In this document: positions 1-64,000 of the stretch, piece after piece | Layout: each line of letters opens with the position of its first letter | How positions within the stretch are numbered: the first letter of the stretch is position 1 | Source of the DNA: Sphingomonas sp. IW22 | GTDB lineage: Bacteria; Pseudomonadota; Alphaproteobacteria; Sphingomonadales; Sphingomonadaceae | Direction of reading: 5' to 3' | Assembly (NCBI RefSeq): GCF_041321155.1 | Contig: NZ_JBGGWB010000001.1 | Location: 434,001-498,000 of the forward strand | DNA: 64,000 nucleotides | Made by a program: the position numbers and the translations under genes | Notes under the pieces: model-generated | Seen by the model: only the letters and a program-made list of their open reading frames with translations | Told to the model about the DNA's origin: nothing | The model's database searches: none

Positions 1-939
1 GCTGTCGATGCCGCGCGCTTCCTCATCGCCGCGAAGCTGACATTCGGGCAGCGCCTCCACCAGCGCGGGGATCGCCCGGTCGGCAATCGCTCGGTCGATC
101 ACGATGCTTTCGGTTGCGCCGCACACGCCGGTGCGCCGCAGCTTGGCATTGCGGATCACCGCCACTGCCTGATCCAGATCGGCATCGGCGTGGATATAGC
201 TGTGGCAGTTTCCGTCCAGGTGCAGCAGCGTCGGCACGCGCGCTTCGTTGCGGACCAGTTCGACCAGGCCGCGGCCGCCGCGCGGGATCGCCAGATCGAC
301 ATGGTCGACCGCGCGTAAAAGCTCGCCCACAGCGGCGCGGTCCGCCACGCCGACGGTCTGCACGCACTGGGCGGGCAGCCCCGCATCGGCCAGTCCGGCC
401 TGCATGCAATCGACGATCGCCGCGGTCGAACGGCGGCTTTCCGAGCCGCCGCGCAGGATGATGGCATTGCCCGATTTGATGCACAGCGCGCTGGCATCGG
501 CACCGACATTTGGCCGCGATTCAAAGATCATGGCGATGACGCCGATCGGCACCGCCACCCGGCGGATGTCCAGCCCGTTGGGGCGTTCGAACTGCGCCAG
601 CTCACGCCCGACAGGGTCGGGCAGCGCGGCGATTTCCTCCAGCGCGGTGGCCATCGCCTCCACCCGCTTTTCGTCCAGCATCAGCCGGTCGATAAAGGCG
701 GCGGGCTTGCGTCCCTCCACATCCGCGACATCGGCGGCATTGACCTCAAGCAGCGCGGGCGCCGCTTCGCGCAGGCGGCGCGCGGCGGACAGGATCGCAC
801 GGTTGCGCGTGTTGGTGTCGCTCATCGCCAGCGCGCGGGCTGCTGCCTTCGCCGTGCGGCCCAGCGTCTCGATATGGCCGGCCACATCGTCGGACTGAAT
901 GGCGGTTTCGGTTTCGGGCTTGGTCTTCAACAGGGTCAT
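1..939 (-). CDS. proA: Glutamate-5-semialdehyde dehydrogenase (gamma-glutamyl phosphate reductase), 3' end missing
   Basis: This enzyme makes glutamate-5-semialdehyde from gamma-glutamyl phosphate with NADPH, the second step of proline synthesis. The frame reads from an ATG at 939 to the window edge, giving 313 of the usual ~420 residues; the C-terminus lies outside. Visible family signatures include [25 protein letters not shown] and the catalytic-cysteine segment [11 protein letters not shown] near residue 295. It lies 61 nt downstream of proC on the same strand, so the two are probably one transcript, with proB divergent. The assignment is secure; only the truncation by the window limits it. 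Confidence 0.95.
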
Positions 940-1000
940 GAAAGCTTCTTTCCGGCGCAAGCGCCTTGAATTGGGTATGAAAGGAGAATGGCGTACCGGG

Positions 1001-1804
1001 TCAGCGCAGCGCGACCGCGCGCGCATAGGCCGCCTCAAGCGTTGCGCGCATCAGCGCGTCCAGATCGCCCTTGCCGTTCAGCGCATCCAGGCCCGCGGCG
1101 GTCGTGCCGTTCTTGCTGGTCACGCTAATCCGCAGCGCCTCAAGATCGAGGGGGGACTGCCGCGCCATTTCGATCGTGCCTGACAAGGTGCCCAGCACCA
1201 GCTGCTTGGCGGTCTCGGCATCGAAACCCAGCGTCTGCGCGGCCTCCACATATGTACGGGCGATTTCGAACACATAGCCCGGCCCCGAACCTGCGACGGC
1301 GGTCAGCCGGTCCAGCTGATCCTCGTCCGCGACCCAGATGGCAGTACCGACCGCCGCCATCAACGCTTCCGCCGCGTCGCGTTGTTCCGGGGTGACGGAG
1401 GGGTCCGCACACAGACCGCTGACGCCCGCACCGATGGCGGCGGGCAGGTTCGGCATGATCCGCACCACCGGCGCATCGCCGCTGAGCGAGCGCAGCCGGG
1501 CGATGGACGCCCCCGCCGCGATCGACGCGACAAAGCCTCTATCGGCCAGCAGCGCGGCATAGGTCGGCAGCACCTGATCCAGCATCTGCGGCTTCACTGC
1601 CACGATGACCAGATCATAGGCGGTCGTGCCGGGCGCCGGCGCTTCTTTGAGGAATGTCACGCGGGCCGGAGTGTCCGTACCCGGCTGGGCAGCGGGGTCG
1701 ATGACGTGGAAATCATGATCCGGGAACTGGCGATCGGCGACCGCGGCCCATTGCGACATCAACGCCGCGCCCATTTTTCCATGTCCGACCAGTGCGATCC
1801 GCAA
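1001..1804 (-). CDS. proC: Pyrroline-5-carboxylate reductase
   Basis: It reduces 1-pyrroline-5-carboxylate to proline with NAD(P)H. The N-terminus [11 protein letters not shown] is the Rossmann dinucleotide motif, and the C-terminal part has the family segment [14 protein letters not shown] followed by [15 protein letters not shown] place the start at a TTG (1804) preceded by GGGAGAA at a normal distance. This gives 267 aa, the usual family size; the open frame runs upstream to 1870 but that extension has no ribosome site and no family similarity. It is the first gene of a leftward proC-proA pair. Confidence 0.93.
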
Positions 1805-2066
1805 AACATTCTCCCATAGATTAGATTGAACAACGCAAACCCGGTGGAACACTCCTCCGACGATAACCAAATATCGTACATGGCCAAATCAGGCACATCC
1901 ACCACATCCAGCCCAAACAGGGCGAGCGGTTTGCCACATCCGTCAAAATGTGTATAAGGGCTTCATATTAACCGCCAGCTCATATGTCAACGTCGTGTTC
2001 ATTCTGTGTAGCAGGATCGATTATTCTTAGACGACATCTATATTTTAGAATTCATTGGAGTTGCTT
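1805..2066. promoter_or_regulatory. Divergent proC/proB intergenic region
   Basis: These 262 bases separate the leftward proC-proA pair from rightward proB. They are clearly AT-richer than the genes, with TA-rich stretches at 1961-1975 and 2019-2045, and must hold the promoters for both directions. No convincing small ORF or riboswitch is visible. Confidence 0.5.
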
Positions 2067-3212
2067 GTGAACGAACCAAAGCGCGTTGTAGTAAAGGTCG
2101 GGTCCAGCCTTTTGACCGATCAGGTCCGCCTGACTCCGCGATGGGGATTCATGCAGCAGGTTCTGGAGGATATCGCCCTCCTTCGGGACGAAGGGTATGA
2201 AGTCGTGCTCTGCTCTTCGGGCGCGGTCGCGCTGGGGATGCGGATGCTGGACGTCACCCCCGCGACGGCCGGCCTGCGCGACAAGCAGGCGGCAGCCGCG
2301 TGCGGCATGCCGCTGCTGCTCGACGCCTACAAGCATATCGGCCACCAGCATGAACTGGACATCGCGCAGATCCTGGTGACGCTGGGAGATTTCGAGGATC
2401 ATGCCCGGTTCCTGAACACCAAGAACACCGTCCACCGGCTGCTCGACGCCGGGGTGCTGCCGATCATCAACGAAAACGACACGATCACGACCGAGGAAAT
2501 CCGCGTCGGCGACAATGACCGGCTGGCGGCCAAGGTCGCTCAGATGATCCAGGCACAGCATCTGGTCATCCTGACCAGTGTCGACGGGCTTTATGACCGC
2601 AACCCGTCGGAACCGGGCGCAAAGCTGGTAGAGACGGTCCATGATGTCAGCCAGTATCTGGCGGTCACCAGCGAAGTCAGCGAATTGGGCAGCGGCGGCA
2701 TGCTGACCAAGATGCAGGCCGCCAACATGGCCCAGAATGCCGGTTGCAACACGCTGATCGCCAATGGCGAAGTCCAAAGCCCGATTTCGTCGGTGCTGAA
2801 GGGGGAGCGCCCCTGCACCACCTGCGTCGCGTTTGACGAACCGCTGACCAGTTGGGCGACGTGGCTGACCAATCGCCTGCAGATGGCGGGCAGCATCGTG
2901 ATTTCCGCCGAAGCTGCCGACGCCATCGACCGTGGGGAGCGCGGGATCGACCGTTATGACGTGCGTTCGATCACCGGCAACTTCGCGAAGGGTGACGTGC
3001 TGCACGTCTATGACGAACAGGGTATCGAACGTGCGCGGGGCATGACCGATTTCTCGTCCGAACAGGCTGAAATCCTGACCCGCAATCTGGACGTGCCGGT
3101 CAAGTCGCTGCTCGGCTATCAGTCGCGCGGCGTGTTGATCGAAAAGACCAATCTGGCGACGCTCGACAGCCGGCAGATCCAGTGGAAGCCCCAGTTGTTC
3201 GCCGCTGAATAA
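2067..3212 (+). CDS. proB: Glutamate 5-kinase with C-terminal PUA domain
   Basis: It phosphorylates glutamate to gamma-glutamyl phosphate, the committed and normally proline-inhibited step of proline synthesis. The amino-acid kinase domain starts with KRVVVKVGSSLLT and has the GVLPIINENDTI and GDNDRLAAKVA motifs; the last ~110 residues (IDRGERGIDRYDV onwards) are a PUA domain. A GTG at 2067 has GGAG six bases upstream and is preferred over the in-frame TTG at 2055; the product is 381 aa. It stands alone rather than in an obgE-proB-proA operon and is divergent from proC-proA. Confidence 0.94.
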   Translation: MNEPKRVVVKVGSSLLTDQVRLTPRWGFMQQVLEDIALLRDEGYEVVLCSSGAVALGMRMLDVTPATAGLRDKQAAAACGMPLLLDAYKHIGHQHELDIAQILVTLGDFEDHARFLNTKNTVHRLLDAGVLPIINENDTITTEEIRVGDNDRLAAKVAQMIQAQHLVILTSVDGLYDRNPSEPGAKLVETVHDVSQYLAVTSEVSELGSGGMLTKMQAANMAQNAGCNTLIANGEVQSPISSVLKGERPCTTCVAFDEPLTSWATWLTNRLQMAGSIVISAEAADAIDRGERGIDRYDVRSITGNFAKGDVLHVYDEQGIERARGMTDFSSEQAEILTRNLDVPVKSLLGYQSRGVLIEKTNLATLDSRQIQWKPQLFAAE

Positions 3213-3223
3213 GGCATCTCTGC

Positions 3224-3260
3224 CCGGACTGAACGCGGACCGTTGCCGCGTTCAGTCCGG
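3224..3260. terminator. Stem-loop shared by convergent proB and mfd
   Basis: A perfect 15-bp inverted repeat (3224-3238 with 3246-3260, 7-nt loop) lies between the convergent genes, and its right arm contains the mfd stop codon. There is no T-run, so it would be a stem-only or Rho-assisted terminator, or mRNA 3'-end protection for both transcripts. Confidence 0.6.
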
Positions 3261-6200
3261 CTCCAGCATGGCCAGCGTTTCGCGGATCGCGGCCAGCCTT
3301 TGGCCCTCGTCCTCAATGGCGCGCGCGTCGATCCAGCGCTCGCCGCGCTGCTCCAGTCCGGCAGCGGACCAGTCGCCATCGCCCGACGCCGGGGTATAGG
3401 CGATGGCCGCCGGCCCCGCATCGATCCGCGCGACCCCCGCCATTTTTGCCAGCAGTCGCAACCGCGTCGGGTCGATCAGGCGAAGCGCCGCATCGGGCAG
3501 CGTGCCGAAACGATCCTCCAGCTCTTCCTCGAACGCATCCACCATTGCCGGCTCGTCGATCCGCGCCAGCCGAGCGTAAAGCGACAGGCGTATCCCCTCC
3601 TCCGGTATCCAATCGGCGGGCAGATGCCCGGCGGCGCCCAGATTCAGTTCGGGTGCGGGCCGATCAGCCGCTTCGCCGCGCGCTTCGCGCAGCGCATGGG
3701 CCAGCATGTGCTGATACAGTTCGACCCCGATCAGCTTCATGTGGCCGGCCTGTTCCTCGCCCAGCAAATCCCCCGCGCCGCGCAGGTCCAGATCGCGCGC
3801 GCTGATCGCGAAGCCGGCGCCCAGCTGGTCGAACGCCTGAAGGGTGCGTAACCGCTCGCGCGTTCGCGGGGCGATGGTGGCGCCGCTTTCGGTGGTCAGC
3901 AGGATCTGCCCGCGCCGCCCGCCGCGCCCCACCCGCCCGCGCAACTGGTGCAGCTGCGCCAGCCCGAACCGGTCGGCGCGGTGGACGATCATCACATTGG
4001 CGCGCGGCACGTCCAGCCCCGCTTCGATGATGTTGGTCGCGAGCAATATGTCGCCATCGCCATTGGCAAAGCCGACCATCGCCTCGTCAATCTCCGCCAC
4101 CGGCATCTTGCCGTGCGCGACGACGATGCCGAGTGCAGGCACCAGCTTTCGCAACCGCGCCTCCAGCGGGGCAATATCCTCGATCCGGGGCACGACGACA
4201 AAGCTCTGCCCGCCACGCGCGCTTTCGCGCAGCAATGCGGCGCGCACCGTCGCGTCGTCAAATTCGGTCAGGACCGTGCGGATCGGCTGGCGCCGCGCGG
4301 GCGGCGTCGCGATTATCGACAGCTTCTGCAAACCGACCAGCGCACCCTGAAGGCTGCGCGGAATGGGCGTTGCGCTCAGCATCAGGCTGTGCCCCGCCCC
4401 CAGCGCCTTTAGCCGCGCCTTGTCGGCGGCGCCGAAACGCTGTTCCTCGTCCACGATCACCAGCGCCAGATCGCGATAGGAAACGGCCTTTGCCGCGACC
4501 GCCGATGTGCCGATCACGATGCCGATCGAGCCGTCCTTCAACCCCGCGCGCACATGCCGCTGCGTGGCGGCGTCGTCCAGCCGCGACAGGCCGGCCACCT
4601 CGATCCCGGTATCGGCAAAACGCCGGCGAAAGGTTTCCAGATGTTGGCGCACCAGCACGGTGGTCGGCGCGGCAAGGACCACCTGCCGCCCCGACAGCGC
4701 GACCATCGCAGCGGCGCGCAATGCCACCTCGGTCTTGCCATAGCCGACATCGCCGATCACCAGCCGGTCGAGCGGCTGCCCGGATGCAAGATCGTCGCGC
4801 ACCGCCGCGATGGCGCGCGCCTGATCGGGGGTTTCGGTAAAGGGAAAGCGCGACGCAAAGCGTTCATAGGTCGCCGGGTCCGGCTCGATCGGGTCGGTCT
4901 TCAGCCGCGCGCGCTCCGCAGCGATCCCGGTCAGACCGCGCGCGGTTTCGGCGATGGCGACATGCACCGCCGCGCGCCGCTTTGCCCAGCTGGTGCCATC
5001 CAGACTGTCCAGCGTCACCGCTTCCGCATCGGCGCCATATCGCCACACCCGATCGACTTCGCCCAAGGGGACCAGCCGCCGCCCCTCACGCGCATATTCC
5101 AGCCGCAGAGCCTCTCCATCGGGCATCGGCTCCAGTCCGGTGACGCGGGCAATCCCATGATCCTCATGCACGACGATGTCGCCGACATGCAGTTCACCAG
5201 TCGCCAGCAATTCGGCCTGGCTGGCGGGCAGGTCGCCCCGCCCTGCACGCCCGCCCAGCAGATCGGCCGCCGCGACGACGGCCAGCGTGCCCAGCGCAAA
5301 GCCCCGGTCCAGCGGCGCCTCGATGGTCATCACCCGGCCTGGCCCCGCCGCCAGCGCGTCCCCAAGCCCCTCAACCGGCTCGATTTCGACACTCATCCGC
5401 TTGCCGATCCGGCGCGAGAGGAACCGCAAGTCGCGCGCGCTGCCGGCGAGCAGCAGCGCGCCCTGTTCCAGCGCCTTTCCGGCGAAGCGCACAAAGGCCC
5501 GCATCGGGTCGCGCCGCTCGACAAAACGCGGCGTCGGCGTGGCGGCATCCGGCATGAACAGCGTATCGCGCCCCTCCAGCGCGCGGCGCCAGCGGGCGGC
5601 ATCGACGCTGGCATCGCGCCGCTCCCCCGCCAGCCGAACAAAGCGCGCGCGCTGTTCATCGGCGCCCGGTTCGATCAGCACGGGTCGGTCGGGCAGGTGA
5701 TCGGTCAGCACTGCATCGCGCTGCGCCTCCGGCTCCCGCGCGCGGCCGATCTCAATCGCTTCCAGCGTCTCGATGCGACGCTGGCTGAGCGGATCGTAAT
5801 AAGCGATTTCGCCAATCGCATCCGCGGAAAAGCCGATGCGGACCGCCTGTGGCTTGTCGACCGGGAAAATGTCGATGACCGCACCCCGCACGGCGAACTC
5901 GCCCGGCTCGTCCACGCGGTCGTCGGCCAGATAGCCCAGCGCCTCCGCCCGTTCGGCAAAGCTTGCAGCGTCCAGCGCCTCACCCACCGAAAAACGGGGG
6001 GGCGTGGGGGCATAGGCGGCCGGCGGCGCGACGGGTGCGACCGTCGCTTCGGCCGATGCGATCAGATAGGCGCGCCGATCCGTCACGTCATGCAGCATGT
6101 GCAGCGCCCCCACCCGCGCGCCGACATTCGCGGCAGAGGCGTCGGCACCCGGCAGCGCGTCGCTGGCAGGCATCTGTGCCACCACGGCGGCGGGGTCGAA

Positions 6201-6371
6201 TGCGCGCAACAGCCGCGCGACCGCTTCGGCGCGGGCAGGGTCGCGCATCATCACGAACGCACCGTCGGGCGCGGCGGCGACAAGATGGGCGGCAATTTCG
6301 GCTGGGCTGGCGGCGGGGGTTGGGACAGTGTCGGACACATCGGCCAGTTCGGAACGCACCTGCAACATCAC
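3252..6371 (-). CDS. mfd: Transcription-repair coupling factor Mfd
   Basis: An ATP-dependent translocase that removes RNA polymerase stalled at lesions and recruits UvrA. The order is a UvrB-like N-terminal region (GEFAVRGAVIDIFP near residue 155), an RNAP-interaction domain (LHVGDIVVHEDHGIARVTG near 385), then a RecG-like motor with Walker A GDVGYGKTEVA, Walker B IVDEEQRFG and motif VI QLRGRVGRGG, and a C-terminal TRCF domain. At 1039 aa it is about 100 residues shorter than E. coli Mfd, the loss lying between the UvrB-like module and the RNAP-interaction domain. The frame opens at GTG 6371 with ATG at 6368; a GGGGG precedes both. Confidence 0.93.
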   Translation of the reverse strand: MMLQVRSELADVSDTVPTPAASPAEIAAHLVAAAPDGAFVMMRDPARAEAVARLLRAFDPAAVVAQMPASDALPGADASAANVGARVGALHMLHDVTDRRAYLIASAEATVAPVAPPAAYAPTPPRFSVGEALDAASFAERAEALGYLADDRVDEPGEFAVRGAVIDIFPVDKPQAVRIGFSADAIGEIAYYDPLSQRRIETLEAIEIGRAREPEAQRDAVLTDHLPDRPVLIEPGADEQRARFVRLAGERRDASVDAARWRRALEGRDTLFMPDAATPTPRFVERRDPMRAFVRFAGKALEQGALLLAGSARDLRFLSRRIGKRMSVEIEPVEGLGDALAAGPGRVMTIEAPLDRGFALGTLAVVAAADLLGGRAGRGDLPASQAELLATGELHVGDIVVHEDHGIARVTGLEPMPDGEALRLEYAREGRRLVPLGEVDRVWRYGADAEAVTLDSLDGTSWAKRRAAVHVAIAETARGLTGIAAERARLKTDPIEPDPATYERFASRFPFTETPDQARAIAAVRDDLASGQPLDRLVIGDVGYGKTEVALRAAAMVALSGRQVVLAAPTTVLVRQHLETFRRRFADTGIEVAGLSRLDDAATQRHVRAGLKDGSIGIVIGTSAVAAKAVSYRDLALVIVDEEQRFGAADKARLKALGAGHSLMLSATPIPRSLQGALVGLQKLSIIATPPARRQPIRTVLTEFDDATVRAALLRESARGGQSFVVVPRIEDIAPLEARLRKLVPALGIVVAHGKMPVAEIDEAMVGFANGDGDILLATNIIEAGLDVPRANVMIVHRADRFGLAQLHQLRGRVGRGGRRGQILLTTESGATIAPRTRERLRTLQAFDQLGAGFAISARDLDLRGAGDLLGEEQAGHMKLIGVELYQHMLAHALREARGEAADRPAPELNLGAAGHLPADWIPEEGIRLSLYARLARIDEPAMVDAFEEELEDRFGTLPDAALRLIDPTRLRLLAKMAGVARIDAGPAAIAYTPASGDGDWSAAGLEQRGERWIDARAIEDEGQRLAAIRETLAMLEPD

Positions 6372-6469
6372 ACCCCCGAAATCTCAATGGATCGCAAACC
6401 GAGATCGACCGGATACGTTCCGACCCGCGCGACTTGGGCACAGCGCGGCGAGGTGCTAGGGGCGCTGCC

Positions 6470-8326
6470 ATGCTAAACCTGACCGGTATCACGGTGCGCC
6501 TTGGCGGACGCACGATCATCGACGGCGCCAGCGCGCGCCTGCCACCGAAAGGGCGCATCGGCCTTGTCGGGCGCAACGGCGCGGGCAAGACGACGCTGAT
6601 CCGGGTGCTGACCAACCTGCTCGAACCCGATGCGGGCAGCGTCGACATGCCGCGCGGTGCGACCCTCGGCTATGTCGCGCAGGAAGCGCCCGCCGGAGAA
6701 GCAACGCCGTTCGAAACCGTTCTGGCCGCCGATGTCGAGCGCGCGGCCCTGCTGGTCGAAAGCGAGACAAGCGAGGACCCCGATCGGCTGGGCGATGTCT
6801 ATGACCGGCTGATTGCCATCGACGCCTATACCGCCCCCTCGCGCGCGGCGCAGATCCTGGTCGGCCTGGGCTTTGACGAAGACGCGCAGCATCGCCCGCT
6901 CAGCAGCTTTTCCGGCGGCTGGCGGATGCGGGTTGCGCTGGCCAGTCTGCTCTTCTCGCGCCCCGACGTGCTGCTGCTCGACGAACCGTCGAACCACCTC
7001 GATCTCGAAGCCGTGTTGTGGCTGGAGGATTTCCTCAAAAACTATCCGGCGACGATCCTGCTGGTCAGCCACGAGCGCGATTTCCTGAACAATGTGGTGG
7101 ACCATATCCTCCACCTGTCGGGCGGCAAGCTGACGCTCTATCCCGGCGGTTATGACGCGTTCGAGCGGCAGCGTGCCGAACGGCAGGCCCAGATCGCATC
7201 GGCACGAGCCAAGCAGCAGGCGGAGCGGGAGAAGCTTCAGGCCTATGTCGCGCGCAACTCCGCACGCGCATCGACCGCCAAACAGGCCCAGTCGCGCGCC
7301 AAGATGCTCAGCAAGCTGCAACCCATCGCCGAACTGGTCGATGATCCCAGCCTGAGCTTCGATTTCCCGAAGCCCGACGAGCTGCGCCCGCCGCTGATCA
7401 CGCTGGACCTGGCATCGGTCGGCTATGGCGAAACGCCGATCCTGAAGCGGCTGAACCTGCGGATCGACCCGGACGACCGGATCGCCCTGCTGGGTCGCAA
7501 CGGCAACGGCAAGACGACGCTGGCGCGGCTGCTGGCGGCCCAGCTCGCCCCCATGGAAGGCGCGATGAACGCATCGGGCAAGATGCGCGTCGGCTATTTC
7601 ACCCAATATCAGGTCGAGGAACTGGACCGCGACGAAACCCCGCTTCAGCACATGACGCTGATGATGAAGGGGGCCAGTCAGTCGGCGGTGCGCGCGCAGC
7701 TGGGCCGCTTTGGCTTTGAAGGGCACAAGGCGACGACGGAAGTCGGCAAGCTGTCGGGCGGCGAGCGTGCGCGTCTGGCGATCGCGCTGATCACGCGCGA
7801 CGCGCCGCACCTGCTGATCCTGGACGAACCGACCAACCACCTTGACGTCGATGCGCGCGAAGCACTGGTGCAGGCGCTGGCGGCCTATAGCGGGGCGGTG
7901 GTGATCGTCAGCCACGACCGCCATATGATCGAGCTGACCGCCGATCGGCTGGTCTTGGTCGACGGGGGCAGCGCGCGGGAATTCGACGGTTCGCTGGACG
8001 ATTACATCGCCTTCGTCCTGCGCGGCGATACGGAGGCGAAGCCCGCGAAGCAGGGTGGCGACCGCCGCTCCGGCGCCGACACGCGCGAACGCGAAAAGGC
8101 GCTGCGCCGCGCCGCGCGAGAGGCGGAGGCCGAAGTCGCGAGACTGACCGAACGCCGCGACCAGATCGACAAGGTGCTGGCCGACCCCGCCGCCGCAAAG
8201 GGGCCGTTGGCGTCAATGTCGGTGGGCGAGTTGATGAAGGCTCGCACCGAACTGGAAGACGGCATCGCCGCCGCCGAAGCCGCATGGCTCGAGGCAAGCG
8301 ACGCGATGGAGCAGCTGGCAGCCTGA
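6470..8326 (+). CDS. ABC-F family ATPase (Uup/YheS-like)
   Basis: A cytoplasmic twin-ATPase of the ABC-F class, without membrane segments. Such proteins act on the ribosome E site or in ribosome maturation. The first cassette has GRNGAGKTT, SGGWRMRVALA and LLLDEPSNHLD; the second has GRNGNGKTT, LSGGERARLAIA and LILDEPTNHLDVD. A basic P-site-tRNA interaction linker lies between them, and the last ~90 residues are a charged coiled coil. ATG 6470 is chosen because the longer frame upstream is antisense to mfd and lacks similarity. The product is 618 aa. It is monocistronic, divergent from mfd, and ends in a strong terminator. The exact subfamily is uncertain. Confidence 0.92.
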   Translation: MLNLTGITVRLGGRTIIDGASARLPPKGRIGLVGRNGAGKTTLIRVLTNLLEPDAGSVDMPRGATLGYVAQEAPAGEATPFETVLAADVERAALLVESETSEDPDRLGDVYDRLIAIDAYTAPSRAAQILVGLGFDEDAQHRPLSSFSGGWRMRVALASLLFSRPDVLLLDEPSNHLDLEAVLWLEDFLKNYPATILLVSHERDFLNNVVDHILHLSGGKLTLYPGGYDAFERQRAERQAQIASARAKQQAEREKLQAYVARNSARASTAKQAQSRAKMLSKLQPIAELVDDPSLSFDFPKPDELRPPLITLDLASVGYGETPILKRLNLRIDPDDRIALLGRNGNGKTTLARLLAAQLAPMEGAMNASGKMRVGYFTQYQVEELDRDETPLQHMTLMMKGASQSAVRAQLGRFGFEGHKATTEVGKLSGGERARLAIALITRDAPHLLILDEPTNHLDVDAREALVQALAAYSGAVVIVSHDRHMIELTADRLVLVDGGSAREFDGSLDDYIAFVLRGDTEAKPAKQGGDRRSGADTREREKALRRAAREAEAEVARLTERRDQIDKVLADPAAAKGPLASMSVGELMKARTELEDGIAAAEAAWLEASDAMEQLAA

Positions 8327-8363
8327 CGTCCAAGCGAACCGGCTGACCGCGGATAAAAAGAAA

Positions 8364-8391
8364 GGGGCGGTGCCACACACCGCCCCTTTTT
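8364..8391 (+). terminator. Rho-independent terminator after the ABC-F gene
   Basis: A 9-bp GC stem (8364-8372 with 8378-8386) is followed by five T at 8387-8391 and preceded by an A-rich stretch at 8355-8363, so it can also end the convergent permease transcript. Confidence 0.9.
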
Positions 8392-8412
8392 CGTGTCGAC
8401 CGTCCTTCGCCC

Positions 8413-9723
8413 TCAGGTGGCGGGGTCGACCTTAGGGTCGGCCAGCGCGTGGGTCGGCTTGGCCCCCCAGAGCGCGTAGAACAGGATGTAGAGCTCGCAC
8501 AGCGCGGTCAGCAGGAACGACAGCTGCAGGCCATAGGCGTCGGCCAGCCACCCCTGCACCACCACCAGCGCGCCGCCGGCAATCGCCATGATCAGCAGCC
8601 CCGATCCTTCCTCGGTCAACGGGCCGAGGCCGCGAATGCCGAGCGTGAAGATCGTCGGGAACATGATCGAATGGAACAGCCCGACCAGGATCAGCGACCA
8701 CATCGCCACCGGACCGGTGGTGAAGACGGTCACCAGCATGACGATGAACGCGCCGATCGAAAATGCCGCCAGCACCGTCTCTGCGGGAATGCGCTGCATG
8801 ATCGCCGATCCGGCAAAGCGGCCGACCATCATCCCGCCCCACAGGAAGGTCAGATACCGCCCGGCCTGTTCGTTAGTCAGGTTGGCGATGTCGGGCTGGC
8901 TGACGAAATTGACGAACAGGTTGGCGACGCCGATTTCCGCGATCAGATAGATGAAGATCGCCGGGATGCCGAACACCAGGTTGCGGTGCTTCCACAGCGA
9001 ATGCTTCTTGCGCTCCTCACGCGCCAGACGGCTGGTCGACGAGCCAAGCGCCGGCAGCGGAAAGCGCGCGATGATCACCGCCAGCACCACCAGCACCGCC
9101 GCGACCAGCACATAAGGCAGGACCACCGACTGCGCGTCGGCCAGACGCTCGGCCTGGGTCAGGACCGTGCCCGCCTCTGCCGTGCCGCCCTTGGAACGAC
9201 CCAGGATCAGATAGGCGCCGAACAGCGGCGCCAGCATGGTGCCTGCCGAATTCATCGCCTGCACCAGATTGAGCCGCGAGGATGACGTCTCAGGCGGACC
9301 GATCACCGCGACATAGGGGTTGGCCGCAACCTGCAGCAGCGTGATGCCGCTGGCGATCACGAACAGCATCACCAGCGTCACGCCATAAGATGGCAGGCTG
9401 GCCGCCAGAGTCATTCCCGCCGCGCCCGCCGCCATGATCAACAGGCCGATCACCAGCGACTTCTGATACCCCACGCGCTCGATCAGCTTGGCCGACGGGA
9501 TCGAAGCAAAGAAATAGGCGATGAACCACACGCTTTCGATCAACGTCGTCTGCGTATAGTTCAGGTCGAACACGCTGCGCAGATGCGGCAGCAGCGTGTT
9601 GTTGATAACCGTGATGAAACCCCACATGAAGAACAGGCTGGCAAGCAGCGTCAGTGCCGGGGCGTAAGTTGCGCGCGGTTGATCCGCACCTGTACTTTGC
9701 TTCACTTGGCTCGGCAGGGCCAT
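8413..9723 (-). CDS. FucP/GluP-type sugar:H+ symporter (MFS)
   Basis: An inner-membrane permease of the major facilitator superfamily, fucose/glucose/galactose clade. It is 436 aa with about 12 hydrophobic segments. The N-terminal LASLFFMWGFITVINNTLLPHL and the LLQVAANPYVAVIGP segment are typical of FucP-like carriers. The ATG at 9723 has GGAGGAT upstream. It is the last gene of the leftward regulator - galactose dehydrogenase - permease operon, so D-galactose (perhaps also L-arabinose or glucose) is the most likely substrate. The family is certain; the sugar is inferred from context. Confidence 0.88.
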   Translation of the reverse strand: MALPSQVKQSTGADQPRATYAPALTLLASLFFMWGFITVINNTLLPHLRSVFDLNYTQTTLIESVWFIAYFFASIPSAKLIERVGYQKSLVIGLLIMAAGAAGMTLAASLPSYGVTLVMLFVIASGITLLQVAANPYVAVIGPPETSSSRLNLVQAMNSAGTMLAPLFGAYLILGRSKGGTAEAGTVLTQAERLADAQSVVLPYVLVAAVLVVLAVIIARFPLPALGSSTSRLAREERKKHSLWKHRNLVFGIPAIFIYLIAEIGVANLFVNFVSQPDIANLTNEQAGRYLTFLWGGMMVGRFAGSAIMQRIPAETVLAAFSIGAFIVMLVTVFTTGPVAMWSLILVGLFHSIMFPTIFTLGIRGLGPLTEEGSGLLIMAIAGGALVVVQGWLADAYGLQLSFLLTALCELYILFYALWGAKPTHALADPKVDPAT

Positions 9724-9781
9724 TGGCGATCCTCCTTCATCAGACCCGCTCGACGCAGGCGATGTTTCTTTTAAGCGTTAT

Positions 9782-10705
9782 TCAATCGTCCCAGCGAAAG
9801 GGGCCGACCCGTTCATGACGTCCAAGCATGAACGCATCCGCCACCAGACGAAATGGCGAAAGGTCTGCCTCGATCACCGCGCGACCCGCCATTTCGGCAA
9901 AGCGGCGATACAGGCGTGGATATTCGCCGATCCCCGGTACGTCGACCTCTTTGTCTTCGATGATCAGCCGCGCGCCGCCGTCGCGCAGCACGGCAGTGCC
10001 GCCATCGGTCTCGATCGTGATCGACCAGGTTTGTGGCCCGCGTTGGTCGAAGGAAAATTCAACGTCGATCCGGGGCACGCCGTCACCCGACAGGATCAGA
10101 TCGGCAGCGATGGGCGCGGCGCGATCGGTGGGATAGCGCAGCACCGCATCGCGGAGCGTGACACCCGGTACCAGGCGGGTCAGGATCGACAGCGCGTTGA
10201 CGCCGGGATCGAACACCCCGATGCCCGGTTGCCAGATCCATTCCTGACCCGGATGCCAGACGCGCACATCTTCTTTCCAGTCGATGCGGACGTGCCGGAT
10301 CGCACGATCGCCCAGCCAGCGGGCCAGCGGCTCCACGCCGTCGGCCTCACGAGAATGCCAGGTCAGGAACAGGCTCCGTCCCGCCGCACGGGCCATGTCG
10401 GCAAAGCGTTCGCCCTCGCTGACCGTAGCGGCAGGCGGCTTTTCGACCATCACGTCCAGACCGAGCGCCAGCGCCTCTGCGATCAGCGGCGTGCGGGCCA
10501 TGGGCGGCGTGCAGATCGAAACCGCGCTCAGCCCCGGCACCCGCGCGTGCAATTCGGTGATCGTCGTGGCGGCGGGAACGGACAGGCCGTTGTCATGATG
10601 CGTGACCACACCCGCCAGTTCGAAATCGGCATTGGCGGCAATGGCGGGCAGATGCTGGTCGCGAGCGATCTTGCCCACGCCGACGATTGCGATGGCCCGG
10701 CTCAT
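9782..10705 (-). CDS. D-galactose 1-dehydrogenase (Gfo/Idh/MocA family)
   Basis: It is predicted to oxidise D-galactose (possibly also L-arabinose or fucose) at C1 to the 1,4-lactone with NAD(P)+, the entry step of the De Ley-Doudoroff pathway. The N-terminus IVGVGKIARDQHLPAI is the Rossmann motif, VEKPPAATVSEG holds the EKP signature, and IDWKEDVRVWHPGQEWIWQPG matches the distinctive block I know from Pseudomonas galactose dehydrogenase. Length (307 aa) also fits. Its start overlaps the regulator stop by 4 nt, and lactonase, dehydratase, kinase and aldolase for the same pathway lie nearby. Confidence 0.85.
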   Translation of the reverse strand: MSRAIAIVGVGKIARDQHLPAIAANADFELAGVVTHHDNGLSVPAATTITELHARVPGLSAVSICTPPMARTPLIAEALALGLDVMVEKPPAATVSEGERFADMARAAGRSLFLTWHSREADGVEPLARWLGDRAIRHVRIDWKEDVRVWHPGQEWIWQPGIGVFDPGVNALSILTRLVPGVTLRDAVLRYPTDRAAPIAADLILSGDGVPRIDVEFSFDQRGPQTWSITIETDGGTAVLRDGGARLIIEDKEVDVPGIGEYPRLYRRFAEMAGRAVIEADLSPFRLVADAFMLGRHERVGPFRWDD

Positions 10706-11445
10706 TGCCCGACACCCGCCGGCGCGTCGCGCTCCGCCGAATGCATGATAAGGTCCAGCACTTCCTGAATCAGCTTGGCCATCGCTGCATGGGCCGCCGC
10801 CGTATCTCCGGCCGCGATAGCGTCGCGGACGTCGGCATGATCCTGGATGCTGGCCGACCGGCCCGCCAGCCGGTTGGTAAAGCGGATCGAGGTGCGCAGC
10901 GCAGTCGTAACGACGTCGCGAAATTGGGAGAAGAACGGGTTGTTCGACGCACGCAGCACCGCGACGTGAAAGGCGATGTCCGCCTCCAGCGTATCGTCTT
11001 CACCCTGATCAGCGGCTCGCATCCGCTCAAGCCCGGCATCGATCGCGGCCTTTTGCTCGGGCGAGGCGCTGCCCGCCGCAAGCGCGGCGGCGGCGGGTTC
11101 GACCGCGATCCGAAGCTCGCTGAAGCGGCGCAGCAGCACCAGGCTGGATCGCCGTTCGAGCAACCACCGCAGCACGTCGGTATCGAACAGGTTCCACGCT
11201 TCTTCGGGGCGCAGGAACGTACCCTGTTTGGGCCGCGCGCCCAGCAATCCCTTGGCTGACAGCATCTTCACCGCTTCACGCGTGACCGACCGGCTGACGC
11301 CGTGCTGCTTTACGATTTCAGCTTCGTTGGGAAATGGTTTGTCGCGATATTCGCCAACCACGATGGCCCGCCCCAGAACCTCCAGCAGGCCGAATGTCAG
11401 GTTACGGCCCAGTTCACCCCGCACCAGCGGATCATCGGCCATCAT
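10702..11445 (-). CDS. GntR-family regulator, FadR subfamily (DgoR-like)
   Basis: A 247-aa DNA-binding regulator: winged helix (residues ~10-75, with FPNEAEIVKQHGVSRSVTREAVKMLSAKGLL) followed by an all-helical FCD effector domain (residues ~95-230, with metal-ligand-type residues in DIAFHVAVLRASNN and IQDHADVRDAI). It overlaps galactose dehydrogenase by 4 nt and is divergent from dgoK-dgoA, the arrangement of an E. coli DgoR-like autorepressor that responds to galactonate. Its ligand here is inferred, not shown. Confidence 0.88.
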   Translation of the reverse strand: MMADDPLVRGELGRNLTFGLLEVLGRAIVVGEYRDKPFPNEAEIVKQHGVSRSVTREAVKMLSAKGLLGARPKQGTFLRPEEAWNLFDTDVLRWLLERRSSLVLLRRFSELRIAVEPAAAALAAGSASPEQKAAIDAGLERMRAADQGEDDTLEADIAFHVAVLRASNNPFFSQFRDVVTTALRTSIRFTNRLAGRSASIQDHADVRDAIAAGDTAAAHAAMAKLIQEVLDLIMHSAERDAPAGVGQ

Positions 11446-11570
11446 CCCACCCCATCATCGTTCGTCGTCGTCGCGGCACTGACTTTTACAGATCGACGCC
11501 CCCTCGACAAGAGCGATTGATCATATAAAAAACCTTCAGCATCGCTTAGGCGAGAACAGGAGAGTTCCAG
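11446..11570. promoter_or_regulatory. Divergent promoter region of the regulator and dgoK operons
   Basis: This region holds the start signals for both operons. An A-rich block at 11521-11533 suits a promoter. A GACAAG-N5-TTG element (11506-11519) resembles one in the dehydratase/TonB-receptor divergent region (GACAAG-N5-TTTGT on the minus strand, 19268-19282), so it is a candidate operator for the FadR-type protein. Confidence 0.35.
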
Positions 11571-11624
11571 ATGGCATCAGCGCCCCGACCCCGGCCCGCT
11601 TGTGACGCAGGATGGCCGCTGTGA
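11571..11624 (+). CDS. Putative 17-aa leader peptide of dgoK
   Basis: An ATG at 11571 has an AGGAGAG ribosome site at 11559-11565 and opens a 17-codon frame (MASAPRPRPACDAGWPL) that ends at TGA 11622-11624. The stop shares GTGA with a GTG codon of the dgoK frame at 11621. The good ribosome site belongs to this ORF and not to dgoK, so translation of dgoK is probably coupled to it. The function is unknown. Confidence 0.4.
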   Translation: MASAPRPRPACDAGWPL

Positions 11625-12484
11625 GCGCGTTCATCGCCGTCGACTGGGGCACCACCAATCGCCGCGCCTGGCGGATCGAGGATGGTCGCGCGGTGGACGT
11701 GATGCGCGACGCGACCGGTATTCTGGCCGTGCCGAGCGATGGCTTTGCCGACGCCGCTGCCGAAATCCGCGCAAAGCTGGGCGACCTGCCGATGCTGATG
11801 GCGGGCATGGTGGGGTCAAATCGCGGCTGGATCGACGCCGGCTATGTCCCCTGCCCTGCGACGTTGGACGATCTGGCCGCGCGGCTGGCGCCCGCGGGTG
11901 AGGATGCCTGGATCGTGCCGGGCGTCCGCTTCATCGCAGGATCGCGCGGCGATGTGATGCGTGGGGAGGAAGTGCAGTTGCTGGGCGCCGTGGCTGGCGG
12001 GCTTGCGCCGGGCGATGCGACGATGTGCCAGCCGGGCACCCATTGCAAATGGGCGCGGATCGAGGGCGGGACGCTAACCCGCTTTGCCACCGCCATGACC
12101 GGAGAGTTGTTCGCCCTGCTGCGCGATCATGCGCTGATTGGCGCGGCGATGAAGGGCGACGTGGCCGACGGCCCCGCCTTTCGCCAGGGCGTTGCACGCA
12201 GCGGCGAAGGTGACCTGACCGCCGCGCTGTTCGGCGTGCGCGCTTCAAGCGTGCTGGCGCTGCGCGACGATGCCGATGCCGCAGCTTATGTCAGCGGGCT
12301 GCTGATCGGTGCGGATTGCCGGGCACAGGTCCAGCCGGGCGCGACCGTTCACCTGCTGGCCGATCCGGCGCTGGGCACACTTTACACCACCGCTATTGAA
12401 GCTGTCGGCGGCGCCACCGTGCCGGTCGACAGCCACGCCGCTTTCCTCGCAGGGATCATCCGCATCCGGGAGTTACAATCATGA
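11612..12484 (+). CDS. dgoK: 2-dehydro-3-deoxygalactonokinase
   Basis: It phosphorylates KDGal to KDPGal with ATP. The N-terminal AFIAVDWGTTNRRAWRIE is the phosphate-1 loop of this ASKHA kinase family, with MAGMVGSNRGWID and FITG-like GTHCKWARIEGG motifs following. The length, ~290 aa, is normal. The start is either ATG 11612 or GTG 11621; the latter overlaps the stop of the leader ORF. Its stop overlaps dgoA by ATGA. It belongs to the rightward dgoK-dgoA-GH43 operon and supplies the substrate for the next enzyme. Confidence 0.9.
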   Translation: MAAVSAFIAVDWGTTNRRAWRIEDGRAVDVMRDATGILAVPSDGFADAAAEIRAKLGDLPMLMAGMVGSNRGWIDAGYVPCPATLDDLAARLAPAGEDAWIVPGVRFIAGSRGDVMRGEEVQLLGAVAGGLAPGDATMCQPGTHCKWARIEGGTLTRFATAMTGELFALLRDHALIGAAMKGDVADGPAFRQGVARSGEGDLTAALFGVRASSVLALRDDADAAAYVSGLLIGADCRAQVQPGATVHLLADPALGTLYTTAIEAVGGATVPVDSHAAFLAGIIRIRELQS

Positions 12485-13104
12485 CCGAATTCGCCAATGC
12501 CTTTGCCGCCCTGCCCCTGGTCGCGATCCTGCGCGGGGTCGAGCCGCACGAAGTCGTCGCGATCGGTGACGCGCTGGTCGAAGCGGGCTTCACCCTGATC
12601 GAGGTGCCGCTGAATTCGCCCGACCCGTTCGCCAGTATCGAGGCGCTGGCGCGCGCGCATGGCGACCGGGCGATGATCGGCGCGGGTACGGTGCTGACGC
12701 CCGAAGATGTGGGCCGCGTTGCCGATGCCGGCGGGCGGATGATCGTGTCGCCCAACACCGATGTGCGCGTGATCGCCGAAACGGCGATGCGCGGCATGGC
12801 GTCGCTGCCCGGCTATTTCACCGCGTCGGAAGCGTTCGCCGCGCTTCAGGCGGGGGCAACCGCGCTCAAGCTCTTCCCGGCGGAGGCAGCCAGCCCCGCG
12901 GTTGTAAAGGCACAGCGGGCGGTATTGCCGCGCGATGTGCCGCTGCTGGCGGTCGGCGGCATTTCGCCCGACACGATGGGCCCATGGCGCGCGGCGGGGG
13001 CCGATGGGTTCGGCCTTGGCTCCGCCCTGTACAAGCGCGGCGCCAGTGCCGCGGACGTGGGTGCCGCCGCCCGCGCCTTTGTCACGGCATGGCGCGGGGC
13101 ATGA
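12481..13104 (+). CDS. dgoA: 2-dehydro-3-deoxy-6-phosphogalactonate aldolase
   Basis: A class I aldolase cleaving KDPGal to pyruvate and glyceraldehyde-3-phosphate. Expected active-site residues are visible: E41 in IEVPLNSP, the GAGTVLTPEDV phosphate region, and Schiff-base K130 in ALKLFPAE. It is 207 aa, a single (beta/alpha)8 barrel as in KDPG/KDPGal aldolases. It overlaps dgoK and the following GH43 gene by ATGA, so the three are one translationally coupled operon. Confidence 0.92.
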   Translation: MTEFANAFAALPLVAILRGVEPHEVVAIGDALVEAGFTLIEVPLNSPDPFASIEALARAHGDRAMIGAGTVLTPEDVGRVADAGGRMIVSPNTDVRVIAETAMRGMASLPGYFTASEAFAALQAGATALKLFPAEAASPAVVKAQRAVLPRDVPLLAVGGISPDTMGPWRAAGADGFGLGSALYKRGASAADVGAAARAFVTAWRGA

Positions 13105-14087
13105 TCCGCGCGCTGGTCGTCGCGCTCGCCTGCTGCGCCGCGCCGCTAATGGCTGCGGAGGGTCAGCGGACGCTGGTGAATCCGGTGCTGCCGTCCGGTC
13201 CCGACCCCTGGATCGTAGAGGAAGGCGGCACCTTCTACTATATGTCGACGCGCGGCGACCGGCTGGCGATCCGTGCCACGCGCGATCTTGCGCGGCTGGC
13301 CGACGCGCCTGAACAGGTGGTGTGGCGCGCGCCCGCCAGCGGGCCGAACAGCGCGTCGATCTGGGCTCCTGAACTTCACCGCATCGATGGACGCTGGTTC
13401 ATTTATTACACCGCCAGCGACAAGGCCGCCGATGATGACGCACATCGCGGCATATGGGTGCTGGAGAACCGCGACGCCGATCCGCTGCGTGGCGAATGGG
13501 TCGACCGGGGCCGCATGCGGACCCAGCGGCCGGGCATTGACGGCACGACCTTTACCGTCGGGGACACGCGCTACTTCGCCTATTCGCCCTATGTCGGCCC
13601 CGATAGCGTGATCGCCGTCGCGCGGATGGAAAATCCTTGGACGCTGGTTGGTGAGGAAACGATCATCGCCCGCCCCGATCAGACGTGGGAGCGTCAGGGC
13701 GGGCGGCAGATCCTGGAGGGGCCGGCATTTCTGCGCGGGCCGGACGGCGGGCTGCACATCGCCTATTCGGGCAGCGCCTGCTGGTCCGACGATTATGCAC
13801 TGGGCCTGTTGAGCGCCGCGCCGGGCAGCGATCCGATGAAGCCTGGCAGCTGGCACAAGGCACCGCGTCCGGTGCTGTCCAAATCGCCCGCGACCAATGT
13901 CTGGGCGCCGGGGCATAACGGCTTTTTCAAGTCCGGCGGGCGAAGCTGGGTGATCTATCACGCGAACAATGCTGCCAAGCTGGGCTGCGGTCCCCAGCGC
14001 GCGCCGCATATCCAGCAAGTTACATGGTCGAAGGACGGGATGCCGATCTTCCCCGTCCCCGCGACCGGCACAGCACCGGCCCCCTGA
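13101..14087 (+). CDS. Secreted GH43 family glycosidase (alpha-L-arabinofuranosidase-like)
   Basis: A five-bladed beta-propeller glycosidase, 328 aa, with a signal peptide (about residues 1-19, ending LMAA). The three GH43 acidic residues appear in order: catalytic-base D35 in PSGPDPWIV, pKa-modulator D in RPGIDGTTF and acid E in QILEGPAFL. It is probably periplasmic and trims arabinofuranosyl or xylosyl residues from imported oligosaccharides. It overlaps dgoA by ATGA, directly tying polymer trimming to the galactonate pathway. The subfamily and exact linkage cannot be told from sequence alone. Confidence 0.85.
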   Translation: MIRALVVALACCAAPLMAAEGQRTLVNPVLPSGPDPWIVEEGGTFYYMSTRGDRLAIRATRDLARLADAPEQVVWRAPASGPNSASIWAPELHRIDGRWFIYYTASDKAADDDAHRGIWVLENRDADPLRGEWVDRGRMRTQRPGIDGTTFTVGDTRYFAYSPYVGPDSVIAVARMENPWTLVGEETIIARPDQTWERQGGRQILEGPAFLRGPDGGLHIAYSGSACWSDDYALGLLSAAPGSDPMKPGSWHKAPRPVLSKSPATNVWAPGHNGFFKSGGRSWVIYHANNAAKLGCGPQRAPHIQQVTWSKDGMPIFPVPATGTAPAP

Positions 14088-14097
14088 GAAACAACGA

Positions 14098-14127
14098 ACC
14101 CGCCGCCCCATGACCGGGGCAGCGGGT
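14098..14127. terminator. Stem-loop between convergent GH43 and GH5-like genes
   Basis: A 12-bp stem with one mismatch (14098-14109 with 14116-14127, 6-nt loop) lies just past the GH43 stop and before the convergent GH5-like stop. It has no T-run. Confidence 0.4.
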
Positions 14128-14136
14128 CCGCTTCGA

Positions 14137-15300
14137 TCAACTGCCGCGCTTGCGCGTCGTTGCGGCGGAAACCGGGGTCGGCGGCACGACACCCTTGGGC
14201 GCCGCAGTCAGCCGCCGGATCAGATCGACCTCCGCCTGGCGATAGGGCGTGCCGTCGGCGCGGAACACCTCGTGAAACCAGATCGTCGGTTCGGCCATGA
14301 CATAGGGCTTCTGCCAGCTGTCCCAAGGAAGGCGCGTCTGCGTCTTTCCATCGACAAAGCCCCAGTTCATCATCGCGACATTGTAACGCTTGCCGATGGG
14401 CAGCGACCCGTCAAAGGTCGAGCCGTTCCCGCGCGCCATATATTCGGTGCACAGGATCGGGCGGTTGTACGGCAGAAGCTGGCGGATGCGCCGCTCGAAC
14501 GTCTCAGGCCAGTTGTAATCGTGGAAGCTGATGACGTCCGACTGCGTCAGTTGCAGCTTTTCCATGGGCGAGCTTTTGCCGCCGGGCGTCCAGTCCTCAC
14601 CGATCCACACGCCTGAAGTAATCGGCTGCGTCGGATCGGCGTCCCGCGCCCATTCGAACACCTGCGCCAGCAGCGCGCGGACAAGCGGTTCCTTGCCCTC
14701 CTGCCCCTTATACTGATCGGCGCCATTGTCCGGCTCGTTCCACAAGTCCCAGCCCAGAACGCGATCGTCCTTGGCATAGGCGCGGATAACGCCCTGAACA
14801 TATGCCTTGTAGCCGGGATAGCGGCTCTTGTCGCGCAGACCCGCCATGCCCGGTCCCTGCACCCAGCCCGAATTATGGACGCCAGGAATGGGTGGATGCT
14901 GTGGTCCCAGCTGCGGATTGGGGTCCCACACACTGTCGAACAGCACGAACAGCGGCTTGATCTTGTGCCGCGCGGCGATGGTCAGAAATTCGTCGATGCG
15001 CCGCTTGAACCCTTCGGCATCCTGCGCCCAAAGCTGATCGTGCAGGAACACGCGCATGGTGTTCATGCCGATCCCCTCGGCAAGCGCGAACTCGCGCTCG
15101 ATCTCCGCCGGGTTCCAGGTTTCGGCCTGCCACATCTCAAGCTGGTTGATGGCGCTGGCGGGGGCATAATTGGCGCCGACCAGCCAGGGCTGGCGGTCGT
15201 ACCAGGCCTTTGCCTGCGCCTCGGTCCAGCGGTCGCGTGCTTCAGCCGGTGTGGCAAACAGCGCGATCGAGGCGAGCAGCCCCGCGACAATCTTTCTCAT
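14137..15300 (-). CDS. Secreted GH5-like (GH-A clan) glycoside hydrolase
   Basis: A 387-aa TIM-barrel hydrolase with a signal peptide (residues ~1-21, FATPAEA). General acid E189 is in WDLWNEPDNG and nucleophile E286 in ILCTEYMAR; RVFLHDQLW and SFHDYNWPE are other barrel-end motifs. It is the last gene of the leftward dehydratase - lactonase - mutarotase operon, starting 27 nt after the mutarotase stop. It is probably periplasmic and acts on an arabino- or galacto-configured oligosaccharide. GH5 cellulase/mannanase-like is the nearest description; its substrate is unknown. Confidence 0.75.
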   Translation of the reverse strand: MRKIVAGLLASIALFATPAEARDRWTEAQAKAWYDRQPWLVGANYAPASAINQLEMWQAETWNPAEIEREFALAEGIGMNTMRVFLHDQLWAQDAEGFKRRIDEFLTIAARHKIKPLFVLFDSVWDPNPQLGPQHPPIPGVHNSGWVQGPGMAGLRDKSRYPGYKAYVQGVIRAYAKDDRVLGWDLWNEPDNGADQYKGQEGKEPLVRALLAQVFEWARDADPTQPITSGVWIGEDWTPGGKSSPMEKLQLTQSDVISFHDYNWPETFERRIRQLLPYNRPILCTEYMARGNGSTFDGSLPIGKRYNVAMMNWGFVDGKTQTRLPWDSWQKPYVMAEPTIWFHEVFRADGTPYRQAEVDLIRRLTAAPKGVVPPTPVSAATTRKRGS

Positions 15301-15327
15301 TCTTCTCTCCCTGTCTTGTTCGGGCGC

Positions 15328-16464
15328 TCAGCTTTCGACGAACAGCCGGTATGTCATGACGTTGCGATAGGTCTGGCCGGGGGCCAGTCGCACCGACGGA
15401 AAATCCTTTTGATTGGGTGCGTCGGGGAAAAGCTGCGGCTCCATGACGATCGCGTCGCCCATGCGTAGGATCTGGTCCTTCTTTCCCTTGATCGTCCCGT
15501 CGAAGAAATTGCCCGAATAGAATTGCAGGCCCGGCTGGTTCGACCAGAGTTCGAAACCGCGACCCGACACCGGCTCCACCACGCGGGCCATCAGATGCTG
15601 GTCGGGCGTCACCCGGTCACCGATCACCCAGTTATGGTCATAGCCGCGACCATATTCGATCTGCGGATCACTGGCGTCGCGCACCCGGTCGCCAACGACA
15701 TGCGGCTGGCGGAAATCGAACACTGTGCCCGCCACCGACTTGTGTCCGCCCGTCGGGATCGAGGTTGCGTCGGTGGGCGTATAGCGGTCCGCCGGAATGG
15801 TCACGACATGCCCCATCGCCCCACGCGGGGAACCGACACCGGCCAGGTTCCAGTAGGCATGGTTCGACAGGTTCACGACGGTCGGCTTGTCGGTCGTCGC
15901 GCGATACTCGATCGTCAGGTGGTTCGCTTCATCCAGCGAATAGGTGGCATAGGTGGTCAGCTCGCCAGGATAGCCCATGTCGCCATCGGGACTGACATAG
16001 CGCATCGTCACCGAAGCGGTCGGGCCGCTTTTCACGTCGGTAACTTCCCACAGCACCTTGTCGAAACCCTTGGTCCCGCCATGCAGCGAGTTAGGGCCGT
16101 TGTTCACGGGCGTGGAATAGCTTTTGCCGTCCAGCGTGAAGCGCCCTTTGGCGATGCGGTTCGCCACCCGGCCAACGGTCGCGCCGAAAAACTCGGGCTT
16201 GGTCAGATAACCGTCGATACGGTCATAGCCGATCTGCACATCCTCCACCTTGCCATTGCGGTCGGGCATGGTGACCGCCTGGATCGAGGCGCCGAGCGCG
16301 ATGATCGTTGCCGACACACCCTTGCCGTTGGACAGCGTGACGGCGGCCACGGGGCGCCCGTCGGGCATCGCGCCAAAGGTCGATCGCTTTGCCTCCCCCG
16401 CCAGCGCAGGTTGCGCGGCGATCATGGTCATCATGGCGGTTGCCGTAAACAGCGTGCGTTTCAT
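15328..16464 (-). CDS. galM: Aldose 1-epimerase (galactose mutarotase), exported
   Basis: It interconverts alpha and beta anomers, supplying the form used by the dehydrogenase. Family residues are visible: NSLHGGTKGFDKVLW, NLSNHAYWNL (catalytic His) and IVMEPQLFPDAPN (catalytic Glu). An N-terminal signal peptide (about 23 residues, ending QPALA) puts it in the periplasm, unlike E. coli GalM. ATG 16464 follows GGGAGTGG and is preferred over an upstream extension. The 378-aa product is the third gene of the leftward operon, 34 nt after the lactonase. Confidence 0.9.
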   Translation of the reverse strand: MKRTLFTATAMMTMIAAQPALAGEAKRSTFGAMPDGRPVAAVTLSNGKGVSATIIALGASIQAVTMPDRNGKVEDVQIGYDRIDGYLTKPEFFGATVGRVANRIAKGRFTLDGKSYSTPVNNGPNSLHGGTKGFDKVLWEVTDVKSGPTASVTMRYVSPDGDMGYPGELTTYATYSLDEANHLTIEYRATTDKPTVVNLSNHAYWNLAGVGSPRGAMGHVVTIPADRYTPTDATSIPTGGHKSVAGTVFDFRQPHVVGDRVRDASDPQIEYGRGYDHNWVIGDRVTPDQHLMARVVEPVSGRGFELWSNQPGLQFYSGNFFDGTIKGKKDQILRMGDAIVMEPQLFPDAPNQKDFPSVRLAPGQTYRNVMTYRLFVES

Positions 16465-16498
16465 GTCCCACTCCCTCAATTTCGTTCTGCTTCGGCGT

Positions 16499-17359
16499 TC
16501 AGCCACGATAGCGGTACGGCGGCAAGCCGCCACAGCCGGGATCAACCTCGAACAAGGCGCCCGCCGCCGGTTCGTCGACACCGTCCGCCGCGCTGGTCAC
16601 GAACATCCGGTCCAGCCCCGCCCCGGCAAAGGTCATGCTGGTGATCTGGCTGGCGGGCAGCATGATACGGCGATCGGGTCGGCCATCGGGCGTAAAGCGC
16701 ATGACGCACGAACCGCCCCAGCACGCGACCCACAGGCACCCGTCCGCGTCGAAGGTCATGCCGTCGGGATTGCCCCAGTCCGCCTGGAACGCGATAAAGG
16801 GCGTCCGTTCTGACAGGCTGCCGTCCTGCCCGACGGTATAGCGATAGATGGTCGCCTCCGCCGTGTCGGTATGCAGTAGAAATCCGCCGCCCGGCGGAAT
16901 GGCGGGGCCGTTGGCGATCGTATAGCCGTCATCGACGCGCACCGCGCGGCCGTCCGGGTCCAGGCGATAAAAGGCCCCCGTCGGGCGGTCGCAAGTGAAC
17001 GGCATCGACCCGGCCCAGATGCGGCCATGGTCATCGGCCTTGGCATCGTTGAAGCGATTGCCTACCCGCTCATCCTCTGGCGCGGCAAGCGTGCGGATTT
17101 CCAGCGGATCCAGGGTCAGCGCGGTGAAGCGCCGCCCGATCCCCGCGATAAATCCGGGCGCCTCCTCCCGCTCGATCACCCAGCCGATCGTATCGGGCGT
17201 GACCCATTCGTCCACCGCGCCGGTGCTGAGCGAAAGGCGGTTCAAGCGCTTGCCCAGAATGTCGACCCAATAGACCACGTTGTCGCGCGCCGACCATGAC
17301 GGCCCCTCGCCCAGCGTGTCACGCCTGGGCCGCGCGACGATCCTGACCGCCTCGCTCAT
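16499..17359 (-). CDS. SMP-30/gluconolactonase family sugar lactonase
   Basis: A cytoplasmic six-bladed propeller lactonase that should open D-galactono- (or L-arabinono-) lactone. Metal-ligand motifs of the family are present: E19 in TLGEGPSW, GNRFNDAKAD, and WGNPDGMTFD with catalytic Asp. The ATG at 17359 begins one base after the dehydratase TGA, so the two are tightly coupled, as expected for consecutive pathway steps. The product is 286 aa. An in-frame extension to 17434 would overlap the dehydratase and is rejected. Confidence 0.88.
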   Translation of the reverse strand: MSEAVRIVARPRRDTLGEGPSWSARDNVVYWVDILGKRLNRLSLSTGAVDEWVTPDTIGWVIEREEAPGFIAGIGRRFTALTLDPLEIRTLAAPEDERVGNRFNDAKADDHGRIWAGSMPFTCDRPTGAFYRLDPDGRAVRVDDGYTIANGPAIPPGGGFLLHTDTAEATIYRYTVGQDGSLSERTPFIAFQADWGNPDGMTFDADGCLWVACWGGSCVMRFTPDGRPDRRIMLPASQITSMTFAGAGLDRMFVTSAADGVDEPAAGALFEVDPGCGGLPPYRYRG

Positions 17360-17360
17360 A

Positions 17361-19157
17361 TCAATGGCTGTCGCGCGGCAGCCCGCGTGTCTGCGCGATA
17401 CGCTGATATTTGACGGCGGGCTCCAGCACCGCACCCGTATCGAACTGCCCGACCAGAGCGCGCTGGATTTCCTGCCACGGGGTCTGGGATTCGGGCGTCA
17501 CACTGGCCTGAACATCGGCCAGTGCGGCACGGCGGCGCTCGATCTCGGCGTCGTCGACCAGCATGTCGGCGGTGCGCGCGTCCAGGTCGATCCGCACGCG
17601 GTCACCCGTACGCAGCAGGGCAAGCCCGCCGCCCACCGCTGCTTCGGGCGCGGCATTCAGGATCGACGGGCTGCCGCTGGTGCCCGACTGGCGGCCATCG
17701 CCGATACACGGCAATGCGGCAACGCCCGCGCGAATCAGCGCGGCGGGCGGGCGCATGTTCACCACCTCTGCCCCGCCGGGATAGCCAACCGGCCCGGCCC
17801 CGCGAATGACGAGGATGCTGTTTTCGTCGATCCCCAGCGCGGGATCGTCGATGCGCTGGTGATAGTCCTCTGGCCCGTCAAACACCGTGACGGTGCCCTC
17901 GAACGCGTTGGGCCGTTCGGGATCGCTGAGATAACGCTCCCGGAACGCATCGGAAATCACCGACAGCTTCATCACCGCGCCGTCGAACAGGTTACCGCGC
18001 AGCACGGTGAGGCCCGCATGGTGCTTGAGCGGATCGGACAGCGGCCGGATGACGTCCACATTCTCGATCTGCACATCCGCCACATTCTGGGTGACGGTGC
18101 GACCATTGACCGTCAGCGCGTCGCCGTGGAGCAGTCCGGCGCGGTGCAGTTCACCCATCACGGCGGGAACGCCGCCCGCGCGGTAATAATCCTCGCCCAG
18201 ATATTCGCCCGCGGGTTGCAGGTTGACGATCAGCGGAATGTCGGCGCCGTGCGCTTCCCAGTCGGCCAGTTCCAGTTCGACGCCGATGTGCCGGGCAATG
18301 GCGTTCAGATGGATCGGCGCATTGGTCGAACCGCCGATCGCCGAATTGACGCGAATGGCGTTCAGGAATGCTTCGCGGGTAAGGACATCGGACGGCTTGC
18401 GGTCGGCAGCCACCATCTCGACGATCTGAAGCCCGGTGCGATAGGCGTTTTCCTGCCGGTCGCGATAAGGCGCCGGGATCGCCGCCGATCCGGGCAGCGA
18501 CATGCCCAGGGCTTCAGTCAGCGAGTTCATCGTGGTCGCCGTGCCCATGGTGTTGCAATAGCCCGTGGACGGCGCCGACGACGCGACCAGCTTGATGAAG
18601 CCGGTATAGTCGATCTCTCCGGCGGCCAACATCTGGCGCGCCTTCCAAACGATGGTGCCGGACCCGGTACGCTCACCCTTGAACCAGCCGTTCAGCATCG
18701 GCCCGACCGACAGCGCGATGGCCGGAATGTTGACCGTTGCCGCCGCCATGAGCGCGGCGGGCGTCGTTTTGTCGCAGCCGATCGTCAGCACCACGCCGTC
18801 GATCGGATAGCCGTAAAGCAGCTCGACCAGCGACATATAGCCCAGGTTGCGGTCCAGCCCGGCCGTCGGCCGCTTGCCCGTTTCCTGCATCGGGTGTGTC
18901 GGGAATTCGATCGGGATGCCACCCGCTTCCCGAATGCCGTCTCGGACGCGTTCGGCCAGCACCAGATGGTGGCGGTTGCACGGGACCAGGTCGCTGCCCG
19001 ACTGGGCAATGCCGATGATCGGACGACCCGACTGAAGCTCTTCAAGGCTGAGGCCGAAGTTCAGGTACCGCTCTATGTAGAGCGCCGTCATGTCGGGATT
19101 GTCGCGATTGTCGAACCAAGCCCGCGAACGGAGGCCCTGCCACTCGCCGCCGCTCAC
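17361..19157 (-). CDS. IlvD/Edd-family sugar-acid dehydratase (galactonate/arabinonate/xylonate type)
   Basis: An Fe-S dehydratase converting a sugar acid to its 2-keto-3-deoxy form. C60 (VPCNRHH), C128 (TIGCDKTT) and C201 (GYCNTMG) are the cluster ligands of the family. It resembles Caulobacter xylonate dehydratase along its whole length ([29 protein letters not shown]). In this operon, with galactose dehydrogenase, dgoK and dgoA nearby and no enolase-type DgoD, D-galactonate is the likely substrate. It starts at GTG 19157, where GTGA overlaps the stop of a 14-codon leader ORF. The protein is 598 aa. Confidence 0.87.
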
Positions 19158-19198
19158 AGCGCAATTCCTACGCCGGGTTCACGAAAGCGCGTGTTCAT
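19154..19198 (-). CDS. Putative 14-aa leader peptide of the dehydratase operon
   Basis: ATG 19198 is preceded by AGGAGAGGCTG and opens a frame encoding [14 protein letters not shown]. It stops at TGA 19156-19154, sharing GTGA with the GTG start of the dehydratase. Like the dgoK leader it ends CTG-TGA and carries the only good ribosome site of its operon. A translational-coupling or sensing role is inferred. Confidence 0.4.
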
Positions 19199-19385
19199 CA
19201 GCCTCTCCTACTTGCCTGTTTCGAACTTTATAGGCCCTGCCGGAAGCGGGACAAGCCAAAAGTCTTACAAATGATACTTGTCGGCTGCGGTTGAGGGGAT
19301 TAAGACGCGCTCGATTGCCCCCGACTAAGCGGGCTGCGGCCAAGGCGCTGTTTTCATTCGCCTGGCGTATTTTAGGGAGGATGAC
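19199..19385. promoter_or_regulatory. Divergent dehydratase / TonB-receptor promoter region
   Basis: The minus strand of 19260-19270 reads TTGTAAGACTT, which fits the FadR-subfamily operator pattern TNGTNNNACNT. It overlaps an ACAA-N7-TTGT dyad at 19267-19281 and a CTTGTCG block (19277-19283) shared with the dgoK promoter region. The downstream receptor has AGGGAGG at 19374-19380. Confidence 0.35.
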
Positions 19386-22166
19386 ATGAGGCGTTTGCCT
19401 ATCGCTTTGCACACCACGACTGCGTTGTTGCTGGTCGCAGGCGTGTCCCCGGCCATGGGCCAGACGATGGACCAGCAGGGCGCCAGCCCCGCCCAGGCGC
19501 CTGAAACCCCGCCGCCTGCCAGCGAAACGACGGGATCGGCTCCGATTGCGGCACAGCCGGGCGTTCAGCCTGCCGAGGACATCGTCGTCACCGGCATCCG
19601 CGCCAGCCTGTCGCGCGCCGCCGACATCAAGCGTGACGCCGCGCAGGTCGTTGACTCGATCGTCGCGCAGGACATCGGCAAGTTCCCCGACCCGACGACC
19701 GCCGCCGCGCTTCAGCGCGTGCCTGGCGTGCAGGTGACCGTCGGCGGCAACAATGAAATCGTCAATCCGCTGATCCGCGGCCTGGGCGACATCCTGACCA
19801 CGCTGGACGGGCGCGAGATCTTTACCGCCGAATCGCGCGGCTTCGCGTTTCAGGACCTGCCGGCCGAAGCGCTGGCACGGGTCGACGTTTACAAGTCGAA
19901 CACCGCCAATCTGATCGAAGGCGGCGTCGCCGGCGCGATCGATCTTCAGCTCAACAAGGCGTTCAATTACAAGGACCCCACGATCGCGATCAGCGGCAAG
20001 CTGAACTACGCGTCGAACATCGAGGATGTGGGGCCGCAGATCAGCGCGCTGGTCACCGATCGCTGGGACACCGGCATCGGCGAAATCGGCGCGCTGTTGA
20101 ACGTGTCCTGGTACAAGATCAAGTATAACCGCCCGTCCAACTATGTCGCCGAACGGCGCGCGGGCGATGCGCTGGGCAACCCCAACGTCGCCGTTCCCAT
20201 TTCGACCGGCGGCCTGAACCAGTATGGCAGCTATTCGCGGCCGCAGGTCAACGGCTCGCTCCAGTGGCAGGCGACGCCTGAAATCGAATTCTATGCCGAT
20301 GGCCTGTATTCGGCCTATCGTGGCACCGACGCGACTGCATTTTACGAATATCAGCTGTTCAATGCGGACAGCGTGTCGAATGTCGTGACCGACGACAACT
20401 GCTTCACCTCGCGCGTTGGACCGGATGGCTTCAACCCCAATTCCGGCCAGATCGCCGCCGGCAATTTCGACGAGCGCGAAGTGTGCAACCTGGTTGGCGG
20501 CACCTTCAACAACATCAATTCATTCACCAGCATGCAGGCGCGCAATCACAAGACCGACAGCTTCCTGGGCGCGCTGGGGATGAAGTATGAGGGCGACCGC
20601 CTGAAGCTGACGTTCGACGGATCGTATCAGGAATCGATCGTCAACAACGAGACGTTCATCGTCGACGTGGGCAAGCGCGTACCGACGGCGACCGTCGACT
20701 TCGACAATCCCGACAACGCCGCCGCGATCACGGTGCCGGGTAACCCGATGGCCTTCCCCGAAGGCTATACGTTCGTCAACGGCCTCAACCAGGACTATCT
20801 GCGTGCCACCGGCAACCTGCTGGCGATCAAGGGCGACGGTGTCTATGAAACCGACACCTTCCTGAAGACGATCGAATTCGGCGCTCGCGTCGCCGACCGT
20901 GGCGCGCTGTTCCAGCAGGTGCAGCTTGGCTCGCCGGTTCCGGGCGGATCGGGCGTCCCGCCTGTTACGGCGGCGAATGTGCCGAGCGATTTCTTCACCT
21001 ATGCCCCCGGCATTCCGCAGATCAATCAGGGCGCACCGTTCCTGGTGCCCAGCCGCGAATACCTGTTGTCCGATACCGGACAGGCCAACTTGCGTAGCTT
21101 CTTTGGCGCGCCGTCGGGTCAACCCGTATTTGATCCGACGCGCCGGTTCGAGGCAAACGAAAAGACCTATGCCGCTTATCTGCAGGGCGGGTATGAAATC
21201 CCGGTCGGCGCGATCACGATCGACGGTAAGGTTGGCGTCCGCTACAGCCGGACCGACCGTACGATCACGGGCACGGGCATCGTCGACGGCGACGCGGTGA
21301 CCACCACCGCCGACACGACCGACGAAGACTGGCTGCCCAACGCCAGTGCGCGAATTCAGTTCGGCGGCGGCCTTCAGGCCCGCGCAACCTATTCGAAGAC
21401 GCTGGCACGCCCGGGCTTCGGTTCGCTCAACCCCGGCCTGAATTATGTCGTGTCGACCAACCCGAACATCCGCAACGGCGGCTCGGGCGGCAATCCCGAC
21501 CTGTTGCCGCAGATGTCCGACAGCTATGACGCGACGCTCGAATATTACTGGCGTTCGGGCTATTTCGCGATTGGCGGTTATTATCGCGACATCCAGAACC
21601 GCGTCGTCAACGATGTCGACGTCGAAACGATCGGCGGCATCGAATACAACATCTCCCGCCCCCGCAACGTTGGCGAAGCCACGCTGAAGGGCATCGAGGT
21701 CAGCGGTCAGATGTTCTTCGACTTCCTGCCGGGCGATCTTGCCGGGTTCGGTACCTTCGGCAACTTCACCTATGCGGACAGTGAAATCGGCGGCAGCGAT
21801 CCGCTGGCGGGATATTCGTTGCAAGGCGTGTCGAAGTACAACTTCAACGCGGGCTTGCTTTACGATCGCAACGGCATTTCGGGTCGCGTCGTCTATACCT
21901 ACCGTTCCGATTATTTCGACGAGAACCGCACCGGCGCTGGTGACGTCCGCCCGGTCGACCAGCCCGTATGGCTGAACTATGTTCGCCCCAACGGTCGTGT
22001 CGACTTCAGCCTGGCCTATGACGTGACGCCGGAACTGACCCTGACGGTAGAGGGGACCAACGTGCTTCGTTCGCGCTATCAGAGCTATATCAACCAGGAT
22101 TACTTCATCCGCGACACGCGCACCGACGACAGCATTTATGCCGTCGGTTTCCGGGCGCGCTTCTGA
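19386..22166 (+). CDS. TonB-dependent receptor (TIGR01782-like), oligosaccharide uptake
   Basis: A 926-aa outer-membrane active transporter. A signal peptide (residues ~1-25, SPAMG-QT) is followed by a Pro-rich linker, a TonB-box-like EDIVVTGIRAS (~64-74), a plug with ALQRVPGVQVTV and NPLIRGLGDILTTLDG, and a 22-strand-type barrel ending in the C-terminal aromatic ARF. It begins with ATG 19386 after AGGGAGG; a 2-codon ORF at 19381 lies too close to that site to be used. It shares TGATG with the following GH43 gene, so it probably imports arabinose/galactose oligosaccharides that this enzyme trims. Confidence 0.92.
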   Translation: MRRLPIALHTTTALLLVAGVSPAMGQTMDQQGASPAQAPETPPPASETTGSAPIAAQPGVQPAEDIVVTGIRASLSRAADIKRDAAQVVDSIVAQDIGKFPDPTTAAALQRVPGVQVTVGGNNEIVNPLIRGLGDILTTLDGREIFTAESRGFAFQDLPAEALARVDVYKSNTANLIEGGVAGAIDLQLNKAFNYKDPTIAISGKLNYASNIEDVGPQISALVTDRWDTGIGEIGALLNVSWYKIKYNRPSNYVAERRAGDALGNPNVAVPISTGGLNQYGSYSRPQVNGSLQWQATPEIEFYADGLYSAYRGTDATAFYEYQLFNADSVSNVVTDDNCFTSRVGPDGFNPNSGQIAAGNFDEREVCNLVGGTFNNINSFTSMQARNHKTDSFLGALGMKYEGDRLKLTFDGSYQESIVNNETFIVDVGKRVPTATVDFDNPDNAAAITVPGNPMAFPEGYTFVNGLNQDYLRATGNLLAIKGDGVYETDTFLKTIEFGARVADRGALFQQVQLGSPVPGGSGVPPVTAANVPSDFFTYAPGIPQINQGAPFLVPSREYLLSDTGQANLRSFFGAPSGQPVFDPTRRFEANEKTYAAYLQGGYEIPVGAITIDGKVGVRYSRTDRTITGTGIVDGDAVTTTADTTDEDWLPNASARIQFGGGLQARATYSKTLARPGFGSLNPGLNYVVSTNPNIRNGGSGGNPDLLPQMSDSYDATLEYYWRSGYFAIGGYYRDIQNRVVNDVDVETIGGIEYNISRPRNVGEATLKGIEVSGQMFFDFLPGDLAGFGTFGNFTYADSEIGGSDPLAGYSLQGVSKYNFNAGLLYDRNGISGRVVYTYRSDYFDENRTGAGDVRPVDQPVWLNYVRPNGRVDFSLAYDVTPELTLTVEGTNVLRSRYQSYINQDYFIRDTRTDDSIYAVGFRARF

Positions 22167-23131
22167 TGCGGCGGCTGGCTGTCATCGCGGCGCTGGCGCT
22201 GGGTGTTTCAACCCCGGCGCTGGCCGAAAACCCCCAGTTTCAGGGCGCCGATCCACATGCCCTAATGATCGACGGGGAATTGTGGGTGTTCCCGACCGGC
22301 GGGCCGGTCGGGGCATGGGACGCTGACCGGTTTCACGCCTTCTCCTCACGCGATTTGAAGACGTGGCGCGACCGGGGCGAGCTGATCCGGCGAGAGCAGA
22401 TCAAATGGGTGCGCGACGACGGCGCACCCGAACGCTTCTTGTGGGCGCCCGGCGTCGCAACCAAGGATGGCAAGTGGTATCTTTACTACTCGCTGGGCCC
22501 CAACACGCCCAAGCCCAGCCATATCGGCGTCGCGGTCGCCGATCGGCCTGAAGGTCCGTACAAGGACAGCGGAAAGCCGCTGCTGACCGGACGCCAGGGC
22601 TTTGAAGCGATCGACCCGATGGTCTTTGTCGATCCGAAAAGCGGCACGCCCTATTTCTACGCGGGCGGCAGCGCCGGATCGACGCTGCGGGTGTTCGAGA
22701 TGAACCCCGACATGGTGTCGTTCAAGCGCGAGGTGCAGGTCGAACAGCCGCCCTTCTTCACCGAAGGCGCGTTCATGCACGAACGCAACGGCACCTATTA
22801 CCTGTCGTACAGCCATGGCCGCTTCAACGGGCCGAGCTATTCGGTGCATTACGCAACCGCGCCCTCGCCCACCGGGCCGTGGCGCTATCGCGGACGCATT
22901 CTGGCCAGCGACGCCACGCACAAGGGGCCGGGGCATCACAGCTTCGTTCAGACGCCGGGTGGCGAGACGCTGATCGTCTATCACCGCTGGGAGAACCCGT
23001 CGGGCCCCGCCCCCTATCAGGGTGAGCGGCAGGTTGCGATCGACCGCATCCGCTATGCTCGCGATGGCAGCATCCTGCCGGTCAAGATGACCGACGGGGC
23101 AGCGGCACCGACACTGAAGCCCAAGGGTTAA
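22166..23131 (+). CDS. Secreted GH43 family glycosidase
   Basis: A second, diverged GH43 beta-propeller, 321 aa, with a signal peptide cleaved after TPALA (residue ~20). Probable catalytic residues are D29 in GADPHALMI, D in EAIDPMVFVD and E in FFTEGAFMH, spaced as in the family. It overlaps the receptor stop by one base and so is translated with it. Its low resemblance to the other GH43 in this locus suggests a different linkage or sugar, for example galactofuranosyl or terminal arabinofuranosyl residues, but this cannot be decided here. Confidence 0.82.
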   Translation: MRRLAVIAALALGVSTPALAENPQFQGADPHALMIDGELWVFPTGGPVGAWDADRFHAFSSRDLKTWRDRGELIRREQIKWVRDDGAPERFLWAPGVATKDGKWYLYYSLGPNTPKPSHIGVAVADRPEGPYKDSGKPLLTGRQGFEAIDPMVFVDPKSGTPYFYAGGSAGSTLRVFEMNPDMVSFKREVQVEQPPFFTEGAFMHERNGTYYLSYSHGRFNGPSYSVHYATAPSPTGPWRYRGRILASDATHKGPGHHSFVQTPGGETLIVYHRWENPSGPAPYQGERQVAIDRIRYARDGSILPVKMTDGAAAPTLKPKG

Positions 23132-23180
23132 TTCCCCCGAACCGAGCGGTCATCCTCCCCGGCCCGCTCGTTTCGAATTC

Positions 23181-23214
23181 GACCCGGCAGCGTTACGGCC
23201 GCCGGGTCTTTTTT
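23181..23214 (+). terminator. Rho-independent terminator after the TonB receptor-GH43 operon
   Basis: An 8-bp stem (23181-23188 with 23201-23208) with a 12-nt loop is followed by six T at 23209-23214. Confidence 0.85.
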
Positions 23215-23234
23215 GTGACTCTAGTCGGTCGAGA

Positions 23235-23765
23235 TCAGGCCTTTGCAGTCGATGCGCCATGTTCGGCATACAACCCGGCATAACGGCGCACGATTGTGGG
23301 CAGCATCTGCTCGATCCACTCGGCCATCGCGCGCTCCTCCCGCAGCGACAGGCGCAGCAGGTCCACACCGTCGAAGCCGTAATCCTCACCCAGCACGATC
23401 AACGACGAATATGCCGCGATCTCGAAATGCTCGAACGCGTAATTGGCATAGCTGTTCTTCAATATCTCGTCGCCCGCCATGCTGTGCGACATCGCGGCCA
23501 TGCCGCCCGACATGCTGAGGCCCAGATCCTTCGCGACCGATCGGCTGGTGTCGAATCCCGCCATGATTTCGTCCAGCCGCGAAACCTGTTCGTTCGTCTC
23601 GTCGATATGGGCGCGCAACCGCTCCGCCACTTCGGGATAATGTTCCAGCCGCTCGACCTGGGGCGTCATGATTGACAAGGCCTGTTTCTCAACCGCATGC
23701 GCGTTGCGAAGGCCGTCGCGGTACAGTTCCAGCACGGCTTCACCGGCGTTCAAATTCGTCGCCAT
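23235..23765 (-). CDS. DUF892 (YciF-like) ferritin-like protein
   Basis: A 176-aa four-helix-bundle protein of the DUF892 family, whose members bind metal and are typically general-stress proteins. Helix residues with carboxylate/His ligands appear in ELYRDGLRNAHAVEKQAL, HIDETNEQVSRLDEI, FEHFEIAAYSSLIVLGE and LREERAMAEWIEQMLP. It is the third gene of a leftward operon behind a small membrane protein and an MBL-fold hydrolase, 12 nt after the latter. The precise function of the family is unknown. Confidence 0.88.
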   Translation of the reverse strand: MATNLNAGEAVLELYRDGLRNAHAVEKQALSIMTPQVERLEHYPEVAERLRAHIDETNEQVSRLDEIMAGFDTSRSVAKDLGLSMSGGMAAMSHSMAGDEILKNSYANYAFEHFEIAAYSSLIVLGEDYGFDGVDLLRLSLREERAMAEWIEQMLPTIVRRYAGLYAEHGASTAKA

Positions 23766-23777
23766 GTCTTGTTCCTT

Positions 23778-24656
23778 TCAGAAAACAGGATCGGAATGGC
23801 TCGCTGCCGACGCCGCTTGCGCCGCCATGCTGGCCATCAGTTCGAATTCCATCACGTCATGGGCACAGAAAATGCGGACATCGCCCGCATGGTCGGATGC
23901 CAGCTCCCGCAATTGGCGTTGGTTGGCGACCCGCGCGGCGCGGTCGACCTCCAGCATCGCCTGATAGCCGCGAAGGCCGGGCGTGCAGCGCCGCGCCTCC
24001 CCGCCCATCTCGCCGCGATAGAAATAGGCGTCACCCGCGTGGAGCATCCAGCCATCGTCGCCCCGCACCGCCACGCCCGCATGACCCCAGCTATGCCCCG
24101 ACAGCGGGACCAGCAGGATTTCGGGCGGCAGCCCGTCCAGATCGCGCACCGCGTCGAACCCGAACCAGCGCTCTCCGCCGCCCATGGGATAGAGCCGCCA
24201 GTCATCGGCCTCAGCCCATTGAAGGGGGCGATAACGGCGTGTGCCGACCAGCGCGCCGCCGTCGCGCGCGTCGGCCGCTTCCTTTTCACGCGCGGTCACA
24301 TGTACGCGGGCATTGGGAAAATCCTCGATCCCGCCAGCATGGTCGAAGTCGAGATGGGTCAGCACAATGTGCCGCACATCGCCGGGGTCGAAGCCCAGCC
24401 GCCGAATCTGCGCCAGCGCCGTTTCCTCTCGCCGGAGCTGCGGATTGTTGAGCATGCGGAAGAAGGGCGACAGCCGCGCACCAGGCCGCTCGACGTCGCG
24501 CATGCCATAGCCGGTATCCACCAGCACCAGACCCTGCTTGCTTTCGATCAGCAGGCAATGGCAGACCAGATGGCCCAGCGCACTGTCGCTGCGGCCGTCG
24601 AACAGCCGCCCGCCCGCCGGGCAACAGGTGCCGCAATTCAGATGGTGGATCCGCAC
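23778..24656 (-). CDS. MBL-fold metallo-hydrolase
   Basis: A 292-aa metallo-beta-lactamase-fold hydrolase, no signal peptide. The metal site is TH101LD103FD105H106AGG, with downstream SGHSWGHAGV and HAGDAYFYRG. The middle residue of the usual HxHxDH is Asp (HLDFDH), seen in a subset of lactonase/esterase-like members. The N-terminal NCGTCCPAGG is Cys-rich and unusual. Substrate unknown; quorum-signal lactonase-like activity is only one possibility. It begins 4 nt after the preceding small gene. Confidence 0.8.
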   Translation of the reverse strand: MRIHHLNCGTCCPAGGRLFDGRSDSALGHLVCHCLLIESKQGLVLVDTGYGMRDVERPGARLSPFFRMLNNPQLRREETALAQIRRLGFDPGDVRHIVLTHLDFDHAGGIEDFPNARVHVTAREKEAADARDGGALVGTRRYRPLQWAEADDWRLYPMGGGERWFGFDAVRDLDGLPPEILLVPLSGHSWGHAGVAVRGDDGWMLHAGDAYFYRGEMGGEARRCTPGLRGYQAMLEVDRAARVANQRQLRELASDHAGDVRIFCAHDVMEFELMASMAAQAASAASHSDPVF

Positions 24657-24660
24657 GGCC

Positions 24661-24927
24661 TTACCTCACAACAATGTCGTTGGCATTGGGGACCGGGCGC
24701 GTTGGCGGACATAGTCGCTTGCGGGTCTGCGCATCGACGGCCGCATCGCGCCGCCGGATAAACATCCAGTACCCGAACGCCACGGCGCCGATGGCGACCG
24801 CGACCACTGGCATCCGCCCAGGCTTGCCGGTCTCCCGCTCTCCGGTCCATTCGCACAGCGGGCGCTTGCCCGGCGAAGTGGCGGAGGTTGGCACATCAGG
24901 CACCGATCGACGCCCAATATCCTGCAT
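24661..24927 (-). CDS. Small single-pass membrane protein, unknown
   Basis: An 88-aa frame with one hydrophobic segment (VVAVAIGAVAFGYWMFI, about residues 40-57) followed by a basic RRR stop-transfer patch, and hydrophilic ends with one Cys each. It lies immediately upstream of the MBL hydrolase (4-nt gap) and downstream of a promoter-like region. The context supports it as the first gene of that operon. I do not recognise the family; a shorter overlapping frame (24666-24917) is less plausible because it lacks a clear membrane anchor. Confidence 0.5.
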   Translation of the reverse strand: MQDIGRRSVPDVPTSATSPGKRPLCEWTGERETGKPGRMPVVAVAIGAVAFGYWMFIRRRDAAVDAQTRKRLCPPTRPVPNANDIVVR

Positions 24928-24981
24928 GAATAACTTTCGTTATAATCATGTTTTTACTCGGTTAATTTACACCTCCATACA

Positions 24982-25006
24982 AGCGATTCAGGCGAACGCC
25001 GGTTCC
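24982..25006 (-). promoter_or_regulatory. Candidate EcfG (general stress sigma factor) promoter
   Basis: On the minus strand GGAAC (25006-25002) is followed after 16 bases by CGCT (24985-24982), against the alphaproteobacterial EcfG consensus GGAAC-N16/17-CGTT (one mismatch). It lies ~55 nt upstream of the small membrane protein - MBL - DUF892 operon, and DUF892 genes are typical members of that regulon. Confidence 0.4.
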
Positions 25007-25060
25007 CGCAAAATCGCGGTGGGACATGATACTTACGCAATATTCTGCGCGGGCGACGGC

Positions 25061-26047
25061 TCAGCCAGCTGCCTGATAGATCGCGTCGAGCGTTTCCGCC
25101 GCCCAGCCTAGTGTCCCGGCTGCCGGGTCATAGGCGCGGCTCTCGCTCAGTCGGCGTGCCCATGCCACGGCCGCCCGCCCGCCCCATTCGTCAGGCGGGT
25201 TCGCCAGCCGGGTCGCACGCGTCCCCTCCAGATGATCGAGCGTGAAGTCATAGAATGACCCGGCGACATTGGCGAAGCGCAACGCCCCGCGCGTGCCGGT
25301 GAAGCGCGCCTCGATCTCTGCATCCACGCCGGCGGGCAGGTCCCATGAACAAGCCAGCCGGACCAGTGGCCCGCCGCGTGCCCGCATCTGCACCAGCGCC
25401 AGATCCTCGCACGCCGAACGGCCTGAAATCGGGCACCCACCGGCGAACAGGGCGGCATGGATGGACTTCCATTCCAGCGGCCCGCACACTCCGCCCAGCA
25501 GGTCGATCAGATGGCTGCCCAGGTCGATCAGGCACCCGCCGCCCGACAATGCCGGGTCACGAAACCAGGGCTTGCCGGGGCCGAATGCATTGTGAAAGGT
25601 CAGATCGACGAAGTGCGTTTTCCCGATGCCGCCCGTCGCGATCATGGCCAGCATACGCTCCACCGCCACTGCGCGGCGATAGGAGAAATCCACTGCCAGC
25701 AGCCGGTCGACCCTCCGCGCGCAGGCCAGCACGCGCTGCGTCTCCGCTGCGTCGCGGCCCAGTGGCTTTTGACAGAAGACAGCGTGTCCGACCGAGAGCG
25801 CGCGGATTGCCTGATCGGCGTGCAGCGCGCTGGGTGTTGCGATGACCACCCCGTCCAGCGGCAGCGCCAGAAGCGCATCCAGGTCGTTCATCACGACCGC
25901 GTCCGGAGCCACGACCAGCGCCTCCTCAAGGCTCGCCGCATCGGGTTCGAGCACCGCCGCCGCGCGGGCAAGGCCGCTGTCGATCAGCGCGGCCATTCGA
26001 TGGCGCCCGATCCAGCCGGTCCCGACAAAGCCCAGCGCCAACCTCAT
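25061..26047 (-). CDS. Gfo/Idh/MocA family oxidoreductase
   Basis: A 328-aa NAD(P)-dependent sugar or cyclitol dehydrogenase. The Rossmann motif GFVGTGWIGRHRM is at the N-terminus, and QKPLGRDAAET is a variant of the EKP motif (Glu replaced by Gln). GGGCLIDLGSHLIDLLGG is the usual catalytic H/D region. ATG 26047 overlaps the dehydrogenase stop by ATGA and is preferred over the ATG at 26062. It is the last gene of the leftward arm of the saccharide cluster; an inositol- or nucleotide-sugar-type substrate is inferred from neighbours. Confidence 0.82.
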   Translation of the reverse strand: MRLALGFVGTGWIGRHRMAALIDSGLARAAAVLEPDAASLEEALVVAPDAVVMNDLDALLALPLDGVVIATPSALHADQAIRALSVGHAVFCQKPLGRDAAETQRVLACARRVDRLLAVDFSYRRAVAVERMLAMIATGGIGKTHFVDLTFHNAFGPGKPWFRDPALSGGGCLIDLGSHLIDLLGGVCGPLEWKSIHAALFAGGCPISGRSACEDLALVQMRARGGPLVRLACSWDLPAGVDAEIEARFTGTRGALRFANVAGSFYDFTLDHLEGTRATRLANPPDEWGGRAAVAWARRLSESRAYDPAAGTLGWAAETLDAIYQAAG

Positions 26048-27000
26048 GCCAGCCGCACCCATGCCTTGACGAAGCCGTCCGGCTTTTCGGCGGTGGCGTC
26101 CAGCGCCTCGCCCAGACGCTCGATCGGATAGGCCGCGCTGTAGAGCGGCGTGGGGTCCAGCCAGCCCGCCGCAACCGCCGCAACCGCTTCGGCCAGCCCG
26201 CGACGCTGCACCGCCGGGTTGCGTTCATGCGCGCTGACGATGTCGATCCCCTTCCAGTTCCACATCTGCATGTTGACCTGTCGCGGGCCGTCCTGATGAT
26301 AGCCAGCGATCACCAGCCGCCCGCCCTCTCCCACCAGTTCGCCGGCCAGGTCGAGCGGCCATTGCTTGCCCACCGCCTCGATCACGCATTCGCATCCCCG
26401 GCCCCCGGTCAGCGCGCCGACGCGCTCGATGATGGCCCCGTGATCCTCCATGGGGATCACGTGATCGGCGCCGAATTGCTCCGCCAGCGCCAGCGATTCC
26501 GGCCGGCGCGATATGGCGATCACTCGCGCCCCTGCCCGGCTGGCCAGTCGCGTCAGGATCGCCCCCAGAAAGCCGATGCCGATAATCGCCACCGTCTGTC
26601 CGGCACCGATCGAACTGCGGCGAAAGATGTTGAAGGCACAGCCAATCGCCTCCCCCGGAAAGGGCTGTCCGTCCAGTTCAGGCGGCAGGCGCACGCATGA
26701 TGCAGCCGGTGCAAGGTCATATTCGGCATAGCTGGCCCCGGTAAGCGCGGCGACCCGGTCACCCGGCGACACATTCGTCACGGCGCTCCCCACCGCTTCG
26801 ACAACGCCCCAAGGCTCGTGTCCCAGCCCACCCGGCGGCAGCGGATAGTCGATCCATTCGGAGCCCTGCCACGGCAACAGGTTCGACGCGCACACGCCGC
26901 ACCCTTCGACCCGGATCAGCACTTCGTCGGCGCCGGGGCGCGGCCGTTCCGTCTGAACGACGCGCATCGTGCCGGGCGCGACCAATTGGGCGGCGCGCAT
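26044..27000 (-). CDS. Zinc-dependent alcohol dehydrogenase (MDR superfamily)
   Basis: A medium-chain dehydrogenase, 318 aa from ATG 27000. Catalytic-zinc ligands C37 (GCGVCASN) and H61-E62 (GLGHEPWG) are present, then the Rossmann stretch IIGIGFLGAILTRLA. The four-cysteine structural-zinc lobe of classical ADHs is absent. An in-frame ATG at 27051 would overlap the inositol-phosphate synthase by ~40 nt and is less likely. It could oxidise a sugar or cyclitol intermediate of the cluster; no substrate can be assigned. Confidence 0.82.
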   Translation of the reverse strand: MRAAQLVAPGTMRVVQTERPRPGADEVLIRVEGCGVCASNLLPWQGSEWIDYPLPPGGLGHEPWGVVEAVGSAVTNVSPGDRVAALTGASYAEYDLAPAASCVRLPPELDGQPFPGEAIGCAFNIFRRSSIGAGQTVAIIGIGFLGAILTRLASRAGARVIAISRRPESLALAEQFGADHVIPMEDHGAIIERVGALTGGRGCECVIEAVGKQWPLDLAGELVGEGGRLVIAGYHQDGPRQVNMQMWNWKGIDIVSAHERNPAVQRRGLAEAVAAVAAGWLDPTPLYSAAYPIERLGEALDATAEKPDGFVKAWVRLA

Positions 27001-27010
27001 CGTGGCGGGA

Positions 27011-28114
27011 TCAGTGGGCAATGAACGCCTCCAGTGCGTGACGAGCGACATCGTCGGTCATCTGGACCGGCGGGTGCTTGCAGAACCAGGCGCTGGCCGC
27101 CTCGACCGGGCCGGCCAGCCCGCGATCGCGCGCGACCTTGGCGCAACGGATCATGTCGATCGCCACTCCTGCCGAATTGGGGCTGTCCTCCACCGACAGG
27201 CGCAGTTCCAGGTTCATCGGCACGCCGCCGAACAACCGCCCCTCCATCCGCAGGAAGCAGACCTTGTTGTCGTTCTGCCAGGCGACATAGTCGGACGGGC
27301 CGACATGGATGTCGGCATCGGCCAGCCGTTCGGCGGCGACCGACTGCACGGCTTCGGTCTTTGATTCCTTTTTCGATGCCAGGCGCTTGCGCTCCAGCAT
27401 GTTCAGGAAGTCGGTATTGCCACCGGTGTTCAGCTGATAGGTCCGCTCCAGCTGGACGCCGCGCCGCGCGAACAGGTCGGTCAGCACGCGGTGAACGATG
27501 GTCGCGCCCAGCTGCGCCTTTATGTCGTCGCCGATGATCGGGACACCCGCGGCGGCAAAGCGCGCTCCCCACTTCTCATCGCTGGCCAGAAAGACGGGGA
27601 TCGCATTGACGAACGCAACACCCGCTTCCAGCGCGCATTCGGCGTAGAATTCGCTCGCCTGCTGGCTGCCGACCGGCAGGTAATTGACCAGCACCTCCAC
27701 TTCGCTGTCGCGCAGCACGGCAACGACATCGGACTGCGATGGCTGGTCGGCGTCAGCCAGAACAAAGCTGCGCTCCGGCGGATAATCGGCCATGTGATCG
27801 GCCACCCCGTCCAGCACCCGGCCCATCCTGACCGCCGTGCCGGCACGCGGCACGTCGGCACAGAAGCGCTGGGTGCAGTTGGGCGCCATGAAGATCGCGT
27901 CGGAGACGTCCTGTCCGACCTTGCGCACGTCGATGTCCCACGCGGCGGCAACGCGGATGTCGCTGGCGCGGTAACCCTCGATCACGTCATGGGTCAGCCC
28001 GATCGCGCTGTTCGAATGGTCGCGATAATGGGCGATGCCCTGAACCAGCGAACTGGCACAGTTACCGACGCCGACGATCGCCAGATTGATCGGTTTGGGA
28101 TGGGGCGAGCGCAT
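27011..28114 (-). CDS. ino1: Inositol-3-phosphate synthase
   Basis: It converts D-glucose-6-phosphate to 1L-myo-inositol-1-phosphate (= D-myo-inositol-3-phosphate) using bound NAD+. The sequence is of the short actinobacterial/archaeal type (367 aa): NLAIVGVGNCASSLVQG, VLVNYLPVGSQQASEFYAE, DDIKAQLGATIVHRVL and LNTGGNTDFLNML are hallmark blocks. ATG 28114 has GGGAGG upstream. The enzyme commits carbon to inositol inside an operon with a phosphatase, methyltransferase and two dehydrogenases, and opposite a glycosyltransferase operon. This suggests an inositol-containing product. Confidence 0.9.
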   Translation of the reverse strand: MRSPHPKPINLAIVGVGNCASSLVQGIAHYRDHSNSAIGLTHDVIEGYRASDIRVAAAWDIDVRKVGQDVSDAIFMAPNCTQRFCADVPRAGTAVRMGRVLDGVADHMADYPPERSFVLADADQPSQSDVVAVLRDSEVEVLVNYLPVGSQQASEFYAECALEAGVAFVNAIPVFLASDEKWGARFAAAGVPIIGDDIKAQLGATIVHRVLTDLFARRGVQLERTYQLNTGGNTDFLNMLERKRLASKKESKTEAVQSVAAERLADADIHVGPSDYVAWQNDNKVCFLRMEGRLFGGVPMNLELRLSVEDSPNSAGVAIDMIRCAKVARDRGLAGPVEAASAWFCKHPPVQMTDDVARHALEAFIAH

Positions 28115-28125
28115 GGAAACCTCCC

Positions 28126-29043
28126 TCATTCGGCGGCCGCGGCTTGCGCGCGGGCCGGAGCGTAGCGGTCGATCATGGCCGCACAGAAATCGGCGAACGC
28201 CTGCGGATCGTGCGCACGCGACGTGTGATGCGGCTCAACCCCCAGATGTTCGGGGGTGAAGCAAAAGGTCACGGTGACGTCGAAATCGGCCAGCGCGTCC
28301 ATCTGTCGGTCGAACCAGTCCAGCGCGCCTTCACGAAAGCTGTCCGCCCAGCTGAGGCCCGTTCGCAGCTGACGAACTCCCAACCGCTTCATCCACGCGA
28401 CCGCATCGTCCAGCCGGGGATCGTGGAAATGAAACCATTGCATCAGCCCCATCCGGTCCGCGACCCGCGCATAGGCGTCCAAAGCGGGCTTTGGTGTGCC
28501 GTCGGCGCGGATCAGGCCCATGTGGAAATGCCGGTAATAGCTGGACCCCTCCGCCTCACGGTGGCGGGTGGTCGCGCCCCATTCCATCGGCAGGTCGTAG
28601 AGCGAATACCAATAGATGCGCGGCGCCCGCCCGATCAGCAACTCCGCCGTGCGCTTCAGGCCGAACAGCTGCACCTCATCCGCGCCGAACGATCCGGCAC
28701 CGACCTCCGTCACCCAGACGGGCTTGTCGGGCACCGCCGCCTCAATCTCAGCTAACTTGTCGGGCCAGGCGTGGATCGGCCACAGATTCCAGTCGAGCGG
28801 AAAGCCATGCACCGCAACCACATCGACATGGTCCAGCGCCCCCAGCTCGCGCATCCGGCCCAGCCAGTGCGGGTCGATCGGCGACATGCCGCCCAGCACG
28901 CGCAGCACATCGGGATTGACGGCGGCGATCGCCCCGCCCGTGCGCGTCACCAGATCGGCATAATGCGTCCATTCGGGGTCGAGCAGCGGGTCCCAGTGCG
29001 ACTTGTTGTTGGGCTCGTTCCAGATCATCGCGGCTTCGATCAT
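28126..29043 (-). CDS. GH39-like TIM-barrel glycosidase with apparently permuted order
   Basis: A 305-aa protein with GH-A clan signatures in an unexpected order. It opens almost directly with acid/base E10 in IWNEPNN, then has a nucleophile-like E113 in VWVTEVGAG and YWYSLYDLP (~144-152). Only afterwards comes what is normally the N-terminal part of the barrel: MKRLGVRQLRTGLSW (218-232), FCFTPEHLG (260-268) and FADFCAAMIDRYAP (283-296). The start overlaps the methyltransferase stop by ATGA, so the gene is not simply missing its 5' part. There is no signal peptide, so it acts in the cytosol, possibly as a transglycosidase or glycoside-processing enzyme of the cluster. Confidence 0.7.
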   Translation of the reverse strand: MIEAAMIWNEPNNKSHWDPLLDPEWTHYADLVTRTGGAIAAVNPDVLRVLGGMSPIDPHWLGRMRELGALDHVDVVAVHGFPLDWNLWPIHAWPDKLAEIEAAVPDKPVWVTEVGAGSFGADEVQLFGLKRTAELLIGRAPRIYWYSLYDLPMEWGATTRHREAEGSSYYRHFHMGLIRADGTPKPALDAYARVADRMGLMQWFHFHDPRLDDAVAWMKRLGVRQLRTGLSWADSFREGALDWFDRQMDALADFDVTVTFCFTPEHLGVEPHHTSRAHDPQAFADFCAAMIDRYAPARAQAAAAE

Positions 29044-29837
29044 TCACCCCTCCTCGCCGGATAGACGGCTGCATCCTGAAAGCTGGCGCACGGCACGGGG
29101 GCGGTGCGGCACAGATAGACTTCGGGTTCGGGATTGGCCTCGATCGAAAAGCCCGCAGCGCGCAGCATTGCCTGCGTGCCCGCCGGATTTGGCGCCCACC
29201 AGTTGGTCGGATCCCCGGCAAAGCTGTGTTCGATGAAATGGAGGCGCGGATAGCCCGGCGCATCGAAATAGCCGGGCGGGTCATAGGTGCCCGGCAGGTG
29301 GAACGGGTGGTCGCGCGGCGGATCGAACGGCGGCGCCGTCCCCTGCTGCATCGTCTGGAAAAGCATCCGGTCGCCCGCCACATGTTCGCGGATCAGGTCG
29401 AGCGCCAGCAACGGATGGCGCAGGTGGTACAGCACCCCCATGAACACCACCAAGTCGAACCGCTCGCCCAGTGCCGCCACGTCATAGACCGACATCCGGC
29501 GATACTCGATCCTGTCGAAGCCCAGCCGGTCGGCGACGAACCGCGCCTGCGCCAGATAATGCGGGTCGCTGTCGATTCCGACCACCCGCTCAGCCCCGCG
29601 CCGCGCCATTTCGACCGAATAGAAGCCGGCATTGCAGCCGATATCCAGCACTGTCAGCCCGCTCAGGTCGCCCGGCACCGCATCGGCAAAGCGCGCGAAT
29701 TTGAAGGCGGGATAATCGCCCAGAAAATGGTCCGGCGCAGTCGAAACCCCGTGGCCCAGATCGATATTCTGGAACCACGGATGCAGCGCCGCGACCTGTG
29801 CCCGCAGATCGTCGGCGCGTTGGGCGGCGGCGCTCAT
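29040..29837 (-). CDS. SAM-dependent methyltransferase, TIGR04290-like
   Basis: A 265-aa class I methyltransferase. Motif I is LTVLDIGCNAGFYSVEMARRG, with GIDSDPHYLAQA and FDLVVFMGVLYHLRHPLLAL following; the arrangement is CmoB-like, but the protein is much shorter than CmoB. I associate it with the TIGR04290 family found in saccharide gene clusters of several proteobacteria, from memory and not by search. ATG 29837 overlaps the phosphatase stop by ATGA. It may O-methylate a sugar or cyclitol. Confidence 0.78.
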   Translation of the reverse strand: MSAAAQRADDLRAQVAALHPWFQNIDLGHGVSTAPDHFLGDYPAFKFARFADAVPGDLSGLTVLDIGCNAGFYSVEMARRGAERVVGIDSDPHYLAQARFVADRLGFDRIEYRRMSVYDVAALGERFDLVVFMGVLYHLRHPLLALDLIREHVAGDRMLFQTMQQGTAPPFDPPRDHPFHLPGTYDPPGYFDAPGYPRLHFIEHSFAGDPTNWWAPNPAGTQAMLRAAGFSIEANPEPEVYLCRTAPVPCASFQDAAVYPARRGE

Positions 29838-30427
29838 GCCGTCACCTCGTTCAACGTGATCAGAACGGGCGATCCGTCGTGGCGGATATGCGTCACCGAA
29901 GCCGGATCGACGGCATAACGGTGAATATGGTCCAGGCTGAGGCCCAGCACCCCGGCAACCGCCGCGCGGATGACGTCGCCATGCGTGACCATTGCCACGC
30001 TTCCGATGGCGCCTGACCGCGCGACGCGTTCGATATGGTCCAGAACGCGCGCCTGTACGCGGCGCATCGTCTCCCCGCCCGGTGACGCCCCCTCTGCACG
30101 AGCACGGTTCCATTCGTGCCACGCAGGATCGGCGCTCAGTTCGTCGAAGCGGCGCCCGGTCCAGTCGCCGAAATCGATCTCGTCCAGCGCATCGACGGTC
30201 TGAACCGGCAACTGGTGCGGGGCCGCGATCCGCGCTGCGGTTTCCTGTGCGCGCCCGACGGGACTGGTTTCAACCCGATCGAACGAGCGGCCGGCCAGCC
30301 GATCCGCAAGCCGGTCTGCATCTGCCCGCCCCTCGTCCACCAACCCCGCGCACGCTCCACGTCCGGAAAGCACAACCCCAAGATCGGCATGTCTGGCATG
30401 ACGTATCAGCAGAATATCACACGCCAA
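29834..30427 (-). CDS. Histidine phosphatase family protein
   Basis: A 197-aa branch-1 histidine phosphatase. The phospho-accepting His is in LLIRHARHAD near the N-terminus, with a second His in AMVTHGDVIRAAV and the acid in LDEIDFGDWTGR. It is the first gene of the leftward arm. Since inositol-3-phosphate synthase is in the same operon and no IMPase-family gene is, it may serve as the sugar/inositol phosphatase. Phosphoglycerate mutase or CobC-like functions are alternatives. Confidence 0.85.
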   Translation of the reverse strand: MACDILLIRHARHADLGVVLSGRGACAGLVDEGRADADRLADRLAGRSFDRVETSPVGRAQETAARIAAPHQLPVQTVDALDEIDFGDWTGRRFDELSADPAWHEWNRARAEGASPGGETMRRVQARVLDHIERVARSGAIGSVAMVTHGDVIRAAVAGVLGLSLDHIHRYAVDPASVTHIRHDGSPVLITLNEVTA

Positions 30428-30605
30428 TTAATATTCCTCTATAACAAATATAATAAAGCACTGTGGCGAAGTCAGCATCTACAAAGCTGCCAGCGCTTCT
30501 TTTGTTCCGTGAGCTTCTTCTTGTTGAGGAACCAAGATGATGCCCGTCAGTTAGATTGTCCTATTTGGCGATGGTTTCTTTAACATTGATAATATACGGG
30601 GGTTA
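30428..30605. promoter_or_regulatory. AT-rich bidirectional promoter region of the saccharide cluster
   Basis: These 178 bases are strikingly AT-rich for this genome (TA-rich runs at 30428-30465 and 30570-30598). They separate the histidine-phosphatase arm from the epimerase-glycosyltransferase arm, and there is no ORF. Single regulation of both arms from here is likely. Confidence 0.6.
30528..30552 (+). promoter_or_regulatory. Candidate EcfG-type promoter for the glycosyltransferase operon
   Basis: GGAAC (30528-30532), then 16 bases, then AGTT (30549-30552): one mismatch to GGAAC-N16/17-CGTT, 54 nt upstream of the first epimerase start. A second GGAAC on the opposite strand (30510-30506) has no good -10 partner. 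Confidence 0.35.
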
Positions 30606-31727
30606 ATGCCGATGTCGGAAACCGTTCTTGTAACTGGCGGAGCTGGTTTCATTGGCCGCGCGGTGATTGCGCGACTGGTCGATCAGGGTCACCGCGTCCG
30701 TGTGCTGGATGCGCTGGTCGAGCAGGTGCATGGCGGCAGCGGCTGGCCCGCCGAACTGACGGGAATGGCCGAATGCGTGGCGGGCGATGTGCGCGATCCC
30801 GATGCGGTCGAACGCGCGCTGGACGGTATCGATTCGGTCATCCACCTGGCAGCAGAGGTCGGCGTCGGCCAGTCGATGTACGAGGTGGAGCGCTATACCG
30901 CCGTCAACGAACTGGGCAGTGCGATCCTGTTCGAAAAGCTGATCGGCCGCCCCATTCGCCGTGTCGTCACCGCATCGTCGATGAGCATTTACGGCGAAGG
31001 GCTATACCGCGACGCCGACGGCAACCCGGTCGAGGATGCGCGGCGCATCGCCGTCCGCGACCAACAGCGCGAATGGAACCCGCTGGACGATCAGGGCCGC
31101 CCGCTGATCCCCGTCGCCACGCCGGAAAGCAAGCGCCCCTCGCTCGAATCCATCTATGCGCTCGGCAAATATGTGCAGGAACGCCAGACGCACATCATGG
31201 CCCAGGCCTATGGCTATGAGGGGGTCTGCCTGCGCCTGTTCAACGTCTATGGCCCGGGTCAGGCACTGTCGAACCCCTATACCGGTGTGCTGGCGATCTT
31301 TGCCTCGCGATTGATGAACGGCGAGCGGCCGATGATCTTCGAGGATGGCGAGCAGCGGCGCGATTTCGTGCATGTCGACGATGTCGCACGGGCCTTTTGC
31401 GATGCGCTGACGGTGCCCGGCGCAGCGGGACATACGCTGAACATCGGCTCCGGCACGGATCGTTCGGTGCGTGAGATTGCAGAGACGCTGGCGACCGCGC
31501 TGGGGCGCGCGGAACTGTCACCCGAAATCGTCAGCAAGGGGCGGATCGGCGACATCCGCCACTGCTTCTGCGACACGCGGCTGGCGCGCGAGATTATCGG
31601 GTTCGAGGCGCAGGAGGATTTCGGCGCCGGGGTCCAGCGCCTTGCCCAATGGGTGTCCGAACAGCGCGCGACCGACCGCGTGGCGACGGCGCGCGCCGAA
31701 CTCGAAGCACGCGGGCTGGTTTCGTGA
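30606..31727 (+). CDS. NAD-dependent sugar epimerase (extended SDR, dTDP-rhamnose 4-epimerase-like)
   Basis: A 373-aa nucleotide-sugar epimerase. It has the Rossmann motif VTGGAGFIGRAV, the TASSMSIYGEG strand and the SDR catalytic pair in SIYALGKYVQE (YxxxK). The long insert GLYRDADGNPVED...TPESKRPSLES resembles the dTDP-L-rhamnose 4-epimerase / WbiB branch. The start may be ATG 30606 or ATG 30612, with GGGGG upstream of both. It is the first gene of the seven-gene rightward arm; its stop shares GTGA with the next start. Confidence 0.85.
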   Translation: MPMSETVLVTGGAGFIGRAVIARLVDQGHRVRVLDALVEQVHGGSGWPAELTGMAECVAGDVRDPDAVERALDGIDSVIHLAAEVGVGQSMYEVERYTAVNELGSAILFEKLIGRPIRRVVTASSMSIYGEGLYRDADGNPVEDARRIAVRDQQREWNPLDDQGRPLIPVATPESKRPSLESIYALGKYVQERQTHIMAQAYGYEGVCLRLFNVYGPGQALSNPYTGVLAIFASRLMNGERPMIFEDGEQRRDFVHVDDVARAFCDALTVPGAAGHTLNIGSGTDRSVREIAETLATALGRAELSPEIVSKGRIGDIRHCFCDTRLAREIIGFEAQEDFGAGVQRLAQWVSEQRATDRVATARAELEARGLVS

Positions 31728-32776
31728 GCGGGCGTCGCGTGCTGGTGACCGGGGGCGCGGGCTTCATCGGTTGCAATCTGGCCGACCGGCTGGCGCAACA
31801 GGGCGACCGGGTGATCGTCTATGACTCGCTGGTACGCCCTGGGACCGAGGCGAATGCCCGCTGGCTGGCGCAGCGCCACGCGGCTTCGGTCGAAGTCGTC
31901 ATTGCCGACATTCTGGAACATGACGCGCTGGCCGACGCGGTCAGCCGGGCCGATGCGGTGGTACATCTGGCGGCTCAGGTCGCAGTGACGACCAGTCTGG
32001 TCGAACCGCTCGCGGATTTCGCCGTCAACCTGACGGGCACGATCGGCATCCTCGAACTGATCCGTGCCAGCACCCACCGGCCACCGATGGTCCTGGCATC
32101 GACAAACAAGGTCTACGGCAATCTCGACACGGTCGAACTGGCACTGGGCGAGGATGGCTATGCCCCCGTTGATGACGACACGCGCACACGCGGTGTCGGA
32201 GAAGCAACGCCGCTGGACTTCAAATCGCCCTATGGCTGCTCAAAGGGGGCGGCCGACCAATATGTCCTCGATTACGCGCACAGCTTCGGGCTGCGCACGC
32301 TGGTCTTTCGCATGAGCTGCATCTTTGGCGAGCGGCAGACCGGCAGTGAGGATCAGGGATGGGTCGCGCATTTCGCGCGCCGCGCGGCAGCGGGCGATCC
32401 GATCACCCTGTTCGGCGACGGCTGGCAGGTCCGCGATCTGCTGGACGTGCGCGATTGCGTCGATGCCTATGTCGCGGCACTCGACCGGATCGACACGGTT
32501 TCGGGGCGCGCCTTCAATCTGGGTGGCGGGTCCGCCAATGCCGTCAGCCTTCGCACCGTGCTGGACTCGCTGGAGGAGATGACCGGGCGTCCATTGAATG
32601 TGGACCGCGCCGATTGGCGGTCGGGCGATCAGCGGTGGTACGTGTCGGACAGCCGTGCCGCGCGTGCGGCCCTCGGCCTCGCCCCGCCACGCCACTGGCG
32701 TCATGCGCTGGACGATCTGGTACGTAGCTTTGAACAGAGCCAGCGGCCGCCCCTTCGACCGGTGCAGGCGCTGTGA
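31724..32776 (+). CDS. NAD-dependent epimerase (CDP-tyvelose/paratose 2-epimerase-like)
   Basis: An extended SDR of 350 aa starting at GTG 31724. It has VTGGAGFIGCNLADRL, LASTNKVYGNLD (the Asn-Lys-Val-Tyr strand typical of the RfbE/tyvelose-epimerase branch), the YxxxK pair in PYGCSKGAADQYV, and FRMSCIFGERQTGSEDQGWVAHF. Two different epimerases in a row suggest the cluster makes an uncommon nucleotide sugar. It overlaps its neighbours by GTGA at both ends. Confidence 0.85.
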   Translation: MSGRRVLVTGGAGFIGCNLADRLAQQGDRVIVYDSLVRPGTEANARWLAQRHAASVEVVIADILEHDALADAVSRADAVVHLAAQVAVTTSLVEPLADFAVNLTGTIGILELIRASTHRPPMVLASTNKVYGNLDTVELALGEDGYAPVDDDTRTRGVGEATPLDFKSPYGCSKGAADQYVLDYAHSFGLRTLVFRMSCIFGERQTGSEDQGWVAHFARRAAAGDPITLFGDGWQVRDLLDVRDCVDAYVAALDRIDTVSGRAFNLGGGSANAVSLRTVLDSLEEMTGRPLNVDRADWRSGDQRWYVSDSRAARAALGLAPPRHWRHALDDLVRSFEQSQRPPLRPVQAL

Positions 32777-33870
32777 GGCATTTGCTGATGACGGCCGACG
32801 CGGTCGGGGGCGTATGGCAATATGCGATCGACCTGTCGCGCGCGCTGGGCCCGCTGGGGTGGAACGTCACGCTGGCGACGCTCGGCCCGGCGCCCGACCG
32901 CGACCAGCGTGCGGCGGCAAGCGCGCTGCCCAATCTGGAACTGCACGTCACCGACCTGCCACTCGACTGGCTGGAACAGGGGGCCGCACCGGTGCTTCGC
33001 GCCGCCGACGGCATTGCCACCCTGGCCGCTGCCCAGGGGTGCGACGTGGTTCAGCTGAACATGCCGACACTGGCCGCAGGGGAGCGGTTCACGGTGCCGA
33101 CGGTGGCAGTCACGCATGGCTGTGTCGCGACATGGTGGGCGGGCGCGCGCGGCGATCCGCTGGCGCCCCAATATCAATGGCATGCCCGGCTGATGCGGCA
33201 GGGACTGACCCGCGCCGACGCGGTGGTGGCGCCCAGTCACAGCTATGCCCGGATGGTCGCCAGCCATTACGCGCTGGATCAAAATCCGGCGGTGGTCTGC
33301 AATGGCCGTGACGCGCCCACCGCGCCCGAACATCCGGCGTTACAGGATTATGTGCTGACCGTCGGGCGGCTGTGGGACCGTGCGAAGAATATCGACACGC
33401 TGGACATCGCCGCCGGACAGCTGGCCGTCCCATTTCACGCGGCGGGCGCGCTGGTCGGTCCGCATGGCGAACGCGCCGCCATCCGGCATATTCATCCGCT
33501 GGGCCAGTTGTCGGGCGATGCGCTGGCGACATGGCGCGCGCCGCGTCCGGTATTCGTTTCCGCCGCCCGGTTCGAACCCTTTGGTCTGTCGGTGCTCGAG
33601 GCGGCGCAATCGGGTTGCGCGCTGGTGCTGTCCGACATCCCCACCTTTCGCGAGCTGTGGGACGGTGTGGCGGTCTTTGTCGATGCGGAAGACGCAAGCG
33701 GCTTTCGTCAGGCGATCGAGGGGCTGATCGGCAACCCCGCCCGCCGCCACGCGATGGGCGAAGCGGCGCTCGACCATGCCCGCCAGTATCGATGCAGCGC
33801 CGCCGCGCGCGACATGGACCGGATCTTCAACCGGCTGATGGCCGACAGCGCAAGGCGGGCCGCGGCATGA
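32773..33870 (+). CDS. Glycosyltransferase, GT4-like (GT-B fold)
   Basis: A 365-aa retaining GT-B glycosyltransferase starting at GTG 32773. The C-terminal donor site FVSAARFEPFGLSVLEAAQSG is the GT4 E-x7-E motif, preceded by VLTVGRLWDRAKNIDTL. The N-terminal VGGVWQYAIDLSRAL is typical of the acceptor domain. There is no membrane segment, so it acts in the cytosol. It probably adds the first or second sugar of the product; donor unknown. Confidence 0.87.
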   Translation: MRHLLMTADAVGGVWQYAIDLSRALGPLGWNVTLATLGPAPDRDQRAAASALPNLELHVTDLPLDWLEQGAAPVLRAADGIATLAAAQGCDVVQLNMPTLAAGERFTVPTVAVTHGCVATWWAGARGDPLAPQYQWHARLMRQGLTRADAVVAPSHSYARMVASHYALDQNPAVVCNGRDAPTAPEHPALQDYVLTVGRLWDRAKNIDTLDIAAGQLAVPFHAAGALVGPHGERAAIRHIHPLGQLSGDALATWRAPRPVFVSAARFEPFGLSVLEAAQSGCALVLSDIPTFRELWDGVAVFVDAEDASGFRQAIEGLIGNPARRHAMGEAALDHARQYRCSAAARDMDRIFNRLMADSARRAAA

Positions 33871-34973
33871 GGATCGCCTATCTCACGCACAGCCTTGAGA
33901 GCTGCTGGAACCATGGCAACGCGCATTTCCTGCGCGGCGTTTTCCGGGCGCTGATGGCGCTGGGCCATCAGGTGGAAATTCTGGAGCCTGAAGATAGCTG
34001 GAGCCGTGCCAATCTAGTCGCGGATCATGGCGAAGCCGGCATCGCGCCCTTTCGTCGCGCCTATCCCGAACTGGCCGCAACCCGATATGTCGGGATCGAG
34101 CAAGCCGTGGACCGGGCCGCTCAGGCCGATCTTGTCATCGTCCATGAATGGAACGACCACGCGCTGGTCAAGGCGATGGGCGAGCGGCGCAAGCGCGGCG
34201 GCGGCTTTCGCCTGTTGTTCCACGACACCCACCACCGCGCCGTCAGCGAGCCGGAAGCCATGCGTGCCTATGACCTGTCGGGCTTTGACGGGGTGCTGGC
34301 CTTTGGCGAAGCGCTGGCGGCGGTCTATCGTCGCTGGGGCTGGGACGATCAAATCTGGGTCTGGCATGAGGCCGCCGATACCCGGCTGTTCCACCCCCCG
34401 GCCGGGTCCGCCGAACGAAGCGGTCTGGTGTGGATCGGCAATTGGGGGGACGGCGAGCGGACGGCAGAGCTTGAATCCTTCCTGCTGCGCCCCGCACAGG
34501 AATCGGAATTGCCGCTCGACATTCACGGCGTGCGCTATCCCGCCGAAGCGCTGGCGATGCTCGACCGTTACGGTGTGCGCTATCGCGGATGGTTGCCCAA
34601 TGCCCGCGCGCCAGAGGTCTTCGCCCGCCATCTGGCCACCGTCCACGTCCCGCGCCGCCATTATGTCGAGGCGCTGCCCGGCATCCCTACGATCCGCGTG
34701 TTCGAGGCGCTGGCCTGCGGCATCCCGCTGGTCAGCGCGCCCTGGGACGATTGCGAAGGGCTGTTCCGCATCGGTCAGGATTTCCTGATGGCACGCGACG
34801 GCGAAGAGATGCGCCGCCACCTGATCGCAATTCGCGACGACGCCGATCTGCGCAACGCGCTGGTCGCGTCGGGGCTGGAGCGCATCGCCGCGCGGCACAG
34901 CTGCGGCCACCGCGCGGGCGAATTGATGGACATCGCCCGCCAACTCGACACCCCCGAAAGGAGTGCCGCATGA
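33867..34973 (+). CDS. Glycosyltransferase (GT-B, CgeB-related)
   Basis: A 368-aa GT-B enzyme that begins MRIAYLTHSLESCWNHGNAHFLRG and ends with the donor-binding block IPTIRVFEALACGIPLVSAPWDDCEGLF. VIVHEWNDHALVKAMGERR and FHDTHHRAVSEPE are conserved-looking acceptor-side blocks. The Cys/Trp-rich N-terminus and lack of GT4 EX7E suggest the CgeB-like branch. ATGA overlaps link it to both neighbours. Confidence 0.8.
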   Translation: MRIAYLTHSLESCWNHGNAHFLRGVFRALMALGHQVEILEPEDSWSRANLVADHGEAGIAPFRRAYPELAATRYVGIEQAVDRAAQADLVIVHEWNDHALVKAMGERRKRGGGFRLLFHDTHHRAVSEPEAMRAYDLSGFDGVLAFGEALAAVYRRWGWDDQIWVWHEAADTRLFHPPAGSAERSGLVWIGNWGDGERTAELESFLLRPAQESELPLDIHGVRYPAEALAMLDRYGVRYRGWLPNARAPEVFARHLATVHVPRRHYVEALPGIPTIRVFEALACGIPLVSAPWDDCEGLFRIGQDFLMARDGEEMRRHLIAIRDDADLRNALVASGLERIAARHSCGHRAGELMDIARQLDTPERSAA

Positions 34974-36058
34974 AGATTGCCTTTTACGGCTCCAGCATCC
35001 TGTCCGCTTATTGGAACGGCGCCGCGACCTATTATCGCGGCATCCTGAACGATCTGGCGCGGCGCGGCCATGCCATCACCTTTTACGAACCCGACGCCTT
35101 TGACCGGCAACAGCATCGCGACATCGACCCGCCCGAATGGCTGCGATCGGTCGTCTATCCGGCGACGCAGCAGGGGCTGCAATCGGTCCTTGCCGAAGCG
35201 GGCGACGCCGATGTCGTGGTGAAGGCAAATGGCGTCGGCGTGTTCGACGCTGAATTGCTGGCCGGCATCCTGAGCGAAAGCCGCCGTGACGCACTGCGGA
35301 TCTTCTGGGATGTCGACGCGGCCGAAACGCTGGCCGAAATGCGGCGGGCCGACGATCATCCGGTGCGCGCCGCCCTGCCCCGGCTGGACGCGGTGTTCAC
35401 CTATGGCGGTGGGGAGCCGGTGATCGCTGCCTATCGCGGCTTTGGCGCGACACGGTGCGTGCCGGTTTATAACGCGCTGGACCCGGACAGCCATTTCCCG
35501 GTCGAACCAGACCCACGCTTTGTCTGCGACCTGGGATTTCTGGGTAACCGGCTGCCCGACCGCGATGCGCGGGTCGCGGAATTCCTGTTCGACGCGGCAC
35601 GGCGCACGCCGGATCGCCGCTATATGCTGGGCGGCGCCGGATGGGACCATGCTCCGATGCCCGACAATGTAACGCGGCTGGGCCATGTGTCGACGCGCGA
35701 CCACAATGCCTTCAACGCCACGCCGCTGGCGGTGCTGAACGTTGCGCGCGATGCGATGGCGGCCAACGGCTTTTCCCCCGCCACGCGCGTATTCGAAGCC
35801 GCCGGGGCCGCCGCCTGTCTGATCACCGATGCGTGGGAGGGGATCGAGCTGTTCCTGAAACCGGATGAGGAAGTGCTGGTGGCGCGTGACGGTCGCGATG
35901 TCGCCGAGTTGCTGGAGGCACTTACGCCACAGCGCGCGCACGACATTGGCCGCGCGGCGCTGGCGCGGGTGCGGGGTGAACACAGCTATACCCAGCGAGG
36001 AGAGCTGGTCGACGCGGTGCTGAGTGAAATGGCCGCGGCGCGGCGGGTGGCGGCATGA
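34970..36058 (+). CDS. CgeB-family glycosyltransferase
   Basis: A 362-aa protein with the CgeB/Glyco_trans_1_2 layout: N-terminal MKIAFYGSSILSAYWNGAATYYRGIL, central FWDVDAAETLAEMRR and LDAVFTYGGGEPV, then LGFLGNRLPDRDARV and the C-terminal ATRVFEAAGAAACLITDAWEGIELFL. Start ATG 34970 has AAAGGAG upstream and overlaps the previous stop. It shares clear similarity in layout with the next gene (GNRLPDR vs GTYSPDRQP; RVFEAAGAAACL vs RLFEAGACGTAIL), so the pair probably arose by duplication. Confidence 0.85.
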   Translation: MKIAFYGSSILSAYWNGAATYYRGILNDLARRGHAITFYEPDAFDRQQHRDIDPPEWLRSVVYPATQQGLQSVLAEAGDADVVVKANGVGVFDAELLAGILSESRRDALRIFWDVDAAETLAEMRRADDHPVRAALPRLDAVFTYGGGEPVIAAYRGFGATRCVPVYNALDPDSHFPVEPDPRFVCDLGFLGNRLPDRDARVAEFLFDAARRTPDRRYMLGGAGWDHAPMPDNVTRLGHVSTRDHNAFNATPLAVLNVARDAMAANGFSPATRVFEAAGAAACLITDAWEGIELFLKPDEEVLVARDGRDVAELLEALTPQRAHDIGRAALARVRGEHSYTQRGELVDAVLSEMAAARRVAA

Positions 36059-37146
36059 AGATCGTCGTCCTGGGCCTGAGCCTCAGTTCGGCATGGGGCA
36101 ATGGCCATGCCACGACCTGGCGCGCGTTGCTTCGCGGCATGGCGGCACGCGGCCATGCGGTGCATTTTCTGGAGCGCGACATGCCATGGTATGCCGCGCA
36201 TCGCGACCTGCCCGCGCCCGATTTCTGCGCGTTCGACCTGTATGACGGGCTGGATCAGCTCGACGCCTTTGCGCCCATGGTGCACGCTGCCGATGCGGTG
36301 ATCGTCGGCTCCTATGTCCCCGACGGCGTCGCCGTCGCACACTGGGTTCAGCGCCAGGCGGGCGGGGTGACTGCCTTTTACGACATCGACACGCCGGTCA
36401 CGCTGGCCAAGCTGGGCCGGGGGGACCACGAATATCTCGACCCCGACACCATCGCCGGTTTCGACCTTTATTTGTCCTTCACCGGCGGGCCGACCCTGAC
36501 CCGGCTGGAGCGCGAACATGGGGCGCAGCGGGCAGAGGCGCTGTATTGCGCAGTCGATGCCGCACGGTATCGCCCGACCGGCGCGCTCAAGCGGTGGGAC
36601 CTGTCCTATCTGGGAACCTACAGCCCCGACCGGCAACCCACGCTGGACCGGCTGCTGATCCAGGTAGCGCGGCGGATGCCCGACCGGCGCTTTGCCGTGG
36701 CGGGACCGCAATATCCCGTGGAGATCGAGTGGCCATCCAATGTCGAGCGGATCGACCATCTGCCGCCAGAGCAACATGCCGATTTCTATTCGGCGTCGCG
36801 CTATACGCTGAACGTCACGCGCGACGACATGCGCGCGGCGGGATGGTCCCCCTCGGTCCGCCTGTTTGAAGCCGGCGCGTGCGGCACCGCCATTCTGTCA
36901 GACCGCTGGCCGGGGATTGAGGATGTGCTGCGCCCGCCCGCCGAAATCGCGCTGGTCGACACGACCGACGATGTGATCGCCGCCATCGCCCGCGATGCCG
37001 CGCCGCTGGGCGCCGCCGCGCGCCGCGCCGTTCTGGCCCGCCACACCGCCGCCCACCGCGCCGCCGAACTCGAAGCCCTGCTTGCCGAACTGCGCCGCCC
37101 CTCCACGGGCACGCAGCCGGCCCCCAATATCGCCCTGACGGCGTGA
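36055..37146 (+). CDS. CgeB-family glycosyltransferase
   Basis: A 363-aa paralogue of the preceding gene. MKIVVLGLSLSSAWGNGHATTWRALLRGM opens the acceptor domain, TAFYDIDTPVTLAKL and FDLYLSFTGGPTL form the middle, and LSYLGTYSPDRQPTLDRLL plus VRLFEAGACGTAILSDRWPGIEDVL the donor side. It overlaps the previous gene by ATGA and the following UDP-xylose synthase by GTGA. Having two such enzymes suggests successive transfers of the same or related sugars. Confidence 0.85.
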   Translation: MKIVVLGLSLSSAWGNGHATTWRALLRGMAARGHAVHFLERDMPWYAAHRDLPAPDFCAFDLYDGLDQLDAFAPMVHAADAVIVGSYVPDGVAVAHWVQRQAGGVTAFYDIDTPVTLAKLGRGDHEYLDPDTIAGFDLYLSFTGGPTLTRLEREHGAQRAEALYCAVDAARYRPTGALKRWDLSYLGTYSPDRQPTLDRLLIQVARRMPDRRFAVAGPQYPVEIEWPSNVERIDHLPPEQHADFYSASRYTLNVTRDDMRAAGWSPSVRLFEAGACGTAILSDRWPGIEDVLRPPAEIALVDTTDDVIAAIARDAAPLGAAARRAVLARHTAAHRAAELEALLAELRRPSTGTQPAPNIALTA

Positions 37147-38168
37147 CCGGAGCACCACTGACAATGCCGAACGCCCAACCCTTTCACCTGATCGCTGGCG
37201 GTGCCGGCTTCATCGGGTCGCACCTGTGCCGCACCCTTTTGGATCGCGGGGACCGGGTGTTGTGCGTCGACAATCTGCAAAGCGCATGGCCCGGCAACCT
37301 CGAAACGCTGCGCGACCGGGCGGGGTTCGAATTCGTACAGGCCGACATCTCCGCCCCACTGCCCGCCACCGTGACGCGTCGCACCGCCGCCGTCACGAAT
37401 ATCTGGAACCTGGCATGCGCCGCGTCGCCGCCGCGCTATCAGGCGGACCCCGAACATACGATGATGACCAATGTCGTCGGCACCGACCAGCTGCTCCGGC
37501 TGGCGGAGACCGCGGGCGCGCGGTTCCTGCTGACCTCGACCAGCGAGGTTTACGGCGACCCCGAACAGCATCCGCAGGTGGAGGCATATCGCGGGCGCGT
37601 CAACTGCACCGGCCCGCGCGCCTGCTATGACGAGGGGAAGCGCGCGGCCGAAACGCTGTCGTTCGATTTCGGTCGGCTGAAGCGCGCCGACGTTCGCGTG
37701 GCGCGCATCTTCAACACCTATGGCCCGCACATGCAGGCTGATGACGGGCGCATCATTTCGAATGTGATAACCCAGATGCTTGGGGGTGATGCGATCACCG
37801 TCTATGGCGCGGGCACGCAGACGCGCAGCCTTTGCTATGTCGACGACATGGTCGACGGACTGATCCGGCTGATGGAATCGGAGCAGGCGGGCGACGGTCC
37901 GGTCAATCTGGGCAACCCGGACGAACGGACGGTTCTGGAAATCGTGGCGACGATCGCCAGGGTTATCGGGGTCGAGCCCAAGATCCTGTTTCAATCATTG
38001 CCGCAGGACGACCCGCTGCGCCGCCGGCCCGACATCACCCGCGCACAGCAATTGCTGGGCTGGAACCCGGTGACCGCGGCCGAAACCGGCATTGCCCGCA
38101 CGGTCGACTGGTTTCGCGGCGCCCGGCTCGCCGACGGCACTACCGCCATGGGCATCGCCGCCGAATAA
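37143..38168 (+). CDS. uxs: UDP-glucuronate decarboxylase (UDP-xylose synthase)
   Basis: An extended SDR that makes UDP-xylose from UDP-glucuronate. Diagnostic blocks are IAGGAGFIGSHLCRTLL, NLACAASPPRYQADP, TSTSEVYGDPEQHPQ and the catalytic CYDEGKRAAE (YxxxK), followed by RIFNTYGPHMQADDGRIISN and RSLCYVDD. The frame opens at GTG 37143, overlapping the previous stop, but ATG 37164 with GGAG eleven bases upstream is an equal candidate. The product predicts xylose (or an epimer made by the two upstream SDRs) as a donor for the glycosyltransferases. Confidence 0.88.
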   Translation: MTGAPLTMPNAQPFHLIAGGAGFIGSHLCRTLLDRGDRVLCVDNLQSAWPGNLETLRDRAGFEFVQADISAPLPATVTRRTAAVTNIWNLACAASPPRYQADPEHTMMTNVVGTDQLLRLAETAGARFLLTSTSEVYGDPEQHPQVEAYRGRVNCTGPRACYDEGKRAAETLSFDFGRLKRADVRVARIFNTYGPHMQADDGRIISNVITQMLGGDAITVYGAGTQTRSLCYVDDMVDGLIRLMESEQAGDGPVNLGNPDERTVLEIVATIARVIGVEPKILFQSLPQDDPLRRRPDITRAQQLLGWNPVTAAETGIARTVDWFRGARLADGTTAMGIAAE

Positions 38169-38175
38169 GGTCGGG

Positions 38176-38202
38176 CGGGCGGGCGCAGCTGGCGTCCGCC
38201 CG
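38176..38202. terminator. Stem-loop between convergent uxs and crp-like genes
   Basis: A 10-bp GC stem with one G-T pair (38176-38185 with 38193-38202, 7-nt loop) begins 8 nt past the uxs stop. There is no T-run. Confidence 0.5.
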
Positions 38203-38208
38203 TTCGCC

Positions 38209-38934
38209 TTACCCCTCGATCGGCTGGTAATCGGTCACGCGCGCCAGCGTCTCCGGATCCGGCAGTTCCATACCCAGCCGGGTGGAGCGCACCATCATCT
38301 CTCGGCGAAGCTGCTGCATCGTCCGGTTCAGGTGAACCGTCGTCAGCCCCAGCGTTTCGCCCAGCATTTCCTGCGTCAGCGGCATGGCGATCACGTTACG
38401 CACATCGCCGCCCGCGGCTGCCTGACGCTCCCGCAGTTCGAGCAGCAAATGGCCCAGCCGCTCATAGGCGGACTGGCGCCCCAGCCGCATGACCTGATTG
38501 CGAAGCAGCGCCGTCGCCATCCAGTCCAACCGGCGGCCAAGCTGCTGGAACGGCGCCTCATCCCAGATGGTGGGTTCGATGGCGCATGACGCCACTTCGG
38601 TCAGCGCGACGACCAGATCGTTCGGCGATGCCGCGGCGGTGGAGGACGCGACCTGAACGATATCCCCCGGGATGAACAGTTCGATCAGCTGCCGCCGTCC
38701 GTCCGACAGGATACGCACGCGCCCGGCCCACCCGCTGATCAACGCGCGCTGGACGGTCGGGAATCGCAGCTCCGCCATCATCGTGGCGCGCGGCGCCAGT
38801 CGGCGGGGCGGATACAGCGACCGCTGAAACGCATCGATATCCTCGGCGGACAGCCCGCCCATCCTTCGCAATCGTTCCAGCACCGGGTTGTCGGGCGCGT
38901 GATGAACGGGGCGTGCAAGTTCGACGATCTTCAA
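38209..38934 (-). CDS. Crp/Fnr-family transcriptional regulator
   Basis: A 241-aa regulator with a cyclic-nucleotide-binding-like jelly roll (residues ~25-150; GRVRILSDGRRQLIELFIPGDIV) and a C-terminal winged helix (MPLTQEMLGETLGLTTVHLNRTMQQLRRE, ~175-205). The Arg that contacts the cAMP phosphate is not evident and the Fnr iron-sulfur cysteines are absent, so the signal is unknown. TTG 38934 with GGAG upstream overlaps the receiver-gene stop (TTGA). Co-transcription with a receiver and kinase suggests they form one signalling unit. Confidence 0.85.
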   Translation of the reverse strand: MKIVELARPVHHAPDNPVLERLRRMGGLSAEDIDAFQRSLYPPRRLAPRATMMAELRFPTVQRALISGWAGRVRILSDGRRQLIELFIPGDIVQVASSTAAASPNDLVVALTEVASCAIEPTIWDEAPFQQLGRRLDWMATALLRNQVMRLGRQSAYERLGHLLLELRERQAAAGGDVRNVIAMPLTQEMLGETLGLTTVHLNRTMQQLRREMMVRSTRLGMELPDPETLARVTDYQPIEG

Positions 38935-39338
38935 TTTGCTTCTCCGTCCTTTGGCACGACGACCGGGCCGAGCATGCGGCCCAGCGCCCCGACCAGGTCG
39001 CTCTGACTGAATGGCTTGTCGATGCGGATGACCCGGCGCCAGCGGTCGGGTAGCGACCAATGCTCATAACCGGTGGTAAACAGATATGGGATCGAGCGCC
39101 TTTCCAGTTCGGTCGCAACCGGAAATGAAAGCACCCCATCCAGATTCACGTCCAGCACCGCCGCGTCGATCGCAGCGGATTGGATGGCGTCCAGCGCCTG
39201 CTGTATGTACGCCACCGGACCGACAACCAGCGCTCCGGCGCGCTTCAGCGTTCTTCCGACATCGGCCGCAATCAGGTAGGCGTCCTCGACGACGAGGATC
39301 GACTGGCCTGCAAGCGGCGCGTCGGACGACGCATTCAT
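38931..39338 (-). CDS. Single-domain response regulator
   Basis: A 135-aa receiver with no output domain. The phospho-acceptor Asp lies in DAAVLDVNLDGVLS, acidic residues in ILVVEDAYLIA, the Thr in LFTTGYEHW and the Lys in IRIDKPFSQSDL. Its start overlaps the kinase stop and its stop overlaps the Crp-like start, so kinase, receiver and regulator are made together. It is probably the phosphorylation target of the HWE kinase, as is common for HWE/HisKA2 kinases in alphaproteobacteria. Confidence 0.9.
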   Translation of the reverse strand: MNASSDAPLAGQSILVVEDAYLIAADVGRTLKRAGALVVGPVAYIQQALDAIQSAAIDAAVLDVNLDGVLSFPVATELERRSIPYLFTTGYEHWSLPDRWRRVIRIDKPFSQSDLVGALGRMLGPVVVPKDGEAN

Positions 39339-42300
39339 GTCAGCAACTCCTCCAGCCCGGTATCGGGTTCCCGCTCAACCGTAACGCGGTCGGACAGCGG
39401 TAGTTCAATTCGACAGCGAATTCCTCCCGGCCGGAACTCGATCGTCGAGTTTCCACCAAGTTGATAGGGCAGTCCCTGTTCGATCAACTCACGGCCAAAG
39501 CCTGAACGCGGCGGCGCGGGATCGACGACGGGCACACCGGCTTCCACCCATTCCCAGACCAGATGCGGCCCCTGCCCTTCGTCAAAGGTGCGCCATTGCA
39601 CCTGCACTTCGCCACTGGTCATCGCCAGCGCGCCATATTTCGCCGCATTGGTCACCAGTTCATGGACCAGCAACCCGAATGCCTCCGCCGCGACGGCGCG
39701 CAGGCGGATGCGCGGCCCCTTTATCCGGATGCGCTGTCCATCGGGGCCGCCATGGCTCATCAATTCGCCGCTGACGACTTCCTCAAGGTCGACGCCGCTG
39801 ACGGGTGTGCGGACCAATGTGCTCTGCGTGCGGGCCAGCGCATCCAGCCGCCCCTCGAAATGCGCCTTCAGATCGTCCGCGTTGCGCGAGGTATCCGCCG
39901 TCCGCATGAAGATCGAGCGGACTACGGCCAGGATGTTGCGGACCCGGTGCTGCAACTCCGCCATCAGGAATCGCAGCCGCTCCTCCCCCTCATGCGCGGC
40001 GTGAATGTCGGTGCAGGCGCCGTACCAGCGGTGATTGCCCTCTTCGTCGATGGTCGGCACCGCGCGGCACAGGAACCAGCGATAACTGCCGTCGGCGCCG
40101 CGAAACCGGAACTTGATCTCGACGGGATCCAGCTTGCCCGGCACCCAGGTTTCGCGCAGCAGCGCGACGTCATCGGCGTGGATTGCGTCCAGCCAGCCTT
40201 CGCCAAGCGCCGCTTCCTCGTTCATGCCGGTATAGTCGAGGAAGCGCGGATTGATGTAGCTCCAGTCGAGTTCGCGCTTGCCGATGAACAGAAACAGGTC
40301 GACCGATCGCGCCAGGTTGCGGAACCGCTCCTCCGACGCGCGCAGCGCCTGTTCGGCGCGGGTCGCCTCTGTAATGTCGGAAAAGGTCAGCACCACGCCG
40401 GCAATGAAATTGTCGCTGCTGCGATAGGGTAGCACCCGCGCCAGATAGCGGGTGGCGCTGGCCGGTGCCTCCACCTCATGCTCGACCGAACCCAGCGTCT
40501 GCAATACGCGCAGGCAATCGCGGCGCATGTCGGGATAGCGGATATGGGTGGCGATATGTTCGATGGGCCGCCCGACATCCTGTTCCAGCAACGGGAACAG
40601 GTCACGGACGGCGGGGGTGAACAGTTTGACCTTCAGGTCCAGGTCGAGAAAGATCGTCGCGATCTGGGTCGATTCCAGCAGGTTCGACAGGTCCGAATTG
40701 GCGCGACCCAGTTCGCTTACCCGGTTCGCCAACTCCCCGTTGACGGTCTGAAGCTCCTCATTGACCGACTGCAATTCCTCTTTGGAGGTTTCCAGCTCCT
40801 CGTTCGCCGACTGCATTTCCTCATGCAGCGACTGATATTCCTCCAAAGAGGATTTCAGCTCCTCGTTCGTGCTTTCCAGTTCCTCGATCGTCGCCTGAAG
40901 CCGCTCGCGGGTGGAGTGCAGTTCGTCTTCCAGATCGCGGATGTCTGCGCCGGAATGCGGCTGCCCTTCGTCACGCTCGACGCGTTCCTCTCGCTCGCCA
41001 TGGTCGGCGCGGAACAGGACGATGAAGGCGTCGGGCGCGGGTTCGGCGCCGGGCAGCGGTTCGACCGCGATCGTCACCCAGCGTTCCGTGTCGCCCGTCA
41101 CCAGCCGCACGGGACGCGACGTTTCGGGTTTCAAGCTTGCGTTCACGCGCTGAAGCAGCGCCCGTATGTCCAGCCGCAGATCGCGGGTTACCAGCGTCAG
41201 GAAATTCAGCGTCGCCGCCCCGCTGACCGGATCCAGATACGGCCCCATCCCGCCTGAGAAATGCAGCACTTCATAATTGCGGTCGATCACGGCATGGACG
41301 GGGGCGTGCCGTTCAATAACGCGCTGCACCCGGTTGGACAACGAAGCCACCGGCTCCTCGGCGATCGCATTTGCGGTGGCCGGCCCGCGATCCACCTGTT
41401 GGGCGATGGCCAGCATGGCGTCGCGCGCCCGCATCGTGTCGCGGCGCTGATAAATCCGCGAGCGCCGGTCCAGCGGGGCGAACAGCCGGGCATGGCGCGA
41501 CACGGTTTCCGACGTGCCCAGAAACAGATAGCCGCCGGGGTTGAGCGTGAAATGGAACATCGGCACGACCCGGTCCTGCGTCTCCCGATCCATATAGATC
41601 AGCAGGTTACGGCACGAAACCAGATCGATGCGTGAAAAGGGCGCGTCCCTGACAACGCTATGCTGCGAAAAGATGCAGCATTCGCGCAGTTCGTCGACGA
41701 CCAGATAGGTGCCGCCTTCCTTCACGAACCAACGCGCCAGCCTTTCGGGCGACAGGCTGGCCGTGACCGCCTCGGTATACCGCCCCGCACGCGCATGGGC
41801 GAGCGCACGGTTGTCGATGTCGGTCGCGAAGATCTGGATCTTGGGCTTGATGCCCATCGCGGCCGCATGTTCCTTCAGCAGCATGGCGATGGAATAGGCT
41901 TCCTCGCCCGTCGAACAGCCCAGCACCCAGATGCGGATCTGTGCCGGCTCCCCCAGCTTTTCGTACAACCGGGGGATGATGTGCCGCTCAAGATAGATGA
42001 ATTCGCCCGGATCGCGGAAAAAAGCGGTGACGCCGATCAGCAGGTCGTCGAACAGACGCTGGGTTTCCTCCGGTGATTGACGCAGATATTCGACATAGGC
42101 CGATCGCTGATCATGCCCCGTCACCTGCATCCGGCGTTCGACCCGGCGCTGGAACGTCGCCAGCTTGTATCCGTGGAAATCGTGGCCGGTCCGCCCCTGC
42201 AGGATCGTACTGATCCGGCTTAGATCGGCTATCGCGCCGCGATCGGCCGGAACCGCGGCGTCGGCGGCCGCGACGAACCGGGCCACGCAGGCTGCAATGG

Positions 42301-42841
42301 CGTCCACCGGCAGCACATAATCGGCCAGAGCGGGCGCGGCGCGTCCCAGATCGCGCTGCTGTGCCGCCGTTTCGCTCTGCTGGACAATGGCCAGCCCGTC
42401 ATGCTGCCTTATCTCGGCCAGGCCCAGCGCGCCTTCGGTCAGGATGCCTTCAAGGATCACCGCGACGGCACGGCGACCGCCCAGCCGTGCGACGCTGACC
42501 AGCAGCGTGTCGATCCGCCCCCGCTCCCCCGCGCCGGGTGGCAGGGCGGTCAGTTCCACGCCGCTTCCCGTCAGCGTCGCCAGCCGGTCGCCCGGAATGA
42601 CCTGGATCGTTCCAGCCTCCGGAAAGCGGCCATCGGCGCGCAGCACCTGAAGGTCGGTCGCGGCCGCCAGATCGCTCACCAGATCGGCGGGCGTGTCGAA
42701 CGTCTGGCCGACGCAGACGAGATAGGCGACCTGAGCATCGTCAAGTGTTGCGACCAGCGCGCGCAACGCCGAAAGCGAACTGACGGACGCTGCGATAGCG
42801 ACAATCGCGCGATATGCGGGTTCGGGCGTGGCCTTGGTCAT
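39335..42841 (-). CDS. CheB-CheR-PAS-PAS-HWE hybrid sensor histidine kinase
   Basis: A cytoplasmic 1168-aa signalling protein. The order is CheB-like (~10-190), CheR methyltransferase (~205-480, VLGCSTGEEAYSIAML and SCRNLLIYMD), a glutamate-rich coiled coil (~610-700), two PAS domains (second with LDYTGMNEEA and KFRFRGADGSYRWF), and an HWE kinase with phospho-His in AELQHRVRNILAVVRS (~966), HELVTNAAKYGAL and WEWVEAGVP. The CheB part lacks the expected His and has TEG in place of the catalytic Asp region, while CheR looks intact. The frame extends to ATG 42934; ATG 42841 fits the CheB start better, and neither has a strong ribosome site. It heads a three-gene operon. Confidence 0.88.
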   Translation of the reverse strand: MTKATPEPAYRAIVAIAASVSSLSALRALVATLDDAQVAYLVCVGQTFDTPADLVSDLAAATDLQVLRADGRFPEAGTIQVIPGDRLATLTGSGVELTALPPGAGERGRIDTLLVSVARLGGRRAVAVILEGILTEGALGLAEIRQHDGLAIVQQSETAAQQRDLGRAAPALADYVLPVDAIAACVARFVAAADAAVPADRGAIADLSRISTILQGRTGHDFHGYKLATFQRRVERRMQVTGHDQRSAYVEYLRQSPEETQRLFDDLLIGVTAFFRDPGEFIYLERHIIPRLYEKLGEPAQIRIWVLGCSTGEEAYSIAMLLKEHAAAMGIKPKIQIFATDIDNRALAHARAGRYTEAVTASLSPERLARWFVKEGGTYLVVDELRECCIFSQHSVVRDAPFSRIDLVSCRNLLIYMDRETQDRVVPMFHFTLNPGGYLFLGTSETVSRHARLFAPLDRRSRIYQRRDTMRARDAMLAIAQQVDRGPATANAIAEEPVASLSNRVQRVIERHAPVHAVIDRNYEVLHFSGGMGPYLDPVSGAATLNFLTLVTRDLRLDIRALLQRVNASLKPETSRPVRLVTGDTERWVTIAVEPLPGAEPAPDAFIVLFRADHGEREERVERDEGQPHSGADIRDLEDELHSTRERLQATIEELESTNEELKSSLEEYQSLHEEMQSANEELETSKEELQSVNEELQTVNGELANRVSELGRANSDLSNLLESTQIATIFLDLDLKVKLFTPAVRDLFPLLEQDVGRPIEHIATHIRYPDMRRDCLRVLQTLGSVEHEVEAPASATRYLARVLPYRSSDNFIAGVVLTFSDITEATRAEQALRASEERFRNLARSVDLFLFIGKRELDWSYINPRFLDYTGMNEEAALGEGWLDAIHADDVALLRETWVPGKLDPVEIKFRFRGADGSYRWFLCRAVPTIDEEGNHRWYGACTDIHAAHEGEERLRFLMAELQHRVRNILAVVRSIFMRTADTSRNADDLKAHFEGRLDALARTQSTLVRTPVSGVDLEEVVSGELMSHGGPDGQRIRIKGPRIRLRAVAAEAFGLLVHELVTNAAKYGALAMTSGEVQVQWRTFDEGQGPHLVWEWVEAGVPVVDPAPPRSGFGRELIEQGLPYQLGGNSTIEFRPGGIRCRIELPLSDRVTVEREPDTGLEELLT

Positions 42842-43224
42842 TTTCGCTGCGCTGCCCTGTGTGTTTGCATCTAAACGTGCATCGCACGCAGATTGCTCAG
42901 GCAAAACCCCTTCGAAGCAATCAACGTCGATCATTACCGTAGTGCTTATCCAGCCTGCAGACGCGGCGCTCTAACACCGATCACATTGTTATTCTGGCGT
43001 TTTCGCATTTGTTGGCAACGACATGATGGCTGCTCGGTTCATGCCCCAGGCGGTGAGGAGGAAGCCCATGCGTTCGCCCGATCCCCATCACTGACCATCA
43101 GCGCCGCCGGCAGCGATCACCGTCGTGCCTATCCGGTGCGGGGCACTTGGCGAACAATCGGCCGGCAACAGCAACAACGCCGTGACCAAGCACGACTGTG
43201 ACGCATGTTTCGAGGGAGATCCTT
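42842..43224. promoter_or_regulatory. Divergent kinase / Mn-catalase intergenic region
   Basis: 383 bases (290 if the kinase starts at 42934). There is a T-rich stretch at 42985-43015 that may hold a promoter, and one small ORF with an excellent ribosome site (see 43068-43094). No clear EcfG consensus was found; the nearest match is GCAAC-N16-GGTT at 43017-43040. No other gene is visible. Confidence 0.4.
43068..43094 (+). CDS. Possible 8-aa upstream peptide (MRSPDPHH)
   Basis: ATG 43068 is preceded by an almost ideal ribosome site (GAGGAGGAAG at 43055-43064). The frame ends at TGA 43092-43094; an in-frame ATG at 43023 would give 23 codons. It lies ~130 nt upstream of the Mn-catalase start. 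It may be a leader in the catalase mRNA or a chance match. Confidence 0.25.
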   Translation: MRSPDPHH

Positions 43225-44106
43225 ATGTATTACACAGACCGACTGCTTCGGTATCCGGTCCGCGTCGAGCGTCCGGACCCCCGTTTCGCCCGCGCGCTGC
43301 AACAGGCGATCGGTGGAATAGAAGGCGAGATACGCGTCTGCCTGCAATATTTCTTCCAGGCATGGGGGGCCCGCGGCCCGGCCAAGTATCGCGATCTGTT
43401 GCTCAACACCGCGACGGAGGAAATCGCTCATATCGAAATGCTGGCGACCGCCGTGGCGCTCAATCTCGAAAACGCGCCGCTGTCGATGAAGGAAGACGTC
43501 GCTGCCGATGCGGCTGGCGGATCGGTGTTGAACGGCATGGACATGCGCCATGTGCTGTCGACCGGTCTCGCCGCCATGCCGACCGATGCCAATGGGGTGC
43601 CGTTCGATTGCAGCCATGTCTATGCCAGCGGCAATCTGGCCGCCGACATGATGGCCAATGTCACCGCCGAAAGCACCGGGCGAATGCTGGCGACCAAGCT
43701 GTACAACATGACCGACGATCCCGGCATGAAGGACATGCTGTCCTATCTGATCGCGCGCGACACCTATCACCAGCAGCAGTTCATGGCGGTGATCGAGGAA
43801 CTGGGCGGGCTGGAAGGCAATCTGCCGATCCCCAACAGCTTTCCCCAGGAAAATGAGGCGGGCGAATTCGCTTATGTCCAGTTGGGCTTCAACCGCGACG
43901 GATCGCCGCCACCGGGGGGACGGTGGTCGCAGGGACCATCGCTCGACGGCAAATCGGAATATACGCAGCGCCCGATGGAGCCGCTGGGCGGCGAGCCGAC
44001 CCTCGCCCCGCCCCGCCCCGGCGGCGGCGCCCAGTCGCAGCAGATGACCGGCGGCAAGGGCGTTCTGGGACGCGCCGCTGACGCGATCGAGGATGCGATC
44101 TCCTGA
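43225..44106 (+). CDS. Manganese catalase
   Basis: A dimanganese (non-haem) catalase, 293 aa, that dismutates hydrogen peroxide. Metal ligands fall where the family needs them: E35 (IEGEIRV), E66 and H69 (TATEEIAHIE), E149 (TAESTGR) and H182 (RDTYHQQQF). The last ~60 residues are Pro/Gly-rich and probably disordered, ending in a small amphipathic tail. ATG 43225 follows GGGAG. The gene is divergent from the kinase operon and is followed by a small membrane protein, suggesting an oxidative/desiccation-stress unit. Confidence 0.92.
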   Translation: MYYTDRLLRYPVRVERPDPRFARALQQAIGGIEGEIRVCLQYFFQAWGARGPAKYRDLLLNTATEEIAHIEMLATAVALNLENAPLSMKEDVAADAAGGSVLNGMDMRHVLSTGLAAMPTDANGVPFDCSHVYASGNLAADMMANVTAESTGRMLATKLYNMTDDPGMKDMLSYLIARDTYHQQQFMAVIEELGGLEGNLPIPNSFPQENEAGEFAYVQLGFNRDGSPPPGGRWSQGPSLDGKSEYTQRPMEPLGGEPTLAPPRPGGGAQSQQMTGGKGVLGRAADAIEDAIS

Positions 44107-44129
44107 TCACCATCCCGAACAACAGGAGC

Positions 44130-44198
44130 ATGGCAATGCGATATACATCAACGACGATGACACCGGCGCGCCTGCGTCAACCGCGCGGCCATTCATGA
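44130..44198 (+). CDS. Putative 22-aa leader ORF before the SFPASDPP-tail protein
   Basis: ATG 44130 with AGGAGC immediately upstream (44124-44129) opens a 22-codon frame (MAMRYTSTTM...) that ends at TGA 44196-44198. The stop shares ATGA with the start of the next gene at 44195. The short ribosome spacing favours the in-frame ATG at 44136. It is the third leader with this geometry in the window. Confidence 0.35.
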   Translation: MAMRYTSTTMTPARLRQPRGHS

Positions 44199-44665
44199 AC
44201 CGCGAGAACGAAACCGGACCGGTCGCCACGCTGCTGGAAAGCTCGTCCGACCCCCAGGCCAAGCAGGCGCCCGCCAATGGCGGCATGCGCGGTGAGCGAA
44301 CCGGCGGGCAGGAAGCGGAAACGGACGGCTATGCCCGCCGCAGCGGCGGCCTGGACGTGGTCGACACGTCGGGCGTCGCCCATGTGGAGGCTCAGGGAAC
44401 GCAAGCCAAAAGCCACCGCCCCGCCCCGCCGGAGCAGCGGTCGGGCATCTCGTGGCGCTGGCTGATCGCGGCCGCCGCTGCGGGCTTCGCGCTGGGCGTT
44501 TCCCGCAAACGCCGGGCGGAACCATCGTTCGAACCGGACGAGCAGCCGGTCGTGCGCGGGGCTGGTCCCGAACATATGCGCGATCCTGTTCGCCGGGAAT
44601 GGACTCGCGTCGATCAGGCATCGGACGAATCCTTCCCCGCAAGCGATCCGCCCGGTAGCTATTGA
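44195..44665 (+). CDS. Small membrane protein with conserved SFPASDPP tail
   Basis: A 156-aa protein: a hydrophilic, low-complexity N-terminal half, one hydrophobic segment (WRWLIAAAAAGFALGV, about residues 88-103) followed by a basic RKRR patch, and a C-terminal DQASDESFPASDPPGSY. The tail matches a short motif (DEASEESFPASDPPA-like) that I know from many otherwise unrelated alphaproteobacterial small proteins. ATG 44195 overlaps the leader ORF stop by ATGA; the frame is open back to 44093 but that part overlaps catalase. Function unknown; linkage to catalase suggests a stress role. Confidence 0.6.
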   Translation: MNRENETGPVATLLESSSDPQAKQAPANGGMRGERTGGQEAETDGYARRSGGLDVVDTSGVAHVEAQGTQAKSHRPAPPEQRSGISWRWLIAAAAAGFALGVSRKRRAEPSFEPDEQPVVRGAGPEHMRDPVRREWTRVDQASDESFPASDPPGSY

Positions 44666-44667
44666 CC

Positions 44668-44709
44668 AGCTGGCCCGGCGCGCGCCGAACGAAGCGCGCC
44701 GGGCCAGCT
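44668..44709. terminator. Perfect 16-bp stem-loop
   Basis: 44668-44683 pairs perfectly with 44694-44709 around a 10-nt loop, starting two bases after the stop of the small membrane protein and facing the convergent BCCT gene. It is GC-rich with no T-run. A terminator is most likely. Confidence 0.6.
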
Positions 44710-44790
44710 ATGCATCTGGTCGGCCCTGGGCCTAGCTCACCCTTCAGGGCTCCACGACCGAGGCCGAACACGCGGATTCCGAAGGCAAGG

Positions 44791-46701
44791 TCATGAACGC
44801 GCCCGCCAGCGTTCGATCTGTCTGAGCACGTCTCCGGCGATCTGTTCGGACGAAAAGCCGGAAAGGTCGCGCTGGCCTGTGACGCCGTCGGTTTGCGCCG
44901 AGAGGGTCCAGGTGATGCTGCGGCGGCTCTCCGCCGCCTCGCGCGCGGTATAGGCCACCAGTGGACGCGAACGGATCGCAATCCGGTAGATCAGCACCTG
45001 ATCGTCGCACAGCCTGATCGTGAGCGCGGCGCCGTCCTCGTCGCTATCGACATGACTGTCGGCCCAGCCCTGCTCGACCATCGCGGTACAGACCGATCGC
45101 AGCGCCGGTAGCGCGACATCGACAAGTTGGCGCTGCATTTGCGCCCGGCTGGTGGGAACGAACAGGCGCTTCAGCTGCTCGCCAATCGCCGGCGCCCCGT
45201 CATCAAGTGCGATGCCGGCAAGGTCGGCGTTGGTCTGCCGGATCAGGCCGAAGGCGAGCAGCAGCATGATGAAGCTGAAGGGCAGCGCCGCAAGCAGGGT
45301 CGCGGCCTGCAACGCCCCCAAACCGCCCGCCACCAGCAGCAATGCCGCCGTGAGGCCAAGCAGCACGCACCAGTAAATGCGCTGCCAGCGCGGCGTTTCG
45401 TCCGCGCCGCCCGACGCAAGTGTGTCAATGACCAGCGAGCCGGAGTCGGCGGACGTGATAAAGAACACCGCGACCAGCAGGATCGCGAGTGCGGAGGTGA
45501 AGCCGGCACCGGGTAGATATTCGAGGAACTTGAACAATGCGGTCGAGAGGTTGGCCTGCACCGCCTCCCCAATTCCGCCCCCCGCCGCGCCCAGATCCAG
45601 CCAAATCGCGGTGTTGCCGAAAACCGTCATCCACAGAAAAGTGAACGCAGTCGGGACGAACAGGACACCGATGACGAACTCTCGGATCGTCCGCCCGCGC
45701 GAAATGCGCGCGATGAACATGCCGACGAACGGCGACCATGCGATCCACCAAGCCCAGTAGAACAGCGTCCAGTCGGCCATCCACGCCCGCGGCTCATAGG
45801 CGTAGAGCGTGAAGGTTCGCATCACGAAATGGTCGAGATAGAGCCCGAAATTCTGGATCAGCGCGCGCAGAAGGAACAGCGTCGGACCGACTGCCATCAC
45901 GAACAGCATGAGGAGAACAGCGACGCCAAGGTTCAGCTCCGACAGGCGACGGATGCCCTTGTCAGCGCCGCTCAGCACCGACAATGTCGCCGCGCCCATG
46001 ACCAGTGCGATGACGATCAGCTTCACCACCGTCGTGTCGGGCAGGCCGTAATTATAGCTGAGGCCGGCGGTCATCTGCGACACGCCGAAGCCGAGTGAGG
46101 TGGCGACGCCGAACACCGTGCCGCAAACCGCGAAAACGTCGATCGCGTCGCCGATCCGACCATCGATCCGCTTGCCGAGGATCGGCGACAGGCCCGACCG
46201 CATCGTCAGCGGCAAGCCCTTGCGATAGGCAAAATAGGCAAGGCTGATGCCAACAAGCGCATAGATGGCCCAAGCATGAACGCCGTAATGGTGGAAGGTG
46301 ATCGCCATCGCCTCACGCGCGGCGAGGATCGTTCCGGGCTGCGCCCCGGGGGGAGCGATGTAATGCTGGATCGGCTCGGCGACCGCGAAATACATCAGGC
46401 CGATGCCCATGCCCGCCGCGAACAGCATTGCCAGCCAGGACAGATAGGGAAAGTCCGGTTCGGCATCGTCCGGTCCAAGCTTGAGCTTGCCAGCCGGCCC
46501 GAAGCCCAGGATCAACACCGCGACAAGGAACACCGCGACCGAGGCGATGTAGAACCATCCGAAGGTGTCGATCGCCCAATTCTGCGCGCCCTTGAACATG
46601 GTATCGGCGGCGCCCGGCCTTATCAGCGTTGCAGCGAGCATCGCCACGATCACGCCACTGGCTCCCCAGAAAACGGGCGGGTTCAGTCGAGTAGACGTCA
46701 T
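44791..46701 (-). CDS. BCCT-family transporter (betaine/choline/carnitine)
   Basis: An inner-membrane, ion-driven uptake system for quaternary amines, 636 aa with about 12 hydrophobic segments. The glycine-rich substrate loop AAGMGIGLMYFAVAEPIQHY and the aromatic stretch DWTLFYWAWWIAWSPFVGMFIARISRGRTIREF are family hallmarks. A C-terminal cytoplasmic domain of ~120 residues (after ~515) resembles that of BetT-type carriers and may sense osmotic stress. It stands alone, convergent with the small membrane protein. The exact substrate is unknown. Confidence 0.9.
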   Translation of the reverse strand: MTSTRLNPPVFWGASGVIVAMLAATLIRPGAADTMFKGAQNWAIDTFGWFYIASVAVFLVAVLILGFGPAGKLKLGPDDAEPDFPYLSWLAMLFAAGMGIGLMYFAVAEPIQHYIAPPGAQPGTILAAREAMAITFHHYGVHAWAIYALVGISLAYFAYRKGLPLTMRSGLSPILGKRIDGRIGDAIDVFAVCGTVFGVATSLGFGVSQMTAGLSYNYGLPDTTVVKLIVIALVMGAATLSVLSGADKGIRRLSELNLGVAVLLMLFVMAVGPTLFLLRALIQNFGLYLDHFVMRTFTLYAYEPRAWMADWTLFYWAWWIAWSPFVGMFIARISRGRTIREFVIGVLFVPTAFTFLWMTVFGNTAIWLDLGAAGGGIGEAVQANLSTALFKFLEYLPGAGFTSALAILLVAVFFITSADSGSLVIDTLASGGADETPRWQRIYWCVLLGLTAALLLVAGGLGALQAATLLAALPFSFIMLLLAFGLIRQTNADLAGIALDDGAPAIGEQLKRLFVPTSRAQMQRQLVDVALPALRSVCTAMVEQGWADSHVDSDEDGAALTIRLCDDQVLIYRIAIRSRPLVAYTAREAAESRRSITWTLSAQTDGVTGQRDLSGFSSEQIAGDVLRQIERWRARS

Positions 46702-46878
46702 GAGCTGAGCTTAACCGGGATCGGCCGCAAAGCCCACCGGGTCTGCCGGGACTGCGCTTGAGCGCCCGCCCCCCCTGCCCCTCTCTCTCGTCATCGAACG
46801 GACTTGTAAGCGTAGTCAGGCTGTCCCGGATACGACGCGTTGTCGCAACGATCCCGCGCCACTGGCCCTGCAACGGCC

Positions 46879-46896
46879 GACGATCGGTCAATCGTC
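46879..46896. promoter_or_regulatory. Inverted repeat upstream of the phytase-linked TonB receptor
   Basis: GACGAT (46879-46884) and ATCGTC (46891-46896) form a 6-bp dyad with a 6-base centre, just upstream of the ribosome site (GGGGGG at 46901-46906) of the receptor gene. No Pho-box pattern was found in this 208-base divergent region. An operator is possible but unproven. Confidence 0.25.
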
Positions 46897-46909
46897 CAAT
46901 GGGGGGCAT

Positions 46910-49726
46910 ATGATCTCGACACGCTCACGCGTGCGCCTGTTGCTGGGTGCCGCTTTCGTCACCTTGCCGATGCCGGCGCTGGCCGCTCAGGTCGTCGGTC
47001 GCGTGACCGACGCTTCGGCCACCCGCACGCTGGAGGGGGCCGAGATCACGATCGTCGAGCTGTCGCGCAAGGCCGAGGCCGATCGCGACGGCCGCTTCCG
47101 CTTTCCGGGGGTTCCTGCGGGCAGCTACACGCTGCGCGTCACCTATGCCGGGATCGATCCGGTCGAGCAGGCCATCACCGTCGATGCAACCGGCGACCTG
47201 TCCATCGAAGTGTCGGTGGGGCAGCCTGGCGACATCCTCGTCACTGGTCAGCGCGCCAACCTCGCCAGCTCGATCAGCCGCCAGCGCGCCGCCGATGGTG
47301 TGGAAAGCGTGCTCACGCGCGACTCGATCGGCCAGTTCCCCGACCAGAACGTCGCCGAATCCGTGCGCCGCGCGGTCGGCGTCAACGTCCTCAACGATCA
47401 GGGCGAAGGCCGCTTTGTTGCCGTTCGCGGCCTTGACCCCAGCCTCAATGCCGCAAGCCTGAACGGCGTGCGCGTGCCCGCGCCCGAAGCAGATACGCGT
47501 AGCGTTGCCCTGGACGTGGTGGCCAGCGAGTTGGTCGAATCGATCGAGATCAAAAAGTCGCTGACCCCCGACATGGATGCGGACACGATCGGTGCGTCGG
47601 TCGAGATCAAGACGACCAGCGCCTTCGACCGGGTGAAGCCGCTACTGGCCGGCTCGCTCGAGGGTTCGTACAACGACTATGTCGGACAGGTGACGCCCAA
47701 GGGCAGCGTCAACTTTTCAACGCGGATCACCGACAATTTCGGTATTTCCGGCGGCGCCAGCTATTACCTGCGCAAGTTCGAGACCGACAATATCGAAATG
47801 GACGGCTGGGGCAGCGACGATGCCGGCAACGGCTTTGCCGACAGCGTCGAGTATCGCGACTATGACGTGCGGCGCCTGCGCACCGGCGGCTCGCTCTCGT
47901 TTGATTTCAAGCCCAGCCCGACGACCACGCTCTATGCCCGCGGCGTCTATAACCGCTTTTCCGACCAGGAAGATCGCCGCCGGCTGGTGATCGAACTGGA
48001 CGAGGATCCCGCCGCCTCGACCGCGACAGGCGCGTCGTTCGACGCCGCCGATGGGCGCATCCGCGTCGAGCGTGACCTGAAGGACCGGTTCGAGGTTCAG
48101 ACGATCCAGTCCTATACCGTGGGCGGCACGACTGAAACGGGGCCATGGCGCGTCCTCTATTCGGCCGCGTTCAGCCGCGCGCAGGAGTTGGAGCGCGGGT
48201 CGATCGATCCCATCGTCTTCCGCCGCGATTTCGAAGGAGAGGAAGGCGACGACCTGACCGTTGGCTTCGACTATTCGAACTATCTGCTGCCTCGCTTCAC
48301 GGTCGGCGGCGCGGATGCGGCAGCGTTTTCCGACCCGGAAGAGTTCGAGTTCGAAAGCTTCGACCGCACCACGCTCAGCGATTCGACCGACAGGGAATGG
48401 AGCGCACGTCTTGACCTTGCCCGCAGCTTTGCGTTCGACGGCGGCAGCTTTGAGGTGCAGGGCGGCGTAAAGGGCCGGTGGCGCAACAAGCGCTACGACC
48501 TGAATGTCGACACGTTCGACGGGTTTGACGGCGACTTCACGCTGGCCGACGTACTCGGACCGCAGACCTATCGCCTGGACGACCTTGGCCCCGTCGTCGA
48601 CAAACGGGGTGAGCGCGACTTTCTCGACCGCAATTCCGGCGCCTTCGAACTGGCTACGGTCGACAGTGAATTTGCGGGCCTTGCCGAAGATTACCGCGTC
48701 GACGAGGATATTTATTCGGCCTATCTGCTCGGTCGGCTTCAGGCCGGACCGCTGCGCCTGATCGGCGGCCTGCGAATGGAGGCGACCGAAAACATCATCG
48801 AGGGCAATACCGTCACGCTCGACGGTGACGAGGAAGTGGTGACCGCCACCCCGAACGTCATCCGCCGCAGCTATACCGACTGGCTTCCCAGTGCGGTCGC
48901 GCGGTACGAAGTGGGCAACGACCTGATCCTGCGCGCGGGCGCGTTCAAGAGCCTGGTGCGCCCCGGCATCGGCCAGCTTGCGCCCCGCTTTGCCATCGAA
49001 CGCGACGGCGACGATCTGGAGGGCGCCTTCGGCAACCCCGATCTCAAGCCCTATCGTGCCTGGAATTTCGATGCCGGTGCCGAATGGTATTTCGCCAAGT
49101 CCAGCGTCCTGTCGGCGGGCGTGTTCTACAAGGACATCAAGGATTATATCGTCACCGTCACGTTTGAAGAGGGCGACGCCCCCTATGACGGCATCTATCG
49201 CGGCATCGCCTTTACCGAGGCCGATATTCCGCTCAACAGCGGCAAGGCGAAGATCAAGGGCGTGGAGCTTGGCTATGCCCAAAGCTTCACGATGCTGCCC
49301 GGTGCGCTCAGCGGCCTGATCGCCAGCATGAACTACACCTTCACCGACGCCGACGGTCAGACGTTTGACGGTGATTCCGGCGGACTGCGCGACATCCCCC
49401 TGCCAGCCGCGTCGCGTCACACGATCAACGGCGTACTGGGATATGAAAAGGGGCCGGTCAGCATTCGCCTTGCCGGGACGTACCGCGACAAATATCTGGA
49501 TGAAGTCAATGCGATTGCGGAGGAGGACCGTTATGTCCGTGATCACTTCCAGCTCGATGCCAGCGCGCGGTTCCGCCTGACAAAGAACGTCCAGCTTTTC
49601 GGCGAGTGGGTGAATATCAACAACGCAAAATATGTCGCCTATCAGAACGGCCCCGTTTCGCGCCGCCTGCTTCAGTATGAGGAATATTCCTACACGCTGA
49701 AGTTTGGCGCGCGGGTGAACTTCTGA
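46910..49726 (+). CDS. TonB-dependent receptor with carboxypeptidase-regulatory-like N-terminal domain
   Basis: A 938-aa outer-membrane receptor. A signal peptide (~26 residues, PALAA) is followed by a CarboxypepD_reg-like Ig domain (QVVGRVTDASATRTLEGAEI ... FPGVPAGSYTLRVTY, ~27-95), then a TonB-box-like GDILVTGQRA, a plug (VAESVRRAVGVNVLNDQGEGRFVAVRGL) and a barrel ending FGARVNF. Its TGATG overlap with a phytase gene makes phytate or inositol-phosphates the likely ligand, as in known receptor-phytase pairs of sphingomonads and Caulobacter. Confidence 0.9.
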   Translation: MISTRSRVRLLLGAAFVTLPMPALAAQVVGRVTDASATRTLEGAEITIVELSRKAEADRDGRFRFPGVPAGSYTLRVTYAGIDPVEQAITVDATGDLSIEVSVGQPGDILVTGQRANLASSISRQRAADGVESVLTRDSIGQFPDQNVAESVRRAVGVNVLNDQGEGRFVAVRGLDPSLNAASLNGVRVPAPEADTRSVALDVVASELVESIEIKKSLTPDMDADTIGASVEIKTTSAFDRVKPLLAGSLEGSYNDYVGQVTPKGSVNFSTRITDNFGISGGASYYLRKFETDNIEMDGWGSDDAGNGFADSVEYRDYDVRRLRTGGSLSFDFKPSPTTTLYARGVYNRFSDQEDRRRLVIELDEDPAASTATGASFDAADGRIRVERDLKDRFEVQTIQSYTVGGTTETGPWRVLYSAAFSRAQELERGSIDPIVFRRDFEGEEGDDLTVGFDYSNYLLPRFTVGGADAAAFSDPEEFEFESFDRTTLSDSTDREWSARLDLARSFAFDGGSFEVQGGVKGRWRNKRYDLNVDTFDGFDGDFTLADVLGPQTYRLDDLGPVVDKRGERDFLDRNSGAFELATVDSEFAGLAEDYRVDEDIYSAYLLGRLQAGPLRLIGGLRMEATENIIEGNTVTLDGDEEVVTATPNVIRRSYTDWLPSAVARYEVGNDLILRAGAFKSLVRPGIGQLAPRFAIERDGDDLEGAFGNPDLKPYRAWNFDAGAEWYFAKSSVLSAGVFYKDIKDYIVTVTFEEGDAPYDGIYRGIAFTEADIPLNSGKAKIKGVELGYAQSFTMLPGALSGLIASMNYTFTDADGQTFDGDSGGLRDIPLPAASRHTINGVLGYEKGPVSIRLAGTYRDKYLDEVNAIAEEDRYVRDHFQLDASARFRLTKNVQLFGEWVNINNAKYVAYQNGPVSRRLLQYEEYSYTLKFGARVNF

Positions 49727-50724
49727 TGCGCGTCGCGCCCCTCGCCGCGTTGCTGCTCGCCGGTTGCGCGACCACGCCGCCCGCGCCGACGACACTTGCC
49801 GAAAGCGTCACTGCGCGCGGGGAAACCGTGCCGGTCGGCACCAGCCGGGCCGACGCCGCCGACGATCCCGCGATCTGGCGCAATGCTGCGAACCCGTCGG
49901 CCAGCCTGATCGTCGCCACCGACAAGAAATCGGGGCTGTGGGTTTATGGCCTCGACGGCAGGCAGCGCGATTTCGTGCGCGCGGGCCTCGTCAACAATGT
50001 CGACCTGCGGGAGCATGGCGGACGCATCGTCGTCGCCGCATCGGACCGTAGCGACCTTGCCAATGCGCGCGTCGTACTGTTCACGCTGGACGGCACGACC
50101 GGCAAGCTGACCCATGCGGGCCAGCGCCAGGCCGGTGTGGGTGAGGCTTATGGCCTGTGCATGGGCATCATCGGCACCCGCCTCTATGCCTTCGTCGTTA
50201 TCAAGGACGGAACGATCCGCCAGGTCGATCTTGATACCGGCCAGACCGTACGCACGATGAAGCTGGCCACTCAGTCAGAGGGCTGCGTCGTCGACGATCG
50301 CACCGCGACGCTGTTCGTGGGCGAAGAGAATGTGGGCATCTGGCGCTTCGATGCGAAACCGGGCGGCGATACGGCACCGGCTCCGGTCGCGAAGGTCGAT
50401 GGCCGCCTGCTCGTCGCCGATGTCGAGGGGCTGGCGATCGCACCTGTCGGGGCGGACGGCGGTTGGTTGGTCGCGTCCAGTCAGGGTGACAACGCCTACC
50501 AACTCTTTCGACTGCCCGACTTCGCACCTGCCGGTCGGTTCCGCGTCGTGGCAGGCCGCTATGGCGCCACCAGCGAGACTGACGGAATCGAAGTGGCGCT
50601 GGGCGATTTCGGCCCCGCTTTCCCCGGCGGCCTGATGGTGGCCCAGGACGGCGACAATGCGCCGGCAGCGCAGAACTTCAAGCTTATGGCGTGGGACGAT
50701 GTGAAGGCAGCGCTGGGGCTTTGA
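49726..50724 (+). CDS. Beta-propeller phytase, predicted lipoprotein
   Basis: A 332-aa phytase that releases phosphate from phytate in a calcium-dependent way. A lipobox (LLLAGC, Cys14) suggests membrane anchoring. DAADDPAIW (~44-51), ATDKKSGLWVY, VNNVDLR, GEAYGLCMG, QSEGCVVDD and LFVGEENVGIWRF are the propeller calcium/phosphate-site blocks. It overlaps the receptor gene by one base. Together they would capture phytate, dephosphorylate it and supply phosphate (and inositol, perhaps relevant to the inositol-linked cluster). Confidence 0.9.
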   Translation: MRVAPLAALLLAGCATTPPAPTTLAESVTARGETVPVGTSRADAADDPAIWRNAANPSASLIVATDKKSGLWVYGLDGRQRDFVRAGLVNNVDLREHGGRIVVAASDRSDLANARVVLFTLDGTTGKLTHAGQRQAGVGEAYGLCMGIIGTRLYAFVVIKDGTIRQVDLDTGQTVRTMKLATQSEGCVVDDRTATLFVGEENVGIWRFDAKPGGDTAPAPVAKVDGRLLVADVEGLAIAPVGADGGWLVASSQGDNAYQLFRLPDFAPAGRFRVVAGRYGATSETDGIEVALGDFGPAFPGGLMVAQDGDNAPAAQNFKLMAWDDVKAALGL

Positions 50725-50807
50725 TCCAGGGCCTCTCGGTTGGCGACAGCCAAAAGGCATTCACCGCGGATTTCAGGACTTATTCTACGAAAGTTTTCAG
50801 TCTGTGA

Positions 50808-50884
50808 TGGTGCCCTGGGAGGGACTCGAACCCCCGACCTGCGGTTTAGGAAACCGTTGCTCTGTCCTGCTGAGCTACCAAGGC
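50808..50884 (-). tRNA. tRNA-Arg (anticodon CCT)
   Basis: A full cloverleaf can be drawn on the minus strand: acceptor GCCTTGG with CCAGGGC, D arm GCTC...GAGC, anticodon loop TTCCTAA giving CCT, T arm GGGGG-TTCGAAC-CCCTC and an encoded 3' CCA (50810-50808). One A-C mismatch closes the top of the anticodon stem. It reads AGG codons. Confidence 0.93.
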
Positions 50885-50918
50885 CCGTGGGATGCCCTAT
50901 GGCAGCACCGCGCAATAA

Positions 50919-51371
50919 TCAATTGCGCGTCTCTGGCGGGACGACGGGGAATGGCAGCGGCGCGATGGGTATGCCGTCGTCGATCAGCGCCTTTGCATCG
51001 GCGAGCGTCGCCTGGCCGTGAATGGCCTGTTCGGGCGCGTCCCCCAGATGCATGGCGCGGGCCTTCTCAGCAAAGGTGATACCTACCCATTGCGAATTTT
51101 CCAACGCCTTGCCCTGCGCTTGGGCGAGCGCCGCCAAAGCGGCCTTTACCGCTTCGGGCGATGGGGGTGTTGATCGAGCCGGGACGCTGCTGTCGCTGCG
51201 ATTACCCTTGGGCGCGACATTGGGTGCCATCACCGCCTTTTCGATCTGGTGGTCACCGCAAAGCGGGCATTCGATCAGCCCGTCGGCGCGCTGCGTTTCA
51301 TAAGCGCCGGAGGAGCCGAACCATGCCTCGAACACATGGCCGCCCGTACAGCGCAGGTCGAAAACGATCAT
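50919..51371 (-). CDS. DUF1178 family protein
   Basis: A 150-aa protein of a widespread alpha/betaproteobacterial family. The N-terminus MIVFDLRCTGGHVFEAWFGS with the zinc-like CPLCGDHQIEKAVMAPNV is its signature; the C-terminal half is helical with EKARAMHLGDAPEQAIHGQAT. ATG 51371 overlaps the nitrilase stop by ATGA. Function unknown; it commonly sits beside nitrilase and glutaredoxin genes, as here. Confidence 0.88.
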   Translation of the reverse strand: MIVFDLRCTGGHVFEAWFGSSGAYETQRADGLIECPLCGDHQIEKAVMAPNVAPKGNRSDSSVPARSTPPSPEAVKAALAALAQAQGKALENSQWVGITFAEKARAMHLGDAPEQAIHGQATLADAKALIDDGIPIAPLPFPVVPPETRN

Positions 51372-52195
51372 GCGCCTACCCGTTCGACAGCAGGAATGTC
51401 GCGCCGGTGATCCAGCACCGGAATTCGCGCCCGCGCCGCCGCGACGGCATCCGGCTTCAGCGCTGCGAAATCGACACCTTCTCCCACGCCCATGTCCAGC
51501 AGCACCGATCCCCATGGGTCGACCACCATCGACCGGCCATGGGTCTGGCGGCCGTCATCATGGTCGCCGGTCTGCGCGGCGGCGATTACGAAGCTGGCAT
51601 TTTCGATGGCGCGCGCGCGCAGCAGCGTTTCCCAATGCGCCTCCCCCGTCGGACGGGTAAAGGCGGCCGGCACCGTCAGAACCTGCGCGCCCGCCGCGCT
51701 CAGCGCCTGATACAGTGCGGGAAATCGCAAGTCGTAACAGATCGAAAAACCCAACGGCCCCAGCGGCGAATCGGCAACAACCGCACGATCGCCCGCTGCA
51801 TAGGCTGCCGATTCCTGCCAGCGATTGCCCGCGCCGACATCGACGTCGAACATATGCATCTTGTCATATCGCGCGCAGACCGCGCCGTGATTGTCGATCA
51901 GGATGGTGCGGTTGGCGAAACGGCCATCCGGCCGCCGCACCGCCAGCGATCCCAGATGGACCCACACCCCATGTTCATAGGCCGCCTGAGCAGCCGCCTG
52001 AAGCACGGGGTCGTCGCGTTCGGCGACGATCTTGCCGGCTGAGCGCGCCCGGTCGCGGTCGATCAGGTTGGACATTTCGGGCGTGAACAGCATCGCTGCC
52101 CCGCCCCGTCCGGCCTGTGCCACCGCATCAACCACCGTCGCGGCATTGTCGGCAGGCTCCAGCCCACCGGTCATTTGCAGCAGCGCGATTTTCAC
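51368..52195 (-). CDS. Carbon-nitrogen hydrolase (Nit/omega-amidase-like)
   Basis: A 275-aa nitrilase-superfamily amidase. The catalytic triad is visible as E40 (FTPEMSN), K112 (RYDKMHMFDVD) and C153 (SICYDLRFP). The MHMFDVD and YDLRFPALY blocks match the Nit1/Nit2 branch, which hydrolyses deaminated glutathione or omega-amides. Adjacent glutaredoxin supports a thiol-repair setting. It overlaps DUF1178 and grxC by 4 nt on each side. Confidence 0.9.
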   Translation of the reverse strand: MKIALLQMTGGLEPADNAATVVDAVAQAGRGGAAMLFTPEMSNLIDRDRARSAGKIVAERDDPVLQAAAQAAYEHGVWVHLGSLAVRRPDGRFANRTILIDNHGAVCARYDKMHMFDVDVGAGNRWQESAAYAAGDRAVVADSPLGPLGFSICYDLRFPALYQALSAAGAQVLTVPAAFTRPTGEAHWETLLRARAIENASFVIAAAQTGDHDDGRQTHGRSMVVDPWGSVLLDMGVGEGVDFAALKPDAVAAARARIPVLDHRRDIPAVERVGA

Positions 52196-52449
52196 GGGTT
52201 CAGAAGCGCGTCCAGCCGCCCCTGCGCCTCCAGCGCCGCCAGATCGTCGGACCCGCCGATATGCCGGTCGTCGATAAAGACCTGAGGCACGGTCGTCCGC
52301 CCGTTGGCGCGATCGATCATCTCGGCGCGCTGGGGGCCGCCCATGGTGATGTCATGTTCCACAAACTCTGCGCCCTTTTCGGTCAGCAGCCGCTTTGCGC
52401 GCGTGCAGTATGGGCACCATGCCTTGGTATAGATTTCAACTTTTGCCAT
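52192..52449 (-). CDS. grxC: Glutaredoxin 3
   Basis: An 85-aa thiol-disulfide oxidoreductase with the CPYC active site (C12, C15), TVPQVFIDD (cis-Pro) and the GGSDDL glutathione-binding end. ATG 52449 (MAKVEIYTK) is chosen over an upstream start at 52485. First of the grxC - nitrilase - DUF1178 set, downstream of comF. Confidence 0.94.
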   Translation of the reverse strand: MAKVEIYTKAWCPYCTRAKRLLTEKGAEFVEHDITMGGPQRAEMIDRANGRTTVPQVFIDDRHIGGSDDLAALEAQGRLDALLNP

Positions 52450-52481
52450 GTGACAGGACGTGGAAAGTGCCGGGCCGCTTG

Positions 52482-53159
52482 TCAATCGGCATCGCCGACG
52501 ATCACGCGCGCAAAGGCGAGAATCGTCACGCGGTCCGCCCCGGCATCGCGCAACGCGGCGGCGCAGGCATGACTGGTCGCGCCGGTCGTGAACACATCGT
52601 CGATCAACACGACATGCCGCCCCCGCAGCCGCTCTGCACCCGTTGCGGCAAAGGCGCCCGCAACCGCGCGGCGGCGTGCTTCGGGGCCAAGCCCCTTCAA
52701 CACAGGCGTCTTTCGCGTCCGCATCAGAACGTCATGCGCGACCGCGACTCTGCTACGCCGCGACAGCGCCGATGCGATCAGCCCGGCCTGATTATAGCCG
52801 CGCGACCATAATCGCCCACGCGCCAGCGGCACCGGCACCAACAGCGCGGCATCGCCCGGCAACAGGCGCAGCATCGCCGCCGCGACAGGTTCGGCATGGC
52901 CCAGGCGGCGCGCATATTTGAGTTTCAGCAGCACCGCGCGGGCGACGTCGCCATAACCGACTGCGGCGCGCACCGCCCCATCCTCGCTCGGCAAAAACTC
53001 CAGCCGTCGCCAGCAATCGGCACAGAAACGGTGCATTTCCCCGGTTACGGTGGCGCATGCCGGGCAGCGCGGCGGCAGCGCGAAATCGACCAGTGCCGTG
53101 CCGATCCTGTGGACGATCCCCCTCACCCGCCCCTTGTGCGGCGGCTTTGCCGGGCGCAC
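52482..53159 (-). CDS. comF: ComF family phosphoribosyltransferase-like protein
   Basis: A 225-aa protein with an N-terminal zinc-finger-like cysteine set (CPACATVTGEMHRFCADCW) and a phosphoribosyltransferase fold ending in the PRPP loop VVLIDDVFTTGAT; SRGYNQAGLIASALSRR is the other ComF hallmark. Members are involved in DNA uptake in naturally competent bacteria, but their biochemical role in alphaproteobacteria is unclear. It is divergent from the methyltransferase that follows. Confidence 0.9.
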   Translation of the reverse strand: MRPAKPPHKGRVRGIVHRIGTALVDFALPPRCPACATVTGEMHRFCADCWRRLEFLPSEDGAVRAAVGYGDVARAVLLKLKYARRLGHAEPVAAAMLRLLPGDAALLVPVPLARGRLWSRGYNQAGLIASALSRRSRVAVAHDVLMRTRKTPVLKGLGPEARRRAVAGAFAATGAERLRGRHVVLIDDVFTTGATSHACAAALRDAGADRVTILAFARVIVGDAD

Positions 53160-53170
53160 AAGCCGGCACC

Positions 53171-54028
53171 ATGTCCAGCGAAACCCAGCCGCCCGAACCG
53201 TTTAATCGTCAGGCTCGACGCATTCGCCGCGACCGCGCCGCCGCCGCATTTGGCGAGCACGACTTTCTTCGCGCCGCGATTCTGGACGGCATCGACGAGC
53301 GGCTCGCGGCGGTGAAGCGGCCGATGCACGACTTCCTCGATATGGGCAGTTTCGACGCGCGCTTCACACCGGCGGGCGACGCGCGGGTCGCGCGCGTGGA
53401 TGCGGGTTTCGCCTTTGCCCGCGCAGGCGGCGGGGTGCAGGCGGATGAAGACCGGTTGCCCTTTGCCGATGCCAGTTTCGACTGTGTGGTATCGGCGGGC
53501 GTGCTGGATCAGGTGAACGACGTGCCCGGCGCGCTGACACTGGCGCGGCGTGTGCTGCGGCCCGACGGGCTGTTCCTGGGCGCATTCATCGGCGCGGGCA
53601 GCCTGCCCGTTTTGCGTAGCGTGCTGCTGGAGGCAGAGGCACCGCGCGCGGTGGCGCGCATCCATCCGCAGATCGACGTGCGGTCCGCCGGCGATCTGCT
53701 GGTTCGCGCGGGCCTGACCCTGCCGGTCGCGGATATTGAAACCCTGTCGGTGCGCTATTCGGGGCTGGGCCGGCTGATCGACGACCTGCGCGGCATGGCG
53801 GCGACCAACTTGCTGGGCGACACCCCACCGCTCACCCGAGCCACCCTTGCCCGCGCGGCAGAGGCCTTTGCCGCGCGCGCCGATGCCGATGGCCGCGTGA
53901 CCGAGCGGTTTCAGATCGTCTTCCTGACCGGCTGGGCCCCCGACCCCAGCCAGCCCAAGCCCGCCCGTCGCGGCAGCGCGACCGCATCACTTGCGGACGC
54001 CCTGAAGAACGCGCAGTCGCAGAGCTAG
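53171..54028 (+). CDS. SAM-dependent methyltransferase-fold protein (NDUFAF5-like)
   Basis: A 285-aa protein with a class I methyltransferase fold; the region LPFADASFDCVVSAGVLDQVNDVPGAL and LRPDGLFLGAFIGAGSLPVLRSVLLEAE is typical of the bacterial homologues of complex-I assembly factor NDUFAF5. The glycine-rich motif I is degenerate (FLDMGSFDARFTPAG). It begins 11 nt from the divergent comF start, a conserved pairing in sphingomonads as far as I recall. Function in bacteria is unknown. Confidence 0.8.
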   Translation: MSSETQPPEPFNRQARRIRRDRAAAAFGEHDFLRAAILDGIDERLAAVKRPMHDFLDMGSFDARFTPAGDARVARVDAGFAFARAGGGVQADEDRLPFADASFDCVVSAGVLDQVNDVPGALTLARRVLRPDGLFLGAFIGAGSLPVLRSVLLEAEAPRAVARIHPQIDVRSAGDLLVRAGLTLPVADIETLSVRYSGLGRLIDDLRGMAATNLLGDTPPLTRATLARAAEAFAARADADGRVTERFQIVFLTGWAPDPSQPKPARRGSATASLADALKNAQSQS

Positions 54029-54041
54029 TAGCGCGTCGCGG

Positions 54042-54794
54042 CTATTGCGCCGCCACCTGTTCGCTGACCCATTCGTGCTGCTCGACAATCGTGGCCGCAA
54101 CCGGACGCCCCCTGCCGTCCAGCGAGGGGCGAAAGCGAAACCGGCGCTCGATATGGCGACAGGTGATCGCGTCCAGTTCGCCCACGCCGCTGGAGCGGGT
54201 CACGCGGCAATCGCGCGCGCGACCGTCGGGATCGACGCGGTATCGCACGCCCACCGTGCCACCGATCCCGGCGTCAGCCAGATATGCTGGATAGTCCGCA
54301 TCGCGAATATCGCCGCGTATCTGGATGGGCGGTGTCTCGTCCTGCCACCCGCCGCCGTCCCCGTCGCCTGATCCGCCCGCGCCGAACCCGTTGCCGATGC
54401 CGCCCGCTCCAGTGCCCGGTCCGACCCGGTCGGTGGCGCCGCTGGTCCGCTGCGCCCCCGGCCCCGGCATCCGCGCGACAATGACGGGCGGCGGGGGCAG
54501 CGGCGTCACGACCACCGGTTCGGGTGCCGTCACCTCGGTTGCCTTGGACTGCAGATTGGGGGGCGCGGCCTCTCCCTCCGGCCGGGTATCGCGGCGCGGG
54601 GGCGGCACGACCGGTTCGGGCGGCGGCGGGGGTGGTTTGGGTGCGACGGTAAAGGTTGCCAGTGCCTGCGTCACGCTCTGGGCCGGCGAGACGCCCAGAC
54701 CGGCCATCAGCGCCCAGCCGAACAGGCCCGTTACCGCCAGCGCCCCGACGGCACCCGGCGCGCGCGTTCGGGCGCTGCCGGCGGAATAGCTCAT
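54042..54794 (-). CDS. tonB: TonB-like energy transducer
   Basis: A 250-aa periplasm-spanning protein: one N-terminal membrane segment (AVGALAVTGLFGWALMAGL, ~15-34), a long Pro-rich linker (KPPPPPPEPVVPPPRR), a Gly-rich stretch, and the TonB C-terminal domain (DYPAYLADAGIGGTVGVRYRVDPDGRA ... RFRFRPSLDGRG). It energises outer-membrane receptors such as the two in this window. No exbB/exbD is adjacent. Confidence 0.9.
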   Translation of the reverse strand: MSYSAGSARTRAPGAVGALAVTGLFGWALMAGLGVSPAQSVTQALATFTVAPKPPPPPPEPVVPPPRRDTRPEGEAAPPNLQSKATEVTAPEPVVVTPLPPPPVIVARMPGPGAQRTSGATDRVGPGTGAGGIGNGFGAGGSGDGDGGGWQDETPPIQIRGDIRDADYPAYLADAGIGGTVGVRYRVDPDGRARDCRVTRSSGVGELDAITCRHIERRFRFRPSLDGRGRPVAATIVEQHEWVSEQVAAQ

Positions 54795-54970
54795 CGCAGA
54801 CCTCTCGAAACTGCGTTCATTTTCATTATATGGGGATTGGGCCGTGGTATCTGAACCACGCCTGAGACATCAAATCGCGCCGACGTGACGATGAAGTTGC
54901 GGCGGTGCTTCCCTTTTCCCGCGTCCGGGCGTATAGGCCCGCGACTTTCCGTACCCAAAGAGGAACCCGT

Positions 54971-55216
54971 TTGGCCAAGGAAGAACTACTCGAGATGCGC
55001 GGTCGCGTGGTGGAATTGCTCCCCAACGCTATGTTCCGCGTCCGGCTTGAGAACGATCATGAGATCCTGGGGCACACTGCCGGCAAGATGCGCAAGAACC
55101 GCATCCGCGTGCTGGTCGGTGACGAAGTGCTTGTCGAGCTGACCCCCTATGACCTGACCAAGGGGCGGATCACTTACCGCTTCATGCCCGGTCGCGGCGG
55201 CCCCGGCCCGCAATAA
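54971..55216 (+). CDS. infA: Translation initiation factor IF-1
   Basis: The S1/OB-fold initiation factor binding the ribosomal A site. [41 protein letters not shown] and [15 protein letters not shown] are unmistakable. The family N-terminus requires a TTG start at 54971, with GAGGA (54960-54964) correctly spaced; no ATG is available in the right place. At 81 aa it carries a short Gly/Pro tail beyond the usual 72. It heads infA - maf - RNase E/G - yacG. Confidence 0.95.
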
Positions 55217-55237
55217 CGCCGCCTGGGCGGCTGACGC

Positions 55238-55810
55238 ATGGCTTCGCTGGTTCTCGCCTCTTCATCGCCCCGGCGGCGCGAGCTGCTTGGGCGGCTGGGC
55301 GTTGTCCCGGCGCGCATCTGCTCGCCCGATATCGACGAAAGCCCGTTAAAGGCTGAGTTGCCGCGCGACTATGCGTTGCGTGTCGCCCGGCAGAAGGCGG
55401 AAGCGATTGAGCGCGCGCCGGACGAAATGGTGCTGGCGGGTGACACTTCCATCGCGCTTGGCCGCCGCATTCTCCCCCCCGCCGACACCCCCGATCTTCA
55501 GCGCAAGCTGCTGGAAATGTTGTCGGGACGCCGCCATCATGCGCTGTCGGCAGTTTGCCTGATCGACACGAACGGCACTGTGCGCTTGCGCCTTGCCGAT
55601 ACGGTGGTCGCGTTCAAGCGGCTGTCGACGGCCGAAATCGACCGCTACATCGAATGTGGTGAAGGGCTGGGCAAGGCCGGCGGCTATGGCATTCAGGGCC
55701 GGGCTGAGGCGTTTGTCCGTTTCCTGTCGGGCAGCCATTCCTGTGTGGTGGGCCTGCCGCTGTTCGAAACCCGCGCGCTGCTGGAAAGCGCGGGGCATCC
55801 GCTTGGCTGA
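55238..55810 (+). CDS. maf: Maf family nucleotide pyrophosphatase
   Basis: A house-cleaning pyrophosphatase that hydrolyses non-canonical or modified NTPs. LVLASSSPRRRELLGRLG at the N-terminus, DIDES, and GYGIQGRAEAFVRFLSGSHSCVVGLPL at the C-terminus are the family signatures. It is 190 aa. It starts 21 nt after infA and overlaps the RNase gene by 8 nt. Confidence 0.94.
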   Translation: MASLVLASSSPRRRELLGRLGVVPARICSPDIDESPLKAELPRDYALRVARQKAEAIERAPDEMVLAGDTSIALGRRILPPADTPDLQRKLLEMLSGRRHHALSAVCLIDTNGTVRLRLADTVVAFKRLSTAEIDRYIECGEGLGKAGGYGIQGRAEAFVRFLSGSHSCVVGLPLFETRALLESAGHPLG

Positions 55811-56762
55811 ATGGCTCTACGAAGCCGGGATCGGTGAGGCGCGTGCCGCGCTGGTCTCTCGCGGACGCATCTGGAAGGCACGCATCGAACTAGCCGGCGG
55901 CGGGCCGCGCGAAGGCGCAGTCGCGCGCGCGCGCCTTGTCGAAATCAACGGCCCCCGCACGGGCAAGGTGACGCTGGCCGACCGCGGCGGCGACGCGCTG
56001 CTGGAACCGCTGCCGCGCGGCGTGACGCAGGGCGCGACCCTGACCGTCCGAATCGTGCGGGAAGGGATTGTCGAGCGCGGGCGCTTGCGCCTGCCAAAGG
56101 CTGTGCCTGCCGACGGCGCGCCCCATCCCGGTCTCACGCTGCGCGACCGCATCGCGGCCACCGGCCTGCCCGTGCGCGAATGTCGCGCCCATGAGCCTGA
56201 CCGGCTGGAGGAAGCCGGCTGGTCCGAGGTCTTGGATGAGGCGCTGACCGGCGACATCGCCTTTCCCGGCGGATGGCTTCGAATGGCGATCACCCCGGCC
56301 ATGACCCTGTTCGATGTCGATGGCGCGCCGCCGCACGGTCCGCTGTCCATCGCGGCCGCCCACGCCGTCGCGCAGGCGCTTGAGCGGCACGGTATTGGCG
56401 GCTCGATCGGTATCGATTTCCCGACCCTGGCCGACAAGGCAGAGCGACAGGCTGTGGCCGAAGCGATCGACGCCGCCCTGCCCCAGCCGTTCGAACGCAC
56501 CGCGATCAACGGCTTCGGCTTCATGCAGGTCGTGCGCCGCCGTGCGCGCGCGTCGCTGCCCGAACAGATCATGGCGGATCCCGTGGGCCACGCCGCCCGC
56601 GCGCTGCTGCGTCAGTTCGAGCGGCTTCCGCCGCCCGCGCCCGATACCCATATCGTCCCCGAACCCGTGGCGCGCTGGCTGGCGCGCCGCCCCGAACTGA
56701 CCGACGAACTGGCGCGGCGCACCGGCGTTGCCGCGCATTTCGTTGCCGAGGAACGTCGATGA
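55803..56762 (+). CDS. Short ribonuclease E/G-like protein
   Basis: A 319-aa protein resembling RNase G/E catalytic parts but much shorter than either. The N-terminal ~110 residues are OB/S1-like (GRIWKARIELAGGG ... GKVTLADRGG), followed by a segment with GIGGSIGIDFPTLADKAERQAV and INGFGFMQVVRRRARASL, matching the RNase E/G DNase I-like region. The start is TTG 55803, inside the end of maf. This maf - RNase - yacG order is usual in sphingomonads. Whether it retains RNase activity is not clear from sequence. Confidence 0.8.
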   Translation: MAEWLYEAGIGEARAALVSRGRIWKARIELAGGGPREGAVARARLVEINGPRTGKVTLADRGGDALLEPLPRGVTQGATLTVRIVREGIVERGRLRLPKAVPADGAPHPGLTLRDRIAATGLPVRECRAHEPDRLEEAGWSEVLDEALTGDIAFPGGWLRMAITPAMTLFDVDGAPPHGPLSIAAAHAVAQALERHGIGGSIGIDFPTLADKAERQAVAEAIDAALPQPFERTAINGFGFMQVVRRRARASLPEQIMADPVGHAARALLRQFERLPPPAPDTHIVPEPVARWLARRPELTDELARRTGVAAHFVAEERR

Positions 56763-56956
56763 GCAAGGCCAGGACAAGATCAAAGGGATGTCCCGTCTGT
56801 GCGACGGCATCGCATCCCGACCACGCCCCTTTTTGTTCGCAGGGATGCCGCGACCGCGATCTGCTGCAATGGCTGGGCGAAGGATATCGCCTGCCGGGGA
56901 CTGCAATCGACCCAACTGAAATTGATGGGCTAGACAGGCACGATTCGCGCGACTAA
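56759..56956 (+). CDS. yacG: DNA gyrase inhibitor / zinc-binding protein YacG
   Basis: A 65-aa zinc finger protein with C11-x2-C14 (GCPVC) and C26-x3-C30 (FCSQGC), then RDRDLLQWLGEGYRLPG. E. coli YacG binds GyrB. It overlaps the RNase gene by ATGA and ends the infA operon. Confidence 0.92.
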   Translation: MSKARTRSKGCPVCATASHPDHAPFCSQGCRDRDLLQWLGEGYRLPGTAIDPTEIDGLDRHDSRD

Positions 56957-56965
56957 GAGGCGCGC

Positions 56966-56992
56966 TCCCAACGGCCACGAGGGCCCTTGGGA
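56966..56992 (+). terminator. Stem-loop between yacG and tRNA-Phe
   Basis: An 11-bp stem with one mismatch (56966-56976 with 56982-56992, 5-nt loop) sits between the yacG stop and the tRNA. No T-run. It may end the infA operon or separate the tRNA transcript. Confidence 0.4.
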
Positions 56993-56997
56993 CCCGC

Positions 56998-57073
56998 GCC
57001 CGGGTAGCTCAGTTGGTAGAGCATGCGACTGAAAATCGCAGTGTCGGCGGTTCGATTCCGTCCCCGGGCACCA
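56998..57073 (+). tRNA. tRNA-Phe (anticodon GAA)
   Basis: A complete 76-nt cloverleaf: acceptor GCCCGGG with CCCGGGC, D arm GCTC-AGTTGGTA-GAGC, anticodon stem TGCGA/TCGCA with loop CTGAAAA (GAA), T arm GGCGG-TTCGATT-CCGTC, and encoded CCA at 57071-57073. Confidence 0.96.
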
Positions 57074-57242
57074 CTTTATCAAATCGTTGATCGCGCCACT
57101 GGCACGCGCCGATGCGCGGGCCCGGCATCTGCGTTTTCTTCACCCTTGTGACAGGCCGCCTGGCGTTACGCCCCGCCAATCGGGCGGCCGCGTGCAACTC
57201 TATTCCTCCCCGGCGGGTTTGCTTTGGTGGAGGAGACGGCCG

Positions 57243-57800
57243 ATGACCTACACCCGCTTTGCCGCGATGATCGTCACGTCGACATTGATCATGTTCGGGC
57301 TGATGTATCTCAACACCTATGCCCTTTCGCATGTCACATACAGCCAGACTCGCACGTGGATGGCGCTGGTGATGGGGGCGTGCATGGCGGCGATCATGAT
57401 CGCCTTCATGTGGAACATGTATCCCAATCGCCGCGCCAATATCGGCATCGTCGCCGGCGCGGTCGCGGTGTTCGCGGGCGCACTGTGGCTTGTTCGCAGC
57501 CAGGAAACGGTCAGCGACGTCAGCTATATGAAGGCGATGATCCCACACCATTCCATCGCGATCATGACCAGCGAACGCGCGCATATCCGCGACCCGCAGG
57601 TCCGGCGCCTGGCCGACCGCATCATCGATGCCCAAGTGCGCGAAATTGCCGAGATGAAGCGTCACATCGCCCGGCTGGAGGCTCAGCCGACACCATCGGG
57701 CGCGCCTGACCTGCCGTCCTATCGCGACCGGGGGGTTCAACCCCCGCCGCCCGAAACCGATGACAGCGCGGACGTCAACACACTGGCGCCCATTCAGTAA
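57243..57800 (+). CDS. DUF305 family membrane-anchored protein
   Basis: A 185-aa protein with three N-terminal hydrophobic segments (within ~8-82) and a periplasmic or cytosolic DUF305 helical domain carrying MKAMIPHHSIAIMTSERA, whose paired His are the presumed metal ligands. A Pro-rich tail follows. DUF305 proteins are often linked to copper or metal handling; nothing adjacent confirms that. The ATG has GGAGGAG upstream. Confidence 0.85.
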   Translation: MTYTRFAAMIVTSTLIMFGLMYLNTYALSHVTYSQTRTWMALVMGACMAAIMIAFMWNMYPNRRANIGIVAGAVAVFAGALWLVRSQETVSDVSYMKAMIPHHSIAIMTSERAHIRDPQVRRLADRIIDAQVREIAEMKRHIARLEAQPTPSGAPDLPSYRDRGVQPPPPETDDSADVNTLAPIQ

Positions 57801-57811
57801 GGGTGGGATTT

Positions 57812-57833
57812 CGGGCAAGCATCGGCTTGCCCG
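57812..57833 (+). terminator. Stem-loop after the DUF305 gene
   Basis: A perfect 9-bp stem (57812-57820 with 57825-57833) with a 4-nt loop lies 11 nt after the stop. No T-run, but a T-containing stretch follows. Confidence 0.5.
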
Positions 57834-57861
57834 CACGGTCTTGTCGGCTAAACCCGCCGGC

Positions 57862-59514
57862 ATGACACGCATCAACCTTTCGCTCGCCGCCGCGCTGCTT
57901 GCCAGCGTGGCCTCCCCCGCCCTCGCCCAGGACGATGCCGCGTCGCGCGTGACCCAGACGGTCCGCACGCTTGCGTCCGATACGTTCGAGGGGCGAGCGC
58001 CCGGCACGGCGGGAGAGGACCGCACGGTCGGCTATCTGATCGCGCGCTTCCAGGGGCTGGGATTGGAGCCTGCGGGGCCGGACGGAAAATGGGTGCAGCC
58101 GGTGCCGCTGCTCCACACCCGGCTGGGCACGCCCGCCACGCTGGCGTTCAAGGGGCCGAAGGGCACGATGCCGGTCGAGGTGGCCAAGGACATTTATGTC
58201 TCGACCATCCGCCCCGACGATCGTTCGGTCATCGACGCGCCGGTCGTCTTCGTCGGCTACGGCGTCGATGCACCCGAACGCAAATGGGACGATTTCAAGG
58301 GCGCCGACCTGAAGGGCAAGGTCGCCATCTTCCTGGTCAACGACCCCGATTTCGAAGCGAAGCCGGGCGAACCGGCGGCGGGCAAGTTCGGCGACCGCAC
58401 CATGACTTACTATGGCCGCTGGACCTACAAGTTCGAGGAAGCCGCGCGGCAGGGCGCGGTCGGCGCGCTGATCGTGCATGACACGGCGGGCGCGGGTTAT
58501 GGATGGAACGTCGTCACCAGCCCCGGCGGCGAGAATTACGACATCGTCCGCAAGGCCGAGAACGTGACCAGCGTGCGGCTTCAAGGCTGGCTGTCGGGCG
58601 ACGCCGCGGGCCGGTTGTTCGAGTCGGCCGGGCTGGACCTGAACGCGATGAAGGCGGCCGCGCGCAAGCCCGATTTTCGTCCGGCGCCGCTGAAGGGCGT
58701 CAGCTTTGCCGCCGACGTGCCCGTGCGGCACGAAGTGCTGACCAGCCACAATGTGCTGGCGCGCATCCCCGGCACGACCAAGCCGGACGAAGTGGTGATG
58801 TATGGCGCGCACTGGGACGCTTATGGCAAGGGCAAGCCCGACGCGCAGGGGCGCATCTATCGCGCGGGCGCCAATGACGACGCGCTGGGCATTGCCGGAA
58901 TCCTCGAAATTGCGCGCGGGATCAAGGCGGGGCCGGCCCCGGCACGCAGCGTGGTATTCGCGGCCTGGACGGCGGAGGAGCGCGGGCTGCTGGGGTCCGA
59001 ATATTACGCCGCCAACCCCATCTATCCCATGGAAAAGACGGTCGCGAACCTGACGCTGGACATCCTGCAGACCGCTGGCCTCGCCAATGACGTGGTGCTG
59101 GTGGGCAAGGGCCAGAACACGCTGGAGGACGACATGGCCCGTGTCGCCGCGACGCAGGGGCGCCGCGTGACGCCCGAAAGCCTGCCCGAACGCGGGTTGT
59201 TCTACCGCGCGGACCATTTCTCCTTTGCCAAGCGCGGCGTGCCGGTGATGCTGTTGATGAGCATTGCGGGGGCATCCGACCTGAAACAGGGCGGCACGGC
59301 GGCCGGTCAGGCGTGGATCGATGCCTATACCGGCAACTGCTATCACCAGGCTTGCGACGCATGGTCGCCGGAATGGAATCTGGACGGCGCGATTCAGGAC
59401 ATCGCACTGGCCGAACAGATCGGCAGCGAACTGGCGCGCGGCGACAAATGGCCGAAATGGAAGACGGGTTCCGAATTCCGCGCCATTCGGGAAGAATCGA
59501 CACCGGCGAACTGA
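57862..59514 (+). CDS. Secreted M28 family zinc peptidase
   Basis: A 550-aa exported peptidase: a signal peptide (~22 residues, SPALA-QD), a PA-domain insertion (~130-290, VFVGYGVDAPERKWDDFKGADLKGKVAIFLVND) and an M28 catalytic domain. Zinc-site residues appear in YGAHWDAYG, AGANDDALGIAG, WTAEERGLLGSEYY and CYHQACD. It is probably a periplasmic aminopeptidase. The start at ATG 57862 excludes a longer frame lacking a signal peptide. Confidence 0.9.
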   Translation: MTRINLSLAAALLASVASPALAQDDAASRVTQTVRTLASDTFEGRAPGTAGEDRTVGYLIARFQGLGLEPAGPDGKWVQPVPLLHTRLGTPATLAFKGPKGTMPVEVAKDIYVSTIRPDDRSVIDAPVVFVGYGVDAPERKWDDFKGADLKGKVAIFLVNDPDFEAKPGEPAAGKFGDRTMTYYGRWTYKFEEAARQGAVGALIVHDTAGAGYGWNVVTSPGGENYDIVRKAENVTSVRLQGWLSGDAAGRLFESAGLDLNAMKAAARKPDFRPAPLKGVSFAADVPVRHEVLTSHNVLARIPGTTKPDEVVMYGAHWDAYGKGKPDAQGRIYRAGANDDALGIAGILEIARGIKAGPAPARSVVFAAWTAEERGLLGSEYYAANPIYPMEKTVANLTLDILQTAGLANDVVLVGKGQNTLEDDMARVAATQGRRVTPESLPERGLFYRADHFSFAKRGVPVMLLMSIAGASDLKQGGTAAGQAWIDAYTGNCYHQACDAWSPEWNLDGAIQDIALAEQIGSELARGDKWPKWKTGSEFRAIREESTPAN

Positions 59515-59521
59515 CCAGTGC

Positions 59522-59551
59522 TTCGGGCGGCGGCATGTGGCCCCGCCCGAA
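59522..59551. terminator. Stem-loop between convergent M28 peptidase and cupin genes
   Basis: A perfect 9-bp stem (59522-59530 with 59543-59551) lies between the two stop codons; no T-run. Confidence 0.5.
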
Positions 59552-59560
59552 CGCCGTGGT

Positions 59561-59905
59561 TCAGCCCGTCCCCTCACCGATATGCACCGCCAGCCAGACT
59601 GTCGGCCCGTTCAAATCGGTGTGGGTCACACGGTGTTCCGCGCGGCGCGGAATGAACAGATGATCGCCGGGCATCAGCACGTTCTGCCGCCCGGCGACCT
59701 CCACAATCGCCCGGCCGCTCAACACCAGCACCCATTCGTCATGGTCCTGGCAATAGGGCGCCTTGGGCGGGGTCACTTGTCCATGAGAGACGATGCGTTC
59801 GATCCTGCAGCCGGGCCGGCGCAGAATGTCCGCAAACACCTCCCCCGCCCGCGCGTCAGGTAAGTGGGACAAAAGATTGCCGCTCGAATCCCGTCTCTCG
59901 CTCAT
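59561..59905 (-). CDS. Small cupin-domain protein
   Basis: A 114-aa single-domain cupin. Motif 1 is PYCQDHDEWVLVLSGRAIVEV and motif 2 GDHLFIPRRAEHRVTHTD, with His/Glu metal ligands present (H and E of HDEW, H of EHRV). ATG 59905 is chosen; a longer start at 59935 is possible. No partner gene is obvious, so its substrate or signal role is unknown. Confidence 0.82.
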   Translation of the reverse strand: MSERRDSSGNLLSHLPDARAGEVFADILRRPGCRIERIVSHGQVTPPKAPYCQDHDEWVLVLSGRAIVEVAGRQNVLMPGDHLFIPRRAEHRVTHTDLNGPTVWLAVHIGEGTG

Positions 59906-59991
59906 TACGCCGCCTTCTCCCGCGCTCACCGTCAAAGCGCGCCTTACGCCTGCTATCCGGGAAACACCGGCAGGGTGAGACTTTTTAACCG

Positions 59992-62286
59992 ATGATCCGG
60001 TCTAGAAGGCTCTCGATCCTGTTGGGGGGCAATCGGGTGGGAACGCGGCATTTATTCGTTTCGGCGGCTTCGATCGCGCTGACCGCTTGCGGTGGCGGGG
60101 GCGGCGGCGTGCGATCAGGCGGGAGCATCAGCCCGCCCGGCGGACCGGTCGGCGTATCCCCCGCCCCCACGCCCAGCCCGACGCCGGCACCTGCATATCC
60201 GCAGCCAGTCCCGCCGCCCGCCGGTTATGTGATCACGCCGTCGACGATGCAGCCGACACGCTCAGCCAACGACAGCTTTGAATTTCGTCGCAATTACGAT
60301 GCGAACGAGTTTTCGAACGCCCTTTACGCGCTGGACAGTGGCTTCACCGGACAGGGCGTGACCGTGGCCGTGATCGACGACGGCGTGGTCAATGTGAACG
60401 GCGAACTGGATGGCCGGATCGACACGGCACTCTCGCGCGACTTTGGCGATGATATCGTCGGCGGGGTTCGCACCGCCCGCGACGAACTGGGTGACGAACA
60501 GTCGGAGCATGGCACTGCCGTCGCCAACATCATCGCGGGCAACCGCAATGGGCAAGGGGCAATGGGCTATGCCCCCGATGCCCGGCTCGCGGTGCTGCGT
60601 ATTGCGGACTGGGATGCGGATACCCGCACCGAAACCCTGACCCACATCGTCGAAGCGCTGGATTACGCGACCAGGCAGCGGATCAAGATCGTCAACCACT
60701 CGCTCAGCAGCGGCGGGGATCCTGCGTGGAGCGCACCCGTGGCCCGATATGGCGCGACTGGCGGGCTGATCGTGTCGTCGGCGGGTAATTCGAGTGGCAG
60801 TGCGCCCGCGGACTATCCGGCGATCAACGACAGCAACCGCAACGCCGTCCTGTTTGTCGGCGCGCTAAGCCCGGCCCAGACTTCCTACCAACTCGCCACC
60901 TATTCAAACCGCGCTGGTGAGGCGATGGACCGCTATGTCGTGGCGGTCGGGTCCAACCTGACCACCAACATCAGCGGCAGCACGGCGACGTTCAGCGGCA
61001 CCAGTTCCGCCGCGCCGGTGGTCAGCGCGCTGGCCGCGACCATCCTGTCGAAATGGCCGCAACTCAGCGGGCAACAGGCGGGCGAAATCATCCTGAACAC
61101 CGCGACCGATATTGGCAGCCCCGGGACCGACCCGGTTTTCGGGCGCGGTCTGGTCGACTTCAAAGCGGCACTTTCCCCGGTCAATCCCACCTTGTCCAAC
61201 GGCGTGAGCCAAAGCGCGGTCGCATCGTCGGTCATGGCCGTTCCTGGCACGATGAACGTCACCGCCATTCAGAACGCGCTATCAAGCGTGACCGTTCTGG
61301 ATGAATATGGCCGTGACTTCACCGGCTCGGTCGCGGGCATGATCATCCGCCCCGAACCGCGTCAGGACCGCTGGCTGTATCGCCGTGTGGAGCAGATGGG
61401 ATCGGGCGGCACGACCGCGATTGCATCGGGGGCCCTGTCCGCCAGCCTCGCCTTTTCAAGCGTCCGGTTCGGGCCGTCGGAAGACCAGGTTCGGACGTCC
61501 CTGACAACCGGCAACGTGACGCTGAACCAAGGACAAACCTTGATCCGCGCTGCTTGGAACGCGCGGCGTTCGATGCAGAGCGATCTGATGGGCCTTGCGC
61601 CGTTCGAGGACGGGGTCATGGCCTATGCGCCACACGCTGAAAACAGCATCGGGTTCGAACGCCCGCTCGCCGGCGGGCGCATCGCGCTTACCCTTGCAAC
61701 GGGCAGGCAGGACGCGGCACAGGCAAGCGCCGCGACACTTGGGTGGTCAGTGCGCGGTACCGAACTGCGCGCCGGGATCATCGACGAGCGTGGCAGCATC
61801 ATGGGCACGCCGACCGGCCACGGGGCGCTGCGGCTGGGCCTGGGCGCGACGACAATGATGATGGAGGCGCATCATATGGTCGCCCTCGGCCATCGTTGGT
61901 CGCTGGAGGGCTATGGCTCGCTGGGGATCACCCGCCTGAAGATCGACGGCGCTTCGCTGGTGACCGACGCCACGCCGATATTGGGATCACGTCTCGGCCT
62001 TCAGGTGCGCGGCCGGATACCCGGCGGAATGCTCAGCGTGGGCATCGCACAACCGCTCACCATCGAAAGCGGCGCGGCGCGGCTGACCTATGCCAGCGGC
62101 TATGATCTGGTGACGCGATCGCTGACCTATACCAGCACCCTGGCGGGTCTGGCCGACAGGCGGCGGCTGCGACTGACGGCGGGCTTCGGCGCGGGCGGGT
62201 CGCGATCCAGCCTGCGGATCGGGCTGATGCACGACATGTCCGAACAGGCGTTGAGCGCTTTGGCCGGCTGGTTCGCAGCCTTCTAG
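59992..62286 (+). CDS. S8 subtilisin-like autotransporter protease with lipobox
   Basis: A 764-aa predicted cell-surface serine protease. The N-terminus has LTACGGGGGG (Cys33), a lipobox followed by a Gly/Pro-rich tether. The S8 domain (~105-400) has D129 (VAVIDDGV), H173 (EHGTAVANI), oxyanion N266 (SSAGNSSG) and S338 (SGTSSAAPV). The last ~280 residues are beta-strand-rich and end in an outer-membrane-type FAAF, consistent with an autotransporter barrel. This matches Bordetella SphB1-type lipoprotein autotransporter subtilisins. The start could be ATG 59992 or GTG 60037, the latter with a G-rich site and a more normal signal peptide. Confidence 0.85.
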   Translation: MIRSRRLSILLGGNRVGTRHLFVSAASIALTACGGGGGGVRSGGSISPPGGPVGVSPAPTPSPTPAPAYPQPVPPPAGYVITPSTMQPTRSANDSFEFRRNYDANEFSNALYALDSGFTGQGVTVAVIDDGVVNVNGELDGRIDTALSRDFGDDIVGGVRTARDELGDEQSEHGTAVANIIAGNRNGQGAMGYAPDARLAVLRIADWDADTRTETLTHIVEALDYATRQRIKIVNHSLSSGGDPAWSAPVARYGATGGLIVSSAGNSSGSAPADYPAINDSNRNAVLFVGALSPAQTSYQLATYSNRAGEAMDRYVVAVGSNLTTNISGSTATFSGTSSAAPVVSALAATILSKWPQLSGQQAGEIILNTATDIGSPGTDPVFGRGLVDFKAALSPVNPTLSNGVSQSAVASSVMAVPGTMNVTAIQNALSSVTVLDEYGRDFTGSVAGMIIRPEPRQDRWLYRRVEQMGSGGTTAIASGALSASLAFSSVRFGPSEDQVRTSLTTGNVTLNQGQTLIRAAWNARRSMQSDLMGLAPFEDGVMAYAPHAENSIGFERPLAGGRIALTLATGRQDAAQASAATLGWSVRGTELRAGIIDERGSIMGTPTGHGALRLGLGATTMMMEAHHMVALGHRWSLEGYGSLGITRLKIDGASLVTDATPILGSRLGLQVRGRIPGGMLSVGIAQPLTIESGAARLTYASGYDLVTRSLTYTSTLAGLADRRRLRLTAGFGAGGSRSSLRIGLMHDMSEQALSALAGWFAAF

Positions 62287-62919
62287 GCGTGGACTGACAA
62301 ATGCTGTCCGTCCGCTGGGCGGCGTGGACAAATTGGTGACGGTCGGCGTTGGCGGGTGTAGCCTGAGCTGGTGATCCAGAACGCACCCTTGATCGCCGCC
62401 GTGGGTAATCGGCCTCGTCGCATCTCCTGCCGCTTCGGCTGAGCAGGCATGCTTTGACGCGAAGGTTCAGGCACGTCCTGTCGATCAGATACCGAGCGAG
62501 ATAGGGGATTGCGGCAGCGACTGCCTCATTATGTCGTGGCCCTGGTTCGTCGATCTGCGAGTGAAGCGTGTCATTGGCGGTGCGCTTTCCAGCAAATGGT
62601 CAGGGTGCTGACGGTTCAACATACTGATCGTGTGTCGCGTGAAGGAACATGGTTCCTTCGTAAGAACACAGCTGGCAGCTATAACGTCCTGGCGCCGGAC
62701 GGTGGATCGGGGTTGGCCCGCTGTTCAGCTGAAGCTGCTCCGGTTCAGTACTACATCCGGCCGAACGGCGAGCGTACTCTCAATGATCTTCGTAATGAGG
62801 GCATCCGCCGATATGGGCATCATCCCGGCTGATTAACCGGCGGTGGGCGAGCCGAGAGAAGTTGACGAGCTATCTGAGGGTTGATTCAAGGCTGCCTTTT
62901 GGAGGCAGGCTTGAGCCGG
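62287..62919. other. Accessory stretch with no recognised gene
   Basis: About 630 bases of lower GC content and less regular codon use than the rest. A 107-codon rightward frame (62509-62832) exists but resembles nothing I know; its later part, from ATG 62599, reads more like protein (TWFLRKNTAGSYNVLAP, YYIRPNGERTLNDLRN). A perfect 8-bp hairpin (62641-62648 with 62652-62659) lies inside it, and an imperfect one follows the protease stop near 62302-62327. It looks like decayed accessory DNA next to the transposase remnant. Confidence 0.4.
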
Positions 62920-63651
62920 GGCGATCTCACCGAGGCGGAATGGCGTATCCTGAAGGACCTGCTGACGATCGAGCGAGAGAACCGGGCCGGGGCAGACCTC
63001 CCGAACAGAACCGTTCGATCATCAAGGGCATACTGTGGCGGCTGCGGTGTGGTGCGCCGTGGCGCGACGTGTCGCCAAAATACGGGAGCTGGAACACCAT
63101 CTACCGCCGGTTCCGGCGATAGAGCGAGGCCGGGGTCTGGAAGATCGTGGCGGTGACGCTGGCCGAGATCATGGCGGACACCGGCCACGACAGCATCGAC
63201 AGCACCACCGTCCGCGCCCACGTCTCGGCACCGGGCGGAAAAGGGGGGCTCATCGACGCGCTCTTGGCCGGTCGCGGGGCAGGTTCACCAGTAAGCTTCA
63301 CTGCCTGGCTGATGCCCTCGGGCGACCGCTCGCCTTCCACCTGACCGGGGGCGAGGCGGCAGACTGCAAGGCGTATGATGCTTCACTCCCGCCATCCGCG
63401 GTCGCTCAAACCGGCGAGTGAAGATCGAGAATGACCGGTCGCTCTACAAGCAACGGAACCGCATCGAGCGCATGTTCGGCCAACTCAAGATCAACCGTGC
63501 CATCGCAACACGCTACGACCAGCCGGCCAGCAGCTTCCTCGGCATGGTCCACCTCGCCACCGCCAGGTACCGGCTCAAATTTGTCCACGTCGCCTAACGC
63601 CCAGCTGCGAACGTTCGGGTTTAAAGTGGGGACTTCTGAAAGCAGCCATTC
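62889..63651 (+). mobile_element. Remnant of an IS5/IS427-type insertion sequence
   Basis: The transposase remnant is flanked by a possible imperfect terminal repeat pair: left GGCTGCCTTTTGGAGG near 62891-62906 and right, on the other strand, GGCTGCTTTCAGAAG near 63649-63635 (12 of 15 aligned positions match). No target-site duplication could be recognised, so the ends are approximate. Confidence 0.4.
62920..63597 (+). pseudogene. Degraded IS5-family (IS427-group) transposase
   Basis: The pieces, in changing frames, spell an IS427-type transposase: SRGDLTEAEWRILKDLL, then GRPPEQNRSIIKGILWRLR and GAPWRDVSPKYGSWNTIYRRFRR, then HDSIDSTTVRAHV, LHCLADALGRPLAFHLTGGEAADCKAYD, and VKIENDRSLYKQRNRIERMFGQLK to the stop. 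There is a frameshift near 62990, a TAG at 63120-63122 where Trp is expected, the group's likely programmed slippage run near 63238-63250, and an internal deletion near 63385 that removes the DKGYD segment with a catalytic Asp. It cannot be active. Confidence 0.8.
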
Positions 63652-63735
63652 GTTCAGGTTATCTTGCCCATCCTGTTCATCTCCTGATGCAAAATTACGA
63701 GTTTTGGATCAAGGATGCAGGGCAGGACTGCATTT

Positions 63736-64000
63736 CTATTGGTTTCCGCGATATGGCTCGCAGGCGATGCCATCGCCGTCTCCGTCCATTTCGGCCCGGT
63801 AGCCTGGCTCTTCACGGTAAATCGGAGCAGTGCCTGCTGAGCGCGCTGAATCACACCCAGCCCAATAATCGCCAGCTTGAGGTGCGCGGACACGAGCCCT
63901 GCCGGTGTTTACTGCGAAGGAATGAGCAGCGGAGGTTATCCGCTGCAACCCACCCTCACTTGCTGCGATCGACCCGACGCCTACAACTGCCCCTAGTGCC
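63736..64000 (-). CDS. Excalibur calcium-binding domain protein, N-terminus outside the window
   Basis: The minus-strand frame is open from the window edge to a stop at 63736 (88 codons visible). The C-terminus is a complete Excalibur domain: WAGCDSARSAGTAPIYREEPGYRAEMDGDGDGIACE, with the paired Cys and the DxDxDG calcium-binding loop. Upstream residues ALGAVVGVGSIAASE look like the end of a membrane or signal segment, so it is probably exported. In other bacteria the domain is often attached to surface or nuclease proteins. The 5' end lies beyond 64000. Confidence 0.75.
   Translation of the reverse strand, partial: ALGAVVGVGSIAASEGGLQRITSAAHSFAVNTGRARVRAPQAGDYWAGCDSARSAGTAPIYREEPGYRAEMDGDGDGIACEPYRGNQ

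What the first reader, a model, noticed from the sequence alone, without database searches (positions are those of the whole stretch)
25061..38168. Undescribed bidirectional saccharide gene cluster with an inositol branch
Thirteen genes diverge from one AT-rich promoter region. Overlapping starts and stops link most genes within each arm. The right arm makes unusual nucleotide sugars (two epimerases, UDP-xylose synthase) and has four glycosyltransferases. The left arm adds inositol-3-phosphate synthase, a phosphatase, a methyltransferase, a permuted glycosidase and two dehydrogenases. There is no undecaprenyl-phosphate initiating enzyme, flippase, polymerase, ABC exporter or capsule gene. A soluble, methylated, xylose-containing oligosaccharide or cyclitol glycoside, perhaps a protectant, fits best.
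Basis: inference. Interest (0 to 1): 0.75.

Follow-up and report, generated by a model that had tools for sequence, protein, structure and literature searches.

The report
Stress-linked methylated inositol-sugar gene cluster
A conserved set of about a dozen bacterial genes, found in Sphingomonas and in the well-studied plant partner Sinorhizobium meliloti, appears to build an unknown methylated sugar compound under general-stress control, and one of its enzymes is a sugar-cutting protein whose chain order has been naturally rearranged.

Summary
Thirteen genes (6 left, 7 right) diverge from a 178-bp, 60% AT gap; 8 of 11 junctions are 4-bp overlaps. The cluster is real: 61 of 81 well-flanked, non-identical loci carry at least 9 of the 13 genes. 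In 36 same-genus genomes the TIGR04290 methyltransferase and SDR2 occur together in 13 and are both absent from 23. A full version lies on S. meliloti 1021 pSymB, a fused type on R. etli p42b. Most likely product: a cytosolic, O-methylated, xylose-containing oligosaccharide, on inositol in this lineage, made as a stress protectant. Product and stress dependence are inferred. Against a universal inositol branch: two genomes with the fused type have no Ino1.

The parts
25061..26047 (-). Gfo/Idh/MocA dehydrogenase; best NCBIfam match inositol 2-dehydrogenase, far below cut-off
26044..27000 (-). Zn-dependent alcohol dehydrogenase; best NCBIfam match scyllo-inosose 3-dehydrogenase, below cut-off
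27011..28114 (-). Ino1, myo-inositol-3-phosphate synthase; PF01658 above cut-off, 406 bits to the M. tuberculosis enzyme (1gr0; organism of that entry recalled)
28126..29043 (-). Circularly permuted clan GH-A glycosidase; invariant WNEPNN (E10) and T/S-E-V-G (E113); chain starts at canonical strand 4
29040..29837 (-). TIGR04290 family methyltransferase, 350.6 bits against cut-off 300 (scanned as the longer ORF 29040-30122)
29834..30427 (-). Histidine phosphatase (His_Phos_1), candidate inositol-3-phosphate phosphatase; start uncertain (TTG; gene caller starts at 30340)
30428..30605 (.). AT-rich divergent promoter region
30528..30552 (+). EcfG-type motif GGAAC-N17-GTT, 53 bp before the SDR1 ATG; the same class of motif is conserved upstream of SDR1 in other loci
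30606..31727 (+). SDR1, NDP-sugar epimerase-like protein of the GalE-like superfamily with an insertion
31739..32776 (+). SDR2, NDP-sugar 2-epimerase-like; best solved match CDP-tyvelose 2-epimerase (235 bits, next best 147)
32773..33870 (+). GT4-family glycosyltransferase
33867..34973 (+). CgeB-like glycosyltransferase a (PF13524; scanned as the longer ORF 33372-34973)
34970..36058 (+). CgeB-like glycosyltransferase b (PF13524; scanned as the longer ORF 34589-36058)
36055..37146 (+). CgeB-like glycosyltransferase c (PF13524); fused to SDR3 in 16 other loci, so a candidate xylosyltransferase
37143..38168 (+). SDR3, UDP-xylose synthase-like (305 bits to UXS1)

Best explanation
This is a general-stress-response biosynthetic cluster that assembles, in the cytosol, a small O-methylated hetero-oligosaccharide. 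SDR1-SDR3 make three NDP-sugars: a 4-epimer, a 2-epimer such as NDP-mannose, and UDP-xylose. Four transferases (GT4, CgeB a, b, c) add them in turn, CgeBc being the likely xylosyl step. In this lineage Ino1 and the histidine phosphatase supply free inositol, most simply as the acceptor. TIGR04290 O-methylates the acceptor or the chain. The permuted GH-A enzyme trims, transfers or recycles the glycoside. EcfG (PhyR-NepR-EcfG cascade) turns on both arms, and the product serves as a compatible solute or desiccation protectant. Shown here: gene content, conservation, co-occurrence, motif enrichment, permutation and fusions. Inferred: every substrate, the product, its location and its physiological role.
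For: Enzyme assignments. All-or-none co-occurrence of the methyltransferase (left arm) and SDR2 (right arm): both in 13, neither in 23 of 36 same-genus genomes. In 17 genomes whose fetched locus lacked SDR2, SDR2 is present elsewhere in all 17 (the 18th genome searched, G020, has it in the locus). Ino1 somewhere in the genome in 13 of 13 methyltransferase-positive and 12 of 23 negative genomes. Motif at operon heads, non-redundant set: SDR1 25/47, HisP 24/43, Ino1 6/7, MT 13/22, other upstream regions 21/337; four reversed or scrambled motifs 0-2 each at these heads and 0-4 of 337 elsewhere. R. etli p42b region: 11 motifs against 1.0 in shuffles, 9 of the 11 lying 27-133 bp before a same-strand start; S. 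meliloti pSymB region: 8 against 1.3. NepR in the window's own genome. Stress-type neighbours: Mn catalase, DUF892, HWE kinase. No signal peptide or membrane span is apparent by hydropathy (two values exceed 1.6, see full report). Fusions: CgeBc-SDR3 in 16 loci, GH-SDR2 in 2 of the 106 loci and in many Rhizobiaceae.
Against: Two genomes with the fused-GH form have no Ino1, so inositol is not needed for the core chain there. The strict form GGAAC-N16-17-CGTT is much rarer at the heads (SDR1 6/47, HisP 0/43, Ino1 2/7, MT 9/22, other 3/337). The Azospirillum locus has no motif (0 against 0.7 expected), and the window as a whole has 2 against 1.9 expected, so in the window the motif claim rests on conservation; the HisP side has GGAAC without a GTT at the right distance. 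Nine motif strings from the S. melonis Fr1 EcfG table do not match the S. melonis AS2.3 cluster. Polysaccharide-type neighbours (pyruvyl transferase, GT9) recur beside it. The p values are not corrected for shared ancestry.
Confidence: 0.45

Rival explanations
1. The cluster makes a stress-induced cell-surface glycan: the oligosaccharide is built on a lipid or LPS/glycosphingolipid core and exported by machinery encoded elsewhere.
For: Recurrent neighbours in other genomes are a polysaccharide pyruvyl transferase (f17), an FrhB-type protein (f15), a GT9 protein (f13) and DUF6165 (f14). The R. etli copy lies on p42b, a plasmid recalled to carry LPS genes.
Against: No initiating transferase, flippase, polymerase or exporter recognised among the 41 window ORFs scanned nor annotated in the fetched stretches around the R. 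etli or Azospirillum copies. The pyruvyl/FrhB/GT9/DUF6165 genes occur in only 15-31 of the 106 loci. The set occurs both in sphingomonads and in rhizobia, which differ in surface lipids (recalled).
Confidence: 0.3
2. Two separate pathways share a regulated promoter: the left arm makes a methylated inositol or inosose derivative, the right arm a glycan unrelated to it.
For: The arms are apart in some genomes. ZnADH and Gfo/Idh resemble inositol dehydrogenases at sub-cut-off level. Ino1 and HisP are missing in the fused-GH type.
Against: The methyltransferase and SDR2 are co-inherited without exception in 36 genomes. The left-arm glycosidase is replaced by a version fused to the right-arm SDR2. 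The methyltransferase lies directly after SDR3 in R. etli.
Confidence: 0.17
3. The cluster glycosylates a protein such as flagellin.
For: CgeB-like transferases are loosely linked with surface or spore glycans (recalled).
Against: No flagellin was recognised among the recurrent neighbour families inspected, but this was not searched systematically.
Confidence: 0.04

Closest known systems
TIGR04290 / TIGR04295 (B12_rSAM_oligo) families, NCBIfam hypothetical equivalogs
   Same: The methyltransferase scores above the TIGR04290 cut-off.
   Different: They are protein-family models without assigned function; they do not describe the pathway, its control, Ino1, the permuted glycosidase or the fusions. 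TIGR04295 is not in this window's cluster.
EcfG / RpoE2 general stress regulon of Alphaproteobacteria
   Same: Conserved GGAAC-N17-18-GTT motifs at the operon heads, within the GGAAC-N17-20-GTT motif of S. melonis Fr1 (PMC6599016: section 6 and passages seen).
   Different: Dependence was not measured; the passages seen of PMC3616915 and PMC6180224 did not name SMb2022x-2024x genes (my guess at the numbering), and supplements were not readable.
PslG and other clan GH-A retaining glycosidases
CDP-tyvelose 2-epimerase
   Same: SDR2 and the SDR2 part of the fusion are closest to it by a wide margin.
   Different: No cluster protein listed reaches the cut-off of the CDP-glucose 4,6-dehydratase model of the tyvelose pathway.
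Mycobacterial methylated polysaccharide (MGLP/MMP) operons (recalled)
   Same: Cytosolic methyltransferase, phosphatase or hydrolase and GT4 genes making an intracellular methylated glycan.
   Different: No NDP-sugar SDR trio, CgeB transferases or Ino1 (recalled); not tested here.

Membership tests
TIGR04290 methyltransferase | Score above curated cut-off 300 | tested here: met
   350.6 bits
Mycothiol-type Ino1 (TIGR03450) | Score above curated cut-off 638 | tested here: not met
   448.4 bits
Inositol-1-phosphate synthase domain (PF01658) | Score above cut-off 27 | tested here: met
   122-125 bits
UDP-xylose synthase | Closest solved relatives are UDP-glucuronate decarboxylases rather than other SDRs | tested here: met
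   305 bits to UXS1, next molecule 125 bits; activity not testable
CDP-tyvelose biosynthesis | 2-epimerase together with CDP-glucose 4,6-dehydratase | tested here: not met
   SDR2 fits, but TIGR02622 reaches at most 76 bits against 278 among the matches listed for the cluster proteins (lists capped at 25 families)
Clan GH-A retaining glycosidase | Acid/base Glu in WNEP and nucleophile Glu on strand 7 of a barrel | tested here: met
Circular permutation | Two segments of one homologue align in swapped order, and rotation raises the score | tested here: met
   199-295 then 7-242 in L067, 198-295 then 7-185 in L071; score 250 to 327 and 248 to 348 on rotation; hhalign E 1.5e-25 for one segment
EcfG/RpoE2 regulon | Motif at operon heads above background | tested here: met
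   window itself one site; none in the Azospirillum locus
EcfG/RpoE2 regulon | Transcription lost in ecfG/rpoE2 mutant | not testable with these tools
Wzx/Wzy or ABC-exported polysaccharide locus | Initiating transferase plus flippase/polymerase or ABC exporter nearby | tested here: not met
   none recognised among 41 window ORFs (38 of 51 called genes)

The most novel reading that the evidence does not exclude
A patchily distributed but class-wide alphaproteobacterial stress metabolite, a methylated xylosyl-oligosaccharide of inositol (or of another acceptor in the Ino1-less form), made under EcfG control. Its dedicated glycosidase was captured by circular permutation out of an epimerase fusion (or the reverse) and acts as an intracellular transglycosidase rather than a degradative enzyme.
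Probability: 0.25. Interest if true: 0.85.

Novelty: new variant of a known kind. Interest (0 to 1): 0.62.

Why it matters
Large parts of alphaproteobacterial general-stress regulons have no known function. This cluster is a concrete candidate for a stress glycan shared by sphingomonads, rhizobia, methylobacteria and azospirilla, and it lies on pSymB of the genetic model S. meliloti 1021, where its product and control can be tested directly. The permuted and unpermuted glycosidases in equivalent clusters are also a clean natural example of circular permutation of a catalytic barrel.

Tried and rejected
Carboxymethyl transfer: TIGR04290 is related to CmoB, which uses carboxy-SAM (recalled). In the second alignment the WRKGP stretch of the CmoB-type chain faces WFQNI here; that its lysine binds carboxy-SAM is recalled. 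I therefore read it as an ordinary SAM enzyme.

EcfG motif in the form GGAAC-N15-18-CGTT: not enriched in the window (2 matches, 1.65 expected) or the genome (101 matches against 201 for the pattern read backwards). Only the position-specific comparison between loci is informative.

S. melonis Fr1: nine motif strings printed in PMC6599016 (of a table of about 50) were compared with the S. melonis AS2.3 locus L127; the best was 6 mismatches in 25 bases, i.e. no match. A different strain was available, and only the printed table.

Ramlibacter paper PMC3164672 (passages only): the terms tried gave no mention of this cluster. Paper searches on TIGR04290, CgeB with Ino1 or inositol, paratose epimerase with Rhizobium, tyvelose epimerase with UDP-mannose, and PhyR/EcfG with glycan terms returned nothing. 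Search on permuted TIM-barrel glycosidases: six papers seen as a listing only.

Fold searches with the permuted model gave assorted TIM barrels: GH20 and GH84 hexosaminidases, sugar 3-epimerases and flavin enzymes in the 50 rows shown; also some GH-A enzymes (GH5, GH10, GH1, GH2), all at TM 0.28-0.42. GH-A families are not excluded by this. The unpermuted domain had no Pfam match above cut-off and no PDB match by sequence, although its model matches GH-A enzymes strongly.
Full report
WHAT IS THERE. The window belongs to a Sphingomonas-like genome (the third-best glycosidase match, 97% identical over its full length, is named Sphingomonas sp.; the two 100% matches bear no source name). The thirteen genes exist as described. 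Refined gene ends come from a codon-usage gene caller and junction arithmetic. Domain content: left arm HisP (His_Phos_1), TIGR04290 methyltransferase, glycosidase (weak Glyco_hydro_cc, below cut-off), Ino1, Zn-ADH, Gfo/Idh/MocA; right arm SDR1, SDR2, GT4, three CgeB-like PF13524 transferases, SDR3 (the name CgeB is recalled, Pfam calls the domain Glyco_trans_1_2). By comparison with solved structures SDR3 is closest to UDP-xylose synthase (305 bits), SDR2 to CDP-tyvelose 2-epimerase (235 bits, next 147), Ino1 to the inositol-3-phosphate synthase 1gr0 (406 bits). Hydropathy shows no signal-like N-terminus in the cluster proteins; the highest 19-residue values are 1.91 (ZnADH) and 1.68 (Ino1), in nucleotide-binding enzymes of soluble families, so I do not read them as membrane spans. 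SDR1 and HisP were judged there on shortened forms.

CONSERVATION. A scan of one genome per species returned 288 confirmed relatives of the methyltransferase, of which the tool kept the best 80 as loci. For the promoter test the set was 105 of these plus the window (in L151 the called methyltransferase did not join the family): 97 non-identical, 67 after removing near-duplicates. Of 81 non-identical loci with at least 8.5 kb on both sides (window left out), 61 hold at least 9 of the 13 genes (44 of 54 after removing near-duplicates). Per gene in those 81: MT 81 (the query), GHcc 77 (two of these are the unpermuted, fused form), CgeBb 66, CgeBc 66, SDR2 62, GT4 62, CgeBa 62, SDR1 60, ZnADH 57, Gfo/Idh 57, HisP 51, SDR3 49, Ino1 44; the CgeB paralogues cross-match, so their three counts are approximate. 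Of 18 genomes searched for SDR2, all 18 have it; in 17 it was absent from the fetched locus and lies elsewhere, and in one (G020) it is in the locus. In 36 same-genus genomes the methyltransferase and SDR2 agree perfectly at E <= 1e-40, 13 with both and 23 with neither (Fisher p 4e-10, not corrected for ancestry). Ino1 is in 13 of 13 of the former and 12 of 23 of the latter (p 0.003). The cluster is patchy: TIGR04290 is above cut-off in 14 of 398 sampled genomes of the phylum (all 14 in the same class), the glycosidase is found in 8 of 385 sampled genomes of the class, own genome counted in both.

MODEL ORGANISMS. Plasmid records with a match to the permuted glycosidase number 97, among them Sinorhizobium 66, Roseomonas 10, Azospirillum 5, Rhizobium 5 and Paracoccus 4; the GH-SDR2 query matches 154 records, 50 of them over at least 80% of its length. 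I fetched four stretches. In S. meliloti 1021 the cluster lies on pSymB at about 242-260 kb (NC_003078, locus L176, which carries no annotation in this collection): MT, SDR3, CgeBc, CgeBb, GT4, SDR2, SDR1 on one strand, ZnADH and Gfo/Idh diverging, then Ino1, HisP, glycosidase. CgeBa was not scored separately there because the long CgeBb query covers its end, but strain R11 has an annotated glycosyltransferase at that place. In R. etli CFN42 the fused type lies on p42b as RHE_RS22255 to RHE_RS22300. In Azospirillum lipoferum the cluster includes a TIGR04295 radical-SAM protein.

STRESS-TYPE PROMOTERS. S. melonis EcfG is reported to recognise GGAAC-N17-20-GTT (PMC6599016, section 6 read). I counted GGAAC-N17-18-GTT in the right orientation in upstream regions of the 67-locus set: SDR1 25 of 47, HisP 24 of 43, Ino1 6 of 7, MT 13 of 22 (where each is preceded by a gap of at least 60 bp), against 21 of 337 for other genes in the same loci. 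Four reversed or scrambled motifs occur 0 to 2 times at these heads and 0 to 4 times in the 337. The stricter GGAAC-N16-17-CGTT is rarer: 6 of 47, 0 of 43, 2 of 7, 9 of 22, against 3 of 337. The median distance to the called start is 76-104 bp. In the R. etli region there are 11 motifs against 1.0 in shuffles, 9 of them 27-133 bp before one of 13 same-strand gene starts that I listed; S. meliloti 8 against 1.3; Azospirillum 0 against 0.7; the window 2 against 1.9, one of which is the site at 30528-30552 before SDR1. The window's genome encodes NepR. Neighbours are stress-type genes: DUF892, Mn catalase, a CheB/CheR/PAS/HWE kinase, a Crp-type regulator. I infer general-stress control; no expression data for these genes were accessible.

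FUSIONS AND TWO CLUSTER TYPES. CgeBc and SDR3 form one ORF in 16 loci (at least one pair, L050 and L111, is the same genome), which suggests that CgeBc uses UDP-xylose. The three loci with the GH-SDR2 fusion (L067, L071, R. etli) lack HisP and Ino1 nearby. The two whole genomes behind L067 and L071 have no Ino1 at E <= 1e-20, whereas two comparison genomes with the permuted type have it; those two fusion genomes have no separate permuted glycosidase. So Ino1, HisP and the permuted glycosidase look like one module, and inositol may be a lineage-specific acceptor.

READING. The simplest mechanism is cytosolic assembly of a short, methylated, xylose-containing glycan by four transferases, on inositol in this lineage, induced by stress. 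The main rival is a stress-induced surface glycan exported by machinery elsewhere, hinted at by pyruvyl-transferase and GT9 neighbours in some genomes. I put the joint best explanation at 0.45, with the biosynthetic nature and the stress-type promoters much more certain than the product.

NOVELTY. Two member families were already modelled by NCBI as hypothetical equivalogs. My searches of the held library found no description of the system; subscription journals are mostly not held.

Noticed in passing
window 46910-50724: TonB-dependent receptor followed directly by a phytase (PF02333); a possible outer-membrane route for inositol phosphates about 9 kb from an inositol-making cluster.
   Followed up: no
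window 12984-23131: Pentose-type catabolic genes: two GH43, an aldose epimerase, a gluconolactonase-like protein, a dihydroxy-acid/6-phosphogluconate dehydratase-family protein and a TonB receptor.
   Followed up: no
window 38209-44106: Crp-type regulator, response-regulator-like ORF, 1199-aa CheB-CheR-PAS-HWE kinase and Mn catalase: a stress or signalling island next to the cluster; a Crp family recurs in 12 loci, window included, and HWE-kinase matches in several.
   Followed up: partly
L173, L113, L091 and others (families f13, f14, f15, f17): GT9-like, DUF6165, FrhB-type and polysaccharide pyruvyl transferase genes travel together near the cluster in many genomes; not seen in this window's cluster.
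   Followed up: partly
L174 (R. etli p42b) 9089-9895 and 8356-9078: A nucleotidyltransferase with a motif 29 bp upstream, followed by a metallophosphoesterase, beside the Ino1-less cluster; possibly an alternative supply of the acceptor.
   Followed up: no
L173 (S. meliloti R11 pSymB) 1467-15917: Several cluster genes (MT, SDR3, SDR1, Ino1, HisP) match in two or more pieces in R11 but in one piece in strain 1021; sequencing error or decay, not examined.
   Followed up: no
L108: A record titled Microvirga sp. SRT01 carries a cluster typical of sphingomonads; the label may be wrong.
   Followed up: no
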